This document shows, piece after piece, positions 1 to 64,000 of a stretch of DNA of 64,000 bases (positions are counted from its first letter, which is position 1; each line of letters starts with the position of its first letter). This DNA comes from Paenibacillus sp. UNC499MF (GTDB lineage Bacteria > Bacillota > Bacilli > Paenibacillales > NBRC-103111). The notes under the pieces are model-generated. The model was not told where the DNA came from. It did no database searches and worked only from the letters and a program-made list of their open reading frames with translations. The stretch is taken from contig NZ_FNVF01000006.1 in assembly GCF_900107975.1 (NCBI RefSeq), forward strand, positions 124,001-188,000, read 5' to 3'. The position numbers were made by a program, and so were the translations under genes.

Positions 1-450
1 GTCGATGTGAAAGAGGACGGAAGCAAGCGCGTGTCGGCGGAGCTGGACGGTGCTCAGCTGCCCGCAGTCGTTCAGGCGATTGCGCCGATCGTCATAAAGC
101 AGGCATCCAGGGAGCACGGAGAGCCGGAGAAGAAAACCGACACGGCGGACACCCCGCTGGGCAAAGGGTTTCTGAAGGATGCCGCTCCCGAGCTGACCGG
201 CGATATACGCCTGGAGAAGGTGGCCGTTAACGCGACGATCAGCCCGTCGAACTATATCCGGCATCAGGAAGCGGAGCTGACTATATCCGGCAAAGACGCC
301 GGGGGTCAGGCTCATCAGGTTGTCGTGCATCTGCAGGCGGATCTGTCCGGTTATGACAGCACTACACCGGATACGGTGGATCTGACCGGCAAAAACGTTC
401 AGCCGATACAGTCCGAGCACCGGAACAAGCGGCAGGGGAATAACGGCTGA
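1..450 (+). CDS. C-terminal part of an unrecognised protein (5' end outside window)
   Basis: The reading frame is open from the first base and stops at 448-450, so only the last 149 residues are visible. I do not recognise the family. The fragment is hydrophilic and has no membrane segment. It contains an Ala/Ile-rich helix-like stretch (LPAVVQAIAPIVIKQAS), followed by a charged linker and a part that alternates like beta strands, with several Thr/Asp-rich turns. It lies 90 bp upstream of an ABC transporter pair on the same strand, so it may be the upstream gene of that operon, but nothing in the sequence proves a shared function. Confidence 0.6.
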   Translation, partial: VDVKEDGSKRVSAELDGAQLPAVVQAIAPIVIKQASREHGEPEKKTDTADTPLGKGFLKDAAPELTGDIRLEKVAVNATISPSNYIRHQEAELTISGKDAGGQAHQVVVHLQADLSGYDSTTPDTVDLTGKNVQPIQSEHRNKRQGNNG

Positions 451-540
451 ACCAGCTCCATATAGCTTCGTCCGCAGCCGAAGGACGCGGGCAACCGGAC
501 GTCCTGCCGGCTGCCGGACGAGAAAGGAAGTGACGATACG

Positions 541-1281
541 ATGCAACCGATTCTGGAAGTCAGCGGCTTAACGAAGCTTTACCGCGGGAGCGGACGCGGA
601 ATCAGAGATGTCAGCCTGCGGCTGGAAGCCGGCGATGTCTACGGACTGCTTGGTCCTAACGGAGCCGGAAAGACAACGTTCCTCAAGCTGGTCACGGGGC
701 TGATCCGGGCCGACGGCGGCACGGTTACGCTGTTCGGCGTCGACAGGAGCCTGCATCACGAGCGGGCGATGGAGAATGTCGGCTGCATGATCGAATCGGC
801 CGACGTTCCCGATTTTCTGACGGCCTGGCAGTATCTCCGGCAGTCCGCACGCTTTTATCCGGAGTTGACGGGACAGCGGATGGAGGAGGTGCTGGATACT
901 GTCGGGCTGCTTCACGTCCGGCACGAGAAAATCAAGGGCTTCTCGGCAGGCATGAAACAAAAGCTGGCCTTGGCCGCCGCGGTCATGCCGGGACCCAAGC
1001 TTGTCCTGCTGGATGAGCCGACGAACGGTCTGGATATCGAGGGGATCGTGATGTTCCGCAGTCTCATCCGCAGGATGTCGGCGGAAGAAGGAACCTCGTT
1101 CCTTATTTCCAGCCATATGATCCACGAGCTTGAGCAGCTTTGCAGCCGGGCGGGAATTATGGCCGGCGGCAGCCTGAAGAGAGAAGGAGATGTTTGCGGC
1201 CTGGTGCCGGAAGGCGGGACGCTCGAAGACTTTTACATGACGGAAATCCGGGATAGGGGAGGCGAGCTTCAAGGTGCATAG
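541..1281 (+). CDS. ABC transporter ATP-binding protein (BcrA-like)
   Basis: This 246-residue protein is the ATPase of an ABC-2 type exporter. Walker A is GPNGAGKTT (about residues 38-46), the signature is FSAGMKQKLALA (about 138-149), Walker B is KLVLLDEPTNGLD (about 155-167), and the switch His follows in ISSHMIHEL. The single nucleotide-binding domain and the length fit the bacitracin/lantibiotic-type exporter ATPases. An AAAGGAAG ribosome site lies about 10 bases upstream of the ATG. The stop overlaps the start of the permease gene by 8 bases, which implies translational coupling. A two-component system follows, suggesting a regulated export or self-protection module. The substrate is unknown. 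Confidence 0.88.
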   Translation: MQPILEVSGLTKLYRGSGRGIRDVSLRLEAGDVYGLLGPNGAGKTTFLKLVTGLIRADGGTVTLFGVDRSLHHERAMENVGCMIESADVPDFLTAWQYLRQSARFYPELTGQRMEEVLDTVGLLHVRHEKIKGFSAGMKQKLALAAAVMPGPKLVLLDEPTNGLDIEGIVMFRSLIRRMSAEEGTSFLISSHMIHELEQLCSRAGIMAGGSLKREGDVCGLVPEGGTLEDFYMTEIRDRGGELQGA

Positions 1282-2020
1282 ATGGAAAGCGGGTTATGTG
1301 AACGAGCTTTATTTGCTGCTGTACCGGAAAAAAACCGGCATTTTCGGGGCGGTCTCCGTTCTGCTTCCCATTCTGTTTGCCGTCTCGTTACAGGCGCTCG
1401 AACCTTTACTGGGATCGCTGGCGCTCGGCGGCTCTTTTCCGGTCGGGATGCTGAGTTTCTACACGGCGTTGTGGATTCCGCTCTTTATTGTGACGCTTAC
1501 GGGCGACCAGTTTCCTCACGAATCCGCTTCAAAGACGCTTAAACTCGCTTTTCTGCGTCCCAGCACGCGCTTTCACGTATTTACCGCGAAGGCGGCCGCC
1601 CAGGGAACGGCCGTGGCGCTGCTGCTGATTCTGCTCTTTGCGGTCACGCTGCTTTGCGCGATGTTCGCGGGAACGCCGCTTGGCTTAGGCGAGGTCCTGG
1701 CAGCCGCCAAAGCATATGCCGCCGCGTTTGCCGCGATGACCGCCCTATCGGCCGTATTTGTTTTTGCCGCACAGTTTTTCAAAAGCGCCAGCGGATTCGT
1801 CGTTTTCGCTGTCGCTTTGTATGCGGCGGCCAAGCTGGCACCGTTCCTGCTCCAGTCGTTTCCCGCGTTCTCGCCGGTGTCTTACACGGATTGGCATCTG
1901 CTTTGGCTGAATGACGGGGTTCCGGCGGGAAGAAAGATGACGGCTTCATTGTTTCTGCTTTCAAGCAGCCTCTTGTTTTTTGCCCTCGGTTATTATAAAT
2001 TTGATCGAAAAGAAGTGTGA
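1274..2020 (+). CDS. ABC-2 type transporter permease
   Basis: This 248-residue membrane protein starts at a GTG inside the 3' end of the ATPase gene. I see about six hydrophobic segments (roughly residues 24-42, 55-77, 108-130, 148-168, 172-190 and 224-242), with a soluble loop after the second, typical of a single-unit ABC-2 permease. It should form the membrane channel for the ATPase at 541-1281. A histidine kinase gene starts 15 bases downstream on the same strand, so the four genes up to 4197 probably form one operon. No residues reveal the substrate. Confidence 0.82.
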   Translation: MHRWKAGYVNELYLLLYRKKTGIFGAVSVLLPILFAVSLQALEPLLGSLALGGSFPVGMLSFYTALWIPLFIVTLTGDQFPHESASKTLKLAFLRPSTRFHVFTAKAAAQGTAVALLLILLFAVTLLCAMFAGTPLGLGEVLAAAKAYAAAFAAMTALSAVFVFAAQFFKSASGFVVFAVALYAAAKLAPFLLQSFPAFSPVSYTDWHLLWLNDGVPAGRKMTASLFLLSSSLLFFALGYYKFDRKEV

Positions 2021-2035
2021 ACGGGGAAAAAGCCT

Positions 2036-3514
2036 ATGTCTATCCGTTTCAAGCTGCTGCTTTCGTATGCCGCGATGCTCGTTATTCCGCTCGTTATGAT
2101 GCTCATAACGGCGATGCTTCTCGTCGTGGTGTTCCGCGGAGATTTGCAGTCGCTTAAAGACCAGTACGGTGAGGGTGAGGGCCGCTTCGAGAACCGCAGC
2201 GTCGAGCGGCTGCTCAAAGAAATAAAGCGCACCACGGAAGTTGACCCCGCCGCTTGGACAGACACGTCTTATCTGGCGGAAATCGACGGGGAGCTGCAGC
2301 AGAACCAATCCAATCTGATCCTACGCAAAGGCGAGGAAATTGTTTATGCGGCAGCCTCTTTTCCATATCCGCAGCTTCTTAAGAACCTGCCGGCATATGA
2401 AAGGCCGGGGCACGTGAAGATGTCCAGGCCCGAACGGATGGACAAACAGCTTGTCGAAGTTTTTCATGCGGATTTTAAATTTGAAGACGGGCAGAAAGGC
2501 AGCCTCTTCGTTGTGACGGCCGTAAGTCCGTTCGTCACGTTCGCCCGGAAGTTTTTCCCGATATTGTTTATCGCTTTAATCGTCATCCTCATTCTCACGC
2601 ATACGCTGCTTACCTATTTCGTGTCCCGGAGTATCATTAAACCGCTGAACACGCTGAAAGCCGCCATGAAGCGGATAGAGGCCGGAGATCTGGATTCCCG
2701 GGTCGTGCCGACGGGCAGAGATGAAATCGGCGAGCTCAGCGCAGCCTTTGAGCAGATGAGAGTGAAGCTTAAAGATTCTATCCAGACGCAGCTTCAATAT
2801 GAAGAAAACCGCAAAGAGCTTATCTCGAATATTTCCCACGATATCCGGACTCCGTTGACGGCGATACGGGGGTACGTGGAAGGGCTGGGGGACGGGATTG
2901 CGGATACCGAGGAGAAACGGGAGAAATACATCGGCATCATTACCTCCAAAGCGGAGGAGATGGATCACCTGATCGACGAGCTGTTTCTCTACTCGAAACT
3001 CGATTTAAACCGGGTGCCGTTCAATTTCGAAAGAGTCGATCTGTATGCGTTTATTGAAGATTTATCTTCGGAGCTGGAGTTCGAGCTCGGCAAGCAAGAC
3101 ATCCGGTATACGGCCGATATCAGGCTGAAACCCCACACGGAGCTGACAATTGACCGGGATAAAATCAAGCGTGTTTTCGTAAACATTGTCGACAACAGCG
3201 TCAAATACATGAATAAACCCGATAAACGGATCGGGCTGAAGGTTCTGGGAGCCGGGCAGGAAGTCCTTATCGAACTGACCGACAACGGCCGGGGCATTGA
3301 TGCCGAATCTCTTCCGCATATTTTCGAACGGTTTTACCGGGCCGACCCGTCGCGCAACAGCGATACCGGGGGCAGCGGCTTAGGGTTAGCCATTTCCAAG
3401 CAGATTATCGACGGCCACGGGGGCTCAATCGGGGCAAGCAGTCTGCCTGACGAGGGCAGCCGCATTACGATCATGCTTCCGATCCGGACGAATAAAGAGA
3501 GTGATGCCTTATGA
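2036..3514 (+). CDS. Sensor histidine kinase with HAMP domain
   Basis: This 492-residue membrane kinase has a first membrane helix near residues 7-32, an extracytoplasmic sensing region of about 130 residues, a second helix near 178-200 and a HAMP linker (200-252). A HisKA dimerisation region follows with the phospho-acceptor His268 in ISHDIRTPL. The ATPase domain shows an N box (NIVDNSVKYM), G1 (TDNGRGI), F box (FERFYR) and G2 (GGSGLGLAI), so it should be active. The large sensing loop sets it apart from BceS-type kinases, whose loop is very short. The stop overlaps the regulator start as ATGA, coupling the two partners. The signal is unknown. Confidence 0.92.
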   Translation: MSIRFKLLLSYAAMLVIPLVMMLITAMLLVVVFRGDLQSLKDQYGEGEGRFENRSVERLLKEIKRTTEVDPAAWTDTSYLAEIDGELQQNQSNLILRKGEEIVYAAASFPYPQLLKNLPAYERPGHVKMSRPERMDKQLVEVFHADFKFEDGQKGSLFVVTAVSPFVTFARKFFPILFIALIVILILTHTLLTYFVSRSIIKPLNTLKAAMKRIEAGDLDSRVVPTGRDEIGELSAAFEQMRVKLKDSIQTQLQYEENRKELISNISHDIRTPLTAIRGYVEGLGDGIADTEEKREKYIGIITSKAEEMDHLIDELFLYSKLDLNRVPFNFERVDLYAFIEDLSSELEFELGKQDIRYTADIRLKPHTELTIDRDKIKRVFVNIVDNSVKYMNKPDKRIGLKVLGAGQEVLIELTDNGRGIDAESLPHIFERFYRADPSRNSDTGGSGLGLAISKQIIDGHGGSIGASSLPDEGSRITIMLPIRTNKESDAL

Positions 3515-4197
3515 AATCCATATTGATCGTGGAAGATGAGCGGCTTATAGCCGAGCTGCAGAGAGATTACCTGGAGGTTCACGGATTCCGGGTCGAAATC
3601 GCCGAGGACGGGGAGAAGGGGCTGCGTCTAGCTTTAACCGGAGAGTACGATTTGATCCTCCTGGATCTGATGATTCCCCGCATCGGCGGATTTGAGGTGT
3701 GCAGGAAAATCCGGGAAGAAAGAGACATTCCGATCCTGATGGTTACAGCCAAAAAAGAAGACATCGACATTATCCGGGGGCTGGGACTCGGTGCGGACGA
3801 TTACATCACGAAGCCCTTCAAGCCCGCGGAGCTCGTCGCCAGGGTGAAAGCGCATCTGGCCCGTTACGAGCGGCTGATCGGCCCCTCGAGAAAGAAAGAG
3901 GAGGTTTCCATCCGGGAGCTTGTGATCCATTCTGATTCCCGCAGGGTTTTTCTGCGCGGCCGTGAAATTACGCTCACTACGAAGGAGTTCGATCTTCTCT
4001 CGTTTCTCGCGCGCAACCCTAACCGGGTGTTCAGCAAAGATCATCTTTTCGAAAAATTGTGGGGTATGAATTCACTCGGCGATTCTCAGACGGTTACGGT
4101 CCATATCCGAAAACTGCGGGAAAAAATCGAGCTCGACTCCTCGAACTCGGAGTATATCGAAACCGTTTGGGGAGCGGGCTACCGCTTCCGCCTATGA
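3511..4197 (+). CDS. OmpR/PhoB-family response regulator
   Basis: This 228-residue protein has an N-terminal receiver domain with acidic pocket E8/D9, phospho-acceptor Asp52 (LLDLMIP), Thr79 (VTA) and Lys101 (YITKPF). The C-terminal winged-helix DNA-binding domain carries the typical LTTKEFDLL and TVTVHIRKLREKIE segments and ends in the usual GAGYRF. It is the partner of the kinase at 2036-3514, from which it is translated in an ATGA overlap. Likely targets are the upstream ABC genes, although I found no clear direct-repeat operator in front of them. A hairpin terminator follows the stop. Confidence 0.93.
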   Translation: MKSILIVEDERLIAELQRDYLEVHGFRVEIAEDGEKGLRLALTGEYDLILLDLMIPRIGGFEVCRKIREERDIPILMVTAKKEDIDIIRGLGLGADDYITKPFKPAELVARVKAHLARYERLIGPSRKKEEVSIRELVIHSDSRRVFLRGREITLTTKEFDLLSFLARNPNRVFSKDHLFEKLWGMNSLGDSQTVTVHIRKLREKIELDSSNSEYIETVWGAGYRFRL

Positions 4198-4212
4198 AGC
4201 GGGAAGCAAGTA

Positions 4213-4242
4213 CAGCAGGCGGGGCTGCGGCCCTGCTTTTTG
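4213..4242 (+). terminator. Probable rho-independent terminator after the two-component system
   Basis: A G+C-rich hairpin (AGCAGG at 4214-4219 pairing with CCTGCT at 4232-4237) is followed by a T run, 17 bases after the regulator stop codon. Confidence 0.6.
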
Positions 4243-4350
4243 TTTTCCGGAGAAAGCCGCCGGACTGGCTTCCACTCTTTTCTTTGTACGCCCCTACTCA
4301 CTATGAAAATGTTCCGGGGAAATTACCGGGCGATCAAAAAAAGAAACCTT

Positions 4351-4375
4351 GTTTCAAAAAATTGGCCAAGGGTAA
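4351..4375 (+). promoter_or_regulatory. Sigma-B-type promoter for the KGG stress gene
   Basis: GTTTCA (4351-4356) and GGGTAA (4370-4375) are 13 bases apart. This closely matches the Bacillus general-stress consensus GTTTAA-N13/14-GGGTAT. It lies 64 bases upstream of a GsiB-like gene, and gsiB is a classic sigma-B target in Bacillus subtilis. Whether this organism has a functional sigma B cannot be seen here. Confidence 0.55.
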
Positions 4376-4438
4376 ATAAGACATAGGCAACGCCACAACG
4401 CCAAAAAATAATTCAATACCTATAAGGAGTGATTCAAA

Positions 4439-4741
4439 ATGGCACGTAATGATGACAACAAAATGAGCCGTGAAGAAGCAGGACGTATGGGTGGAGAAGC
4501 AACCTCCAAGAACCATGATAAAGACTTTTATCAGGAAATTGGTGAAAAAGGCGGAGAAGCAACTTCCAAGAACCACGATAAAGAATTTTATCAGGAAATC
4601 GGTCAAAAAGGCGGAGAAGCCCGCGGAAACAATGGAAACAGCGGGAATGGCGGCAACAGCGGCGGCGACGGCAAAATGAGCCGTGAAGAAGCCGGACGCA
4701 AAGGCGGCGAAGCAAGAGCCCGCCAGCGTGACCGCGACTAA
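4439..4741 (+). CDS. KGG-repeat general stress protein (GsiB-like)
   Basis: This 100-residue, very hydrophilic protein is built of KGG-type repeats. The pieces are EAGRMGGEA, two near-identical 20-residue units (GGEATSKNHDK followed by FYQEIG) at 4490-4549 and 4550-4609, a Gly/Asn-rich spacer, and a final EAGRKGGEARARQRDRD. Repeats of this kind define the GsiB/Con-10 family, cytoplasmic proteins linked to desiccation, heat and general stress. Their molecular action is not settled; they are thought to behave as hydrophilins. The start is fixed by AAGGAG about 8 bases upstream of the ATG. A sigma-B-like promoter lies upstream and a strong terminator follows, so it is probably monocistronic. Confidence 0.9.
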   Translation: MARNDDNKMSREEAGRMGGEATSKNHDKDFYQEIGEKGGEATSKNHDKEFYQEIGQKGGEARGNNGNSGNGGNSGGDGKMSREEAGRKGGEARARQRDRD

Positions 4742-4792
4742 TCGTAAGTCAGATCATCGGACAAGCCAAGATCCCTATCACATAAGCTATGG

Positions 4793-4825
4793 AAAAAGCC
4801 CGCCGGAATCCCGGCGGGCTTTTTA
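4793..4825 (+). terminator. Rho-independent terminator
   Basis: The perfect stem GCCCGCCGG / CCGGCGGGC is flanked by A and T runs and closes the KGG gene. The A-rich 5' side means it could work in both directions. Confidence 0.9.
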
Positions 4826-4866
4826 ATTATAGTTAACCTTACCCTTTCTTTTTGGCGGCGGCCGTA

Positions 4867-4872
4867 TATAAT
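4867..4872 (+). promoter_or_regulatory. Candidate -10 box for the MFS leader transcript
   Basis: A perfect TATAAT lies about 35 bases upstream of the leader ORF start. I see no good -35 hexamer at the usual spacing, so the call rests on the -10 match and the position after a terminator. Confidence 0.45.
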
Positions 4873-4901
4873 TAAAGCAATCAAATCAGGAGGTGTCGTT
4901 C

Positions 4902-5000
4902 ATGCAACAAACTCAAATGAAAACCCCGCGAAGAAAAGAACAACTAACCAAAAAAGTGGGGAAGACGGCACGTACGGAAAGCTTGCCGGTGAGCGGATAA
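4902..5000 (+). CDS. Short basic leader peptide (32 aa) upstream of an MFS efflux gene
   Basis: An ATG with an excellent AGGAGGTG site (4888-4895) opens a 32-codon frame ending at TAA 4998-5000. The peptide is rich in Lys, Arg, Thr and Gln and has no hydrophobic segment. It ends 48 bases before the MFS start. Its last third (codons 21-24) overlaps the left arm of an 11-bp inverted repeat whose right arm is shared with a second hairpin covering the MFS ribosome site. This suggests a regulatory leader rather than a protein with its own role, but a small basic protein cannot be excluded. Confidence 0.55.
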   Translation: MQQTQMKTPRRKEQLTKKVGKTARTESLPVSG

Positions 5001-5042
5001 GCAGATACAAAACGTGACGTGCCGTCTGCCTGAAAGGCGGAC
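4963..5042 (+). promoter_or_regulatory. Possible attenuator: two mutually exclusive hairpins before the MFS gene
   Basis: AGACGGCACGT (4963-4973) is a perfect inverted repeat of ACGTGCCGTCT (5017-5027). GTCTGCC (5024-5030) can instead pair with GGCGGAC (5036-5042), giving seven pairs with one G-U around the loop TGAAA and burying the MFS ribosome site (AAAGGCGG). The two structures share bases 5024-5027, so only one can form at a time. The left arm lies within the leader ORF. This is the usual logic of translational attenuation of drug-efflux genes; the function is inferred. Confidence 0.45.
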
Positions 5043-5048
5043 CGATTC

Positions 5049-6290
5049 ATGAATGCACACGCGTCACAAGTTTATTTAAGATTAAAATTCGGATTGGCAC
5101 TGGCCAACAGTGTCATGTTTACCACCTATGCGGTGTATTTTATCCAGACGCTGGGTCTGACACCGCTGGAACTTCTGCTTGTCGGAACCGTATTGGAGCT
5201 GACTGTGCTCCTGTTCGAAGGTATTACAGGTGTCGTGGCGGATACGTACGGCCGCAGAAAATCAGTCATCCTCGGGATGTTCGTGATGAGCGGCAGCTTC
5301 TTTTTAGAGGGCAGCGTGGTAGGAGCCGGCGCGGCCGTGCCCGTTATCTCGTTGTTTGTCTGGGTGCTTATTTCCGAAGCGATCCGCGGATTCGGGGAAA
5401 CGTTCCTCAGCGGCGCGGATACCGCATGGTTTGTGGATGAGATCGGCGAAGAACATGCGGGGCCTGTCTTTATGCGTGCGAAAAGATGGACGCTGACTGC
5501 GGCGCTATTGGGAATCGGAATCAGCGTGGGACTATCTACGCTGGCCACGAACCTGCCGTTTCTGGCTGGCGGCCTCTTGTATGCGGTCTTGGGTGTCTAC
5601 CTTCTGCTGGATATGAAGGAGACCAAGTTCGTCCGTCAAGAGAGGGCGCCGGGAACGGGACTTTGGACCGAACTCAAGTCTACCTGGCTTGCCGGTGCAC
5701 GGGAAATTTCCTCCCGGCCCATCCTGCTGATGATTCTGGCGGTGACCGTATTCAGCGGGGCGGCATCCGAAGGCTATGACCGGCTTTGGGAAGCACATCT
5801 CTTGAAGGAGATTACGTTTCCGGCCGAACTGCCTTTGTCCGCCGCACTCTGGTTCGGACTTATCTCCGTTCTGACGATCCTGCTGAGTATGCTCGCGATG
5901 TGGATCGCCGAGAAGCGGCTGAATACGACCGATGAACGTGTCGTATTCAAAAGCATGTTCGTGCTGACGGCGCTGCGGATCGCGGCCGTTCTCTCGTTCG
6001 CCTTCTCGCCGAATTTCGGCTGGGCTCTGGTCTCCCTGCTCGCCGTAGGAGTCATCGGAACGCTGAGCGCCCCGCTCTTCGAGACTTGGCTCAATCTCAA
6101 CATCGAGAGCCGGTCGAGGGCGACGGTGCTTTCCATGATGAGCCAATCCGATGCGCTCGGCCAGACCGCAGGCGGTCCGTTCGTCGGCTGGATCGGCAGC
6201 CGGCTGTCCGTCCGGGCGTCGCTGACGACCGCGGCGGTGCTGCTGCTGCCCATCCTGCTCGTATTCGGACGCGTATTGCGAAGACGATAG
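5049..6290 (+). CDS. MFS efflux transporter (DHA3-like)
   Basis: This 413-residue protein has about twelve hydrophobic segments. The loop between helices 2 and 3 carries the MFS motif A (GVVADTYGRRKSVI, about residues 59-72), and FETWLNLNIESRSRAT marks the late cytoplasmic loop. The overall pattern resembles proton-driven drug efflux proteins of the DHA3 group (macrolide or tetracycline exporters). It is preceded by a short leader ORF with competing hairpins, which would suit drug-inducible expression, and is closed by a strong terminator. The ribosome site is weak (AAAGGCGG). The substrate cannot be read from the sequence; distance makes a role in exporting the lipopeptide from 14831-55029 unlikely. 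Confidence 0.82.
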   Translation: MNAHASQVYLRLKFGLALANSVMFTTYAVYFIQTLGLTPLELLLVGTVLELTVLLFEGITGVVADTYGRRKSVILGMFVMSGSFFLEGSVVGAGAAVPVISLFVWVLISEAIRGFGETFLSGADTAWFVDEIGEEHAGPVFMRAKRWTLTAALLGIGISVGLSTLATNLPFLAGGLLYAVLGVYLLLDMKETKFVRQERAPGTGLWTELKSTWLAGAREISSRPILLMILAVTVFSGAASEGYDRLWEAHLLKEITFPAELPLSAALWFGLISVLTILLSMLAMWIAEKRLNTTDERVVFKSMFVLTALRIAAVLSFAFSPNFGWALVSLLAVGVIGTLSAPLFETWLNLNIESRSRATVLSMMSQSDALGQTAGGPFVGWIGSRLSVRASLTTAAVLLLPILLVFGRVLRRR

Positions 6291-6310
6291 CGCCGCCGCT
6301 TTAAACGGGA

Positions 6311-6340
6311 AAACCTATGTCCATGGGACATAGGTTTTTT
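6311..6340 (+). terminator. Rho-independent terminator
   Basis: A perfect 12-bp stem (AAACCTATGTCC / GGACATAGGTTT) with a 3-base loop is followed by T residues, just after the MFS gene. Confidence 0.92.
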
Positions 6341-6459
6341 TAGCCGGATTTGCGGGTGCACTCTTACGAGAGAGTCATTCTCATGATGAAGGGTCATACT
6401 GACTAAAGAAGGAAGCTCCCGGTTCTCTTCGCTCCTTCTCAATTTCTATCCCCGAAAGT

Positions 6460-7356
6460 TTACCGCCGCCTGTTAAGCCGCATTTTGAGCCGGTTAACGA
6501 AAAGATGAGCGGCTTGCGAATAGGGCTGCTCCTTGGGATGAACGCACCATAGGTAGGAGGGCCGCTCGCCGGGAAGTTCCGCGTTCACCATCACGATATC
6601 GCCGTTTTCGTAGTCGGGGTTTCCGTAAAACGTATAATCCGTTCCGAGCGTAACGGCGATTCCCTCCCGGACGGCTTTCAGGATCGCGTCGATATTGTTG
6701 CTCGTGAACAGAACGTTCACGGAATCGCCGAGCGTGGCGATAAAGCGGGCAATATACTCGTCATGGTAAAGCACAAGCTGATGAGCGGCCAACCGGTCCA
6801 GCGGGATCGATTTAGCCGAGGCCAGGGCGGAATGCCTGCTTACGCCGACGACCATGCGTCCTTCGACAAGCGGTTCGGCATGCAGGCAGGCGTTTTTTTC
6901 CAGAATCGTATCCGGGAACAAAATAAATCCGATATCGACCCGGTTATGGCGTACGTCTTCGATAATTTCTTTGGTGCCCTTCTCGATCATTTCCAGCCGG
7001 ATACCGGGAAAATCTTTTTTGAGTTCCGTCAGCGTATCGACGAGCAGAGAGACGGGGCCCGGAATCGTAGCCACGCGAAGCCGCGCGTTTTGCAGCTTTC
7101 CGTAGCTGTTCGCTTCCGCTTGCAGCTGATGGACCTGGCTTAGAATGGCCGACGCTTTACCGAGAATCAGTTGTCCTTCCGCTGTCGGAGCCGCTCCCGT
7201 ACGCGACCGGTTGAAAATGCGCACGCCGAGCTCCTTTTCCAGGAAAGATATCGAGCGGCTGATTCCCGCAACCGTCATATGCTTATTTTGCGCAGCCTGG
7301 GTCAACGTTCCCGCCCGGGCTACTTCCACGATGAATTCGAGCTGTTCCAGGTTCAT
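6460..7356 (-). CDS. LysR-family transcriptional regulator
   Basis: This 298-residue protein begins with the LysR helix-turn-helix: LEQLEFIVEVARAGTLTQAA leads into GISRSISFLEKELGVRIFNR. A two-lobe periplasmic-binding-like effector domain follows (about residues 90-290). It is transcribed away from a short-chain dehydrogenase gene at 7520, the classic LysR arrangement, so that gene is the likely target. The intergenic region holds a palindrome with T-N11-A geometry (7375-7389) close to its own start, consistent with autoregulation. The effector molecule is unknown. Confidence 0.92.
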   Translation of the reverse strand: MNLEQLEFIVEVARAGTLTQAAQNKHMTVAGISRSISFLEKELGVRIFNRSRTGAAPTAEGQLILGKASAILSQVHQLQAEANSYGKLQNARLRVATIPGPVSLLVDTLTELKKDFPGIRLEMIEKGTKEIIEDVRHNRVDIGFILFPDTILEKNACLHAEPLVEGRMVVGVSRHSALASAKSIPLDRLAAHQLVLYHDEYIARFIATLGDSVNVLFTSNNIDAILKAVREGIAVTLGTDYTFYGNPDYENGDIVMVNAELPGERPSYLWCVHPKEQPYSQAAHLFVNRLKMRLNRRR

Positions 7357-7374
7357 TATGTCGACTCCTTGGTA

Positions 7375-7389
7375 TTAACTTTAAGTTAA
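7375..7389. promoter_or_regulatory. Palindromic LysR-type operator
   Basis: TTAACTT-T-AAGTTAA is a perfect 7-bp inverted repeat around one base and contains the T-N11-A pattern of LysR binding sites. It lies between the divergent LysR (ends 7356) and dehydrogenase (starts 7520) genes, 19 bases in front of the LysR start codon. Confidence 0.6.
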
Positions 7390-7519
7390 GGTTAGTTAAT
7401 TAATCTGAAATATAATTAATCTTGAGTATATGATACGATCTAATCAAGGTCAATGTGTGACAAAGCGCACACCACTCACAGATCAATCCAGATGAGACAT
7501 TTTTGGAGGCGGAACTTAT

Positions 7520-8272
7520 ATGACAACCACACAACGTGTAGCAGTAATCACAGGCGGAGCAAGCGGAATCGGCCGTCAAGCTTGTTTAAAATTCGCCCGC
7601 AAAGGCGACCGGGTCGTCGTAGCGGATTTCAATGAAGAGAGCGGAATTGAAACCGTGGAGCTCATTAAAAAAGAAGGCGGAGAGGCGGTATTCTTCAAAG
7701 TCGACGTTTCCAGTCAGGAAAGCGTACAGGCTCTCGTAGATGAAGCGGTTGCCAAGTACGGACGGATCGACGTGATGTTTAACAATGCCGGAATCGGCGG
7801 TGCCGGACCCGTTTTGACTCAGAACATGGACTTGTATCACAAAACGATCGCCGTCAACCAGCACGGAGTCGCTTACGGTATCATGGCCGCAGGCAGCAAA
7901 ATGAAAGAGCTCGGCATTAAAGGGGTCATCATCAACACCGCTTCGGTGTTCGGATTCCTCGCTTCTCCCGGAACCTTCGCATACCACGCAACCAAAGGGG
8001 CCGTGATCATGATGTCCAAATCGGCGGCACTTGAGCTTGCTCCTCACGGCATCCGCGTCATTGCGGTTGCACCGGGTGCGGTGGATACACCGATTATTCA
8101 AGGTTTTAAAGACAACGGCATGCTTGAAAGCATGAAAGCTAAAGTGATGGGCGGCGAGCTGACAAAGCCGGAAACTGTCGCAAACTCCGTCTACCTGCTT
8201 TCGCTCGAAGAAGCGGACGCCATCAACGGCAGTGTAGTCATGGTCGATCAAGGATACGCATCGTTTAAATAA
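7520..8272 (+). CDS. Short-chain dehydrogenase/reductase (SDR family)
   Basis: This 250-residue protein is a classical SDR oxidoreductase. The nucleotide site TGGASGIGR is at residues 11-19, the NNAG motif follows the fourth strand, and the catalytic Ser (NTAS), Tyr155 and Lys159 (YHATK) are in place. APGAVDTPI follows the sixth strand. Asp at the end of strand 2 (VVADFNEE) favours NAD(H) over NADP(H). GGAGGCGG lies about 10 bases before the ATG. It is divergent from a LysR regulator that probably controls it. The substrate cannot be assigned; many relatives are annotated as glucose or 3-oxoacyl dehydrogenases without proof. Confidence 0.9.
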   Translation: MTTTQRVAVITGGASGIGRQACLKFARKGDRVVVADFNEESGIETVELIKKEGGEAVFFKVDVSSQESVQALVDEAVAKYGRIDVMFNNAGIGGAGPVLTQNMDLYHKTIAVNQHGVAYGIMAAGSKMKELGIKGVIINTASVFGFLASPGTFAYHATKGAVIMMSKSAALELAPHGIRVIAVAPGAVDTPIIQGFKDNGMLESMKAKVMGGELTKPETVANSVYLLSLEEADAINGSVVMVDQGYASFK

Positions 8273-8589
8273 AAAACTTTTCCCTGCATAAAATAAAGTC
8301 TCTCTTCAACAGGAAGAGAGACTTTTTCAGGTTGAAGTCTAAAAGACACGTAGAAAAGCAGACGGGCTGCCGGTTCCGTGTTGTTTTATTATCGCAAAAC
8401 CGGACATGCAGAAAATGAAACTACCCGTATTTCTTTTACAAAACTCACATAAACATTGCGTCATGCGTTTTTGAACCGTTTTATTGAAATTATTCATCCG
8501 AAATAAACTTTATGTAAATTCTATTTCATCCGTTTTATTGCCGGTGACCGTGGTATGATTTGGGAAAACGGTCATTAAGGAGATGTGGA
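8273..8589. other. Intergenic region with a terminator and an extended -10 promoter
   Basis: The 317 bases between the dehydrogenase and acetyltransferase genes hold a strong terminator (8295-8328) and an extended -10 element, TGG-TATGAT (8551-8559), with a ribosome site AAGGAGA just before the acetyltransferase ATG. I found nothing else in the central A+T-rich part. Confidence 0.6.
8295..8328 (+). terminator. Rho-independent terminator
   Basis: The perfect stem AAAGTCTCTCTTC / GAAGAGAGACTTT with a 5-base loop and a T tail ends the dehydrogenase transcript. Confidence 0.92.
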
Positions 8590-9567
8590 ATGGTTATTAC
8601 GATCCGGAATATGCATGTTCCCGAAGACTATGAAGGGACGGCCGCTTTGCTAAGTACCTTTTATTCCGAGCCGATAACGGCAGAGCACATGCGTGAAGAG
8701 GATGCTGCGATTCCAGTGAAAGGCGCTTTGTCACGCGACGAGAACGGAAGACTGACCGGCCATGACCGCCAGCGTCTTGTTGCCGTAAACGAGTCGGGTA
8801 AAATTATCGGCTACGGCTGCTCCTGGCGGGCTCCCTGGACGGCTCCGGGTACGCTGTACCAGAAGGTTCTCGTCGATCCCGAAGAACGGAAAAACGGCAT
8901 AGGACGCGAAATTTACGCGAAGCTGGCTGCCTATGCGGATGCAAACGGTGCGGATAAAATCGTAGGCATGGTACGCGACGACGATCCGGATTCGCAAGCT
9001 TACGCCGCCGGACGCGGTTTTGTCAGGGACCGTCACCAGTTTGAGTCTCTCATCGAACTGGACGGGTTTTCACCCGAGGGAGCTGGCGGAACGGCAGACG
9101 CGCCGGAAGGGATCATCTTGACCACGCTGGCACAGGTTCCGGGGGAGGAGATGGAGAAACAGGTCTATGAGCTCTACCGGAAAACCTATTCCGACATCCC
9201 CGGCTCAGAGGGAGAATTTAAGTGGTACAGCCAGTGGCGGAAAGAGACGGTGGAACGGGAAAGCTTCGATCCTTCGCTGTTTTTGGTTGCTTTGGACGGT
9301 GATAAGCCTGTCGGAGCCGCCGAGCTGTATGAAATGACGGAAACCAACAGCGTCTACAATCTCTATACATGTGTGGACGGGGAGTACAGAGGAAGAGGCA
9401 TCGCTCTCGCACTCAAACGGACATCTATCTTTTTGGCCAAGGAGCGGGGCTACAGTTATATCCGTACGAACAACGATTCCCAGAACGGGCCGATGCTGGC
9501 CATTAACCGGAAGCTCGGTTATGTGCCTGTGCCGGGCTATTACCGCTTGTATAAAAACGTCCGGTAA
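8590..9567 (+). CDS. Tandem GNAT-family N-acetyltransferase
   Basis: This 325-residue protein holds two GNAT folds. The first has its acetyl-CoA loop in VDPEERKNGIGREIYAKL (about residues 96-113). The second has CVDGEYRGRGIALALK (about 261-276) followed by the conserved NDSQNGPMLAINRKLGY tail. The second loop best matches the R/Q-x-x-G-x-G/A consensus, so the second domain is likely catalytic. I chose the ATG at 8590 because AAGGAGA sits about 7 bases upstream; the longer frame from 8560 has no ribosome site and overlaps the -10 box. It is flanked by terminators, so it is a single-gene unit. Substrate unknown; resistance or small-molecule acetylation are possibilities only. Confidence 0.85.
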   Translation: MVITIRNMHVPEDYEGTAALLSTFYSEPITAEHMREEDAAIPVKGALSRDENGRLTGHDRQRLVAVNESGKIIGYGCSWRAPWTAPGTLYQKVLVDPEERKNGIGREIYAKLAAYADANGADKIVGMVRDDDPDSQAYAAGRGFVRDRHQFESLIELDGFSPEGAGGTADAPEGIILTTLAQVPGEEMEKQVYELYRKTYSDIPGSEGEFKWYSQWRKETVERESFDPSLFLVALDGDKPVGAAELYEMTETNSVYNLYTCVDGEYRGRGIALALKRTSIFLAKERGYSYIRTNNDSQNGPMLAINRKLGYVPVPGYYRLYKNVR

Positions 9568-9577
9568 AACGTTCATG

Positions 9578-9607
9578 AGCCTGCCGGCTATATCCGGCAG
9601 GCTTTTT
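9578..9607 (+). terminator. Rho-independent terminator
   Basis: The stem AGCCTGCCGG / CCGGCAGGCT with a 6-base loop and TTTT follows the acetyltransferase stop by 10 bases. Confidence 0.92.
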
Positions 9608-9745
9608 GCCTGCCCGGCGGCCAACGTGGGAAGCTTACAGTTTTGTAAGCTGGTCCTTTGGATTTTGTCATGGAAATCGATGGGAGCTTTTCCGGGAGTC
9701 CGTTATGCTTGAAGCAGACGATAGCAGTAAAGGGGTACAATCACG

Positions 9746-11410
9746 ATGAAAATAAAATCACCGATAAAAACACAACCAACTCGTACGCTTTCTATTTTTT
9801 TGTCAGCCGCCGTTATCGGCAGCTGTATGCCTGCGGCTGCCAAGGCAGCTCATGACGGGGAAATCCCGCAGGCTTTCGCATTACAGGCTCCGGCCGCCGG
9901 AGAAGACTACATACCGCTTCGCGCGCTTTGCGAATGGGTGGGCATTCCCATTGATTGGGACGGAGCGGTGCGGACCGTAACGGCCGCCAAAGACAAGCGT
10001 GTGCTACGCATCGTTCTTGCGGAGTCCGGCGTGCCCGCGGCCGATCTTGAGGGCATATCTTTGACCCGGGATGAAGTGATTCTGCTGGACAGCACCGCGT
10101 ATATTAAGCGGGAAACAGCCGCCAAAGCGTTCGGCATTGAAGCGGCCTGGTACGGCGGTAAGCTGGAAATCCCGTCGCGGGATCTCGGCGCAAGAGCCCG
10201 CGCTTTTGTGACGCAGCTTCAAAAAGACAACCGTGCAGGCGCATACGCCCTGGCGAGCGGGGCATTCAAGGAAGCCGGCCTGCCGGCGGGAACCCTTGAA
10301 CTGGTTAAACAGCTTGCCCGGCTTCCGATCGTCAAAGAGCGGATCGAAAGCACTGGTGTCCACCGGACGGTTATCCTCACTTGCGAAAGCCCTCAGATGA
10401 ATTTCGATCTGGAAGTCCGGTTTGACAAAGACGGCTACGTGGACGATTTTTATGCCGGAATGGCTTTTGAAGGGTACCGGCCGCCTTCGTACGACAAACC
10501 GGGTGCCTATGAGGAACGCAAGCTGGTCATCGGAACCGGCGATCATGCCGTGGAAGGCACCTTGACCGTTCCTGCGGGACTGGGGCCGTTTCCTCTGATG
10601 ATACTCGTGCAGGGCGATGGGGAACTGGACCGGGACAGCACGGTATTCGCCCAGAAACCGTTCCGGGATCTTGCCGTCGGTCTGGCCAATCACCAGGTTG
10701 CGACTCTGCGGATGGATAAGACGACCCGGGAACATTTCGCGCAGCTTAACGGGCATTACACGATCGGGGACGAGTTTGTGGAGCCTGCACTAGCGGCGGT
10801 CCGGGCGGCCCGGTTAGAGCCCGCTATCGATCCCGGCCGGATATATGCGGCGGGTCACAGCCGCGGCGGCTGGATGATTCCCCGCCTGCTCGCGAAGGAT
10901 TCTGCGGGCCTTATCAAAGGAGCGGTCGTGCTGGCGGGAGCCGATCCCCGCTATACGGAAATCGATTCTTACGAGCACGAAGAACTCGGCGGTATGATTC
11001 CGAAGGAGCAGCTGGCCTATTACCGCAAGCAGCTGGAGCTGGTGAAGGCCGATTCCTTCGATCCGAAGGCGCCTCCCGCGGCATTCGAGCTTCCCCCGAA
11101 TCCCTACTGGTGGCACGATATCCGCGGTTATTCACCGGCGGATGAAGCTAAAGTCCGCAGCGCGGCCATGCTGGTGCTGCAGGGGGAAGAAGATTTTCAG
11201 GTGCCGCTGGCTAGCCTGAACGGCTGGAAGGAAGTCTATGCGGGGAATGCGGCCGTCACTTACAAATCGTATCCCAAGCTTACACATTTGTTTACGGAAG
11301 GCACATTGGAGAACGGCATCCAAAATTACAAGGTTCCCGCGAATGTACCGGACACGGTTATCGCAGATATTGCGGCATGGATCAACGGCAATGCGGCAGC
11401 TTTACAATAA
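9746..11410 (+). CDS. Secreted alpha/beta-hydrolase with N-terminal copper amine oxidase-like domain
   Basis: This 554-residue protein begins with a basic stretch and a hydrophobic segment ending near AAAKAA, a typical signal peptide. Residues about 45-150 resemble the copper amine oxidase N-terminal domain found in many Paenibacillus envelope proteins (YIPLRALCEWVGIPIDWD, then the IKRETAAKAFGIEAAWYGGKLEI half). A DUF3887-like region follows (about 155-245). The C-terminal hydrolase has the nucleophile Ser in GHSRGG, an acid in QGEEDFQVP and the His in KLTHLF, so it should be active as an esterase or peptidase-like enzyme outside the membrane. Its substrate is unknown. The gene stands alone between two terminators. 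Confidence 0.82.
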   Translation: MKIKSPIKTQPTRTLSIFLSAAVIGSCMPAAAKAAHDGEIPQAFALQAPAAGEDYIPLRALCEWVGIPIDWDGAVRTVTAAKDKRVLRIVLAESGVPAADLEGISLTRDEVILLDSTAYIKRETAAKAFGIEAAWYGGKLEIPSRDLGARARAFVTQLQKDNRAGAYALASGAFKEAGLPAGTLELVKQLARLPIVKERIESTGVHRTVILTCESPQMNFDLEVRFDKDGYVDDFYAGMAFEGYRPPSYDKPGAYEERKLVIGTGDHAVEGTLTVPAGLGPFPLMILVQGDGELDRDSTVFAQKPFRDLAVGLANHQVATLRMDKTTREHFAQLNGHYTIGDEFVEPALAAVRAARLEPAIDPGRIYAAGHSRGGWMIPRLLAKDSAGLIKGAVVLAGADPRYTEIDSYEHEELGGMIPKEQLAYYRKQLELVKADSFDPKAPPAAFELPPNPYWWHDIRGYSPADEAKVRSAAMLVLQGEEDFQVPLASLNGWKEVYAGNAAVTYKSYPKLTHLFTEGTLENGIQNYKVPANVPDTVIADIAAWINGNAAALQ

Positions 11411-11415
11411 ACAAA

Positions 11416-11445
11416 CAAAAAAAGCCTGCAAACAGGCTTTTTTTG
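11416..11445. terminator. Bidirectional rho-independent terminator
   Basis: AAAAAAAGCCTG-CAAA-CAGGCTTTTTTT is a perfect hairpin with A and T tracts on both sides. It serves the hydrolase (plus) and the small membrane protein gene (minus). Confidence 0.92.
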
Positions 11446-11474
11446 TTTGCTCCAATTCTGGAGCGGCGGGCATT

Positions 11475-11714
11475 TTAGTATTTTTGACTGTTGTTGGACA
11501 TATAAGCGATTGACCCGATGATAGTACCCAGCAAAACGAGGGCGACCGGAATTCCGATCAGTTCCATGATGGCAGCCTCTGTACCTCGGTAGGTCGTATT
11601 GCCGACGACCATCGGAATTTCCAGACCCAGCACGTTCAGAATAAATACGATGACCCCAAGAATGACCCCCAGCAGAACAAACGGCTTTAAAAACCGGAAA
11701 ATATATGCGGCCAT
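11475..11714 (-). CDS. Small membrane protein, two transmembrane helices
   Basis: This 79-residue protein is unrecognised. It has two hydrophobic helices, one near residues 9-30 (PFVLLGVILGVIVFILNVLG) and one near 52-70 (IPVALVLLGTIIGSIAY), joined by a polar loop with a conserved-looking NTTYRGTEAAIMELIG segment. The ATG at 11714 is preferred over the TTG two codons upstream because AGGAGGCG (complement of 11722-11729) sits 7 bases before it. It faces the hydrolase gene across a shared terminator. Its role is unknown. Confidence 0.75.
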   Translation of the reverse strand: MAAYIFRFLKPFVLLGVILGVIVFILNVLGLEIPMVVGNTTYRGTEAAIMELIGIPVALVLLGTIIGSIAYMSNNSQKY

Positions 11715-11811
11715 TGTCAAACGCCTCCTTCACTTGCCTCTTTTTACTTACTTAACCCTTAGACGACCCTCAAAAGGATACCCCTTCAAAATATGGGTGA
11801 GGTTAACAATT

Positions 11812-13464
11812 TTATTTAACCTTTAATTTCCGTTTTGAATAGGCCGCCAAAACAAGCAGAACCGATGCCGCCAAGAGAACGGCGATAATGACCAGGGAAG
11901 CGGAAGTAAGGTTGCGGACGGGGCCGGATTCGGCTGCGGTTCCCATAAAATCCGCATAAAACAGCTGGTTGAAAGGGCCCAGGAACCAAAGCAGCATGTA
12001 GATAAGTTCAAAGGGACGCCTGGATTCCGTCCATATGCCCAAAGCCAGGGCAAAGCTGGGTACGAATAACGAGGCCGCGACGGCGTAAATCAGATGAACT
12101 ACATCTCCCGTCACGATGAATCGGATGAGCATCCCGCTTCCCGTAAGAAGCACCGCCAGGAAACCGGACAACCATACCGCGGGCAGCTGTCTTCCGACAT
12201 AGCCGGGTGACGAAGCGAGTACGGATACGGTTCCGTATTGGTGTTCACGGTTGCCCATCGAAGACCAGAGCGAAATCGGCCAGATCCAGGCAAGCGGCCA
12301 GATCCATCTCAGTGCCGCCGTGTAGGGCAGGAAGAGGCACAGAATGGCGAGAATAACGGCGACAACGTACCAGCCGGGAGGAGAACTGGCGAACTGAAGC
12401 CGGAATTCCGCGCCGACGAGAGGCAGGAACCGCTTGTTCACCCGGACAGGCGTCAGGTCGGCCGCCGATGTTAGAGCCGGGCTTTGCGCCGCCGCGGGTT
12501 CGGCCGGAGCTTTCCGCGTCCGTTCCGGGGCAGTCGCTTTGCCGCCGCGGGAGCGGGCTGGAACGGCTTCGCCGGCAGCTGTACCGGTGCCGGCACCGGT
12601 ACGGGGCCCTTGAACGACGACCGGACTTTCCTTGAAGCCCCGGAAAAGGCGGGAGGCGAGCAGGCAGACCAGGACCGCGACAAGCAGAAGAGCGGCTTGT
12701 TTGATCACAACGTCCCAGGTCCAGCTTATGCCGTCCCAGACGAAAAGCTTCAGCGGGCTTTCCAGGAACAGAATTCCTTGCCCGTATGTACCTTCATAAT
12801 CGGCGTGGGTGAGCAGCAGCTTTTCACGCATCGCCTTGGTGATGACGTCGTTGCCCATGCCTGAATAGAGCGTGGACATCGTAACGCCGGTAAACAAAAG
12901 CATATAAAGCACAATGCCGAACGGGCTCCTGAGCACCGGCCTTGTTTCGAACAGGACGGCCATGGCGGAAACAATCGCCAGGGCGGGGATTACAACGAAC
13001 AGATACGGGGCCAGGTACGCACCCAGATGAAGGGAGTAGTCTTCACCGCGGACCCACTGCATACAGATCGCGACGGGAATGACAACAGCGGCAATTACGG
13101 CCAAAACCAGAAAATTGCTGAGCGCTTTTCCGAGCAGGTAATGGGATTTTTTCAGCGACGAGCCTTCGATGATCTGGCCCACTCGTGTTCTTTTATCGCG
13201 CTCGATGCCATTCCGGACCAGAAAGAAGCCGAAAAAGGATAAAAACAGCGAGGTAGAAACCGCGGTTGTTCCGCCTACCCAGGCTGAATTATAGATGCCC
13301 CGGAATTCTTCGAAATACAGCGTGACATATCCGGCATCGGCCGGAGGGACGAACATATAGGCTGCAAGAATCGTCAGGCCGAGCGTAATGAGAAAACTGA
13401 ACCGCCGCGTTCTTTCCAGAAAATCCGCCAAGGCCACCTGGTATGTAATCTTCCATGCGTTCAT
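11812..13464 (-). CDS. ABC-2 type transporter permease, two-part
   Basis: This 550-residue membrane protein has about six hydrophobic helices in each half. The halves are separated by a low-complexity, Ala/Pro/Gly/Arg-rich linker of about 55 residues (roughly 275-330, bases 12470-12640) that is locally very G+C-rich. The first half has a long extracytoplasmic loop after helix 1. It lies 16 bases downstream of the ATPase gene, whose product should power it. The pair is divergent from the lipopeptide operon and shares its intergenic region, so a role in self-protection or export is possible but unproven. Confidence 0.8.
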   Translation of the reverse strand: MNAWKITYQVALADFLERTRRFSFLITLGLTILAAYMFVPPADAGYVTLYFEEFRGIYNSAWVGGTTAVSTSLFLSFFGFFLVRNGIERDKRTRVGQIIEGSSLKKSHYLLGKALSNFLVLAVIAAVVIPVAICMQWVRGEDYSLHLGAYLAPYLFVVIPALAIVSAMAVLFETRPVLRSPFGIVLYMLLFTGVTMSTLYSGMGNDVITKAMREKLLLTHADYEGTYGQGILFLESPLKLFVWDGISWTWDVVIKQAALLLVAVLVCLLASRLFRGFKESPVVVQGPRTGAGTGTAAGEAVPARSRGGKATAPERTRKAPAEPAAAQSPALTSAADLTPVRVNKRFLPLVGAEFRLQFASSPPGWYVVAVILAILCLFLPYTAALRWIWPLAWIWPISLWSSMGNREHQYGTVSVLASSPGYVGRQLPAVWLSGFLAVLLTGSGMLIRFIVTGDVVHLIYAVAASLFVPSFALALGIWTESRRPFELIYMLLWFLGPFNQLFYADFMGTAAESGPVRNLTSASLVIIAVLLAASVLLVLAAYSKRKLKVK

Positions 13465-13480
13465 CGCGCGTTACCCCTCC

Positions 13481-14377
13481 TTATCCTGCGCTCAAAAAGA
13501 GGTAGGCGTCTTCAATTCCCGCATGAACAGCAGCCGCCTGCTCGTTTGGCGGAGTTTCGGACACCACACGGAGCAGCAGCCCGTCTTCACGCCGGACGGT
13601 TGCACTGATAAGCCACTTGGCGCGGGCTTCCTGAAGCTGGCTTTCGGGAATGACCACATTCCACACTTTTCCCTGCACATGCCGCAGAAGCTCCCCTGGG
13701 TTGGAATCGCTGATCAGCCGTCCTTTGGAAAGGATGGCGATCCGGTCCGCCGTCGCCTCGATGTCCGATACGATATGAGTGGAGAAAATAATGAGCCGCT
13801 CACCGGACAGGTCTGTCAGCAGGTTGCGGAACGACAAGCGCTCGGCGGGATCCAGTCCGATTGTAGGTTCATCGATGATAAGCAGCTTGGGATCGTTAAG
13901 CAGAGCCTGGGCGATTCCGATCCGCTGTTTCATGCCGCCCGAGAAGCTGCCGATTCTTCTTTTGCGCACGTCGTACAGATGCAGCAGTCCGAGGAGCTCG
14001 TCGATGCGTTTGCCTGCCGCCTTGCCGCTAATCCCTTTTACCGCCGCCATATAGGTCAAAAATTCATGAGCGCTGAGATGCGGATAAACTCCGAAATCTT
14101 GCGGTAGATAGCCGAGAATACGCCGAATCTCTTCGGGGTTTTCACGAATACCGACTCCGTTCCACATAATGGTGCCCTCGGAAGGCTCCGAGATCGTGGC
14201 CAGAAGCCGCATCAAAGTAGATTTTCCGGCTCCGTTCGGACCAAGAAGTCCTAGAATGCCGGGCTGTATCTGTAAATCGACATGGCGGAGTCCCCATACA
14301 TCTTCCTGGTACTGCTTACCGATATTGCTGATTGAAAGTAGGATGTCATCCACCTCATATCTAACAAATATTAACAA
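13481..14377 (-). CDS. ABC transporter ATP-binding protein
   Basis: This protein of about 290-298 residues is a single ABC ATPase. Walker A is GPNGAGKST, the Q-loop is GYLPQDFGVYP, the signature is SFSGGMKQRIGIAQ, Walker B is LLIIDEPTIGLDP and the switch His is in FSTHIVSDIE. The C-terminal 70 residues are the usual accessory domain of ABC-2 exporters. The start is uncertain: the frame opens at a TTG (14377), but a GTG at 14353 is also possible and neither has a convincing ribosome site. A good sigma-A promoter (14399-14427) lies directly upstream. It forms an operon with the permease at 11812-13464. Confidence 0.88.
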   Translation of the reverse strand: MLIFVRYEVDDILLSISNIGKQYQEDVWGLRHVDLQIQPGILGLLGPNGAGKSTLMRLLATISEPSEGTIMWNGVGIRENPEEIRRILGYLPQDFGVYPHLSAHEFLTYMAAVKGISGKAAGKRIDELLGLLHLYDVRKRRIGSFSGGMKQRIGIAQALLNDPKLLIIDEPTIGLDPAERLSFRNLLTDLSGERLIIFSTHIVSDIEATADRIAILSKGRLISDSNPGELLRHVQGKVWNVVIPESQLQEARAKWLISATVRREDGLLLRVVSETPPNEQAAAVHAGIEDAYLFLSAG

Positions 14378-14398
14378 ATAAACCAGATATCAAGATAG

Positions 14399-14427
14399 AG
14401 TATACACACAGAAATTGGAAATGTCTA
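14399..14427 (-). promoter_or_regulatory. Sigma-A promoter of the ABC exporter operon
   Basis: Read on the minus strand, TAGACA (14427-14422) and TATACT (14404-14399) are 17 bases apart, each matching the consensus at five of six positions. It lies just upstream of the ATPase gene. Confidence 0.6.
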
Positions 14428-14529
14428 TATCAAAAAACCTTATTTACCAAAAAATAATAATTTAAAATTGAACTATTAAAAGACAAAATAAGTAACAATA
14501 ACTTCAAATTTTTAATATTTGAAAATGCA

Positions 14530-14559
14530 TTGACAACATTTGTAAACCTACTCTATCAT
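14530..14559 (+). promoter_or_regulatory. Sigma-A promoter of the lipopeptide operon
   Basis: A perfect TTGACA (14530-14535) is followed after 18 bases by TATCAT (14554-14559). Transcription would begin near 14566, about 265 bases before the first start codon. Confidence 0.6.
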
Positions 14560-14830
14560 AATTTATGAAAGAATTGGTAAATTCGACTTTCTTTTGCTAC
14601 TTTAGACCTCCAAGAACTCCCCACCATGATTCGTTAGTCTTACGTTTAGTCGGGCGTATGGACTAAGGACACCACAAGAACCCAACCCGCATTACTGGAA
14701 CAAGCTCTGCTCTCATCATGAACTGCCTGAATAGCTTTTCGGATTGAAGCTGACCTCGAGCATTTTTTTAAAATGCTGCCTTATCAGCGGTTATTTGTCC
14801 TGCAAAAAAAAACAGATGGAGGATGAAATG

Positions 14831-16132
14831 ATGAACTCGTTCGAACTTTTGGAGTCAAATGTAAGATCTTACAGCAGGGTGTTTGGGGATGTGTTCCGTA
14901 CGGCTAAAAATTCCATGATGTTTACGGAAGAAGGCAAATGTTTTCTCGATTTTTTCGCTGGGGCAGGAGCTTTGAATTACGGGCATAATCCCGATTTTAT
15001 CAAAGGGAAACTGCTGGAATATATCGGGTCCGATGCGGTAGTGCACGGTCTGGATATGTATACGACGGCCAAACGGACATTTATCGAAACGTTCAACGAA
15101 CTGATTCTGGCGCCGAAAGGACTGGACTACAAACTGATGTTCTGCGGGCCTACAGGCACAAATGCGGTAGAGGCAGCGCTGAAGCTGGCAAGAAAAGCGA
15201 AGAAGCGGACGGGTATCTTCTCGTTCAGCGGCGGTTTTCACGGAATGTCTTACGGCAGCCTTGCCGCTACGGGGAATTTGTACAACCGCGGGGGTGCAGG
15301 CGCTCCGCTGAACAACGTCACGTTTATGCCGTATCCGTACGGGTTCAATGAGTCTTTCGACACGATCGGTTACATGGAAAACGTGCTTACGGACGCCAAC
15401 AGCGGGATCGAGAAGCCGGCTGCGGTCATTCTCGAAACGGTCCAGGCCGAAGGCGGCGTAATCGTGGCTCCGGTAGAGTGGCTGAAGCGTCTGAGCGCTT
15501 TGTGCAAAGCGCATGACATTCTTCTCATCGTTGACGATATCCAGGTCGGCTGCGGACGCACGGGATCGTTCTTCTCGTTCGAACGGGCGGGAATTCAGCC
15601 GGATCTTGTCGTACTGTCGAAATCGATAAGCGGGTACGGGCTTCCGATGTCGCTTCTTCTCCTGAAGCCGGAGCTGGACGTATGGCAACCGGGCGAGCAC
15701 AACGGGACGTTCCGCGGAAACCAGCTTGCTTTCGTCGGCGCTACGGCAGCACTGGAGTTCAGAATTTCTTCGAACCTGGAGGAAGCCGTGAAGGAGAAGG
15801 AAGCATGGGTCAGCGACTTTCTGCAAAAAGAAATCGTTCCCCTGCACCCGGCCATCACGGTCCGCGGACTCGGCCTGATCTGGGGAATCGATCTGGGCGG
15901 ACTGGAAGGCGGCGAGCAGGCAGCTAAATTCGTGGCTTCCCGCTGCTATGACCGGGGCCTCATCATCGAGCGGTCCGGAAGAAACGACACTGTGGTGAAG
16001 CTGATGCCCGCGTTGACGATTGATTTCGAGCTGCTGGAGCAGGGCTGCGCGATCGTCAAAGAAGCGCTTGCCGCTTATTTCGAGCAGACCGGACAGTCCG
16101 CGCACAAGGAAGCGACGCTTGAGCCGGTTTGA
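14831..16132 (+). CDS. Diaminobutyrate-2-oxoglutarate aminotransferase (EctB-like)
   Basis: This 433-residue class III PLP aminotransferase should convert aspartate semialdehyde plus an amino donor into L-2,4-diaminobutyrate (Dab). The N-terminus (MNSFELLESNVRSYSR, then FLDFFAGAGALNYGHN) matches the EctB pattern closely. The PLP Lys is Lys264 (VVLSKSISGYG), with the cofactor Asp upstream in LIVDDIQVGCGRTG. I chose ATG 14831 because GGAGGA (14818-14823) is 7 bases upstream and EctB proteins start here; the frame itself runs back to a TTG at 14744. No ectA or ectC follows, so Dab rather than ectoine is the likely end. It is the first gene of the lipopeptide operon and fits the Dab-type A domain at 30936-38900. 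Confidence 0.9.
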   Translation: MNSFELLESNVRSYSRVFGDVFRTAKNSMMFTEEGKCFLDFFAGAGALNYGHNPDFIKGKLLEYIGSDAVVHGLDMYTTAKRTFIETFNELILAPKGLDYKLMFCGPTGTNAVEAALKLARKAKKRTGIFSFSGGFHGMSYGSLAATGNLYNRGGAGAPLNNVTFMPYPYGFNESFDTIGYMENVLTDANSGIEKPAAVILETVQAEGGVIVAPVEWLKRLSALCKAHDILLIVDDIQVGCGRTGSFFSFERAGIQPDLVVLSKSISGYGLPMSLLLLKPELDVWQPGEHNGTFRGNQLAFVGATAALEFRISSNLEEAVKEKEAWVSDFLQKEIVPLHPAITVRGLGLIWGIDLGGLEGGEQAAKFVASRCYDRGLIIERSGRNDTVVKLMPALTIDFELLEQGCAIVKEALAAYFEQTGQSAHKEATLEPV

Positions 16133-16191
16133 CGATTAGCCGCCTTCCGCAGCACTTTACAAAACGGATACGAAATAGGGCAGGTGACAGC

Positions 16192-16911
16192 ATGAAAAAG
16201 ATTTTCTTGTTTTGTCTGCCCTATGCGGGCGGATCGTCGGTAATTTACACAAGGTGGAAGCCACTGCTGGGTCCGGGCATTGAACTGGTCCCGCTTGAAT
16301 TGGCTGGCCGGGGAAGGCGCATTAACGAGTCTTATTACGAGAACGTGGACGCGGCCGTAAATGATCTTCTGCCGGTTGTGGAACCTTATCTCGACAAGGA
16401 TCAGACCGCTTTTTTCGGTTACAGCATGGGCAGCCTGATCGCTTTTGAACTTATCCACCGCATTAGGGAAAAGTACGGACAAAGCCCGCTTCATTTTTTC
16501 GCGGCGGCCAGGATGGCTCCGCATATACAGCGGACAGAGCCTCCTCTGCACGGGTTGGAGCCGGAACTGTTTAAAACAAAGATTGCGGAGTTGGGGGGAA
16601 CCCCTCCGCAATTGTTTGAAAATTCTGAACTAATGAATTTGTTTTTACCGCTTCTCCGGGCGGATTTCCGGCTTGTCGAAACATACGCTTATACCGAGAA
16701 AGCGAAGCTGGACTGCGCCATGACGGTTTTGGCGGGCAAGCGGGATAAGGTGGAAGAAACGGATGTGCTCGACTGGAAGCGTCATACGACGGGCGCTTTT
16801 ACGGCTCATTCGTTTGACGGAGGGCATTTTTTCATCAATGATTTCCAGAAAGAAATCGTGGATATTCTTCATGCTTCCCTGGGAATCCGTACCTCATCTT
16901 TTTATGCGTAA
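16192..16911 (+). CDS. Type II thioesterase of the lipopeptide operon
   Basis: This 239-residue alpha/beta hydrolase has the family start LFCLPYAGGSSVIYTRW. The nucleophile is Ser78 (GYSMGS), the acid is in AGKRDK and the His is in DGGHFFI. Enzymes of this SrfAD type hydrolyse wrong acyl groups from carrier proteins and so repair stalled assembly lines. The start is the ATG at 16192 behind GGCAGGTG; the open frame extends upstream without a ribosome site. It lies 59 bases after the aminotransferase gene and 14 before the acyltransferase gene. Since no synthetase here has a built-in thioesterase, this free enzyme could also take part in release, but that is inference. Confidence 0.9.
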   Translation: MKKIFLFCLPYAGGSSVIYTRWKPLLGPGIELVPLELAGRGRRINESYYENVDAAVNDLLPVVEPYLDKDQTAFFGYSMGSLIAFELIHRIREKYGQSPLHFFAAARMAPHIQRTEPPLHGLEPELFKTKIAELGGTPPQLFENSELMNLFLPLLRADFRLVETYAYTEKAKLDCAMTVLAGKRDKVEETDVLDWKRHTTGAFTAHSFDGGHFFINDFQKEIVDILHASLGIRTSSFYA

Positions 16912-16925
16912 GAAAGGAGCGGGGC

Positions 16926-18155
16926 ATGGTTAATACCGCCTGGTTATTTCCCGGGCAGGGCTCTCAGTATGTCGGCATGGGGTCCGCCTGGTATGCCCGT
17001 TTTGACGGGGCAAAAGCATTGTTTGAAGAAGCAAGTGATGTCGCCGGTTACGATATGAAGGCTTTGTGCTTCGAAGGAAGCGCCGCCCGGCTCTCCAGAA
17101 CGTCCTTCACGCAGCCCGCGCTGCTGACGGCAAGCGTTCTGGCAAGCCGGGTTTACCTGTACGAGATCGGGCTCGAACCCCGATACTCGGCCGGGCACAG
17201 CCTCGGCGAATACTCCGCGCTGGTGAGCAGCGGCGTCCTCTCGTTTGCGGAGGCGCTGGGGCTGGTCATTCAGCGGGGCAAGTTCATGGAGGAAGCGGCG
17301 GAAGCCGGCATCGGCTCCATGATCGCCGTCCGCACGAACGATCAGCTCATGCTGGAGGAGCTGTGCCGCAGATATTCTGCGGCCGGGCAGCCGGCGGCCA
17401 TTGCCGGGTACAATTCCGGCAGCCAGCTGGTCGTCTCCGGTCACCGGAACGCCGTGGCGAGCGCGGCGGAAGAGCTGGAGCGCCTGGGCGTCGAAGTGAC
17501 CCGGCTCGCGGTGAGCGGACCGTTTCACAGCGTGCTCATGCAGCCGGCAGCGGAAAGTCTGGAAGAAGCGCTGAACAACGTCACATTCAGGGATGGCCGC
17601 TGGCCGGTCATTTCCAATACGACGGGCCTTCCGTACCCGGATGCGCAAGCTATCCGCAGAGGTCTTGTCGATCAGATGACGACACCGGTTAAGTGGCTGC
17701 AAACAGTACAATTTTTAGCGGAAGAAGGCATTGAATTAGCTGTTGAATTAGGTCCGCGAACGGTTCTGAAAAACTTGACCCGGGACAGCTCGGAGCAGAT
17801 CCGGCCCTACGCTTACGAACGCGAGGCGGATGCGGAGCAATTGGCGGAGCTGTATCCGGTCCGGCTGTTTATCGAGGAAGGCTACTCCGCCGCGGTTTCG
17901 GCGCCCAATGCGAACTGGAACGAGGAAGAGTACGCACAGGGAGTACTGGAACCGGTCAGACGCGTGCGTGAGATGCTGAATGCTTACACGGAAAGCGGCG
18001 GTTCCGTCCGGGATGCCTACGGGTTAAGGCAGGATGTACTTGAATGTGTACACCGGGTGCTTCGGACAAAGAAGGTATCCGACAAGGAACAAAACGAAAC
18101 GATTCGCCGGTTGTTAACCAGCTCTTTTACAAAAAAACTTGTAACACAGGGATAA
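16926..18155 (+). CDS. Trans-acting malonyl-CoA acyltransferase (FenF/ItuD-like)
   Basis: This 409-residue protein has a FabD-type acyltransferase domain in its first 300 residues: FPGQGSQYVGMG, active Ser92 in GHSLGEY, and His in VSGPFHS. About 100 extra residues follow, which makes it longer than housekeeping FabD and close in size to the FenF/ItuD proteins of iturin-family clusters. The first megasynthase has a ketosynthase but no acyltransferase domain, so this enzyme should load malonate on its ACP. AAGGAGCGGGGC precedes the ATG, and the stop is 10 bases before the megasynthase start. The role of the C-terminal tail is unknown. Confidence 0.9.
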   Translation: MVNTAWLFPGQGSQYVGMGSAWYARFDGAKALFEEASDVAGYDMKALCFEGSAARLSRTSFTQPALLTASVLASRVYLYEIGLEPRYSAGHSLGEYSALVSSGVLSFAEALGLVIQRGKFMEEAAEAGIGSMIAVRTNDQLMLEELCRRYSAAGQPAAIAGYNSGSQLVVSGHRNAVASAAEELERLGVEVTRLAVSGPFHSVLMQPAAESLEEALNNVTFRDGRWPVISNTTGLPYPDAQAIRRGLVDQMTTPVKWLQTVQFLAEEGIELAVELGPRTVLKNLTRDSSEQIRPYAYEREADAEQLAELYPVRLFIEEGYSAAVSAPNANWNEEEYAQGVLEPVRRVREMLNAYTESGGSVRDAYGLRQDVLECVHRVLRTKKVSDKEQNETIRRLLTSSFTKKLVTQG

Positions 18156-18165
18156 CTGCGGAGGG

Positions 18166-21100
18166 ATGAAGGTGGAACAATTTCAGACACTGATTGACGT
18201 TATCCGGGACAGGGGAGACAAAAACTCCAGAGGCATTACCTTTATTAACGGCGACCAGAACGAAGAAAATATTACTTACGGGGAACTGCTTGAAGACGCG
18301 CTTGGCGTCCTTCACCATCTCCAAAGCTCGGGCATGAAGGCAGGCGACGAGCTTCTTATGCAAATCGACGATAACAGGTCTTTTCTGAATGTGTTCTGGG
18401 GATGCCTGCTGGGGGGAATTATCCCGGTACCGGTAACGGTCGGCAATAATGACGAGCACAAGATGAAGCTGTTTAAGATATGGGATACGCTGAACAATCC
18501 TTACTTGATTACCGAAGGAAAAGCGTTGGAGCATCTGGAAAAATACGCTCTTCAAAATGGTAAAGAGGATGTGTTCGAAAAAGTCAGGGAAGCGTCACTT
18601 TTTAGCGATAAAGTACATTATTCCACTGGGGATAAGGGGGTTATTCACGAGTCTAAAGCATCCGATCTGGCGTTTATCCAGTTTTCGTCAGGTTCGACGG
18701 GCGATCCGAAAGGGGTCATGCTGACCCACGAAAATCTGATTTACAACACGCGGGATATGGCCGTTGAAACGGAGATGGGAGAAAAGGATGCCTATCTCGG
18801 CTGGATGCCGCTTACGCATGATATGGGATTGATCGCTTTTCATCTGACCTGCGTCATGGCTAACTCCAGGCAGCTGATTATGCCGACCGCTCTGTTCATC
18901 CGGCGTCCGTCTCTGTGGATGAAGAAAGCGTCGGAGCATAAGGTTACCCAAACCTGCTCGCCTAACTTCGGGTACAAATTTTTCCTGGCGCAGTACAAAC
19001 CGGAAAATGCGGCGGACTGGGACTTGTCCCGGCTGCGTTTGATTTATAACGGGGCAGAGCCGATATCCAGCGAGCTTTGCGACGTGTTTATGGAGACGAT
19101 GAGCAAACACGGCCTGAGAAGTACGGCCATGTTCACCGTTTACGGCATGGCTGAGGCAAGCGTAGGAATGTCTCTCCCGCCACTGGAAGAAAATTTCCGG
19201 CGTCTTCATTTGGACCGGGAGCACCTGAACATCGGCGAAAAGGTGGTCCAGATCGATGCTTCGGACAACCGCTGCTTGACGTTTGTGGACGTCGGTTATC
19301 CGCTGCGGAGCAGTTACATCCGGATTTGCGACGACGAGAACCGGCCGCTGGACGATTATGTGATCGGCAATATACAAATCCGCGGAATGAACGTGACGGC
19401 CGGCTATTACAACAACCCTGAGGCGACCGCCAAGGTTATGACTCCGGACGGATGGCTCATCACCGGCGACCTCGGCTTTATGCGCGAAGGACGGCTTGTG
19501 ATTACGGGCCGGGCCAAAGATATCATTTTTGCGAACGGGCAAAATGTGTATCCTCACGACATCGAACGCGTTGCGGAAGAAGTGGAAGGCGTGGAGCTCG
19601 GCAAAGTAGCCGTTTGCGGCGCTTACGACCCGGCGGCCCGCCAGGACCGGATTATCGTTTTTGTGATGCACACGAAAAAACTCGAAGATTTCGCCCCTCT
19701 GGCCAAACGGCTCAAAGGTCACTTGAATTTTCGGGGAGGGTGGGACATTCAAGCGGTTCTCCCCATCCGGCGCATTCCGAAAACGACCAGCGGAAAAGTG
19801 CAGCGCTACAAGCTTGCCCAAGACTATACGGCCGGTAAATTCGACGAGACGCTTGCGGGGCTCCAGGAAATTTGGGAGCAGGAAAAGCAGCGTGCGCGGG
19901 CGTCCGTCATTCCGCGCAGCGTAGCGGAGCAAAAGCTCCTGGCCATCGTCAAGCAAATTTTACAGGTCCAGGAAGTCGATACGGACGAGAGTTACTTCGA
20001 TATCGGGGCCAGTTCCCTCCAGCTCGTTCAAATCGTGGAAGAGCTTGAAACGCAGCTTGGCGTTCAAGTTTCCGTGACGGACTTTTTCTCTTATCCGACG
20101 ATTTCAAAACTTGCCGCTTTTATTGCGCAGGGGGAAACGGCCGAAGACTTTGAGCAGGGCCAGAGCCCGGGCGCTTCAGCTCCGGAAACCGACGGGGATA
20201 TCGCGATTATCGGAATGTCCGGAAAGTTTCCGCAGGCGGATAATCTTCAGCAGTTCTGGACGAACATCTCCGAGGGACGCGACTGTATCGCCCCGTATGG
20301 CGAGAAAAGGAGAAAGGATGCCGAAGCGTTCATTTCTCATTTGAATACGGAAGGCCGCGATTTGTCGATGGCGGAAGGCGGCTATCTGGACGAAATCGAT
20401 ACGTTCGACTATTCGTTCTTTAAGCTGACGCCTAGGGAAGCCTCTCTGATGGACCCGAACCAGCGGCTTTTCCTGCAAACCGTATGGAGCGCAATCGAGG
20501 ATGCCGGCTACGGCGGCTCCAATCTTTCCGGCCGGCGAGTAGGCGTTTACGTCGGATTTTCGAAAACCAGCTTCGAATACGAGCGGCTGCTGTCCGAAGT
20601 GTCTCCGGCTTCTCTGCCGAATTTCGCGATCGGAAATTTGTCTTCGATCATTTCCAGCCGGATTTCGTATCTGCTTGATCTTAAAGGACCTGCCGTTACG
20701 GTGGACACTGCATGCTCGTCCTCGCTGGTCGCCGTTCATCTGGCCTGCAAAGCGATTCTGAGCGGAGACTGCGACATGGCGCTGGCGGGCGGCGTAAAAA
20801 CCATTCTGCTGCCGCTTAAGGCGGGTATCGGCATGGAGTCCTCCGACGACCGTGCCAGAGCTTTCGACGACAGTTCGGACGGCACCGGCTGGGGTGAGGG
20901 CGTGGGCGTCGTTTTCCTGAAACCTCTCGGCAAAGCGATCAAAGACAAGGACAACATCCTTGCGGTGATCAAGGGAAGCGCGATTAACCAAGACGGAAGC
21001 ACCGTGGGCATATCGGCTCCGAACGCGTCCTCCCAGGCGGATGTCATTTCCCAGGCGTGGCGCAATGCGCGGATCGATCCCGAGACGGTGACATATATCG

Positions 21101-24100
21101 AAGCGCACGGAACCGGCACCAAACTCGGCGATCCGGTCGAAATCGACGGAATCGGGAAAGCTTTCCGCAGAAGGACGAAGCGCAAACAATTCTGTGCCAT
21201 CAGCACGGTAAAATCCAATATCGGACATTTGTATGAAGCGGCCGGTATCGCGGGATTGATCAAAACCGTGCTTTCCCTTCAGCATAAGCAGATTGCCCCG
21301 TCCGTTCATTACCGGGTGCCGAACCGGAAAATCAGCTTCGAGGAATCACCGGTTTACGTGAACAACCGTTTAAAAGAATGGGTGACCGACGGCGTTCCGA
21401 GAAGATGCGGAATCAGTTCGTTCGGCTTCAGCGGAACCAACTGCCACGTCGTGCTGGAAGAGTACAACGGAGCTCCGGAAGTCACGCCGGCGGCTTCTGC
21501 GGATAACGGAGGTTCCGAAAGCGGCGTTCCGCTGCTGCTCACCCTGTCGGCCAAGACAGAAGAGGGGTTGCAGGAGCTTATCCGGGACTACGACAAGCTT
21601 TTTGCCGGAACGGACGAGCTTGACATGCCGGCCGTATGTTACACGGCGAGCACGGGCCGCAGCCATCTGACCTACCGGTTGGCGGTGACGGCGGCGGACG
21701 GAGCCGAATTAATGCAGAAACTGCAGCGCCTTCACAGGGAAGGCAAAGGTTCGGACGGCGTTTATATCGGCAAAACGGACAGCACTCAGACGCACCAATA
21801 CACGCAGCCGGGGAATCTCGCCGATCTTGTGCCGGAAGCTGTGCAGGAACTCGCCCGGCAGTATGTCCAGGGAGCTTCCATAGACTGGAAGGCCCTGTAT
21901 GCCCAAAGCTCATTCCGAAAAGTATCCCTTCCGACATATCCGTTCCAGCGCAAAAGATGCTGGATCGACGTTCCCGTCAAGGCCGGACAGGCAGCATCTG
22001 CGGCGCAACCTCCGCATACAGCGCCGACGGCTCAGCCGGAACTCTATTTATCCGCAAAGGAGCAGGTGAGTGTGGTGAACGAACAGCTTCAGGCGGAAAC
22101 CGTTTCCGCCCGTCACGCCGATTCCGTCCGTCAAACGCTGATCCAGATGATCGGCAACGTATCGCAGCTCAGCAGGGAAGAGCTTCAGCCTCAAACGCAT
22201 TTCCTGGAGCTGGGACTCGACTCCATCAATTTATCCCAAGTCCGCCACAGCATTAAAGACGCGTTCGGACTGGATGTTCCCATGAGCGATTTCTTTGAGT
22301 CCCTCACGAACCTGGACCTGCTCACGGCTTATATCGTCGAACGGGTACCGCAGACCGAACCCGTATCCGTTGTCCGGTCCGAAGCCGCCGTGCAGGCGCC
22401 AACCGCAGAGGCAGCGGCCGCCGTTTCCCAGCGGACTGCTCTTCCGGAGCCGTACGGCTACAGCGAACAATACGCCGCTGCGGGTGCACAAGGACAGATA
22501 GTGGCAGCAGCAGCGCCAGGTCCGGTCGCAAGTATTGCCGGAAGCCCGGCATCTTCCGCGGTCGAACGCATCCTGGAGCAGCAGCTTCAGCTGATGTCAC
22601 AGCAGCTGCAAGTGCTTGGCAGCCGTCCGGCTGTACAAGCGCCGCTGCCCGTACAGCCCGCAGCCGTGCCCGGCCCGTCTCCTGACGCAAGAGTCGCAGC
22701 GGCGCCGTCTGCACAGCCTGTTGCCCGGCCGCATGCCGGAACGACGCGGGAAGTCGCCGCAGCCGTCGAAACGAGACCCGCGGCTCTACAGGGAAACGGC
22801 GAAGAGCCGAAGCCTTACGTCCCTTATAAAGCGCTGGATCTGAAAGCCCGCGAATCGCTGTCGCAGAGACAGGAAAAGCATGTTCGCGAGCTGATTGAGC
22901 GGTACACGGCACGGACGGGACGCACGAAAGCTTACACCCAGCAGTACCGTGACGTGTACGCGAATAACCGCAACGTCGCCGGATTCCGTCCGCTTCTGAA
23001 GGAAATGGTATACCAGATTATTTCGGAACGCGCGGAAGGCTCCAAGCTGTGGGATCTCGACGGCAACGAGTATGTCGATCTGACGATGGGATTCGGCGTG
23101 AATCTGTTCGGGCATAATCCTTCGTTCGTTCGCGAAAAGATCGAAAGAGAGCTTGCGAACGGCATGTGCGTGGGACCGATGTCCAATCTGGCTGGCCAGG
23201 TTGCCGAATCCATCTGCAGAATGACCGGTGTAGAACGCATCGCGCTGTACAATTCCGGCACGGAAGCCGTCATGGTTGCCTTGAGGCTTGCCCGTGCGGC
23301 AACAGGCCGCGACAAAGTCGTAATTTTCGCCGGTTCCTATCACGGTACGTTCGACGGAGTGCTTGCACTGGGAAGCGCCGGAACGAACAAGGAGCATTCG
23401 ACTCCGCTGGCTCCGGGCATTCTGCAAAATATGGTCGACGACATAGTCGTGCTCAATTACGGAAGCGAGGACTCGCTCGAATACATCCGTTCGCACGCTC
23501 ATGAGCTCGCCGCCGTAGTGGTCGAGCCGGTGCAAAGCCGCCGGCCGGATTTTCAGCCGAAAGCTTTCCTGGAAGAAATCCGCCGTATCACGAACGAGTC
23601 CCGCACCGCCTTCATCTTCGACGAAGTGATTACCGGTTTCCGTCTGCATCCGGGCGGCGCCCAGGCATGGTTCGGCATTAAAGCGGACCTCGTCACGTAC
23701 GGCAAAGTCATCGGCGGAGGCATGCCGATCGGTATCGTGGCAGGTTCTTCGGCATACATGGACGGCATAGACGGCGGAACCTGGAAATTCGGCGACGATT
23801 CTTTCCCGCAGAACGAACACCGGAGAACGTTCGTGGCGGGCACGTTCTGCCACCATCCGCTGGCCATGGCCGCTTCCCTTGCCGTGTTGAATCACCTGGA
23901 AGCCTCGGCAGGTCAAATCCAGGCGGACTTGAATGCGCGCACGGCACGGTTCGCTGAAGAGCTGAACACATATTTCGGCGGGGAAGGCGTGCCGATCAAA
24001 GTGGTACACTTCGGTTCGCTGTTCCGCTTCGTGCTCAAAGGCGACTTGGAGCTGTTTTACTATCACATGCTCGATAAAGGCATTTACATCTGGGAGGGGC

Positions 24101-27100
24101 GCAACTGCTTCTTATCGACCGCCCACTCGGAAGAAGATATCGCACGCATTGTGCAGGCCGTTAAAGAAAGCGTCGGCGAACTGCGGAAAGGCGGATTTCT
24201 ACCCGACCGGGACCCGTCTCCGGACGATGACAATCCTTCCGGCCGCAAGCTTCCTTCGGGCCGGCTGACTGAAAGCGGTCAAGGAGAAGCGTTTCCGCTG
24301 ACTCCCGACCAGAAGCAGCTTTGGTTCGCCTCCGTCTCCAACCGCAAAGATTCCCCGTCGCTCCACGAAACCGCTCTTCTGCGGTTTCGCGGAGCGCTGC
24401 GGGCCGATGCGTTCGAGCAGGCAGTCCGGCTCATCGCCGGCAGACATGAAGCTCTTCGTCTCGTCATCAGCTTGGACGGCGAAACCCAGATCGTACGGGA
24501 TTCTTTGGATGTGAAAGTCCCGGTCGTAGACCTGGCGGGTTTAAATTCAACGGAACAGGAGCGTCAAATAGGGGCCTGGCTTCATCGCGAGAGCCAGACG
24601 CCATTCGATTTGGAGCGGGAGACACCGTTGTTCCGGGTTCGCCTTCTCCGTACATCGGCTGAGTCTCATACGGCCGTGTTCACTTTCCATCACCTGATTG
24701 CCGACGGATGGTCTATGGCATTGTTCGTACAGGAGCTGGAGCGGATTTATTCCGCTCTTGTCCGTCAGGAGGCTTACCGCCTGCCGGAACCGGCACCATT
24801 CAGAACATATGCCGCCTGGCAGTCCGAGCAGCTGGAAAAACCGCAAAGCGCTCAAGCGGCCGCTTACTGGAACGGACTTTTTGAGAAGCAGATGCCTGTA
24901 GTCGAGCTTCCTTCCCCCGTCCGGGGAACGATTCTTCCGACTTCAAAGGGCGGAAGGCATACGGCCGTACTGCCGGCCACGCTCGTCCAAGAACTGAAAA
25001 AAACCAGCATAAAGCTCGGAAGCAGTCTTTTTGTGACGCTGCTTTCGGGATTTCATCTTTTTCTGCACCGGTTAACGGGGCAAAACGATATTACCGTCGG
25101 GGTTCCGACGGCCGGACAGGCGCAGATGGAAGCTCCTTTTCTGATGGGGAACTGCGTCAATCTGCTTCCTGTTCTTAGCAGGGCATCCTCTGAACAGAGC
25201 TTTGCCTCTTATGCGGGGTCTGTCAAACAGAGAATGAACGAGCTGGACGCCTATCAGGCATACAGCTTTGCGGCGCTGGCTGAGCGTGGGCTTCGCAATC
25301 TGCCTGTCCTTACGGCCGTATTCAATATGGATCGTCCGCTGCCCAAGCTCGATTTTCACGGGCTCGATACGGAGCTGCTCGTCCATGATCCGGCTTACTG
25401 CAAGTACGAGCTTTTCCTGAACGTGACGGAAATTTCAAAAGAGCTGAGACTCGATTTCGATTACAATGCGGACCTCTTCCAGCCAGAAACGGTTGAAACC
25501 TGGTCCCGCTATTTCATTCGATTGCTTGAATCGATCGCCGATGGGAGCGATAAGCGCCTGCCCGAGCTGTCCCTTCTCAGTGCGGAGGAAAGCGAGAGGG
25601 TGTGGGCCAGATGGGCTCTTCACGCTGATGAGAACGGGAACTACGAGTGTATTCTGGACGCCTACAAGTATCCGGCTCCACCCGGAACGATCGGCGAAGT
25701 CTACGCGGTTTCGGGCAGGAAGGTGGAATCCCCGTCCAACCGTTTCACGAGTACCGGGAAATGGGCCTACAGTTACGCCAGCGGGGCGATCAAACGGCTA
25801 GGGAAAACATCGCGCTCTGTTCTTGTTCGCGGTCACCGAGTTTATTTGGATCAGATCGAAGAGCATTTGCTGCATACGCTTCGTCTTGAAGCATGCGCCG
25901 TAACGGCTCATTTCCACCCTGAAAATGAAACAGTCGACTATATGACGGCCTACGTTGTTGCTAACCCTTCAAAAATATGGAAAGAAATAGAAAAGTTTTC
26001 GCTGCTGCATGAAACCTTGCCGGATTATGCCATTCCACGGTACCTGATTCCGATGGCGGAGCTGCCTCTGCTGCCGGATGGAGAGATTGATTTTACGGCC
26101 TTGCCTGCGCCTTCCGGCGGCAATTTGCCGATACCCGGCAAACAAAACTTACAGGGCAGCGCGACGGATAAGCTTATTGCGATCTGGAAAGACGTGCTCG
26201 GTGCCGCTCATATAAATACCGGGGATAATTTTTTCCAGCTGGGCGGAGATTCGTTAAAAGCGACAGTTATTCTTTCACGGATAAACAAAGAATTCGGTGT
26301 TCATATCCCGCTGAGCGAGCTTTTTGCCCTGCAAACGGTCGGGGAGCTGGAGCAGTACATCACGGGCGGTTCCGGACAAGATTTCGAGTCCATTCAGCCG
26401 GTTCCGCAGGAAAAGTCTTATCCGGTTTCCTCCGCTCAAAAAAGGATGTACGTCCTTGATCAGTTGGGCGGCGGAGGAACGGCTTATAACGTACCGGGAC
26501 GACTTTTTATAGAAGGGGAAGTCGACAGGGAGCGGCTAATCCGGGCCCTTCGGCAGGCGTCAGCTCGGCATGAATCGTTTCGGACCTATTTTGGGCTGGA
26601 AAACGGTGAAGTGGTGCAAAAAATCGCCGAGGAAGCGGAGCTGGATGTTCCCGTATCGACAGTACGGGCGGAAGAGATGGAGGAGCTGCAGCGGCAATTC
26701 GTCCGGCCGTTTGATCTCGGACAAGCTCCTTTATTCCGTGCTCATCTGTTCGAGCTGGAAACGGGCGGCAGTGTTCTGCTGATTGATGTTCATCATGCCG
26801 TAGCGGATGGATATTCCATGGCCGTGCTGCTGGACGAGTTCATCCAGATTTATCAAGGCAGGCTCCTGCCTCCACGGAATGTGCATTACAAAGATTTTGC
26901 GGTATGGCAGAACGGTCAGCTGGCGCAAGGGAAATTCGGCAGTCAGGAAGCTTTTTGGCTCCAGACGCTGGCAGGCGAGCTGCCCGTCCTTCAGATGCCG
27001 ACGGATTATCCGCGCCCGGCTTCCCAAAGCTTTAAAGGGAACAGCTTCGTTCAGCTTCCGGACAGGAAATTGACGGAGGCGCTGTATAGTCTGGCGAAGG

Positions 27101-30100
27101 ATAAGGAAACGACGCTGTACATGGTGCTGCTGGCCGCTTATAACGTGCTGCTGGCCAAATACTCGGGTCAGGAGGACATCATTGTCGGAACGCCGGCCGC
27201 CGGAAGAAGACACGCCGATACGGAGAGTATGGCGGGGATGTTCGTAAATACGCTGGCGATCCGCAGCAAGCCCGAGCCTTCCTTGGCTTTCGGACAATTT
27301 TTGCAAGAGGTGAAGCGCGGGTCTCTCGCGGCGTTCGAGAACCAGGAATATCCGTTTGAGGAAATTGTCGAGAAGCTTCAGTTGGTGCGGGATTTAAGCC
27401 GCAACCCTCTCTTTGATACCATTTTCAGCCTGCAAAATGTAGGTACGGACGTTGTAAAAACCGGCGGGCTTTCCTTCAAGCCGGGAGAGTTTAACACCGG
27501 CATCTCCAAAGTTGATTTCTCTTTGCACGTTACGGAGCAAAAAGACGGGCTGCTGTTTACGTGGGAGTATGCCACGGATCTGTTCGCGCGTGAAACGGTG
27601 GAGCGTCTGGCCCGGCATTATTCGGCCATCCTGGAGACGATTGCCTATTCGGCGGATATTCCGCTTGGCGAAATCCAAATGCTCACGGCTCCGGAGAAGG
27701 AGGATTTGATCACCGGGTTTAACGACACGGCAGCGGAGTTCCCTATGAATGTACCGGTCCACAAGGCATTTGAGGAGCAGGCTGCGAAAGCGCCGGAAGC
27801 TGCGGCCGTTGTTTTCGGAGACCGGAGCTTGACGTACAGGGAACTGAACGAACGCGCCGACGCCGCTGCCCGGAAGCTGCGGGAGCTTGGTATAGGGCCG
27901 GACAAGCTTGTCGGCCTCATGATGCCCCGGTCGGCCGAAATGATCATCGGGCAGCTGGCGGTGCTGAAGGCGGGGGGAGCCTATGTGCCGATCGATCCGG
28001 ACTATCCCCCGGCGCGTGTACTCTACATGCTCCAGGACAGTGAAGCAGGAGTTCTGCTGACCAGCCGCAGTCTGATCGAAGGCCTGGACTACGATGGCAG
28101 CGTCCTGTTCCTTGATGAGGACGACATCTACCAGAACGAGGGTGCCGATCTGGATGCTGTAGGCATAGAGTCCAAGCATCTCGCTTACGTCATCTATACG
28201 TCGGGATCGACGGGAAATCCGAAAGGCGTCATGCTGCCGCATCGTTCCGTCATGAACTTCGTAACCGGGATGAGAGAAGTGATTGACTTCCGTCCGGACA
28301 AAAAGATCTTATCGCTAACGACCATCTCGTTTGACATATTCGTGCTGGAATCCCTCGTACCGCTCTTGACGGGAATGACCGTCGTCATCGGGGACCGCCA
28401 GCATCAGCTTGAAGCAGAAGCTCTGGGTGAGCTCATCCGCTCTCAAGAAATCGATATGCTGCAAATGACGCCTTCCCGTCTGCAGATGCTGCTAGCCAGC
28501 GAAGAAGGCAAGAAGGCGCTGGCCGGCGTAAAGGACATTATGGTCGGCGGCGAAGCCCTGCCGCATGCGCTGCTGGAGCAGCTGCAATCACTTGACGGGC
28601 TGAAGATCTACAACATGTACGGACCGACCGAAACGACCGTATGGTCCGCAGTCAGGGAGCTGACCGGGGCAGCCAGGATCGATATCGGGCGGCCGATTGC
28701 CAATACGCAGGTATATATCGTCGATGCAAATTCGAACCTGCAGCCTGTCGGTGTGCCGGGCGAATTGTGCATAGCCGGAGAAGGACTCGCGCGGGGGTAT
28801 TGGAAGCGTGAAAATCTCACGGCGGAGAAATTTGTGCCCAATCCTTTTGACCCGGGAACAAAGATGTATAAAACGGGGGATCTTGCCCGCTGGAAGCCGG
28901 ACGGGAACCTGGAGTTTCTGGGCCGGATCGATCATCAGGTGAAGGTAAGAGGCTTCCGTATCGAGCTCGGGGAGATAGAAAATGCTCTGATCAAGCTCCC
29001 TTCCGTCCAGGAGGCGGCCGTTAAGGTCCATGCAAGCGGCGGACACGAGGCCGTTTTGTGCGGATACGTCGTGCCGAAGCCGGATTCCGTTCTAAGCGCG
29101 GGGGAGGTCAGGGAGCAGTTAGCGAGGCAGCTGCCTTACTACTCGGTCCCTTCGCACTTTATATTCCTGGACAAGCTTCCGCTTACGCCTAACGGCAAAA
29201 CCGACCGGAAGTCGCTTCCCGAGCCGGATGATCTGTTCCGTCCGGATGTGGAGTACGCTCCTCCCCGCAACGAAGTGGAGGAAGCGCTGGCCGGCGTGTG
29301 GCAGGATGTGCTGGGCCGGACCGGCATCGGGATACACGACAATTTCTTCCTCCTTGGCGGAGATTCGATCAAAGGCATTCAGGTCGTGGCCCGCATGAGG
29401 GCGGAAGGATATGCCCTGGACATCAAGCAGCTATTCGAGCATCCGTCCATCGGGGACCTCGGCGCGTACGTGACGTCGTCCGTCCGTGAAATCGCGCAAG
29501 GACACGTCGGGGGAGAAGTGGCGCTGACACCTGTACAGAACCGGTTTTTCGAACAGGGCGGTTACGAATCCGACTCGTCGCTTTCGGCGCTGCTGTTCTC
29601 GGCAGCGGGTCTGGAGGAAGACCATGTCCGTTCGGCATGGGACAGAGTGCTGGAGCAGCATGACGCCCTTCGTCTGCGTGCCGTTTTGAAAGAAGGGGAG
29701 TTGAAGCTGGAGCACCGCTCTCTGACGGAAGAACCTGCGGGACTGAGTGTCATTCGTCTAAGCGGGGACAAGTCTGATGTCCGAGCGTCCGTTGAGCGGC
29801 AAAGCAGAGAGATCGAATCGGGTCTCTCTCTAAAAGAAGGCCCGCTAGTGAGAGGCGTGCTTTTCCAGACCGGCGAAGGTGATTATCTCTTGATTGCGAT
29901 TCACCGCCTTATTACCGATGACACTTCTTTTGCTGTAATTTTGGAAGATTTGGATACCGTGTACGGACAGTTAGTTAAAGGAGAAAACGTCTCGCTGCCT
30001 CTTAAAACCGATGCTTTCCTGACTTGGGCAGAGCATTTGAGAAAATATGCGGAGAATAAACAGGTGCAGACTCAGCGCGAATATTGGGCTTCGGCTGCCG

Positions 30101-30912
30101 CCTCCGGCGAATGGGCCGTTCCGGTTGATAGAGAACACGAGGCGGGACTTCCCCCGCTGCGAAACTCGGTCTGTGCAGTTATACCGGCGGATAAGACGAG
30201 CGAGCTGCTTACCGGGGTGAAAGATATTTATTCGATGGATGCCCGTGAAGCGATCTTATCCGCTCTGGGCAAGACATTTGGGAACTGGGCCGGCCTCAAT
30301 CGCTTCCTCATCGAATTGACCGAAGACGGCAGAAAGCTTTGCGCAGACAAAAAGCTGGATTTCTCGAGGACAGTGGGCTGGTTCGATACGCAGTATCCGC
30401 TGGTGCTCGACAACTCGTTTACCGACGATCTGGCTGGCTATCTTAAGCAGGTTAAAGAATCAGTGCGTCAGGTGCCGGACGGAGGCATCGGATATGGGGC
30501 CTTGTACGATCTTGCGTCCTCACGGCAGCAGGAAGAAGGAACCGCGGCCCGGAAACATCCGCCGATCGGTTTCGTTCACCGCGAGCCTTCCGTTCCCGTA
30601 TCTCCTTATTTTGATCCGCTAAACGCGGGTGAAGGAATTACAGGTGATTTACGTGCGGCACGTGAGTACGGCTGGTATCTGATAAGCACGCTCGAATCGG
30701 GTGCCCTCACCCTTCGTCTTGATTATAACGGTCATGCGTACACGGAACAGACTGCATCGGACCTGCTTCATCGCCTGGAAGAAAATTTGTATGAAGTGCT
30801 CCGTCACTGCCAGTCCAAAACCGAGCGGGAGTTGACTCCTGCCGATGTCGGGGCAAACGATCTCGATCTCGACGAATTCGAGGACATCAAACAGTTTTAC
30901 GAGAGCGTATAA
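18166..30912 (+). CDS. Hybrid PKS-NRPS, MycA/ItuA-like loading part plus Gly module
   Basis: This 4248-residue enzyme starts the lipopeptide. Domain order by approximate residue: acyl ligase 1-595 (FSSGSTGDPKGVM near 175), ACP1 (Ser617), ketosynthase 678-1105 (Cys850, His981, His1021) with no acyltransferase, ACP2 (Ser1353), Ala/Pro/Gln-rich linker 1400-1560, PLP aminotransferase 1607-2009 (Lys1847), C 2043-2480 (HHLIADG, His2176), A-domain remnant 2490-2650, PCP (Ser2696), C 2752-3180 (HHAVADG), A 3195-3690, PCP (Ser3734), epimerase-like relic 3785-4230. The front half should activate a fatty acid, extend it by malonate and turn the beta-keto group into beta-amino, as in mycosubtilin. The A-domain code reads D-I-L-Q-M-G-M-V-W-K, close to known Gly codes. 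GTG at 18172 may be the true start because GGAGG (18160-18164) is too close to the ATG. Confidence 0.9.
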   Translation: MKVEQFQTLIDVIRDRGDKNSRGITFINGDQNEENITYGELLEDALGVLHHLQSSGMKAGDELLMQIDDNRSFLNVFWGCLLGGIIPVPVTVGNNDEHKMKLFKIWDTLNNPYLITEGKALEHLEKYALQNGKEDVFEKVREASLFSDKVHYSTGDKGVIHESKASDLAFIQFSSGSTGDPKGVMLTHENLIYNTRDMAVETEMGEKDAYLGWMPLTHDMGLIAFHLTCVMANSRQLIMPTALFIRRPSLWMKKASEHKVTQTCSPNFGYKFFLAQYKPENAADWDLSRLRLIYNGAEPISSELCDVFMETMSKHGLRSTAMFTVYGMAEASVGMSLPPLEENFRRLHLDREHLNIGEKVVQIDASDNRCLTFVDVGYPLRSSYIRICDDENRPLDDYVIGNIQIRGMNVTAGYYNNPEATAKVMTPDGWLITGDLGFMREGRLVITGRAKDIIFANGQNVYPHDIERVAEEVEGVELGKVAVCGAYDPAARQDRIIVFVMHTKKLEDFAPLAKRLKGHLNFRGGWDIQAVLPIRRIPKTTSGKVQRYKLAQDYTAGKFDETLAGLQEIWEQEKQRARASVIPRSVAEQKLLAIVKQILQVQEVDTDESYFDIGASSLQLVQIVEELETQLGVQVSVTDFFSYPTISKLAAFIAQGETAEDFEQGQSPGASAPETDGDIAIIGMSGKFPQADNLQQFWTNISEGRDCIAPYGEKRRKDAEAFISHLNTEGRDLSMAEGGYLDEIDTFDYSFFKLTPREASLMDPNQRLFLQTVWSAIEDAGYGGSNLSGRRVGVYVGFSKTSFEYERLLSEVSPASLPNFAIGNLSSIISSRISYLLDLKGPAVTVDTACSSSLVAVHLACKAILSGDCDMALAGGVKTILLPLKAGIGMESSDDRARAFDDSSDGTGWGEGVGVVFLKPLGKAIKDKDNILAVIKGSAINQDGSTVGISAPNASSQADVISQAWRNARIDPETVTYIEAHGTGTKLGDPVEIDGIGKAFRRRTKRKQFCAISTVKSNIGHLYEAAGIAGLIKTVLSLQHKQIAPSVHYRVPNRKISFEESPVYVNNRLKEWVTDGVPRRCGISSFGFSGTNCHVVLEEYNGAPEVTPAASADNGGSESGVPLLLTLSAKTEEGLQELIRDYDKLFAGTDELDMPAVCYTASTGRSHLTYRLAVTAADGAELMQKLQRLHREGKGSDGVYIGKTDSTQTHQYTQPGNLADLVPEAVQELARQYVQGASIDWKALYAQSSFRKVSLPTYPFQRKRCWIDVPVKAGQAASAAQPPHTAPTAQPELYLSAKEQVSVVNEQLQAETVSARHADSVRQTLIQMIGNVSQLSREELQPQTHFLELGLDSINLSQVRHSIKDAFGLDVPMSDFFESLTNLDLLTAYIVERVPQTEPVSVVRSEAAVQAPTAEAAAAVSQRTALPEPYGYSEQYAAAGAQGQIVAAAAPGPVASIAGSPASSAVERILEQQLQLMSQQLQVLGSRPAVQAPLPVQPAAVPGPSPDARVAAAPSAQPVARPHAGTTREVAAAVETRPAALQGNGEEPKPYVPYKALDLKARESLSQRQEKHVRELIERYTARTGRTKAYTQQYRDVYANNRNVAGFRPLLKEMVYQIISERAEGSKLWDLDGNEYVDLTMGFGVNLFGHNPSFVREKIERELANGMCVGPMSNLAGQVAESICRMTGVERIALYNSGTEAVMVALRLARAATGRDKVVIFAGSYHGTFDGVLALGSAGTNKEHSTPLAPGILQNMVDDIVVLNYGSEDSLEYIRSHAHELAAVVVEPVQSRRPDFQPKAFLEEIRRITNESRTAFIFDEVITGFRLHPGGAQAWFGIKADLVTYGKVIGGGMPIGIVAGSSAYMDGIDGGTWKFGDDSFPQNEHRRTFVAGTFCHHPLAMAASLAVLNHLEASAGQIQADLNARTARFAEELNTYFGGEGVPIKVVHFGSLFRFVLKGDLELFYYHMLDKGIYIWEGRNCFLSTAHSEEDIARIVQAVKESVGELRKGGFLPDRDPSPDDDNPSGRKLPSGRLTESGQGEAFPLTPDQKQLWFASVSNRKDSPSLHETALLRFRGALRADAFEQAVRLIAGRHEALRLVISLDGETQIVRDSLDVKVPVVDLAGLNSTEQERQIGAWLHRESQTPFDLERETPLFRVRLLRTSAESHTAVFTFHHLIADGWSMALFVQELERIYSALVRQEAYRLPEPAPFRTYAAWQSEQLEKPQSAQAAAYWNGLFEKQMPVVELPSPVRGTILPTSKGGRHTAVLPATLVQELKKTSIKLGSSLFVTLLSGFHLFLHRLTGQNDITVGVPTAGQAQMEAPFLMGNCVNLLPVLSRASSEQSFASYAGSVKQRMNELDAYQAYSFAALAERGLRNLPVLTAVFNMDRPLPKLDFHGLDTELLVHDPAYCKYELFLNVTEISKELRLDFDYNADLFQPETVETWSRYFIRLLESIADGSDKRLPELSLLSAEESERVWARWALHADENGNYECILDAYKYPAPPGTIGEVYAVSGRKVESPSNRFTSTGKWAYSYASGAIKRLGKTSRSVLVRGHRVYLDQIEEHLLHTLRLEACAVTAHFHPENETVDYMTAYVVANPSKIWKEIEKFSLLHETLPDYAIPRYLIPMAELPLLPDGEIDFTALPAPSGGNLPIPGKQNLQGSATDKLIAIWKDVLGAAHINTGDNFFQLGGDSLKATVILSRINKEFGVHIPLSELFALQTVGELEQYITGGSGQDFESIQPVPQEKSYPVSSAQKRMYVLDQLGGGGTAYNVPGRLFIEGEVDRERLIRALRQASARHESFRTYFGLENGEVVQKIAEEAELDVPVSTVRAEEMEELQRQFVRPFDLGQAPLFRAHLFELETGGSVLLIDVHHAVADGYSMAVLLDEFIQIYQGRLLPPRNVHYKDFAVWQNGQLAQGKFGSQEAFWLQTLAGELPVLQMPTDYPRPASQSFKGNSFVQLPDRKLTEALYSLAKDKETTLYMVLLAAYNVLLAKYSGQEDIIVGTPAAGRRHADTESMAGMFVNTLAIRSKPEPSLAFGQFLQEVKRGSLAAFENQEYPFEEIVEKLQLVRDLSRNPLFDTIFSLQNVGTDVVKTGGLSFKPGEFNTGISKVDFSLHVTEQKDGLLFTWEYATDLFARETVERLARHYSAILETIAYSADIPLGEIQMLTAPEKEDLITGFNDTAAEFPMNVPVHKAFEEQAAKAPEAAAVVFGDRSLTYRELNERADAAARKLRELGIGPDKLVGLMMPRSAEMIIGQLAVLKAGGAYVPIDPDYPPARVLYMLQDSEAGVLLTSRSLIEGLDYDGSVLFLDEDDIYQNEGADLDAVGIESKHLAYVIYTSGSTGNPKGVMLPHRSVMNFVTGMREVIDFRPDKKILSLTTISFDIFVLESLVPLLTGMTVVIGDRQHQLEAEALGELIRSQEIDMLQMTPSRLQMLLASEEGKKALAGVKDIMVGGEALPHALLEQLQSLDGLKIYNMYGPTETTVWSAVRELTGAARIDIGRPIANTQVYIVDANSNLQPVGVPGELCIAGEGLARGYWKRENLTAEKFVPNPFDPGTKMYKTGDLARWKPDGNLEFLGRIDHQVKVRGFRIELGEIENALIKLPSVQEAAVKVHASGGHEAVLCGYVVPKPDSVLSAGEVREQLARQLPYYSVPSHFIFLDKLPLTPNGKTDRKSLPEPDDLFRPDVEYAPPRNEVEEALAGVWQDVLGRTGIGIHDNFFLLGGDSIKGIQVVARMRAEGYALDIKQLFEHPSIGDLGAYVTSSVREIAQGHVGGEVALTPVQNRFFEQGGYESDSSLSALLFSAAGLEEDHVRSAWDRVLEQHDALRLRAVLKEGELKLEHRSLTEEPAGLSVIRLSGDKSDVRASVERQSREIESGLSLKEGPLVRGVLFQTGEGDYLLIAIHRLITDDTSFAVILEDLDTVYGQLVKGENVSLPLKTDAFLTWAEHLRKYAENKQVQTQREYWASAAASGEWAVPVDREHEAGLPPLRNSVCAVIPADKTSELLTGVKDIYSMDAREAILSALGKTFGNWAGLNRFLIELTEDGRKLCADKKLDFSRTVGWFDTQYPLVLDNSFTDDLAGYLKQVKESVRQVPDGGIGYGALYDLASSRQQEEGTAARKHPPIGFVHREPSVPVSPYFDPLNAGEGITGDLRAAREYGWYLISTLESGALTLRLDYNGHAYTEQTASDLLHRLEENLYEVLRHCQSKTERELTPADVGANDLDLDEFEDIKQFYESV
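25630..26118 (+). other. A-domain remnant (module without a working adenylation domain)
   Basis: After the first C domain the sequence jumps from the usual C-domain end (LSAEESERVW) directly into what is normally the strand before motif A6. GTIGEVYAVSG replaces the usual GELCIGG region. FTSTGKWAY stands for YRTGDLARW and lacks the Asp. RGHRVYLDQIEEHL stands for A8. LLPDGEIDFTALP stands for A10 and lacks the catalytic Lys. Motifs A1-A5, with the ATP and substrate sites, are absent. The following PCP is intact (GGDSL). Confidence 0.8.
29518..30855 (+). other. Degenerate epimerization domain after the Gly module
   Basis: The segment begins like an E domain (VALTPVQNRFFEQ) and keeps SRTVGWF and the overall length. 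The HHxxxDG motif reads HRLITDD (His3913, Arg3914), so the catalytic second His is Arg and the Gly is Asp. The EGHGRE motif reads TEDGRK and the FNYLGQF segment is lost. It should not epimerise; Gly needs no epimerase. Confidence 0.8.
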
Positions 30913-30935
30913 GGGTTGCAGAGGGGGAATTACGG

Positions 30936-33900
30936 ATGAGTAAAGGGCTGGAAATTGAGAAAATGTCCCATTTGACACCTTTACAGGAAGGTATGCTGTT
31001 TCATGCGCTGATGAATCCCGAGTCGCATGCCTACCTGGAGCAGGTGCGGCTGTCCATACGCGGGGATCTGGATGTGCAGGCGCTGGAAAGGAGTTTTGGC
31101 CTTCTTGTAAAGCGGCATGAACCGCTCCGTTCGAATATGTATCACAAAAATGTCGCGAAACCCCGGCAAATCGTATTCAAAGACCGGGAAGCTTCCGTCG
31201 TATTCGAGGATTTGGCCGGGTTACGGGATGGTGAGCGGGACGCGAAGCTTGAATCGTTTATCCAAGCCGATAAAAACCGTCCTTTTGACATAAGCAAAGA
31301 ACTGCTGGTGCGGTTAACCGTCCTTCGGACCGGCTCGCAGGAATACACGCTGCTTTTCACGTTTCACCATATTATTATGGACGGCTGGTGCATTGGCATC
31401 GTGCTCGAAGAGCTTCTGAATTACTACGAAGCCGAAAGAAACGGCAGGGAGGCAACTCTTTCCGAGGTCCGGCCCTACAGCAGCTATGTGCAATGGCTGC
31501 AAAAACAGGATCAGGCGGCCGCGTCGGATTACTGGAGAGGGCTTCTGGAAGGCTTGGAAGAACCGTCCGGATTGCCTGGTAATTCCGTGACACCGGCCGG
31601 CAGAGGCTATCTGCTCTCGGAGCGGAAGTTTACCGTCGGAGCGGATACGGCCCGCCAGCTCCGCAGCATTGCGGAAAGCAGCGGGGCGACGGTCAGCAGC
31701 TTGTTTCTGGCTGCGTGGTCGCTGATTCTCGGACGCTATAACCGGAGCGAAGATGTCGTTTTCGGCACTGTCGTATCGGGAAGACCGCCGGAGATTGAAG
31801 GCATCGAGCGGATGGTGGGCTTGTTCATTAATACGGTCCCCGTGCGGATTCCGCTGCTGCCGGACAGCACGTTTACCGGGTTGGTGAAAGAAGTTCAGCG
31901 GCAGACGGTGCAGTCACGCGGTTACGACTATTACTCACTGGCGGAAATCCAGGCTCAATCGGCCTTGAAGCAGGAACTTATCGGACATATCGTCGTGTTT
32001 GAAAATTATCCGCTTCAGGAGCTGATCGGGCAGGGAGATTTGGAAAAACGGCTCGGATTCGCCATTACGGAAGCGGATTTGGCCGAGCAGACTCCTTATG
32101 ACTTCAATATCGAGGTAGAAGACGGAGATGTTTTAAACGTCACGCTTTCTTATAACGGATACACATACGGCGAAGTGGAAATTTTGAGGATTCAAGGACA
32201 TTTGGAAACGGTTCTGGGCCAAGCTTCCAGCCAGTCGGAAAAACGCGTGTCCGAATTCACTCTTTTATCGGAGCCGGAGCGCCAAGAGCTTACGGAAGTT
32301 TGGAGCGGTTTCTCCGCCTCTTATCCGGTAGGTACGTTTCATGAGCTTTTCGAGGCGCAGGCGGCACAGACACCAGACAAAACGGCAGTCGTATACGAAG
32401 AGACATCGCTCACCTACCGGGAATTAAACGAGCGCGCTAACGTGCTCGCACACGTTCTCAGAAGGCAGGGCGTGAAGCCGGACAGCTTGGCGGCCGTTCT
32501 GCTGGAGCGTTCGGCGGATATGGTTACGGCGGTACTCGCCATTCAAAAAGCGGGCGGGGCTTATATTCCGATCGATCCGACTTATCCGGAAGAGCGTATC
32601 GCCTACATGCTCCGCGACAGTGGTGCGCGTGTTCTGCTTACTCAGGCAGCGCTGACCGGTCTGCTCCACGGAGCGGATTATCCCGGAAGAGTTCTCGATA
32701 TACAGAGTCTTCTGGAAGCTGCGGAAAAGAATGGCTTCATAAAAGCATTGAAGCCCGGCGCGGGAGAATTTACGGGTTCAGGCGAGGGGACGAACTGGTT
32801 TTCCGGACTGAACCCGGAGGAAGCGGTAAGCAATCTTGAGACGGTCAATAAACCGGATGACCTTGCTTATGTGATCTACACGTCGGGAACGACGGGCAAT
32901 GCCAAAGGCGTGATGATTGAGCACCGGCATTATGTGAATACTGCGTTCGGATACCGGTACGGGTACCGGCTGCGCGAATTCGATGTGAAACTTCTGCAAA
33001 TCGCGAGTTTTTCATTCGACGTATTTGCGGGCGATCTCGCACGGACATTCGTGAACGGGGGGACGATGGTTATTTGTCCCCAGGAGGTGCGGATCGATCC
33101 TTCCGCGCTGGCAGGCTATCTGGAAAATCATCGGATTACGGTGTTTGAATCTACCCCGGCCCTTATTTTGCCGCTTATGGAGCACGTGCATGAGCAGGGG
33201 ACGGATATCAGCGCCTTGAAGCTGCTGATTACGAGCTCGGACAGCTGCAGCGTGCACGATTACGGGACGCTGTTGGAGCGTTTTGCGGGAAGCACGCGGA
33301 TCATGAACAGCTACGGTGTGACGGAAGCGGCCATCGATTCCAGTTTTTACGAGGAAGCTGCGGACAAGCTGCCGGAATCCGGCAACGTTCCTATCGGCAG
33401 ACCGCTAGGCAATCACCGCTTCTACATCGTGGATTCCGCGCTTCGGCCTGTCCCGGCGGGTGTGGCGGGCGAGCTCTGCATCGGCGGAGATTCCGTGGCG
33501 CGCGGCTATCTCAACCGGCCTGAGCTGACGGCGGAGAAGTTTGTCCCCAGCCCGTTTGCGGGAGGCGGAAGGTTGTACCGGACGGGAGATTTGGCCCGCT
33601 GGATGCAGAACGGAAGTGTGGATTTTATCGGAAGGATCGACTACCAGGTCAAAATCCGGGGATACCGGATCGAACCCGGCGAAATAGAATCGGCCCTGCT
33701 GAAGCTCGAAGGAGTCGTGCAGGCCGTTGTCACCGACCGCACGGATTCCAGCGGGCACAAATATTTGTGCGCGTATGTTGCCGGCGATGCCGATGAGGCA
33801 TGGCTGCGGAAGAAGCTCGCCGCCGAACTGCCGGGCTACATGGTCCCGGCCCACATCGTGCGGCTGGACAGTCTTCCGCTTACGCCTAACGGCAAGATTG

Positions 33901-36900
33901 ACCGCAAGGCTTTGCCTGCGCCAAGCGGCGATCCGGCACCCGTGTCGGCTTATGCGGCACCGCGCACTCTAACGGAAGCGCAGCTCGCGGAGCTGTGGCA
34001 GGAAGTGCTCGGCGTCAAAACCGTCGGCATCGACGACTCGTTTTTTGAGCTTGGCGGGCACTCCCTCAAGGCGGTGCTGCTCATCGGCCGCATAGCGAAG
34101 CAGTTCAGCGTCGAGGTGCCGCTGCGGGAAGTTTTCGCCCATCCGACCGTACGCGGACTGGCTCCGCTTATCGCCGGGGCGGAGGAAAGCGCCTATGCGG
34201 ACATAGAACCCGTCGGCGAGAAGGATTGTCATCCTGTATCGCCCGCCCAGAAAAGGCTCCTCATCATCGACCGTCTGGGAGACGCCGAGAGCGCTTATAA
34301 CATGTGTGCCGCGCTGGAAATGACAGGACCGCTGGACAGAGAGCGGCTGGAAGAGGCGTTCCGGACCATGGTCGTTCGTCACGAATCTCTCCGCACGTCT
34401 TTTGCCGTGATCGACGGGGAGCCCGTGCAGCGCATCCATCAACCGGAAGCGCTGGATTTCCGGGTCTCGTACCGCGAGCTGGACTCGAACGGGCATCATG
34501 AAGCCCGAGCTGAAGCCGCCACGGCCTCGGCGGGCAGCCATATGGCAGAAGCCGATGCCGTCACGGACGGATCGCAAGACGGGGCAAATCAGCCGGATTC
34601 CGTGCTGGAATCCCTTATCCGTCCTTTTATCCGCCCGTTCAATCTGGAAGAAGCACCTCTTCTTCGTGCGGAGCTGATCAAGCTGGAAGAAGGAAGGCAT
34701 TTGCTTCTGGCCGACATGCACCACATCATTACCGACGGTATTTCGATCGAGGTGTTCGTCGAGGAGTTCAGCCGTCTATACGCGGGTGAAACGCTCCCTC
34801 CGCTCCGCATCCAGTATAAAGATTTTGCTTCGTGGCAGAACGGGCAAATCACCGGAGGAGCGGCGGAAAAACAAGCCGGGTACTGGAAAGACCTTTTCGG
34901 CGGCGGTGAAGACGTGCCGGTTCTGGATATGCCGGCAGATTATATCCGTCCGGCAATCAAGAGCTTTGAAGGCGACAGTCTGACTTATGAAATCGGCAGT
35001 GAACTGACCGCAGAGCTGCATCGTATGTGCGCCCGGACAGGGACGACCTTATATATGGTGCTCCTTGCTGCCTTCAACACTCTTCTTCACAGATATACCG
35101 GGCAGGAAGACATAGTCGTGGGGTCACCGGTGGCGGGCCGTCCGCACCCCGATTTGGAAACGATGATGGGAATGTTCGTCAATACGCTGCCGATGCGGAA
35201 TTTTCCCTCCGCAGATAAGTCTTTTAGCAACTTTCTGAAGGAAGTCAAAGACGGAGCGCTGCATGCTTACGAAAATCAGGATATCCCGTTTGAGGAAGTT
35301 GTCGAGCGTCTGCAGCTTCGCCGTGATGTGAGCCGCAACCCGCTGTTCGATGTGATGTTCGTGCTCCAGAACACCGGTATGAACCAGTTCCGGTTCAACG
35401 AGGTTACGTTCCGGCCGGTCGAGTTCGAGATGGGAATCGCGAAATTCGATCTGACATTAAGTGTCGAGGAATTCCCCGACAGGCTCGGCTTGTCGTTTGA
35501 ATATGCAATCAAGCTTTTTAAAAGGGATACGATTGAAAAGCTGAGCCGTCATTTCCTTAACATTCTTGAAGCTGTCGTCCGCAATCCGGACGTGAATCTG
35601 GCGGATATCGAGCTGCTGACCGAAGAGGAAAGGCATACCATTATCAGTCAGTTTAACGATACGAAGGCGGCGTTCCCGGAGAACAAAACGATCCATGGTT
35701 GGATCGAAGAGCAGGCCGCGGAGGATCCGGACCGGATTGCCGTCGTTTTCGGCGACAACCGGCTCACGTACGGGGAACTGGACGAGCGTGCGAACCGGCT
35801 CGCCCGCACTCTGCGCGCCAAAGGTGCGCGCCCGGACGGGGTCATTGCCATTTTGACCGAGAGATCGGCCGAAATGATGATTGGTCTTCTTGCCATTCTT
35901 AAAGCCGGCAGCGCGTATCTCCCGATCGATCCCGCACATCCACGTGACCGGGTCGGCTTTATGCTGGAAGACAGCGGAGCGCGTACCGTGCTGACCGCAT
36001 CGAAATGGGCCGGGCAGCTGCCCGCCGGGTATGAATGCATCCTGCTGGATGAGGAAAAGTCTTATCACGAAGATTTCAGTGCGCTGTCTCCCGAAGGGGC
36101 GGCAGGACCCGGAAATCTGGCTTATGTCATTTACACCTCGGGTACGACGGGTAATCCGAAAGGCGTCATGATCGAGCACCGGGCGCTGGTGAACCGCATT
36201 CACTGGATGCAGAAAAGATATCCGATCGGCCGTGACGATGTTATTTTGCAAAAAACGCCGTACAGCTTTGACGTATCCGTATGGGAGCTGTTCTGGTGGG
36301 GAACCCAGGGCGCGCGTGTCGTATTCCTGGCTCCCGGCGGTGAGAAGGAACCTCGTCTTATTGTGGAAGAAATCAAACGAAGCCGTGTGACTACCCTGCA
36401 TTTCGTCCCTTCCATGCTGTCCGTCTTCCTGGATCATATCGAGCAAAACGGGCAGGAGGAAGATTTAGACTCGCTCCGTTATGTTTTTGCCAGCGGGGAG
36501 GCGCTTCAGGCCCAGCACGCCAACCGTTTCGACCGGCTGATCGGCACACCTGGCGGAGTCATATTGGCCAATTTGTACGGTCCAACCGAAGCGACCATCG
36601 ATGTGACGTATTTCGACTGCCCGCCGGGTCAGCTGCTGGAGCAGGTGCCGATCGGCAAACCTATCGACAACACGGAGCTGTTCATTGTTGACGCCAAACA
36701 CCGAATCCAGCCTGTGGGCGTACCGGGTGAACTTTGTCTCGCCGGTACGGGGTTGGCAAGGGGCTACTTGAACCGTCCCGAGCTGACGGCGGAGAAGTTC
36801 GTGCCGATTCCGCACCGTCCTGAGGCGAAGATGTACAAAACGGGCGATCTGGCCCGCTGGCTGCCTGACGGCAGTGTGGAATATATCGGCCGGATCGATC

Positions 36901-38900
36901 ATCAGGTCAAAATCCGCGGCTACCGGATTGAGTTGGGAGAAATCGAAGCAAGACTTTTGAACAGGGATGAAATTAAAGAAACGATTGTATTGGACCGGAC
37001 AGACGCAAACGGACAGAAATATTTGTGCGCGTATCTGGTATGCACGGACGGTGCGGAACTGACGGTTTCCGAGCTTCGCGTCGGGCTTGCCGAAAGACTA
37101 CCGGATTATATGATTCCCGCCCAATTCGTTTTCCTGGATGCGATGCCGCTCACAAGCAACGGCAAAATCAACCGCAGAGCCCTCCCTGAACCGGACGGTT
37201 CGGTAAGGATGACGGCCGATTACGTTCAGCCGGAAACGGAAATGGAACATACGCTGGCCGAGATATGGCAGGACGTGCTTGGAATCAAAAAAATCGGCAT
37301 ACGCGACAACTTCTTCGAGCTGGGCGGCGATTCGATCAAAGCCTTGCAGATTGCCGCGCGATTGAACGCCAGAGGGCTCAAAATGGAGCTGCGGGATTTG
37401 TTCCGTCACCCGCAGATCGAGCAGGTGGTTCCTTATATCCAGGCTGTACAGCGGACCATTCACCAAGGAATAGTCCAAGGAAAGACGGAGCTTGCTCCTA
37501 TTCAGCGGAGATTTTTCGAACGTCACCAAACGGACCTCCATCACTACAACCAGGCCGTTATGCTGAAAAGCAAAGAGCGTTTGAAAGAAGACCTGCTCCG
37601 CCGAGTTTTGGATAAATTGACGCTGCATCACGATGCGCTCCGCACCGTATTTCGCCAGTCGCAGGATGGCGGCGTTACAGCTGAAACGCGGGACTGGAAA
37701 GAGGGAGAGGTGTACGAGCTGCACGCCTATGATCTGACTCTCGCGCCGGAACCTGCTCTGGAAATCGGTCCGATTGCAGACAGCCTGCAAAGCGGATTCG
37801 CGCTGGACCACGGTCCGCTTATGAAGCTTGCTCTGTTCCGCACCGCGGAAAACGATCATTTGCTGATTGTGATCCATCATTTGGTTGTGGACGGAGTTTC
37901 CTGGAGAATCCTGATGGAAGATCTGGAGGATGCGTACGCAATAGCATTGGATGGCCGTACCGTTTCTCTTCCGGCCAAAACCGATTCCTACCGAGAATGG
38001 GCTTCTCGGCTGACGGAATATGCGAACAGCAGCCGCGCTCAAACGGAACTAAGCTATTGGTCGGCTATTCGTTCTCAAATGCCCGATTCGCTCCCATCCG
38101 ATTATGAGGCAGTATCGGATAAAGTCGAAGACGGCAGGGACATTGAGATCGAACTAGACCGCGACAACACGGAAAAGCTGCTGAAACACGCGCAGCAAGC
38201 TTACAACACCGAAATCAACGATCTGCTTCTTACGGCTTTGGGGCTGTCCTTCCGCGAATGGAGCGGACTATCCCGAATTGCCGTCAGCATCGAGGGTCAC
38301 GGGCGCGAAGAAATTCTAAAGGATGTGGATGTATCCCGTACCGTCGGCTGGTTTACCGTCATGTATCCGTTCGTGCTTGATGTGAGCAGTCCCGATGATA
38401 TGGGGCATCAAATTAAGCTGGTAAAAGACGGGCTGCGCCGTGTTCCGAACAAAGGAATCGGCTACGGCATCCTCCGCTATTTGACCGAAGAGATCGATCA
38501 CGGAGAGCTTCCTTTCGCTTTTGAAGAACCTCAGATCAGTTTCAATTATTTGGGGCAATTTGACGGAGACAATGACGGCGGAGCACGATTCGATCAGTCT
38601 ACCTTCCCGTCGGGCAACGAAATCAGCGGCGGCAGCGAGAGAACGTTCGCGTTTGATATCAACGGGCAGGTCTCGGACGGAGTCCTACGTCTAACCTTTA
38701 ACTATAACCGTCATCAGTACCGGGCCGAAACGGTCGAAAAGCTGGCCGACGGATTCAAGAGCCACCTTCTGGAACTGATTCGCCACTGCTGCGGGAAAGA
38801 GACCGCCGAGCAGAGTCCGACCGACTTCACTTACCAGAACCTGTCCATCGGACAGTTCGAGAATATGGCGGCCCAACTGGCCGGCAAGCTTAAACTATAA
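30936..38900 (+). CDS. NRPS with Dab (or Orn) and D-Ser modules
   Basis: This 2654-residue synthetase has the order C-A-PCP-C-A-PCP-E. The first C (LTPLQEGMLFHAL; HHIIMDGWC, His145) has the look of a DCL domain. The first A domain code is D-V-G-E-I-S-S-I-D-K, which matches published Dab codes and is one residue from the Orn code; its PCP Ser is 1043. The second C is LCL-like (HHIITDG, His1263) and carries a low-complexity insert near 1182-1226. The second A domain code D-V-W-H-F-S-L-I-D-K is a Ser code; its PCP Ser is 2133. The final E domain is intact (HHLVVDGVSW, His2315; EGHGRE). It should therefore add L-Dab then D-Ser. It starts 23 bases after the previous gene behind an AGGGGG-rich site. 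Confidence 0.9.
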   Translation: MSKGLEIEKMSHLTPLQEGMLFHALMNPESHAYLEQVRLSIRGDLDVQALERSFGLLVKRHEPLRSNMYHKNVAKPRQIVFKDREASVVFEDLAGLRDGERDAKLESFIQADKNRPFDISKELLVRLTVLRTGSQEYTLLFTFHHIIMDGWCIGIVLEELLNYYEAERNGREATLSEVRPYSSYVQWLQKQDQAAASDYWRGLLEGLEEPSGLPGNSVTPAGRGYLLSERKFTVGADTARQLRSIAESSGATVSSLFLAAWSLILGRYNRSEDVVFGTVVSGRPPEIEGIERMVGLFINTVPVRIPLLPDSTFTGLVKEVQRQTVQSRGYDYYSLAEIQAQSALKQELIGHIVVFENYPLQELIGQGDLEKRLGFAITEADLAEQTPYDFNIEVEDGDVLNVTLSYNGYTYGEVEILRIQGHLETVLGQASSQSEKRVSEFTLLSEPERQELTEVWSGFSASYPVGTFHELFEAQAAQTPDKTAVVYEETSLTYRELNERANVLAHVLRRQGVKPDSLAAVLLERSADMVTAVLAIQKAGGAYIPIDPTYPEERIAYMLRDSGARVLLTQAALTGLLHGADYPGRVLDIQSLLEAAEKNGFIKALKPGAGEFTGSGEGTNWFSGLNPEEAVSNLETVNKPDDLAYVIYTSGTTGNAKGVMIEHRHYVNTAFGYRYGYRLREFDVKLLQIASFSFDVFAGDLARTFVNGGTMVICPQEVRIDPSALAGYLENHRITVFESTPALILPLMEHVHEQGTDISALKLLITSSDSCSVHDYGTLLERFAGSTRIMNSYGVTEAAIDSSFYEEAADKLPESGNVPIGRPLGNHRFYIVDSALRPVPAGVAGELCIGGDSVARGYLNRPELTAEKFVPSPFAGGGRLYRTGDLARWMQNGSVDFIGRIDYQVKIRGYRIEPGEIESALLKLEGVVQAVVTDRTDSSGHKYLCAYVAGDADEAWLRKKLAAELPGYMVPAHIVRLDSLPLTPNGKIDRKALPAPSGDPAPVSAYAAPRTLTEAQLAELWQEVLGVKTVGIDDSFFELGGHSLKAVLLIGRIAKQFSVEVPLREVFAHPTVRGLAPLIAGAEESAYADIEPVGEKDCHPVSPAQKRLLIIDRLGDAESAYNMCAALEMTGPLDRERLEEAFRTMVVRHESLRTSFAVIDGEPVQRIHQPEALDFRVSYRELDSNGHHEARAEAATASAGSHMAEADAVTDGSQDGANQPDSVLESLIRPFIRPFNLEEAPLLRAELIKLEEGRHLLLADMHHIITDGISIEVFVEEFSRLYAGETLPPLRIQYKDFASWQNGQITGGAAEKQAGYWKDLFGGGEDVPVLDMPADYIRPAIKSFEGDSLTYEIGSELTAELHRMCARTGTTLYMVLLAAFNTLLHRYTGQEDIVVGSPVAGRPHPDLETMMGMFVNTLPMRNFPSADKSFSNFLKEVKDGALHAYENQDIPFEEVVERLQLRRDVSRNPLFDVMFVLQNTGMNQFRFNEVTFRPVEFEMGIAKFDLTLSVEEFPDRLGLSFEYAIKLFKRDTIEKLSRHFLNILEAVVRNPDVNLADIELLTEEERHTIISQFNDTKAAFPENKTIHGWIEEQAAEDPDRIAVVFGDNRLTYGELDERANRLARTLRAKGARPDGVIAILTERSAEMMIGLLAILKAGSAYLPIDPAHPRDRVGFMLEDSGARTVLTASKWAGQLPAGYECILLDEEKSYHEDFSALSPEGAAGPGNLAYVIYTSGTTGNPKGVMIEHRALVNRIHWMQKRYPIGRDDVILQKTPYSFDVSVWELFWWGTQGARVVFLAPGGEKEPRLIVEEIKRSRVTTLHFVPSMLSVFLDHIEQNGQEEDLDSLRYVFASGEALQAQHANRFDRLIGTPGGVILANLYGPTEATIDVTYFDCPPGQLLEQVPIGKPIDNTELFIVDAKHRIQPVGVPGELCLAGTGLARGYLNRPELTAEKFVPIPHRPEAKMYKTGDLARWLPDGSVEYIGRIDHQVKIRGYRIELGEIEARLLNRDEIKETIVLDRTDANGQKYLCAYLVCTDGAELTVSELRVGLAERLPDYMIPAQFVFLDAMPLTSNGKINRRALPEPDGSVRMTADYVQPETEMEHTLAEIWQDVLGIKKIGIRDNFFELGGDSIKALQIAARLNARGLKMELRDLFRHPQIEQVVPYIQAVQRTIHQGIVQGKTELAPIQRRFFERHQTDLHHYNQAVMLKSKERLKEDLLRRVLDKLTLHHDALRTVFRQSQDGGVTAETRDWKEGEVYELHAYDLTLAPEPALEIGPIADSLQSGFALDHGPLMKLALFRTAENDHLLIVIHHLVVDGVSWRILMEDLEDAYAIALDGRTVSLPAKTDSYREWASRLTEYANSSRAQTELSYWSAIRSQMPDSLPSDYEAVSDKVEDGRDIEIELDRDNTEKLLKHAQQAYNTEINDLLLTALGLSFREWSGLSRIAVSIEGHGREEILKDVDVSRTVGWFTVMYPFVLDVSSPDDMGHQIKLVKDGLRRVPNKGIGYGILRYLTEEIDHGELPFAFEEPQISFNYLGQFDGDNDGGARFDQSTFPSGNEISGGSERTFAFDINGQVSDGVLRLTFNYNRHQYRAETVEKLADGFKSHLLELIRHCCGKETAEQSPTDFTYQNLSIGQFENMAAQLAGKLKL

Positions 38901-38944
38901 AAACGTTTGGTCCTCCCTGTTTCACCGCTTAAGGCGGACATATG

Positions 38945-38979
38945 CTTCCGGGCTGTCCTGCGGGACGGCCGGAAGTTTT
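38945..38979 (+). promoter_or_regulatory. Strong hairpin between the second and third NRPS genes
   Basis: CTTCCGG (38945-38951) pairs with CCGGAAG (38969-38975), and the inner part continues for six more pairs (one G-U) past a single bulged G, with a TGCG loop. TTTT follows, then the ribosome site AAGGAG. It could act as a partial terminator or an mRNA stability/processing element inside the operon. Confidence 0.5.
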
Positions 38980-38994
38980 AAGGAGAGTGAAATT

Positions 38995-41900
38995 GTGTCT
39001 CAAGTGAAGATTAAGGATATTTATCCGCTGTCCCCGATGCAGGAAGGCATGCTGTATCATTCCATGCTGGATCGGGATTCACAAGCTTATTTTCAGCAAA
39101 ATATCATTACCGTCGGAGAAGTATTGGATCGTGAGCTGGTTCAGCGCAGCCTGCAGCTGCTTATAGAGAGATACGATATTTTCCGCACGGTGTTCGTATA
39201 TAAAGAAACGGAGCGGCCCCTTCAAGTCGTGCTTCAGGAAAGGGAGGCGCCTGCGGTCTACACGGAGGACGTTTCCGGCCTGAGCGAGGCTCTTAAGACG
39301 GATGCGCTTGAAAAGTTTACCGGAACTGACAGGACGAACGTTTTTGATCTGGAAAAGGATGTGCCCCTTCGTCTGGCTTTGTTCAAATGGAGCGAAAACA
39401 CATGCAAACTGGTATGGAGTTTTCCGCATATCGTAATGGACGGCTGGTGCCTCGGCATCGTGGCCAACGACTTTTTCGGTCTCTACACGTCGCTTAGGGA
39501 CGGAACCCGCGCCAATCTGGAACCGGTGTACCCGTTCAGCAGCTTCATTCAATGGCTGGAAAATCAGAACCGGGAAGAAGCCTCGGCTTACTGGAACAAG
39601 TATCTGGACGGACTGGAAAACGAAACGGCGGTTCCGGGATTCAGCCGGACTAACGGGAGATCCGCTTTCCGGCTCGAACATCATTCATTGAAGCTCGACG
39701 CCGCACTTACGCAAAAGATGGAACTGATCGCAAAACGTCACCAGGTTACAGTAAGCACCGTTTTCCAGACCGTTTGGGGCGTGCTTCTTCAAGCCTATAA
39801 CAACAGCACGGATGTCGTATTCGGCACTGTCGTCTCGGGCAGGCCCGAAGAGATTAAAGGTATTGAGAACATGGTAGGACTGTTCATCAATACGATTCCT
39901 TTCCGGGTCAGCGGAGAGAAGAACGAAAGTTTCGCCGCATTATTGAGCCGTGTGCAGAGCGGCTGGATGGAGTCCAATGCGTATTCTTATCTTTCGCTCG
40001 CGGACATCCAGACGCAGTCTCCGTTAAAACATAATCTGATCCGGCACCTTGTTGTGTTCGAAAATTATCCCATATCCGAAGAACTTATCGGAAACGGGGA
40101 TGAAGCCGGAGAAAGCCGGCGTCCGGATGGAGAACGAGGCCAAAAAAGCCTCCGGATCACGGAAGTGGACGGCTTCGAACAAACGAACTACGAGCTTACG
40201 CTGACGGTGATACCGGGCCGCGAGCTCGAAATCAAATTCAGCTTCAATGCGGAGAGTGTTGAACAGGCGGGAATCCGCGCGATTGCCGGGCATCTCTACG
40301 AGGTGCTGGGGCAGATCACGGAAACGCCTGAGATGACGCTGGGGGCAATAGAGCTGCTCACGGATGAAGAACGCGGCCTGCTGCGCGCTTTTAACGACAC
40401 TGACGCATCCTATCCCGCCGAAAAAACGATGCACGGCTGGTTCGAACTCCAGGCGGCCATGACACCGGAAAAAATCGCCGTCATCTTCGGCGAGAAGCGT
40501 CTTACGTACCGTGAACTCAACGTGCGCGCCAATCGTCTTGCCCGGCAGCTGCGCTTAAAGGGTGTAGAGCCGGATAAGGTAGTCGGTATCCTTTGTGAGC
40601 GGTCTATCGAGATGATGATCGGGCTGCTGGCCATTTTAAAAGCTGGCGGGGCTTATCTGCCGATCGATCCCGCGCATCCGCAGGATAGAATCGATTATAT
40701 GCTTGCCGACAGCGGGGCTGTTCTGGTGCTTGCGCAGCAGCATCTGACGGATCGCTCACCGGCTGGTATAGAGACTGTCAAGCTCGATGCGGAAAACCTT
40801 CTGACGGGCGACGGAAGCAATCTGTCTCGCGGATCGGGACCGGAACAGCTTGCTTATGTTATCTATACGTCCGGCACGACCGGAAATCCGAAGGGGGTCA
40901 TGATCGAGCACCACGCCCTAATCAACCGCCTTCACTGGATGCAGAAACGTTATCCGTTGGACGAAAAAGACGTTATTTTACAGAAAACGCCGTACAGCTT
41001 TGACGTATCCGTTTGGGAGCTGTTCTGGTGGGGAGCTTACGGGGCGAAGGTGGTATTTCTGGAACCGGGCGCGGAGAAAGACCCGGCGCAGATTGCCAAA
41101 GCCATTGATAAGTACAAAGTAACGACCATGCATTTTGTGCCTTCCATGTTGTCCGTTTTTCTCGATCATGCGGAGAGCCGGATAGAGCCGGGTGCATTGT
41201 CCAGCTTGCGTTATGTGTTCGCCAGCGGCGAAGCGCTCAATCCTCAGCAGGCCAACCGGTTTAATTCGCTTTTTTACCGGACCAACGGCTCACGGCTGAT
41301 CAATTTGTACGGACCGACGGAAGCGACCATCGATGTTTCCTATTTTGACTGCTCCTTCGGAGAAAATGCGCTGGACCGCGTTCCGATCGGCAAACCGATC
41401 GATAACATCCGGCTCTACATTACGGATGATGCGGGCCGCCTTCAGCCTGTGGGAGTTGCGGGTGAGCTTTGTATCGCAGGTACGGGTCTGGCCAGAGGAT
41501 ATTTGAACCGGCCCGAGCTGACGGCTGAAAAATTTGCGTCAGTTGATTTCGACCCATCCGGACGCATCTACAAAACGGGTGATCTGGCACGCTGGCTGCC
41601 GGACGGCAATATCGAATATCTCGGACGTCTGGATCACCAGGTCAAAATCCGCGGCTACCGGATTGAGCTTGGCGAGATCGAAGCGGCTTTGCTCGGGCAT
41701 CCGATGGTCAAAGAAGCGCTCGTTATGGACCGGACCGACAGCCAGGGACAGAAGGTGCTGTGCGCCTATCTCGTATGCGGCCCTGATCCTGCCCCGGAAA
41801 CGGATCTTCTGCGGGAGGCGCTTGCAGCAAAACTTCCGGGGTATATGATTCCTTCTTATTTCGTATTCCTGCCGGAAATGCCTCTTACATCCAATGGCAA

Positions 41901-44900
41901 AGTGAATCGCAGGGCGCTTCCCGAGCCCGACAAGGCTTGGGATGAAAACGGATATATTGCGCCCGAAGGAGAGACCGAGGAAGTGCTTGCCGCCATCTGG
42001 CAGGATGTGCTTGGAGTGGAGCGCATCGGAGCCGGCGATTCGTTTTTTGACCGGGGCGGGCACTCTCTGAAAGCGGCTTTGCTTGTATCCAAAATACATC
42101 AGCGGCTGCAAATCGATTTACCGCTGCGTCAAGTGTTCGAGTCGCCTACGATCCGTTCGATGGCCGAAGCGATCCGTAAAGAAGCCTTCTCGGCTCACCA
42201 AGCTATCGAGCCTGCCGAACCGCAAACCGTGTATCCGGTCACATCGGCACAAAAGAGATTAATGGTTCTGGATCAGCTGGAACAAGAGAGCACCGCTTAC
42301 CATATCCCGCATGTGCTTATCAGCCGGGTTCCATTGGAACGCGGACGACTGCAGAGCGTTTTTGAGAACATGAGCGCCCGTCACGAATCTCTCCGTACTT
42401 CCTTTGAACGAATTGAAGCCGATGTTGTTCAACGGATTCATCCGAAAGCTGCTTTCAAGATAGAAGAAATTACTTTGTCGGTAGTGGGCCAAGAATCTTT
42501 AAGCGATCTTGACGAAAGCACGCAGACCGAGGAGAAAGGCGGAATCGGGGAACTCCCGGCGGGGTCAGGGTTAGCGGATATTTTGAAATCCGCTGTAGAA
42601 ATGACGACGATTCATAAGGCGGGTGTGTACGGAACCGGCAGCCAACCTGAGGAACCGGCTATCGTGCAGGACCTTCTTACACCGACCGAGAAAGAGGCGC
42701 TAGACCGGGTTATCGAAGGCTTTATTCGTCCCTTTAACCTTGCGGAGGTTCCGCTCATTCGGGTGGGAGCGGCCGATTTAGCCTGCGGGGGCACCGCACT
42801 TTTAATCGACATGCATCATATTATAGCCGACGGTGTTTCCATGGCGGTCATTGCGAATGAATTTAACCGGCTTTATGCGGGAGAAGAGCTGCCCCCTCTC
42901 AAAATCCAATACAAGGATTACGCTGTTTGGCAGCAAAAACGAAACGCAAGTGGCGTTTTGGACGCCCAGGAAGCTTATTGGGCGGATAAGCTGAGCGGCG
43001 AGCTGCCTGTCCTGAACTTTCCGAACGATTTTACACGGCCTCCGCTTCAGAGCTTCGAGGGAGACCGATATATTTTCACACTCGGATCAGGCGAAGTCGA
43101 GGCGCTTAAGCAAACGGCATCCCGTGCCGGTGCGACGTTGTATATGATTTTGCTCGCTTCATTCAATACGCTGCTGCATCGCTACACGGGACAAGAGGAT
43201 GTTATAGTCGGAACTCCAGTCGCAGGCAGGACGCACGCGGATCTGCAGCCCCTTATCGGGATGTTCGTCAATACCCTTCCGATGAGAAGCTTTCCTGCCG
43301 GGGACAAAACGTTCAGCCGGCTGCTTGAAGAGGTCAAGCAAACGGCGCTTGGAGGGTTTCAGAACCAGGAGATACCTCTTGAGTCGATTTTGGACAAGTT
43401 GTCACTCAAACGTGATTTAAGCCGCAATCCCTTATTTGACACGATGCTTATTTTTCAAAATCTCGGTATCGAAGAGATCGGCCAGCAGGGGGAACTGTTC
43501 CAGGCTTATGATTTCGGACATGACGTATCCAAGCTGGATCTCACCCTTCAAGCGGAAGAAAACGAGAACGGCGGCATCGATTTTCAGATAGAGTTTGCAA
43601 CGAGCTTGTTCAGAAAAGAAACGATCCGGCGGCTTGCGGGCCATTATCTCCGCATATTGGAAGCGGCCGTCCGCAATCCTGACATCAAACTGTCCGAGAT
43701 AGATATGCTGGAAGAACGGGAACACCGCATGCTGGTGGAGACTTTTAACAATACGGCCGCAGCATTCGCCGACGACAAAACGATCCACCAACAGTTTGAA
43801 GAGCAGGCAGCCCTCACTCCGGACGCCCCCGCCTTGTTGTACGGCGATCAGGTATTCAGTTACCGGGAACTGAACGAAAAGGCAAACTCGCTGGCGCGCA
43901 CGTTACAAAGCCACGGGATCGGACCCGACCGGCTCGTCGGGCTACTAACGGATCGCTCTCCGTCCATGATGATCGGCCTTTTGGCCGTATTGAAAGCGGG
44001 CGGTGCCTATGTGCCGATTGACCCGGATTATCCGGCGGCTCGTGTTGCCTACATGCTGGAAGACAGTCAAGCCCGTGTTCTTCTCACCGAGGGCACACTG
44101 GCCAAAGATCTGCAGGGTTATGTGGACACCGTTATCTCTCTTGACAGGGAAGAAGTTTACGGAAGCGAGAGCGGCAACCTGGGGATCACCAGTGAACCTT
44201 GCCATCTTGCTTACGTCATTTACACGTCGGGCTCGACCGGAAATCCGAAGGGGGTTATGCTCCAGCACCGTTCCGTTTCCAACTTTTTTACCGGAATGCG
44301 GGAGAAAATCGATTTTGTCCCAGGACGTAAAATTTTGGCTTTAACGACGGTGTCTTTCGATATCTTCGTGTTGGAAACGCTGCTTCCGCTGTCCTGCGGG
44401 ATGAGCGTCGTACTGGCGGAAACGCTGCATCAGACGGAACCGGCAGCGCTCAGCGGCCTAATTGCCGGACAGGGCATCGATACGCTGCAAATCACGCCTT
44501 CGCGCCTTCAAATGCTGCTTGGCAGTCCGGAAGGTGCTTCCAGCCTCCGGCATGTCCGTACTATTCTCGTCGGCGGCGAGGCTATGCCGGCTGCGCTTCT
44601 GCGTTCGCTTCAGGAATTCCCGGAATTGAACATTTTCAACATGTACGGACCGACGGAAACAACAGTGTGGTCTGCCGTGCAGAATTTGACAAACGCCGAC
44701 TCCATCAATATCGGCAGACCTATCGCAAACACGCAGATTTACATCGTCGACGCCGGAGGCGGGCTGCAGCCTGCAGGAGTCCCGGGCGAGCTCTGCATAG
44801 CAGGCGAAGGACTGGCGCGCGGGTACTGGAACAGGCCTGATCTGACGGCCGAGAAATTTGTTCCCTGCCCGTTCGGCAAGGGTGGAGGACGGATGTACAA

Positions 44901-45570
44901 GACAGGCGATCTTGCCCGGTGGCTTCCGGACGGCAGTCTTGAGTTCCTTGGACGTTTGGATCACCAGGTCAAGGTCAGAGGATATCGTATTGAACTGGGC
45001 GAGATCGAGAGTGCTCTCGTTCGTCATGAAGCTGTCGAAGAAGCGGTCGTCCTGGCCAAGGAGGACGCTGCAGGCGGACATACGTTGACGGGGTACCTTG
45101 TTGTAAAAACGGAGATTCCGGCAGCGGAAATTCGTACCTTCCTCGGACAAAGTCTGCCGGATTACATGATTCCGGCCGCATTCGCCCAGCTTGAGAAGTT
45201 TCCTTTGACGCCGAACGGGAAAACGGACCGAAAAGCGCTGCTGGGCCTGGATGCCGTGCAAACTTCCGCAGCCGTTTATGCTGCTCCGTCAGACGAGATC
45301 GAAGAGCAGCTAGCTGTCATGTGGGCCGATATTCTTGGTGCTGAACGAGTGGGAGTAAACGATAATTTCTTCGAATTGGGCGGACACTCGCTCAAAGCGT
45401 CTCTATTCGTTGCCCGGGTACGTGAACAATGGGGAATCGAGCTGGAGCTGCGTCAGTTGTTCCGGCAACCGACTATCGCGGAGATTGCGGAGCATATCCG
45501 GCTGGAGCTGGAAGAATTACGCAGGCTGGAAGAAATCTTACGGGAAATCGAAGCGCTGGAGCAGGTGTGA
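38995..45570 (+). CDS. NRPS with Ser and Gly modules
   Basis: This 2191-residue synthetase has the order C-A-PCP-C-A-PCP. It starts at GTG 38995 behind AAGGAGAG. The first C (IYPLSPMQEGMLYHSM; PHIVMDGWC with catalytic His145 kept and the first His replaced by Pro) is DCL-like, as expected after the D-Ser module. The first A code is D-V-W-H-F-S-L-I-D-K, Ser; PCP Ser1024. The second C is LCL-like (HHIIADG, His1275) with a long low-complexity insert near 1163-1235. The second A code D-I-L-Q-L-G-M-V-W-K indicates Gly; PCP Ser2132. It ends in a Glu/Leu-rich helix (LEELRRLEEILREIEALEQ) that may dock to the next synthetase. No E or thioesterase domain is present. Confidence 0.9.
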   Translation: MSQVKIKDIYPLSPMQEGMLYHSMLDRDSQAYFQQNIITVGEVLDRELVQRSLQLLIERYDIFRTVFVYKETERPLQVVLQEREAPAVYTEDVSGLSEALKTDALEKFTGTDRTNVFDLEKDVPLRLALFKWSENTCKLVWSFPHIVMDGWCLGIVANDFFGLYTSLRDGTRANLEPVYPFSSFIQWLENQNREEASAYWNKYLDGLENETAVPGFSRTNGRSAFRLEHHSLKLDAALTQKMELIAKRHQVTVSTVFQTVWGVLLQAYNNSTDVVFGTVVSGRPEEIKGIENMVGLFINTIPFRVSGEKNESFAALLSRVQSGWMESNAYSYLSLADIQTQSPLKHNLIRHLVVFENYPISEELIGNGDEAGESRRPDGERGQKSLRITEVDGFEQTNYELTLTVIPGRELEIKFSFNAESVEQAGIRAIAGHLYEVLGQITETPEMTLGAIELLTDEERGLLRAFNDTDASYPAEKTMHGWFELQAAMTPEKIAVIFGEKRLTYRELNVRANRLARQLRLKGVEPDKVVGILCERSIEMMIGLLAILKAGGAYLPIDPAHPQDRIDYMLADSGAVLVLAQQHLTDRSPAGIETVKLDAENLLTGDGSNLSRGSGPEQLAYVIYTSGTTGNPKGVMIEHHALINRLHWMQKRYPLDEKDVILQKTPYSFDVSVWELFWWGAYGAKVVFLEPGAEKDPAQIAKAIDKYKVTTMHFVPSMLSVFLDHAESRIEPGALSSLRYVFASGEALNPQQANRFNSLFYRTNGSRLINLYGPTEATIDVSYFDCSFGENALDRVPIGKPIDNIRLYITDDAGRLQPVGVAGELCIAGTGLARGYLNRPELTAEKFASVDFDPSGRIYKTGDLARWLPDGNIEYLGRLDHQVKIRGYRIELGEIEAALLGHPMVKEALVMDRTDSQGQKVLCAYLVCGPDPAPETDLLREALAAKLPGYMIPSYFVFLPEMPLTSNGKVNRRALPEPDKAWDENGYIAPEGETEEVLAAIWQDVLGVERIGAGDSFFDRGGHSLKAALLVSKIHQRLQIDLPLRQVFESPTIRSMAEAIRKEAFSAHQAIEPAEPQTVYPVTSAQKRLMVLDQLEQESTAYHIPHVLISRVPLERGRLQSVFENMSARHESLRTSFERIEADVVQRIHPKAAFKIEEITLSVVGQESLSDLDESTQTEEKGGIGELPAGSGLADILKSAVEMTTIHKAGVYGTGSQPEEPAIVQDLLTPTEKEALDRVIEGFIRPFNLAEVPLIRVGAADLACGGTALLIDMHHIIADGVSMAVIANEFNRLYAGEELPPLKIQYKDYAVWQQKRNASGVLDAQEAYWADKLSGELPVLNFPNDFTRPPLQSFEGDRYIFTLGSGEVEALKQTASRAGATLYMILLASFNTLLHRYTGQEDVIVGTPVAGRTHADLQPLIGMFVNTLPMRSFPAGDKTFSRLLEEVKQTALGGFQNQEIPLESILDKLSLKRDLSRNPLFDTMLIFQNLGIEEIGQQGELFQAYDFGHDVSKLDLTLQAEENENGGIDFQIEFATSLFRKETIRRLAGHYLRILEAAVRNPDIKLSEIDMLEEREHRMLVETFNNTAAAFADDKTIHQQFEEQAALTPDAPALLYGDQVFSYRELNEKANSLARTLQSHGIGPDRLVGLLTDRSPSMMIGLLAVLKAGGAYVPIDPDYPAARVAYMLEDSQARVLLTEGTLAKDLQGYVDTVISLDREEVYGSESGNLGITSEPCHLAYVIYTSGSTGNPKGVMLQHRSVSNFFTGMREKIDFVPGRKILALTTVSFDIFVLETLLPLSCGMSVVLAETLHQTEPAALSGLIAGQGIDTLQITPSRLQMLLGSPEGASSLRHVRTILVGGEAMPAALLRSLQEFPELNIFNMYGPTETTVWSAVQNLTNADSINIGRPIANTQIYIVDAGGGLQPAGVPGELCIAGEGLARGYWNRPDLTAEKFVPCPFGKGGGRMYKTGDLARWLPDGSLEFLGRLDHQVKVRGYRIELGEIESALVRHEAVEEAVVLAKEDAAGGHTLTGYLVVKTEIPAAEIRTFLGQSLPDYMIPAAFAQLEKFPLTPNGKTDRKALLGLDAVQTSAAVYAAPSDEIEEQLAVMWADILGAERVGVNDNFFELGGHSLKASLFVARVREQWGIELELRQLFRQPTIAEIAEHIRLELEELRRLEEILREIEALEQV

Positions 45571-45601
45571 ACGGTGCAGACGGTAAAGACCAGGAGAGGG
45601 A

Positions 45602-48600
45602 GTGCGCCAAGTGGATTTATCAAAGCGAATAGCGAGTCTATCGCCGGAAAAACGCAAACTTCTGGAAGCAAGGCTCGCTCAGGAAGGATTGTCCGCGTCC
45701 CGTCCCGCGGGAGTCGGGACAGGCTCGTCGGCCGGGCTGCGGCCTCTGGAAAAAAAGGACGCTTATCCCGTATCGGCCAGCCAGAAAAGATTGCTCCTGA
45801 TCCAAGAAATCGGAGATACGGCGGCCGCCTACAATATGCCTTTCGTCCTGCTTGTTTCAGGATCGGTACAAGCCGAAAAGATTCAAAAAGCGTTTCAGGC
45901 GCTGATTTCCAGGCATGAGACGCTGCGAACCTCTTTCCGGAAGACGGACGGAGAATACGAACAAATCATCCATGAACCGGACAAGATCGTCTTTAAGCTG
46001 GACTATTCCGAAGAAACGGTTTTAAACGTGGAAGAAGAGAGAAACGTCATCGACAGATGCGTTTCCTCTTTTGTCCGGCCGTTTGATGTGAGCCGGGCAC
46101 CGCTGTTCAGAGCGGCCTTGATCCGATTGGCTCCGGAGCGCCATCTTTTGATGACGGATATGCATCACGCTGTCTCGGACGGCCTGTCGCTGCAAATTTT
46201 AGCAGAAGAATTTAACCGGATTTATCGTGGAGAAAGTCTGCCTGAACTGGCTGTTCATTACAAGGAATACGCCAATTGGCAGCAGGAGAGGATTCGTGAC
46301 GGCGTGTTCCTCAAACAGGAGCAGTACTGGCTGAACGTGTTTAAAGACGAAATTCCCGTCCTGAACATGCCCGCCGATTATCCGAGACCGCAGTTGCAGA
46401 GCTTCGAAGGGGAACGCTGCGAGTTCCAAACGGAGCGGGGGCTTGCGGAAAAGCTTCGCCGTCTGGCCTCGGAATCGGGTTCCACGCTCTATATGGTACT
46501 GCTTGCGGCTTATTACGTTCTGCTTCATAAATATACGGACCAGGAAGACATCATCATCGGAACTCCGGTCGGGGGCAGGACTCACACTCAGCTTCAGCCG
46601 CTTATCGGAATGTTTGTGAATACGCTGGCTATCCGCCAGTCACCTGCCGGATCCAAAACGTTCCTTTCTTTCTTGAACGAAGTTAAGGAAGGAACTCTGG
46701 GGGCTTTTGACCATGAGGAATATCCTCTCGAAAGTCTGCTTGAAAAGCTTGGTCTCCGCAGGGATGTCAGCCGTAATCCGTTGTTCGATACGGTTTTTAC
46801 TTTACAGAATAAAGCTTCCCGGTCTATGGAAATGGACGGACTGCTCCTGGAGCCTTATGAGGCGCAGTCAAAGGTATCTAAGTTTGATCTTTCGCTTCTG
46901 GCGGAGGAGGGCGAGGAGCTGACGTTCACTTTCGAGTATGCGACCAAGTTGTATGCAAAGCAGACCGTCGAGCGGTTAGCCGGCCATTATTTGCAGATTC
47001 TCCGGGAAATTGCCGGAGATAAGGACTTACAGCTATCCCAAATCGGTATGTTGTCCGCAGAAGAGAGAAGGCTGCTTCTCGAAGAACTGAACGACACGGC
47101 CGCACCATACGACCGGCAGGCTACGATACACGGCTTGTTTGAGGAGCAGGTGGAGAAACATCCCGGCCATATCGCCGTTTCATTTGAAGACAGGCGGTAT
47201 ACTTACAGCGAGCTGAATGCACGTTCCAACCGGCTTGCCGCCGCTCTGCAGGAGCTGGGTGTGGGACCGGATACCGTAGTCGCCATTATGCCCGAACGCT
47301 CTCCCGAAATGGTGATCGGAATTCTTGCCATCCTAAAAGCGGGTGGAGCCTATTTACCGGTTGATCCCGAATACCCGCAGGAAAGAATTTCGTATATGCT
47401 CGAGGACAGCGGAACCCGGATTTTGCTTACGCACCGGCATCTTATGGGCAGTACGGAATTTACCGGGCATACGGTCTTTATGGAGGATGAGAAGTGGTAT
47501 ACGGGAAATGAGACAAATCCGTGTGTGCCGGTTACATCAGATCACCTCGCTTATTTGATCTACACATCGGGAACGACAGGCAAGCCTAAAGGCGTCATGA
47601 TTGAGCACCGGGGTATGGCCAACATGAAGCTGTTTTACGAGGATACACTGGGACTGAGTCCCGAGGATCGCATAGTGCAGTTCGCCAGTTTTTCGTTCGA
47701 CGCTTCCGTCTGGGAAATGTATATGGCGCTCTTCATGGGCGGTGGACTGTACATGGCCTCGAAAGAGAAGCTGGTTCAACTGGATTTATTTGAAGCGTTT
47801 GTCCGGGAGAACGGAATAACGCTTGCCATGCTCCCGCCCACTTTTGCTGTTTATCTGGATCCGGTACGTTTGCCGTCCTTGCGGATACTGATTACGGGCG
47901 GTTCCGAATCTTCACCTGAGCTTGTCCGTAGATGGAGCCCGCATGTGGATTATTTTAATGCTTACGGTCCTACGGAAGCGACGATTTGCGCGACTGTATG
48001 GGAAGCTAAGCGGGGGACGGCCGTGGAAAGTCATCGGACGATTCCGATCGGCAAGCCGTTGTACAATACGCAGATTTATCTTGTAAATGCGGATTTGCAG
48101 CTTGTGCCTCAAGGAACGGCCGGGGAGCTTTGCATCGGCGGAGAAGCTTTATCGCGCGGCTATTTGCATCGTGAAACTCTCACCGGGGAAAAATTCGTAC
48201 CGAATCCTTTCGCACCCGGACGAAAAATGTACCGTACGGGAGATCTTGCCAGATGGCTGCCTGACGGCAATTTGGAATATTTAGGCCGTATCGATCATCA
48301 GGTCAAAATCCGGGGCTACCGGATCGAGTTGGGTGAAATCGAAACACGCTTGCTGCTGCACGGCCGTGTCCGGGAGACGATTGTGCTCGTTCACGAAATC
48401 TCGTCGGAAAAAACGTTGTGCGCCTATTACACTTTCGAAGGGGAATCTCCGGCAGCCTCGGAGCTCCGCGAACATATGGCGTCGGGTCTGCCCTCTTACA
48501 TGGTGCCGGCGCATTTTATCCCGCTTAAGGAGTTTCCCTTGACGCCTAACGGCAAGATCGACAGAAAAGCGCTTCAAGCGCCCGATCCGGCATCCAGTGC

Positions 48601-51600
48601 TTCCGATGAATATACCGCACCGCAAACCGAGACGGAAGTGCGTCTGGCTGCTCTGTGGGAGGAGGTGCTTAACGCGGATCGTGTAAGCCTTCACGATAAT
48701 TTTTTCGAACGGGGCGGGCATTCCCTGAAAGCGGCACTTCTTCTCGCGAAAATCTCGAAGGAATTCGGTGTGGAGCTTTCTCTGCGAAAAATATTCGAAG
48801 CCCAAACGCTTCAAGCACAAGCAGCGGCAATCAACGCAAGTGCCGGAACGGAGGCGGCATTTAAACCGATCCAGAGGGCACCCGACAAACCTTGGTATCC
48901 GGTATCCCCGGCCCAGCGCAGACTGCTCGTCGTACAGGAAATCTCGGGAGCCGCAACAGCCTACAATGTTCCTTTGATTCTTGAGGTAAAAGGATCGCTT
49001 AATCTGGAGCGGGTCAATGAAGCTTTCCGTAAACTAATTGGCAGGCACGAAGCGCTTCGCACTTCTTTTACCCGAATTCACGAGGAATATGTGCAGGTCA
49101 TTCATGATCCGTCACAAATCGCATTTCAGTTAGACGTTACGCAGCTTGCCGAATTGTCCGCAGATTGGACGGACGACCAACGAGAAATGTATATAGAGAC
49201 AATTGCAGACGGTTTTATCCGTCCGTTCGACTTGGGATCGGCTCCTCTTCTGCGTGTGGGTCTTGTAAAGACAGAAACTGAGCGTCACTTGCTCTTGATC
49301 GATATGCATCATCTTATAACAGACGGAGCTTCTCTTGAACAAATGACAGAGGAGTTTATACGGCTCTACCGAGGAGAGGAACTAGGGGAGCTTTCCGTCC
49401 AGTACAAAGATTACACGATGTGGCAGAATCAGTTATCGGTGGACGGCACCGTGGCCCGACAGGAAAATTTTTGGCTCAATACGTTTAGCGGTGAAATTCC
49501 CGTTCTGAACATGCCGTTGGATTATGCGCGTCCCCAGCTCCAGAGCTTTGAAGGAGCCGTTTACACTTTCGAGGCGGATCACGAGCTTACATGGCAGCTG
49601 CATCAAATCGTTTCGCGTCATGGAGCGACTCTTTTCATGATCCTGCTTGCCTCTTATAACGTGCTGCTTGCCCGGTATTCCGGACAGGATGATCTGATTA
49701 TCGGAACTCCCGTTGCCGGAAGGCCTCATGCGGATTTGGAAGATGTGCTGGGCATGTTCGTGAACACTCTTCCTCTGCGTAACTATCCGGTAGGTTCGAA
49801 AACGTTCGCGGCTTTCCTCGATGAGGTGAAGCAGAACGCCCTGCAGGCGTTTGAAAATCAACTGGTACCGCTGGAGGACCTGATTTTGAAGCTTCAGCTG
49901 CGCCGGGATGTCAGCCGTAACCCATTGTTCGATACCGTTTTTGTTTTGCAAAATACGGAATCCCGTGAAATGGAAACACGAGACGTCGCTTTTGCTCCGG
50001 TTGAGCATCACAGCGGAATTTCCAAGTTCGATCTGACTCTAACCGCACAGGAAACGGGAAGTCCGGAAGGTCCTCGTCTGTCTTTCAGCTTGGAATACGC
50101 GACAAAACTGTATAAAGAAGACACGGTACGCAAATTTGCCGATCATTTCATACAGCTATTGAAGCAAATTTCCAAGAGTCCCGAGGTGAAACTGTCGGAC
50201 ATCGATTTATTAACCGCCCGTGAGCGGAGCTTGATTCTTGAACAATTCAATGCGACGAAGACTGAGTATCCGAGGAACGCTGCCGTACACGAATTGTTTG
50301 AAGAACAGGCAGCGCTGAGGCCCGATGAAGCGGCTGTTCTTTTTGAAGATCAGGAGATCACCTATGCCGAGCTTAACCGGAAAGCCAACAGGCTTGCCTG
50401 GAGGCTGAAGGAAAACGGTGTCGGCCGGGACACGCTGGTCGGAATTATGGCCGAACGGTCACCCGAAATGATTGTGGGGATACTTGCCATTCTCAAAGCG
50501 GGCGGTGCCTTCCTGCCTATCGATCCTTCGTATCCGGAAGACCGGATCGCATACATGCTGGAAGACAGTGCGGCGAATATAATGCTTGCGGGTGATCGGG
50601 AATCTGCCCAAAGCATTATGGGCGGCTTCAAAGGGACCGTGTTAGGCTTAGGGGACCCTTTCGTGTATACCGGCTCAGAAAACAATATACCGGGAACAGC
50701 GGACGCGGATTCTCTCGCTTATGTCATGTACACTTCGGGTTCGACCGGGCAGCCCAAAGGGGTGATGATTGAGCATCGAAGCGTTGTCCGCCTTGTCAAA
50801 AACACCAACTTTGTCACGTTCGGACCGTCGGACCGGATACTGCTCACGGGAGCGCTTGTGTTCGATGCCTGCACGTTTGAAATCTGGGGCGCTTTGCTTA
50901 ACGGGCTTCAGCTGTGCATTGTGCCGGAATCCGTGTTCCTTCATGCCGGAAAGCTGGAGGAAGCTTTGCGGACGTATAGAATTACGACGATGTGGTTGAC
51001 TTCGCCACTTTTCAACCAGTTGGCTTTAACGAATCCGGCTTTGTTTGCAACGCTTCGTTATCTGCTCGTAGGCGGGGATGTGCTGTCGCCGACCATGATC
51101 GGTACCGTGAGAGATGCTTGTCCACAGCTTACGATAATAAACGGCTACGGTCCGACGGAAAATACGACGTTCTCCTGCTGCTTCCCCATTGACCGGGAAT
51201 ACTCAAACATTCCGATCGGCCGGCCAATCGCGAATTCAACCGTCTATGTGGTGGATGCGTCGGACAGGCTGCTGCCAGTCGGTCTTCAGGGAGAAATTTG
51301 CGTCGGCGGTGACGGTCTGGCCAGGGGCTATCTGAATCGCGAGGATCTGACCCGAGAAAAATTCGTTCCGAATCCTTTCCGGACCGGTGAAACAATGTAC
51401 AGGACCGGGGATTTGGGACGCTGGCTGCCGGACGGCAGCATCGAATATTTAGGTCGGATGGATCAGCAGGTGAAAATCCGGGGCTACCGGATCGAGCCGG
51501 GTGAAATCGAGACCTGCCTGCTTGGGCACGAATCGGTGCAAGAGGCGTTCGTCACCGTTAAGGAATCCGCAGAGGGTCAGAAGTACCTTTGCGCATATAT

Positions 51601-53731
51601 CGGAACTAGCGAATACCTCACGCCAGCCGAGTTGAAGGCGTACTTGAGCGGACGTATCCCCGATTATATGCTTCCTTCCAACTATGTGTTCCTGCAGGCT
51701 CTGCCGCTTACGAAAAACGGCAAAATAGACCGCCGTGCACTTCCGGAGCCGGAGCAGGACAGTCTTTCCTCATCGCCGTATGCTCCTCCAAGAAATACGA
51801 AGGAGAAGCTATTGACAGGTGTATGGGAAAGCGTGCTCGGTGTGGAAAGAGTCGGACTCGACGATAATTTCTTTGAACTCGGTGGACATTCCCTTAAAGC
51901 TATCCAGCTTATATCAAAAGCTCAGGAGCTGGGTCTGGAAATAGGGATGCACCAGTTGTTTCAGGTCCAGACGATTCGCGGCCTTTCGGAGCTTCTTCCT
52001 GCCTTAAAGGAGATTGAAGATGCGAGCCCGGAATTTTCCGATAAATACTCAGTCCATTCCGGGGACAATACCGGCGTTAAGACTATCGAGGAGGCAGAGA
52101 CGCTTCTACACGAAAAATTCGGTTCCCGATTCAAGTTAAAAACTGACAAGATCGAGGACAAACAGTTGGTGGTACTGGAGCTTGCCAATGATTATGAGAA
52201 ACGGCTTCCCGAGATTAAGGAATTTATCCGCCGTGGCTTCCATACGGATCTTCATCCTCATTTCATCGTATCAGAGGACGCTCCTGAACATGCTCCTGAA
52301 CATGCGGAAGGGGATGAGAATGCAACGAAGGACAAAGGAGAGGCAGGACAAAGACTGTCACCAGAAGCGAATACTTTTACGGAAGCGGACCTTCAAGATA
52401 AACGGGTACAACTTCTGAAAAGGATATTATCCGCCAATGAAGCTTGGGAAACCGCCTTAAGACAGCTGCCGACTGTAGAGCGGTATCCACTAGCGCCGAT
52501 CCAGGAGTATCACTTGGCTTATCCCGAAGCATCGGGAACACTCCTTTCTTTTAACGAATTACTCGATATGCAGAAGTTAAATGCAGCCCTGGATCGTGTG
52601 ATCGGCAAGCATGATCTGTTGAGAAGCCAGCTCGTATCGGCAGGAAAAACGTGGGAGTGGGAGCTGAAAGAAAAGACTAAGGGATTCGTTCTTCCCGTTG
52701 TTGATTTGTCGGCATACACGCCTTCTGAGCAGCAGCAAATCTTGTCAGGTTTGATGAAGGAGCTTTATTACAGCCCATATGAACTGGAAAGCGGCGCCTC
52801 ACTATACCGGTTTGCTCTAATTTCGCTCAACTTGCGGGAGCATTATCTGCTGCTGCCGTGCTCGCACATCATTTTTGACGGCATGAGCAGCGAAATTCTG
52901 AGATCTGACGTGCTGGCGTTTTACAATGCGGATAATGAACTACGCTCAGAGTCCGATCAAAACAAGACAAAGCAATCGTACCGCAGTTATGTTCGTCAAG
53001 TCCGGAATGGTCCGGCTGATATCGGAGATAGCGCGATTAGCGAACAGTTCCGGCTTGAAGCTTTTCATAAGCAAACGTCGGTGATCGGTGAAGCCTTACA
53101 GGGAAAAAACCGTTCCAAAGCGACAAAGTTTATGCACGAGATGAACTTTGAAGGACAGGCCGTGGAAGCGGAACTATCTGTGCTCATGTGGCAAACGGCT
53201 CTAGACCTTGCGCAACAGGTTTTCTCTCGATATTTCGGTTTAAAAGAAGTGCCGGTCTGGCTTACGAATTACGGCAGAAATTATGCGGGAAGCCATTATT
53301 ACGACACGGTCGGCGAATTCATCGATCAAATTCCAATCCTGCTTGATGGTACTTTCGATGAAGAAGAGAAAGGTGTACAAAATCTTCTCCAAAAGGCTTC
53401 GACGCATAATCTGAACTTTTTTAATTTGATTTATAACCGGCAAACGGCGGAGATGTACCCGCTTTCCGGCTATTATTTACAGCATAGTCTCCAACATTTT
53501 CCGATCGTCGTGAATTATCTTGGGGAAACAAGTAAGGAAGGGGAGCTTCTCCAAGAGTTGGACGATCCGGACATTTTTTCGTCGGAAGTTCGGCCTGTCA
53601 TTTACTTTACCGTACAGCATACAGACAAACATTTGCATATTTCTCTCCTGCTGCCTTATGAGGAAGACGAAGAAACGATCAGCCGCATGTTTGAGCCCGC
53701 GATTCCATCCTTCCAGACCATCAAGCAGTAA
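45602..53731 (+). CDS. Terminal NRPS with Phe-like and Val modules and a C-terminal condensation-like domain
   Basis: This 2709-residue synthetase has the order C-A-PCP-C-A-PCP-linker-C*. Both internal C domains are LCL-like (HHAVSDG, His189; HHLITDG, His1237). The first A code D-A-W-M-I-G-A-I-C-K resembles Phe codes; PCP Ser1041. The second code D-A-F-W-L-G-G-T-F-K is a Val code (Ile possible); PCP Ser2097. After the last PCP comes a charged linker of about 190 residues with an APEH duplication, then a divergent C-like domain (2294-2705). No thioesterase GxSxG is present. The N-terminal 50 residues contain a helix (SLSPEKRKLLEARLAQEG) suited to docking. GTG 45602 is very close to AGGAGAGGG (45592-45600); GTG 45611 is better spaced and may be the real start. 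Confidence 0.9.
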   Translation: MRQVDLSKRIASLSPEKRKLLEARLAQEGLSASRPAGVGTGSSAGLRPLEKKDAYPVSASQKRLLLIQEIGDTAAAYNMPFVLLVSGSVQAEKIQKAFQALISRHETLRTSFRKTDGEYEQIIHEPDKIVFKLDYSEETVLNVEEERNVIDRCVSSFVRPFDVSRAPLFRAALIRLAPERHLLMTDMHHAVSDGLSLQILAEEFNRIYRGESLPELAVHYKEYANWQQERIRDGVFLKQEQYWLNVFKDEIPVLNMPADYPRPQLQSFEGERCEFQTERGLAEKLRRLASESGSTLYMVLLAAYYVLLHKYTDQEDIIIGTPVGGRTHTQLQPLIGMFVNTLAIRQSPAGSKTFLSFLNEVKEGTLGAFDHEEYPLESLLEKLGLRRDVSRNPLFDTVFTLQNKASRSMEMDGLLLEPYEAQSKVSKFDLSLLAEEGEELTFTFEYATKLYAKQTVERLAGHYLQILREIAGDKDLQLSQIGMLSAEERRLLLEELNDTAAPYDRQATIHGLFEEQVEKHPGHIAVSFEDRRYTYSELNARSNRLAAALQELGVGPDTVVAIMPERSPEMVIGILAILKAGGAYLPVDPEYPQERISYMLEDSGTRILLTHRHLMGSTEFTGHTVFMEDEKWYTGNETNPCVPVTSDHLAYLIYTSGTTGKPKGVMIEHRGMANMKLFYEDTLGLSPEDRIVQFASFSFDASVWEMYMALFMGGGLYMASKEKLVQLDLFEAFVRENGITLAMLPPTFAVYLDPVRLPSLRILITGGSESSPELVRRWSPHVDYFNAYGPTEATICATVWEAKRGTAVESHRTIPIGKPLYNTQIYLVNADLQLVPQGTAGELCIGGEALSRGYLHRETLTGEKFVPNPFAPGRKMYRTGDLARWLPDGNLEYLGRIDHQVKIRGYRIELGEIETRLLLHGRVRETIVLVHEISSEKTLCAYYTFEGESPAASELREHMASGLPSYMVPAHFIPLKEFPLTPNGKIDRKALQAPDPASSASDEYTAPQTETEVRLAALWEEVLNADRVSLHDNFFERGGHSLKAALLLAKISKEFGVELSLRKIFEAQTLQAQAAAINASAGTEAAFKPIQRAPDKPWYPVSPAQRRLLVVQEISGAATAYNVPLILEVKGSLNLERVNEAFRKLIGRHEALRTSFTRIHEEYVQVIHDPSQIAFQLDVTQLAELSADWTDDQREMYIETIADGFIRPFDLGSAPLLRVGLVKTETERHLLLIDMHHLITDGASLEQMTEEFIRLYRGEELGELSVQYKDYTMWQNQLSVDGTVARQENFWLNTFSGEIPVLNMPLDYARPQLQSFEGAVYTFEADHELTWQLHQIVSRHGATLFMILLASYNVLLARYSGQDDLIIGTPVAGRPHADLEDVLGMFVNTLPLRNYPVGSKTFAAFLDEVKQNALQAFENQLVPLEDLILKLQLRRDVSRNPLFDTVFVLQNTESREMETRDVAFAPVEHHSGISKFDLTLTAQETGSPEGPRLSFSLEYATKLYKEDTVRKFADHFIQLLKQISKSPEVKLSDIDLLTARERSLILEQFNATKTEYPRNAAVHELFEEQAALRPDEAAVLFEDQEITYAELNRKANRLAWRLKENGVGRDTLVGIMAERSPEMIVGILAILKAGGAFLPIDPSYPEDRIAYMLEDSAANIMLAGDRESAQSIMGGFKGTVLGLGDPFVYTGSENNIPGTADADSLAYVMYTSGSTGQPKGVMIEHRSVVRLVKNTNFVTFGPSDRILLTGALVFDACTFEIWGALLNGLQLCIVPESVFLHAGKLEEALRTYRITTMWLTSPLFNQLALTNPALFATLRYLLVGGDVLSPTMIGTVRDACPQLTIINGYGPTENTTFSCCFPIDREYSNIPIGRPIANSTVYVVDASDRLLPVGLQGEICVGGDGLARGYLNREDLTREKFVPNPFRTGETMYRTGDLGRWLPDGSIEYLGRMDQQVKIRGYRIEPGEIETCLLGHESVQEAFVTVKESAEGQKYLCAYIGTSEYLTPAELKAYLSGRIPDYMLPSNYVFLQALPLTKNGKIDRRALPEPEQDSLSSSPYAPPRNTKEKLLTGVWESVLGVERVGLDDNFFELGGHSLKAIQLISKAQELGLEIGMHQLFQVQTIRGLSELLPALKEIEDASPEFSDKYSVHSGDNTGVKTIEEAETLLHEKFGSRFKLKTDKIEDKQLVVLELANDYEKRLPEIKEFIRRGFHTDLHPHFIVSEDAPEHAPEHAEGDENATKDKGEAGQRLSPEANTFTEADLQDKRVQLLKRILSANEAWETALRQLPTVERYPLAPIQEYHLAYPEASGTLLSFNELLDMQKLNAALDRVIGKHDLLRSQLVSAGKTWEWELKEKTKGFVLPVVDLSAYTPSEQQQILSGLMKELYYSPYELESGASLYRFALISLNLREHYLLLPCSHIIFDGMSSEILRSDVLAFYNADNELRSESDQNKTKQSYRSYVRQVRNGPADIGDSAISEQFRLEAFHKQTSVIGEALQGKNRSKATKFMHEMNFEGQAVEAELSVLMWQTALDLAQQVFSRYFGLKEVPVWLTNYGRNYAGSHYYDTVGEFIDQIPILLDGTFDEEEKGVQNLLQKASTHNLNFFNLIYNRQTAEMYPLSGYYLQHSLQHFPIVVNYLGETSKEGELLQELDDPDIFSSEVRPVIYFTVQHTDKHLHISLLLPYEEDEETISRMFEPAIPSFQTIKQ
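52481..53728 (+). other. Terminal condensation-like domain in place of a thioesterase
   Basis: The domain starts with YPLAPIQEYHLAYPEASG, a C1-like motif, and has CSHIIFDGMSSEI, an HHxxxDG variant that keeps the second (catalytic) His2422, Asp and Gly. Later segments (VGEFIDQIPILLD; HFPIVVNYLG) fit the C-domain fold. It follows the last PCP and ends the protein, a position normally held by a thioesterase. Confidence 0.8.
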
Positions 53732-53742
53732 GGAGTTGAAAT

Positions 53743-55029
53743 ATGATGTCTTTATTTAAAAACAGTTTGTTTGTCCGCTTTTATTTGTCCAGAACCTCGG
53801 CCAACATCGCGGACAGCATTTATTCCATCGTTTTGCTGTATTTCGTCCAGAAATCGACGGCTTCCGTTTCGTTCACCAGCTTTACATTTACCGCTATTTC
53901 GGCGGCTTCCATTTTTAGCTTTCTGCTGGGGCCGCTGGTTGACCGGTATTCTCCGTCGCTGCTGGCGAGCATCTCCTTATTTGTTCAGGCCGTGTTAATT
54001 TTGGCGGTGCCGTTCCTAATCACTGACGGGGGCGCCAATTTGCTGGCGATACTTGTTCTTGTGTTCGTTGCATCCTGCTTCTCCATGTTATTCTATCCGG
54101 CCAACAATAAGATGCTTCCACAGTTGATCAAGTCACCTGACCGAATCGTTAAAGCAAATGCTATGATCTCGTCCACGGATCAATTGATTAACGTGGCGGG
54201 ATACTTGGTCGGAGCCTCTATAATTTTGCTTCTGGGCATGAAAAATACATTTTATCTGGCTAGCGGAATGCTCTTTCTTTCGGGACTTATCTATATGCAG
54301 CTTAAGAAGCAGATGGAGCCGGGGGAGACCTCTGGAAGCGCACCAAGGGGGCCGCTGAAGATCAGAGAGTACTCGAACGAGCTTGTAGAAGGTTACCGGT
54401 TTGTCGCGAGCAGCCCGTTTCTCAGAATTATGCTGCCGTTCTTTGCACTAACCAACTTTTCCATGTCGATTCTCATCATTACCGTTCCATCCATGTCGGT
54501 CTCATACGGATCGCCGATTTACTACAGCCTGCTGTATGTTGCCTTCTTCGTCGGTATATTCGTAGGGTCCGCTTTGATTAACGTGCTTAGAAAAAACGGA
54601 CTGATGATCGCTGTATCCTGGCTGCTTATGGGGGCTTCGCTGTATCTGTTCGCGATCGTTCCCGCGCTGTGGATGAAGCTTTCCGCGATCCTTCTGATGG
54701 GCATATTTACAGGTATTATTAACGTGCTGCAGACTTCGCTCATCCAGATTATCACTCCTTCAGAGTTGATGGGCCGTGTAATGGCTTTCCTTCATACGTT
54801 GTCCAACGCGGCATTACCGCTTGGGGCTTTTATCGGGGGCATTCTTGCCTTGCGTTTCGAGCTGGAAAGTGTTTTATTCATAAGTGCCCTGGTCATAGTC
54901 GCATGTGGAGTTCTGCTGCTGGCGTTAAAAGCGGTTAGGACATTCCAGATTCCTTCGGAAATTGCGGGCAAAGAAAAAACGGAAGATGACCTTGCCGGTA
55001 AAGGTGCGGTTGCTAAAGAATTTCTATAA
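53743..55029 (+). CDS. MFS transporter, probable lipopeptide exporter
   Basis: This 428-residue protein has about twelve hydrophobic segments and the MFS_3 look of EntS-type exporters, with a shortened motif A region (LLGPLVDRYSPSLL) after helix 2 and LYVAFFVGIFVGSALINVL in the second half. It starts 11 bases after the last synthetase gene behind AAGGAG, so it belongs to the operon and is the obvious candidate for export of the finished lipopeptide across the cell membrane. A second ATG follows directly and could also be used. A terminator closes the operon 32 bases after its stop. Confidence 0.85.
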   Translation: MMSLFKNSLFVRFYLSRTSANIADSIYSIVLLYFVQKSTASVSFTSFTFTAISAASIFSFLLGPLVDRYSPSLLASISLFVQAVLILAVPFLITDGGANLLAILVLVFVASCFSMLFYPANNKMLPQLIKSPDRIVKANAMISSTDQLINVAGYLVGASIILLLGMKNTFYLASGMLFLSGLIYMQLKKQMEPGETSGSAPRGPLKIREYSNELVEGYRFVASSPFLRIMLPFFALTNFSMSILIITVPSMSVSYGSPIYYSLLYVAFFVGIFVGSALINVLRKNGLMIAVSWLLMGASLYLFAIVPALWMKLSAILLMGIFTGIINVLQTSLIQIITPSELMGRVMAFLHTLSNAALPLGAFIGGILALRFELESVLFISALVIVACGVLLLALKAVRTFQIPSEIAGKEKTEDDLAGKGAVAKEFL

Positions 55030-55061
55030 CAGAACAGCGGCTTATGCCGGTCTTTAGTTGG

Positions 55062-55099
55062 AAAACGGTCTCTCGCGTTAAAGCGGGAGGTCGTTTTTT
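55062..55099 (+). terminator. Terminator of the lipopeptide operon
   Basis: AAAACGGTCTCTCGC and GCGGGAGGTCGTTTT form a 15-bp stem with three G-U pairs around a 6-base loop, followed by T residues. It marks the end of the 40-kb operon. Confidence 0.85.
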
Positions 55100-55197
55100 A
55101 TGCACGGGAACAATGCATAATTGTACCCTTTAACAAGTCACCTGACTTATGGTAGGCTCAAATAATAGTAAAGAGTATGCTCTACCGGAGGTGCAGA

Positions 55198-56190
55198 TTG
55201 CATATATCAGATCCTATTTACGGAGAGTTTGTGGTGGATGGGCTACTGGAAGAACTTATTCACAGTAATCCCGTACAACGGTTAAAAGGTGTTTATCAAG
55301 GCGGTTCGAGCTATCTGGTGAACGAAAAATGGAATGTGACGAGGTACGAGCATTCTGTTGGAGTCATGCTTTTAATACGGCGGCTTGGAGGTTCACTGGA
55401 AGAGCAGATTGCCGGTCTGCTTCACGATGTGTCCCATACGGCATTTTCGCACGTGATCGACTATGTATTGGAAAATAGGGAAGAAAACTACCACGAGAAA
55501 ATATATAAGCAGACGATCGAAGAATCCGAAATTCCTCAACTTTTGAAGAAATACGGTTATAGGTACAGGAACGTGCTCCTGGAAGAATCGCAATGGACGC
55601 TTCTTGAACAGCCTGCCCCCGCGTTGTGTGCAGACCGGATCGACTATACGCTGCGGGATCAGTTTCATGAGGAAAAGGTTACGACGGAAGAAATAGAATT
55701 GTTTTTGGATAGCTTAATTGCAGTTGACGGAAAAATGGTGCTCACCCGAGTAGGGGCCGCCGAATGGTTCGTTAAAGCCTACTATCGCGAAGTGATCGAT
55801 TTCTTTATGCACCCTTTGAACGCATACAGCGGCCATTTTTTGACGGAAACGCTAAAAACGGCGTTGGCCCAAAAAGTGATTACCCTTAGCAGCCTGCTTC
55901 TGACGGATGGGGAGGTTCTGAATTTGCTGCATGCAGCCGATGAGCCGGATATAAAGCGGCTACTGAATCATCTTCATCGTAATGTACGTGTAAAAGAAGA
56001 CGTGAACGATTACGACTTGCACATGGTTAATAAAATCAGGTTAATCGACCCGGACGTAGTATGGGGGAATACGTTAATGAAAGCATCCGAAATATCGGAG
56101 AATGTGAAGAAATGGGGGGAACAAGCACGCAGGAAATCCGAAAACGGAGTCTATGTAAAAATAGTGTCCGCCGAAATGCCGGTCCTGTAG
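55198..56190 (+). CDS. HD-domain phosphohydrolase
   Basis: This protein of about 330 residues belongs to the HD superfamily of metal-dependent phosphohydrolases (dNTPase/YdhJ-like group). It begins HISDPIYGEFVVDGLLEELIHS. The metal ligands are visible as His in RYEHSVGVM, His-Asp in GLLHDVSHTAFSH and Asp in LCADRIDYTLRD. I chose the TTG at 55198 because GGAGG (55187-55191) is well spaced; the ATG at 55177 lies upstream of that ribosome site. The exact substrate (a nucleotide or cyclic nucleotide) is not known. It is outside the lipopeptide operon. Confidence 0.85.
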   Translation: MHISDPIYGEFVVDGLLEELIHSNPVQRLKGVYQGGSSYLVNEKWNVTRYEHSVGVMLLIRRLGGSLEEQIAGLLHDVSHTAFSHVIDYVLENREENYHEKIYKQTIEESEIPQLLKKYGYRYRNVLLEESQWTLLEQPAPALCADRIDYTLRDQFHEEKVTTEEIELFLDSLIAVDGKMVLTRVGAAEWFVKAYYREVIDFFMHPLNAYSGHFLTETLKTALAQKVITLSSLLLTDGEVLNLLHAADEPDIKRLLNHLHRNVRVKEDVNDYDLHMVNKIRLIDPDVVWGNTLMKASEISENVKKWGEQARRKSENGVYVKIVSAEMPVL

Positions 56191-56208
56191 GTGAGATGCA
56201 GAATAAGG

Positions 56209-56248
56209 GGAGCACAGGCTCTTATCTCATACAGAACCTGTGCTTAAA
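56209..56248. terminator. Hairpin between the HD hydrolase and clpP-like genes
   Basis: GAGCACAGG and CCTGTGCT form an 8-bp stem with a loop of about 18 bases in the gap between two convergent genes. The T run is weak, so termination is only probable. Confidence 0.45.
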
Positions 56249-56284
56249 GACAACATAGAAGCAGAGCTTAGAAACAAATTTTCG

Positions 56285-56872
56285 TTAAGAAATTGTCGTC
56301 ACAACCTGATCGATAATCCCGTATTCCTTCGCTTCTTCGGCTGACATGAAATAGTCCCTGTCCATGTCCCGGTCGACTTTATCGACGGGCTGTCCGGTGC
56401 GTTCCGAAGTGATCCGGTTCAATCTTTCCCGTATGCCGAGTATCCTTTTGGCGCTGATGGCGATATCGCTTGCCTGGCCTTGAACACCGCCGTGAGGCTG
56501 ATGAATCATGATCTCGCTGTTTGGCAGCGCGAATCGTTTGCCTTTCTCTCCGGCCAATAAAAGAATAGCGGCAAAAGAAGCGGCAAACCCCGTACATATC
56601 GTATGCACAGGAGGCTTGACGAGCTGCATTGCATCGTAAATGGCAAATCCGGCCGACGTTGAACCCCCGGGACTGTTAATGTATAAGCTGATTTCCTTTT
56701 GCGGATCTTCGGCTTCGAGAAATAGAAGCTGGGCGATAATGCTGTTAGCTACCTGATCATCGATTGCCGCTCCCAGAAACACGATGCGGTCTTTCAGCAG
56801 GCGTGAATAAATATCATAGGATCTCTCACCGCGACTCGTTTGCTCCACGACGTAAGGGACGTAATTACTCAT
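56285..56872 (-). CDS. ClpP-family protease subunit (paralogue)
   Basis: This 195-residue protein is an ATP-dependent protease proteolytic subunit. It starts [20 protein letters not shown], with IYINSPGG typical of ClpP. The triad is visible: Ser in [11 protein letters not shown], His in [11 protein letters not shown] and Asp in [11 protein letters not shown]. The Ser segment differs from the common GMAASMGAFLL, so this may be a second, specialised ClpP rather than the housekeeping copy. The ATG at 56872 is chosen because GGAGG (complement of 56881-56885) lies 8 bases upstream and the length then fits the family; the open frame extends further without support. No Clp ATPase gene is nearby. 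Confidence 0.9.
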
Positions 56873-57035
56873 CGTTAAAAACCTCCAGTGTGTTTCGTTA
56901 TGGCACTTCTCCTTGTAAACGAATGTGTTCCTCCAAAAGATACGAAGGAGAGCAAATAAATTTAAATCCAAAATTAATTTCAAAAGTTGGTGAACCGGCG
57001 TATCCTTTTCGGATGTTCGTTCGTTTACTTAATAC

Positions 57036-57050
57036 AACGGCATTGCCGTT
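57036..57050. promoter_or_regulatory. Perfect palindrome next to a -10-like box
   Basis: AACGGCA-T-TGCCGTT is a perfect 7-bp inverted repeat. TATAAA begins at its last base (57050-57055), so a bound protein would cover the -10 region of the transcript leading to the sigma factor gene at 57178. The binding protein is unknown. Confidence 0.35.
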
Positions 57051-57177
57051 ATAAAATGAGCCGTTTTGCAAAAGGATTAATAAAACCGGAAAATGACACT
57101 CAGAATATAAATAGGTTCATTACAGGCCGGGAGCCGATGCATTCGAACGGCTGCAGGAAAAAAAGGGGGCGATACGG

Positions 57178-57912
57178 ATGGCGGTGGCGGATTACCTATT
57201 AAAAGGAAAAGAAAAGGACAGCAGCCGGATCAATCAGCTGCAACAGACGTTAAAAAGGTACTGTCTGTCCATGACGAAGTCGACATGGGATGCGGAGGAT
57301 CTGGCTCAGGAGACCTGGTTGAGAGCGATCTCTTCTCAAGGAAAGGGACACGGTAACGTAGAAGCCACACTGCTTCGCATCGCAAAAAACGTGTGGATCG
57401 ATCAATCGCGGCGAAAGCAGGTTTTGGCACGAATTATGAAAAATGAACAGGCGCAGGCATTAACTCGGAATGAGGGAATTTTGAAGCTTCTAGAACTTGA
57501 AGAAATCTTTCTCGCTTTAGTTAAGCATTTGCCTCCGCTGCAAAGAACAGTTTTTCTGCTCCGGGATGTGCTCGGGTTCTCCAGTCTTGAGACTGCGGTT
57601 AGACTCGGAACTACGGAAGGAGCGGTGAAAGCTGCCCTGCACCGTGCCCGCCAGTCCCTGGAAGCCGTGAGAAGAGACATCGAAACCAGTACGCATGACG
57701 CTCCGTCAGAGAACGGAATGAAAGCTTATCTGCGAATGATGGCAGCCGCTTATGAAATGGGGGATATCGCCCTTCTTGTCGAGCTTGCTCAACGTGATGA
57801 AGTCGAGCCGGCAGTTGCACTCGGTCTAGCCCAGAATCACATTCTGCGCAGCGGCAGACGCCGTAAGAATGCGGTGCCGCACATACCAGGCAGTCTTAAG
57901 ATGTCTGCATAA
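57178..57912 (+). CDS. ECF-like RNA polymerase sigma factor with C-terminal extension
   Basis: This 244-residue protein has a sigma-70 region 2 (STWDAEDLAQETWLRAI, about residues 36-52, and LLRIAKNVWIDQSRRKQ) and a region 4 helix-turn-helix (LPPLQRTVFLLRDVLGFSSL, then GTTEGAVKAALHRARQSL, about 121-160). About 80 more residues follow (AYLRMMAAAYEMGDIALLVELAQ), longer than most ECF factors; extensions in some ECF groups act as built-in regulators. AAAAAAGGGGGCG precedes the ATG. No anti-sigma gene lies next to it. Its targets are unknown. Confidence 0.85.
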   Translation: MAVADYLLKGKEKDSSRINQLQQTLKRYCLSMTKSTWDAEDLAQETWLRAISSQGKGHGNVEATLLRIAKNVWIDQSRRKQVLARIMKNEQAQALTRNEGILKLLELEEIFLALVKHLPPLQRTVFLLRDVLGFSSLETAVRLGTTEGAVKAALHRARQSLEAVRRDIETSTHDAPSENGMKAYLRMMAAAYEMGDIALLVELAQRDEVEPAVALGLAQNHILRSGRRRKNAVPHIPGSLKMSA

Positions 57913-57988
57913 CATTTTTTACAGTACAACATCCGCCGCTCCCGCTACGGGCGGGAGCTCCATTGATTTAATTTTTTCCTCTCTAATG

Positions 57989-57997
57989 TGGTACAAT
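57989..57997 (+). promoter_or_regulatory. Extended -10 promoter
   Basis: TGG-TACAAT is an extended -10 element about 39 bases upstream of the ATG at 58036. No good -35 is present, which is usual for extended -10 promoters. Confidence 0.5.
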
Positions 57998-58035
57998 GGC
58001 AGTTGGACACCGAATGGACGAGGAGATGGAAATTG

Positions 58036-58314
58036 ATGACGGAGCAGATCAACGAGCAGGAGCTCATAGCTTACATAGCGGGGAAAACGAAAGCGGACCC
58101 CCAAAAAATAAAATCCGTGCTGAAATACGAGCAGGATTTTATTAACAAGGCTCACAAAAATGCTAAGGGTGAGGTCGATATCGACAGCGACGATATTGCC
58201 GATTATGTGTTAAGTCGGCCTGACATTAAGCTGGATGAACTGACGGTGGACAATATTCTGGATGCCGAAATGGACTATCTCATGGAAAAAGGGATCGCCA
58301 GCTATCTGGATTGA
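58036..58314 (+). CDS. Unrecognised 92-residue acidic protein
   Basis: I do not recognise this protein. It is soluble, acidic and probably helical, starting with a segment INEQELIAYIAGKTKADPQK that reads like a short helix-turn-helix-sized domain, then KIKSVLKYEQDFINKA, an acidic DIDSDDIADYVL and a terminal helix. The ATG at 58036 has GAGGAGATGG about 8 bases upstream and is preferred over the longer frame from 57988, which would begin inside the promoter. An extended -10 promoter lies upstream. It might be a small regulator, but no motif proves it. Confidence 0.7.
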   Translation: MTEQINEQELIAYIAGKTKADPQKIKSVLKYEQDFINKAHKNAKGEVDIDSDDIADYVLSRPDIKLDELTVDNILDAEMDYLMEKGIASYLD

Positions 58315-58395
58315 TAACGCAGCATCTTGGCTTCATGCTAAAGTCTGGGTATTAAAGCCTCAAAAAGAGCATGAGATTATTTGGGAAAAAGAAAC

Positions 58396-58425
58396 TTGCA
58401 AACATTGTAAATTTCATGCTAAAGT
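58396..58425 (+). promoter_or_regulatory. Candidate promoter of the ABC-F leader transcript
   Basis: TTGCAA (58396-58401) is followed after 18 bases by TAAAGT (58420-58425), preceded by TGC (extended -10 type). It lies about 34 bases upstream of the 47-codon leader ORF. Confidence 0.45.
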
Positions 58426-58458
58426 AAACGTAACTTTAATGATGAGGAGGTGAGGTAG

Positions 58459-58602
58459 GTGAATCTCGAGAAGGTTAACGACCGTATTAGCCAGCTGCCG
58501 ATTGCTATGGCTGGCATCGTTCATGCTTTTCCGATCAACGGGAGAAGTCTGTCCATTTTCACGAATACGGTACACCCAATCGCGAGAAGACGCCTACCTT
58601 AA
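58459..58602 (+). CDS. Leader ORF (47 aa) upstream of the ABC-F gene
   Basis: A GTG with a near-perfect GGAGG site (58446-58450) opens a 47-codon frame that starts MNLEKVNDRISQLP, has a mildly hydrophobic centre (AMAGIVHAF) and ends in ARRRLP before TAA. It is followed by a terminator hairpin and then by the ABC-F gene. The arrangement leader ORF - terminator - ABC-F resembles antibiotic-induced attenuation described for resistance-type ABC-F genes such as vmlR. A small functional protein is the alternative reading. Confidence 0.55.
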   Translation: MNLEKVNDRISQLPIAMAGIVHAFPINGRSLSIFTNTVHPIARRRLP

Positions 58603-58631
58603 CCGATACGGATAGTTTTACATCCGAAGAA

Positions 58632-58663
58632 GGGTCGCGGGCTTATTGCCGCGGCTCTTTTTT
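58632..58663 (+). terminator. Terminator inside the ABC-F leader (possible attenuator)
   Basis: GGGTCGCGG (58632-58640) pairs with CCGCGGCTC (58649-58657) with two G-U pairs, followed by six T residues. Only 27 bases separate it from the ABC-F ribosome site (58691-58696), leaving little room for another promoter, so ABC-F expression should need readthrough. Confidence 0.75.
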
Positions 58664-58704
58664 GTCGTATGGAAAAGGGTCTTCATTCCTAGGAGGATCC
58701 CCTG

Positions 58705-60882
58705 ATGATACTTGTTAACGGTCAACAAATAAAGAAATACCACGCGGCTAATCTCGTTCTGAGTGAAGTCACATTTGAGGTACACGAAGGTGAAAAAATC
58801 GGTCTGATCGGTCGGAATGGAAGCGGAAAATCCACGCTGCTTCAGCTTATTTCCCGCCATCAGGTCATAGACGAAGGGATGCTGACCCTTAGAAAAGAGC
58901 TGACAATCGGTTATTTGCCGCAAATACCGACGGAGTTTGAAGGACTTACGGTACGTGAAGTGCTCGCTTACGGCTGCCGGCATTTAACAGTCTTTCAGCA
59001 GGAGATGACGGCACTGGAACAAGAAATGGCAGAGCCGGATGTTTCGGATGACACGATTCACATGCAGAAACTGCTGGACGCGTACGCGTCGGTTCAGGAA
59101 CGCTTCGAGCGGGGCGGCGGCTATGAAATGGATGCTGCTATAGACTCCATTGCAGCCGGGCTTCAGATCTTGAAAGAGACATATGCCCGGCAGTTTTCTA
59201 CTTTATCCGGCGGGGAAAAAACACGGGTCGCGCTCGCTTCCCAACTAATTATGCGGCCGGACCTTTTGCTGCTTGACGAACCGACGAATCATCTGGATTT
59301 AAGGGGAATCGAGTGGCTGGAGCAGTTTTTGCAAGGTTATCCCGGAGCTTGTATTCTCGTTTCGCATGACCGTTATTTTCTTGACCGCACCGCCTCCAAA
59401 ATAATCGAATTGGATGACGGAGAGGCATTTACGTACCTAACAAACTACAGCGGATATGTGAGAGAAAAGGAAGAACGGCTGCTGCAGCAGTTTGCACAGT
59501 ACCACGAACAACAGAAAGTTATCAAGAAAATGAAGGAGACGATCCGGAAGCTGGAAGAGTGGGGACGGACGGGGGACAACGAGAAGTTTTTCAAGAGGGC
59601 GGCCTCCATGCGCAAGGCATTGGACCGAATGCAGGTAATGAAGCGGCCGACACTGGACCAGAAAAGCGCCGATTTCGTCTTGAACCTCCAGGATCGCTCA
59701 GGGAAACGGGTAGCGGAGTTCACGGGCGTGTATAAATCGTATGGAGAACGCCCGGTATTGACTGGAGCAGAAGGGAGCCTTCAATATGGCGAGAAAATTG
59801 TGCTGGTCGGTGATAACGGAACGGGAAAAACAACTTTGTTTAAGCTGCTGCTCGGTATGGAAGTTCCGGATCGCGGAGAGCTGGAGCTTGGCTCGCGTGT
59901 GGAGATCGGCTATATGGCACAGCAAGAGGAGGCCAGGGACCCTAAAAAGTCGGTCCTCGACTACTTCCGGATCGAAGCGCGGGTTGAAGAAGGCGAAGCA
60001 AGAGGGATCCTTGCGAAGTATCTTTTTTATGGGACGGATGTGTTTAAACCGGTGAGTATGCTGTCTGGAGGGGAGTGGTCCCGCCTCCGGCTCTCCTTGC
60101 TCGTCAGGCAAAAACCGAATCTTCTGCTGCTCGATGAGCCGACCAATCATCTCGATATCGCTTCCCGGGAAGCTCTTGAAGAAGCATTGGAAGAATATCC
60201 GGGAACTCTGCTTGCCATATCTCATGACCGGTATTTCATTAATCGCCTTGCGCAGCGGATCTGGGAGCTTCATGGCGGAAAAATAACGAGCTATATCGGC
60301 CAGTTTGACGAATACCGGGCGAAGAAACGCGAGCTGGAGCAGGCTGCTGCCGTTCGAGCGAGCGCACGCCGGCCGGCGGACACAGCCCGCGCCGCACAGC
60401 GCGCGAGCGAGCAGCCGCCAGCGGAAGCGGCCGCCGCACATCGCACGGGCGAGCTCCCGCCAGCGGGCACGGCCGCCGCACATCGCGCGGGCGAGCAGCC
60501 GCCGGCGGGCGCGACCGCCGCACAGCGCACGAGCGTGCCTCCGCCAGCGGGCACGATCGCCGCACAGCGCGCGAGCGAGCAGCCGCCGGCGGACGCGACC
60601 GCCGCACAGCGTGCAAGCGTGCTTCCGCCAGCGGGCGCAACTGCCGCGGCCCACGCCGCAGCAAAAGCAGCAGCGGCCGGGACACGGGCAGCCGAGCGGA
60701 AGCGGCAGCAGCTGGAAGCCCAGATCGCCGCGCTGGAAGCACAGCTGGCCTCGGCGGACGTGGAGCTGCAGCAGCTGGGCGGCTGTGGCGATACTCAGCT
60801 GCTGGAAGCGCGGTGGCTCGAGCGGGAAGAGCTGCAGGCGCGGCTGGACGCGGACATGGCGTCCTGGCTGGAGCTGGACTGA
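58705..60882 (+). CDS. ABC-F family ATPase with a repetitive C-terminal segment
   Basis: This 725-residue protein has two ABC domains and no membrane segments. Domain 1: GRNGSGKST, LSGGEKTRVALA, LLLLDEPTNHLDL. The linker EEWGRTGDNEKFFKRAASMRKAL follows (about residues 288-310), the ribosome-contacting helical region of ABC-F factors. Domain 2: GDNGTGKTT, LSGGEWSRLRLSLL, LLLLDEPTNHLDI. ABC-F proteins act on ribosomes; some protect them from antibiotics. After domain 2 comes an Ala/Pro-rich tract with six 14-residue repeats (60391-60642), then a coiled-coil tail (KRQQLEAQIAALEAQLASADVELQQL), as in longer ABC-F members. AGGAGG is 8 bases before the ATG. The leader and attenuator-like terminator suggest drug induction. 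Confidence 0.88.
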   Translation: MILVNGQQIKKYHAANLVLSEVTFEVHEGEKIGLIGRNGSGKSTLLQLISRHQVIDEGMLTLRKELTIGYLPQIPTEFEGLTVREVLAYGCRHLTVFQQEMTALEQEMAEPDVSDDTIHMQKLLDAYASVQERFERGGGYEMDAAIDSIAAGLQILKETYARQFSTLSGGEKTRVALASQLIMRPDLLLLDEPTNHLDLRGIEWLEQFLQGYPGACILVSHDRYFLDRTASKIIELDDGEAFTYLTNYSGYVREKEERLLQQFAQYHEQQKVIKKMKETIRKLEEWGRTGDNEKFFKRAASMRKALDRMQVMKRPTLDQKSADFVLNLQDRSGKRVAEFTGVYKSYGERPVLTGAEGSLQYGEKIVLVGDNGTGKTTLFKLLLGMEVPDRGELELGSRVEIGYMAQQEEARDPKKSVLDYFRIEARVEEGEARGILAKYLFYGTDVFKPVSMLSGGEWSRLRLSLLVRQKPNLLLLDEPTNHLDIASREALEEALEEYPGTLLAISHDRYFINRLAQRIWELHGGKITSYIGQFDEYRAKKRELEQAAAVRASARRPADTARAAQRASEQPPAEAAAAHRTGELPPAGTAAAHRAGEQPPAGATAAQRTSVPPPAGTIAAQRASEQPPADATAAQRASVLPPAGATAAAHAAAKAAAAGTRAAERKRQQLEAQIAALEAQLASADVELQQLGGCGDTQLLEARWLEREELQARLDADMASWLELD
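60391..60642 (+). repeat. Six-copy 42-bp tandem repeat inside the ABC-F gene
   Basis: Six consecutive 42-bp units begin at 60391, 60433, 60475, 60517, 60559 and 60601, each starting GCCGCACA. Each encodes a 14-residue variant of AAQRASEQPPAGAT. The unit length is a multiple of three, so copy-number change would keep the frame. The tract is far more G+C-rich than its surroundings. It is a coding minisatellite, not a CRISPR array. Confidence 0.9.
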
Positions 60883-60920
60883 CGCCGCGCGGTGAACATC
60901 GGGCAGGCCCGTTAAACATC

Positions 60921-60975
60921 AAACGGCGGAAAAGACCGGAGCTGCGTATGCAGTCTCAGGCTTTTCCGCCGTTTT
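60921..60975. terminator. Bidirectional terminator between convergent genes
   Basis: AAACGGCGGAAAAG (60921-60934) pairs with CTTTTCCGCCGTTT (60961-60974) with a 26-base loop and T/A tracts on both sides. It separates the ABC-F gene from the diguanylate cyclase gene. Confidence 0.85.
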
Positions 60976-60989
60976 CATTTGGCAATCCG

Positions 60990-62537
60990 TCACGAGTAGA
61001 TCGTAATCCGGTTTCTTCCGTCTTTTTTGGATTGATAGAGGGCATTATCCGCCATTTCAATGATCGTTTTGACGTCGGTATCCCGGCTGTAGGAGAAAGA
61101 GACGCCGATGGATACCGTCAAGGGCTGAGCGACCGGACTTTTGCTTCTCTCCACTTTTTCACGCAGCCGCTCTGAAATACGGGTGGCCCGGCCGAGATCG
61201 CAGCCCTTCAGCAAAATTCCGAATTCCTCGCCGCCGTAACGGAAGCACAAATCTTCTTCTCTTGAAAAAGCGTAAAGCGTCGAGGCTAAATATTTCAGCA
61301 CTTCATCCCCGATGAGGTGCCCGTGGAGATCGTTGATTTTTTTGAAATGATCGACGTCCATCAGAATTAGGGTGAATGGAATTTTCCGCTCGGCCCATTC
61401 GGCAATGAGAAGGTCGAAAGCTTTGCGGTTGGCTAGTCCCGTCAAACCGTCGGTAAGCGATTCCGCTTTCAGCCGGTTGAGATTGGAATTGATGCTCTGG
61501 TACAGCTGCCTGACCTCGTACAGCCCGGAATGAATGCTGGGGGAAGCGGGCACCGTCAGGTTACCCTGGACGGCCGATTCCTCCGAATACCGGGCCAGCG
61601 TATAAAGAGGTCTCGTGATCCAGCTTGCCAGCCACCAGGCTACGGTCAGCACTACGCCGAGCAGGGGAAGCGCCTGCATCAGCAGGTGCGAAATCATCTG
61701 TTCAAGCGGTTCCTCCAGCACACGGGTAGGCGTCTGGGAAATAATTCCCCAACCGCTTATCGGTTCAAAAGCGTAGCCGGCAAAAAATTCGAGTCCTTCC
61801 GAATTTACGATTTTTTGGGAGCCGTTTTTGCCCGCCAGCGCTTTTTGAATGACTTCGTTACTGGAAACAACCTGATAAATCCGTTCTTTGTTGGGATGAA
61901 AAATAAGCCGGGACTCTTTATCGACAACATAGACGTAGGAGCCGTTCCCGTAGAAGTGCTCTTTGAGCAGCTTGCTCAGGGCGTTTTCTTCCTCCAGATA
62001 AATCGTTCCGCCGACAAAGCCGCCGTAAGAGCCATCTCCCTTAAAAATGGGCGAAGAGACGAGCACGATGAGGCGACCGGTCGTACCGACATAAGGCTCG
62101 GAAATAAACGGCTTTTTAAACTCAACCGCACGTTTGGACGCTTCGGACAGCAGCCGCGTGCCTACGACGGCACCGGCATCGGCAGGCAGTGCCACTTCTA
62201 TGTCCCGCTCATCATCCGCGACAAAAACGGAATTAAAGTACTGCCGGTTAAACGTGAACCACATGTCGAGGTCCTTTTGGGTAAACGACTGTTTTCCCGC
62301 TAATTGCGCGATTGAGCCCATACTCGTCTGCATCAGATTGAGCAGGTTGCCCGTGTTGGAAGAAAGCTTCTGGGCATAATGGGAATTGTTTTCCAGATAG
62401 CTTGTGGACAGGGACTTCAAGTTGGCCTGATAGGCGGCATATCCGCTTACGGCAGCCGTCAGAAAAGCGGTGGCAACAACGAGAAGACTCAAAATAAGGC
62501 GCAGCGTCAGCCCTTTGCGCACGTTTTTTGTTTTCAT
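60990..62537 (-). CDS. Membrane diguanylate cyclase (dCACHE-HAMP-GGDEF)
   Basis: This 515-residue protein should make cyclic di-GMP from two GTP. A membrane helix lies near residues 10-33, a large extracytoplasmic dCACHE-like sensor near 40-275 (GGTIYLEEENALSKLL and YVYVVDKESRLIFHP are typical), a second helix near 285-305, then HAMP (WITRPLYTLARYSE) and a GGDEF domain (about 355-515). The active motif is RYGGEEFGIL. An inhibitory I site (REED) lies five residues before it, so feedback by product is expected. Its start overlaps the stop of the upstream PAS-GGDEF-EAL gene as ATGA, so the two are translated together. The sensed ligand is unknown. Confidence 0.92.
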   Translation of the reverse strand: MKTKNVRKGLTLRLILSLLVVATAFLTAAVSGYAAYQANLKSLSTSYLENNSHYAQKLSSNTGNLLNLMQTSMGSIAQLAGKQSFTQKDLDMWFTFNRQYFNSVFVADDERDIEVALPADAGAVVGTRLLSEASKRAVEFKKPFISEPYVGTTGRLIVLVSSPIFKGDGSYGGFVGGTIYLEEENALSKLLKEHFYGNGSYVYVVDKESRLIFHPNKERIYQVVSSNEVIQKALAGKNGSQKIVNSEGLEFFAGYAFEPISGWGIISQTPTRVLEEPLEQMISHLLMQALPLLGVVLTVAWWLASWITRPLYTLARYSEESAVQGNLTVPASPSIHSGLYEVRQLYQSINSNLNRLKAESLTDGLTGLANRKAFDLLIAEWAERKIPFTLILMDVDHFKKINDLHGHLIGDEVLKYLASTLYAFSREEDLCFRYGGEEFGILLKGCDLGRATRISERLREKVERSKSPVAQPLTVSIGVSFSYSRDTDVKTIIEMADNALYQSKKDGRNRITIYS

Positions 62538-64000
62538 GGGCGGTTTAGCAGACCTGTCAGGGAATCTGCGGGAAGAGGGCGGCTGAAATAATAGCCCTGC
62601 CCTTCGTTACAGTTTTCGCCGAGCAGGTACTTATATTGAAGCTCGTTTTCGATGCCTTCGGCGACCACGTCCATGTGGAGGCTGTGTGCCAGCGAGATGA
62701 TGGCGGACGCGATCCGTTTCCCGTTCAAATCCCGGTTAATGTCTTCAATGAACGCCCGGTCTATTTTTACTTTATCGAAAGGATATTCACGCAAATAGTT
62801 CAGGGAGGTGTATCCTGTCCCGAAATCGTCGATAGAAATGCAAATCCCCGCCTCTTTAAGTTTCAGCAAACTTTCCTTGATCGCATGGACATCGTCCAGC
62901 AGAACGCTCTCCGTAATTTCAAGTTCGATCCGGGCAGGTTCAAGCTCCGCCTCCTTCATAACCGAAAGAACATGTTCGGCAAAATAAGGCTGCTGAAGCT
63001 GCTTGGTCGATACGTTAACCGCCACTTTGAAGAGATCCGCTCCGGAAGCCTGCCACTTTTTGGCCTGCCTGCAGGCCGTTTGCAGAACCCAGATGCCGAT
63101 GGGCAAAATAAGGCCGCATTCCTCGGCCACCGGAATAAAATCGGCGGGCGGAACGTACCCGAGCCGGGGGTGTTTCCAGCGGATCAGGGCTTCCATCGCA
63201 GTCAGCTTGCCGGTTTTCAAGGACATGATAGGCTGATAAAAAAGCTCCAGCTCGTTTTTGGCCGCCGCCGTTTCCAAATCCCGCTGAATTTGGAGCTTGT
63301 AGGAGGTTCTGAGATCCATTTCTTCCGTGTAGACGGTATAAGCGTCCGTACGAAGCTTCTTGGAGTGGTCCATCGCCGTGTTTGCGTGCCGGATCATATC
63401 TTGAGCATTTTCCCCGCCGCCCCCGCTGAATGCGACTCCTATGCTGGCCGTTAAGGCTACGGAATGCCCATTCACTACAAAAGGTTCCCGCATCCCGTCG
63501 AGGATAAAGCGGATGAGGCGCAGGGCCTCCTCCTGCGGCGTCTCGGGCAGAATGAGGGTAAATTCGTCTCCCGCAAAACGGCTCAATGTATCTGTCAGCC
63601 GCAGATGCCCGCGGATGCGGGCGGCGACAAGAACGAGCAGATCGTCTCCCAGCTGGTGACCGTACGAATCGTTAATTCTCCGGAACTGGTTCAAGTTCAT
63701 GGAGAGGACGGCAAAAGGAAGACGTCCGTCTCTGGAGAAACGGATCGTCTGCTCCAGCCGGTCTTCAAACAGCTTGCGGCTCAGCAGGCCGGTAACCGGA
63801 TCGGCATAGGCGAACTCCTCCAACTGCGGGACTGCTGCAGTCTGAACGCTCGTATCCCGGGCGATTCCGTAGGTGCCGATGAGCAATCCGTTCATCTTTA
63901 CCGGAAAATGTGCCACATTTACGGAAATTTTATCCCCGTCTTTACGAATGATCCGCAGGTCTGCGCTTCCCGAAATTCCGCGTTTTGCGTCGTCGAAACG
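62534..64000 (-). CDS. PAS-GGDEF-EAL protein (5' part outside window)
   Basis: The minus-strand frame is open to the right edge, so the N-terminus is missing. The visible part starts in a PAS domain end (LRIIRKDGDKISVNVAHFPV), then a GGDEF domain whose motif is degenerate (RFAGDEF) although the I site RLTD is kept, then a complete EAL domain. The EAL domain retains the key segments EALIRWKHP, NVSTKQL, EITESVLL, DDFGTGYTSL and KIDRAFI. The likely net activity is cyclic-di-GMP phosphodiesterase, with the GGDEF part possibly regulatory. It is translationally coupled to the cyclase at 60990-62537, giving a make-and-break pair. Confidence 0.9.
   Translation of the reverse strand, partial: RFDDAKRGISGSADLRIIRKDGDKISVNVAHFPVKMNGLLIGTYGIARDTSVQTAAVPQLEEFAYADPVTGLLSRKLFEDRLEQTIRFSRDGRLPFAVLSMNLNQFRRINDSYGHQLGDDLLVLVAARIRGHLRLTDTLSRFAGDEFTLILPETPQEEALRLIRFILDGMREPFVVNGHSVALTASIGVAFSGGGGENAQDMIRHANTAMDHSKKLRTDAYTVYTEEMDLRTSYKLQIQRDLETAAAKNELELFYQPIMSLKTGKLTAMEALIRWKHPRLGYVPPADFIPVAEECGLILPIGIWVLQTACRQAKKWQASGADLFKVAVNVSTKQLQQPYFAEHVLSVMKEAELEPARIELEITESVLLDDVHAIKESLLKLKEAGICISIDDFGTGYTSLNYLREYPFDKVKIDRAFIEDINRDLNGKRIASAIISLAHSLHMDVVAEGIENELQYKYLLGENCNEGQGYYFSRPLPADSLTGLLNRP

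Follow-up and report, generated by a model that had tools for sequence, protein, structure and literature searches.

The peptide assembly line encoded at positions 14744-55029 of the window (the whole stretch of 64,000 nucleotides of Paenibacillus sp. UNC499MF DNA analyzed here) ends in a terminal condensation-like domain, hereafter Ct, and carries no fused thioesterase (TE). Ct belongs to a bacterial clade of terminal condensation (C) domains that probably release the finished chain by macrolactamization, with the β-amino group of the fatty acid starter as the nucleophile.

Organization of the assembly line

The cluster encodes a four-protein NRPS line that starts with a β-amino fatty acid (Table 1), and the iturin-type starter FAAL-ACP-KS-ACP-AMT is present in NRPS1. 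The FabD-type transferase presumably serves the KS as a trans-AT. The A-domain codes were extracted by alignment to GrsA, the code of which (DAWTIAAIC) came out correctly. In order, they correspond to Gly, Dab, Ser, Ser, Gly, DAWMIGAIC, and Val, the assignment of residues to codes being background knowledge. Judging by its code, the DAWMIGAIC module probably selects an aromatic residue.

Two features of NRPS1 deserve a description. The C domain that follows the AMT is separated from its PCP by a truncated A domain, reduced to its C-terminal part (25693-26130), as is the case in nearly all relatives. The epimerization (E) domain of module 1 (E1, 29479-30816) is probably dead, as HRLITDD replaces the HHxxxDG motif; epimerization by E1 is in any case moot, since module 1 loads Gly. 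For comparison, the motif of the first E domain of paenilipoheptin was reported as DPxxxD.

A GxSxG-type TE motif was sought in the four NRPS proteins and none was found, nor did Pfam detect a thioesterase in NRPS4. The preliminary description of this DNA had placed a C-like domain at position 52481, after the PCP of a Val module, with the motif SHIIFDG, His2422 as the catalytic residue, and no fused TE. These details were all borne out, the motif starting at residue 2421 of the protein.

Table 1 Features of the lipopeptide cluster in the window
Feature	Position	Strand	Description
Dab transaminase (diaminobutyrate-2-oxoglutarate; Dab supply)	14744..16132	+	NCBIfam NF006733, TIGR02407
Free-standing type II thioesterase	16129..16911, ATG at 16192	+	GYSMG; PF00975 (5e-40)
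FabD-type malonyl transferase	16926..18155	+	TIGR00128 (1.4e-83)
NRPS1	18166..30912	+	FAAL-ACP-KS-ACP-AMT-C-(A remnant)-PCP-C-A(Gly)-PCP-E; E motif inactive
AMT domain	23083..24285	+	Pfam Aminotran_3 (1.6e-51); expected to install the fatty-acid β-amino group, the proposed nucleophile
NRPS2	30936..38900	+	C-A(Dab)-PCP-C-A(Ser)-PCP-E
NRPS3	38995..45570	+	C-A(Ser)-PCP-C-A(Gly)-PCP
NRPS4	45602..53731	+	2709 aa; C-A(DAWMIGAIC)-PCP-C-A(Val)-PCP-[linker]-Ct
Module 7 A domain	50297..51784	+	Val-type code DAFWLGGTF
Module 7 PCP	51800..52003	+	GGHS; proposed chain donor to Ct
PCP-Ct linker	52004..52480	+	About 155 aa; conserved segment of ~65 aa ending in LHPHYI or similar
Ct, terminal condensation-like domain	52481..53731	+	aa 2294-2709 of NRPS4; catalytic His codon 52865-52867
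SHIIFDG motif	52862..52882	+	Starts at aa 2421; SHxxxDx14Y with Tyr148 of the domain
MFS exporter	53743..55029	+	Directly 3' of Ct; no component of the line beyond Ct

The sole Pfam match of Ct (translated from 52481-53728) was Condensation (E 4e-22), with a score against PF00668 of 78.9 bits for a cut-off of 30.6; all 36 aligned Ct domains also match this profile. The AlphaFold model (pLDDT 85) has the full fold of the C superfamily, with Z scores of 24-28 to C and E structures, and the C-like fold expected after the Val PCP is thereby confirmed. Structure prediction, which had been proposed as a check, upheld the fold and did not tell a cyclase from other functions. Indeed, C, E, Cy, X, and starter domains scored nearly equal in a fold search with the model, so this search says nothing on the function of Ct, and C, E, and release domains were not separated from one another by fold comparison. 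A bacterial entry named 'HtmB2-CT' (8z0r) ranked 42nd in Foldseek, and a literature search on 8z0r as a release domain found no paper. With a complete fold and homologs in dozens of genomes, Ct is more than a chance occurrence. The linker that precedes it evolves fast (dN/dS 0.31-0.43), and its conserved segment is possibly a remnant of the C-terminal subdomain of an A domain, as a weak hhalign match (probability 4%) would suggest.

A clade of bacterial terminal C domains

Homologs of Ct were searched for at four taxonomic levels, from a small genus through family and order to class. Within the order, 54 of 395 genomes had them, as did one genus of another family, and the clade occurs in Paenibacillales and Brevibacillus; the named records of the nearest set are P. 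chitinolyticus NBRC 15660 and Paenibacillus sp. HGH0039. A scan of the phylum, with a sparse draw of 249 genomes and a strict threshold (E 1e-45), revealed no Ct outside Paenibacillales. The 40-60 kb around many of the matches were annotated with domain models built from the window. In 42 of 42 places, Ct was the last NRPS domain, with at most 17 residues beyond it.

The placement of the domain in a phylogeny had been suggested as a test of whether Ct belongs to an inactive or an E-type clade. A maximum-likelihood tree was built from 91 domains, and the 35 Ct rows in it all fell on one side of a branch (UFBoot/SH-aLRT 100/100) that excludes the LCL, DCL, post-AMT, starter, and E domains. Ct thus clusters with neither E nor elongation C domains and, as noted for the window, no A-PCP follows it.

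The catalytic residues His129 and Asp133, which are the second His and the Asp of HHxxxDG, are kept in 42/42 Ct domains. The Ser of the SHxxxD motif is found in 27 of the 31 main-clade Ct domains and is missing from the divergent ones. At the column of the catalytic Glu of E domains (EGHGR), Thr occupies 24 of the 31 main-clade sequences and Glu none of the Ct sequences, whereas 72 of 77 E domains have Glu. Three residues that C and E domains seldom or never have at the same columns, Asp282, Gly177, and Pro258, are invariant in Ct; the Asp282 column shows Asn in most C domains and Ser or Thr in most E domains. Glu279 is kept in 29/31 main-clade sequences.

Ct co-occurs with a β-amino fatty acid start

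The lines ending in a main-clade Ct start with FAAL-ACP-KS-AMT, i.e., with a β-amino fatty acid. Among the 395 genomes, an AMT was found upstream of 36 of the 42 main-clade Ct domains, on the same strand and within 70 kb. By genome, 35 have both Ct and AMT, none has Ct only, 39 have AMT only, and 321 have neither (Fisher p 1e-29, relatedness being ignored). This association is partly due to common descent. The wide differences in number and kind of amino acids among the Ct lines speak against their being mere copies of one cluster.

Six main-clade Ct domains lack a nearby AMT: two are at contig ends, two belong to split lines (genomes G219 and G338), and two are in genome G317. The first synthetase of G219 (C1 2755896 / 3041531) and G338 (C1 2760969 / 3129961) is encoded in two halves, FAAL-KS-AMT and NRPS, which are separated by about 285-370 kb and lie on opposite strands, as though an inversion had broken the gene. 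In G317 (C1:4243000-4282999, L069-L070), neighboring NRPS genes encode proteins of 10773 and 2963 aa, both of which end in Ct and neither of which belongs to a line with an AMT start; the nucleophile is therefore not always a β-amine. Conversely, eight AMT lines with no main-clade Ct were examined. Their end could be read in five cases, three with a divergent Ct and two with a terminal DCL-type C domain, and a fused TE was found in none.

Paenilipoheptin-type lines end in Ct

The paenilipoheptin synthetase PhnC/D/E of Paenibacillus polymyxa E681 and Brevibacillus sp. DP1.3A resembles the window line in its FAAL-KS-AMT start, its seven amino acids, and the lack of a fused TE, and differs from it in the amino acids and the gene split. 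Two of the Ct lines (G002 and G671a) match paenilipoheptin in module order, E-domain pattern, and codes (Ser-x-Trp-Val-Phe-Tyr-Glu in G002), and both end in a Ct that is 42-43% identical to that of the window. A partial third line of this type (G760) ends in Phe-Tyr-Glu-Ct. The end of the Ct gene of G671a (~4,341,530) coincides with that of the phn-like region 15 of DP1.3A (4,341,529-4,380,935; PMC9867215), and by this coordinate match the G671 line is the published paenilipoheptin-type line of Brevibacillus sp. DP1.3A.

PhnE has no TE in either of the two known phn clusters (PMC9867215), and the cyclization of paenilipoheptin was ascribed to a free-standing, unidentified TE (Vater et al. 2018, as cited in PMC9867215). 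In the published accounts of paenilipoheptin that we found, the terminal domain went unrecognized. More generally, no account of this bacterial clade was found in the openly readable literature searched. Paenilipoheptin A has been synthesized and is a macrolactam, in which an amide joins the last residue to the β-amino group (PMC11959586).

Proposed ring closure by Ct

The observed anatomy, clade, conservation, and AMT co-occurrence of Ct, together with the lack of a fused TE, are the grounds on which we infer catalysis by Ct, its nucleophile, and the window product. The simplest reading is ring closure by Ct, because the paenilipoheptin-type lines examined end in this domain, paenilipoheptin A is a β-amine macrolactam, and most Ct clusters have no TE nearby. 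The lipoheptapeptide would be tethered to the last PCP of NRPS4 through a thioester bond. With C domains as the model, the peptidyl-PCP would enter the donor side of Ct, while the N-terminal amine of the same chain would take the role of the acceptor. The 3-amino fatty acyl N-terminus, made by the FAAL-KS-AMT part of NRPS1, would fold back into the active site, where His2422 would assist the attack of the β-amino group on the Val thioester. The predicted product is cyclo(β-NH2-FA-Gly-Dab-D-Ser-Ser-Gly-X-Val), in which X is probably aromatic and the Ser of the third module is in the D form. The free-standing TE would then be an editing (type II) enzyme.

If this is true, it answers a published open point, namely how TE-less lipopeptides of the paenilipoheptin type are cyclized, and cyclic products can be predicted for a few dozen uncharacterized clusters of Paenibacillus and Brevibacillus. 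The analysis also describes a bacterial terminal-C clade where a data-mining study reported CT subtypes from fungi only (PMC10212144), and a stand-alone macrolactam-forming domain could be of use in NRPS engineering.

Fungal CT domains such as TqaA are the nearest functional analog of Ct. They also are the last domain after a PCP in the absence of a TE, have SH in place of HH in their motif (SHxxxD; PMC6518819), and are proposed to form an intramolecular amide. At the sequence level, TqaA matched Ct only weakly (E 0.2) and was not among the profile matches at E 0.01; the tree held no full fungal CT.

Iturin, mycosubtilin, and bacillomycin synthetases combine a β-amino fatty acid starter and a heptapeptide macrolactam product with a fused C-terminal TE, in the place of which the window line has Ct. 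Bacillomycin D, for instance, is a β-amino fatty acid heptapeptide macrolactam (PMC11546977).

Ct might also be bifunctional, inverting the last residue before cyclizing the chain, in which case the window line would close through D-Val. This would explain the D-Glu7 at the closing position of paenilipoheptin A (PMC11959601), given that the last module of its synthetase lacks an E domain. Candidates for the inversion chemistry would then be two acidic residues specific to Ct, Asp282 and Glu279. An inverting Ct is possible, gains no support from an E-type catalytic Glu, and seems to us rather unlikely.

Other routes of release

The free-standing TE, which the preliminary description had offered as an alternative and which is real, could instead cyclize and release the chain, Ct serving as a non-catalytic platform. 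The window cluster shares a type II TE with its two nearest relatives, and between sister species this TE is more strongly conserved (92-93% identity) than is Ct (74-75%). However, there is no TE gene in 16 of the 21 Ct neighborhoods scanned (40-85 kb); in G671, the genome matching DP1.3A, more than 200 kb separate Ct from the closest match to PF00975, and the single match of genome G118 is about 650 kb away. Ct, for its part, keeps its catalytic residues throughout. The free TE was therefore rejected as a general cyclase, being absent near most Ct clusters, and we consider this route improbable.

Release by Ct through another acyl transfer, to the Dab side chain, to a free amine (a polyamine, for example), or to water, has precedents. 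In bacteria, terminal C domains that use other acceptors have been described, those of glidonin biosynthesis attaching putrescine (PMC10587159). In fungi, the terminal C domain of IvoA hydrolyzes a D-aminoacyl thioester (PMC11546977). Like Ct, the termination C domain of glidonin and the VibH-like amide synthases are bacterial C domains that release a peptide by forming an amide; the former differs from Ct in using a free diamine as its acceptor and in its setting, an incomplete C-A*-T-TE module. Both a Dab module and a Dab transaminase are encoded in the window, and the Dab side chain had been put forward along with the β-amino group as a possible nucleophile. Yet a Dab-type code is absent from at least eight Ct lines (G290, G118, G055, G363, G080, G244, G219, and G319), and Dab was rejected as a general nucleophile for this reason. 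The β-amino group, in contrast, is favored by the association of Ct with AMT and by the paenilipoheptin macrolactam, made by a type of line that ends in Ct. The only known product type is a β-amine macrolactam, and transfer to another acceptor would leave the AMT co-occurrence unexplained; such a transfer thus appears to have little likelihood.

Among the points against the proposed ring closure by Ct, purifying selection on it is weaker, and this cluster, unlike most, has a free TE. Ct is constrained, though less than other catalytic domains, dN/dS between sister species being 0.22-0.25 for Ct, 0.08-0.16 for C domains, and 0.18 for the inactive E1. The catalytic His has been lost in 13 of the 77 E domains of Ct-bearing lines, E1 of the window among them; loss is therefore possible where the function is not needed. 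That Ct is a degenerate epimerization or condensation domain with no catalytic role, as its dN/dS (the highest among the structured domains compared and close to that of E1) and an E-like NxxG near its C-terminus (Asn345, Gly348) might suggest, is highly improbable, an E-type or decayed domain being rejected on account of the separate clade outside E, the missing E-domain Glu, and the invariant His and Asp, which the broken-motif E domains of the same lines did not retain.

Other lines ending in C domains

A further group of AMT-started lines (L140-L141 in G166 and L146-L147 in G149) ends in a terminal DCL-type C domain placed directly after an E domain, and further PKS genes follow it in G166. 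This is a second, separate case of a line ended by a C domain. In addition, most of the matching g71 (Brevibacillus) genomes encode a C-A-PCP-Ct protein of 1575 aa (L079 in G607, L097 in G671, and similar). In the two examined, it has a Phe-type code and is encoded downstream of a FAAL-KS-AMT-Dab-x synthetase, with which it apparently forms an unnamed short lipopeptide line.
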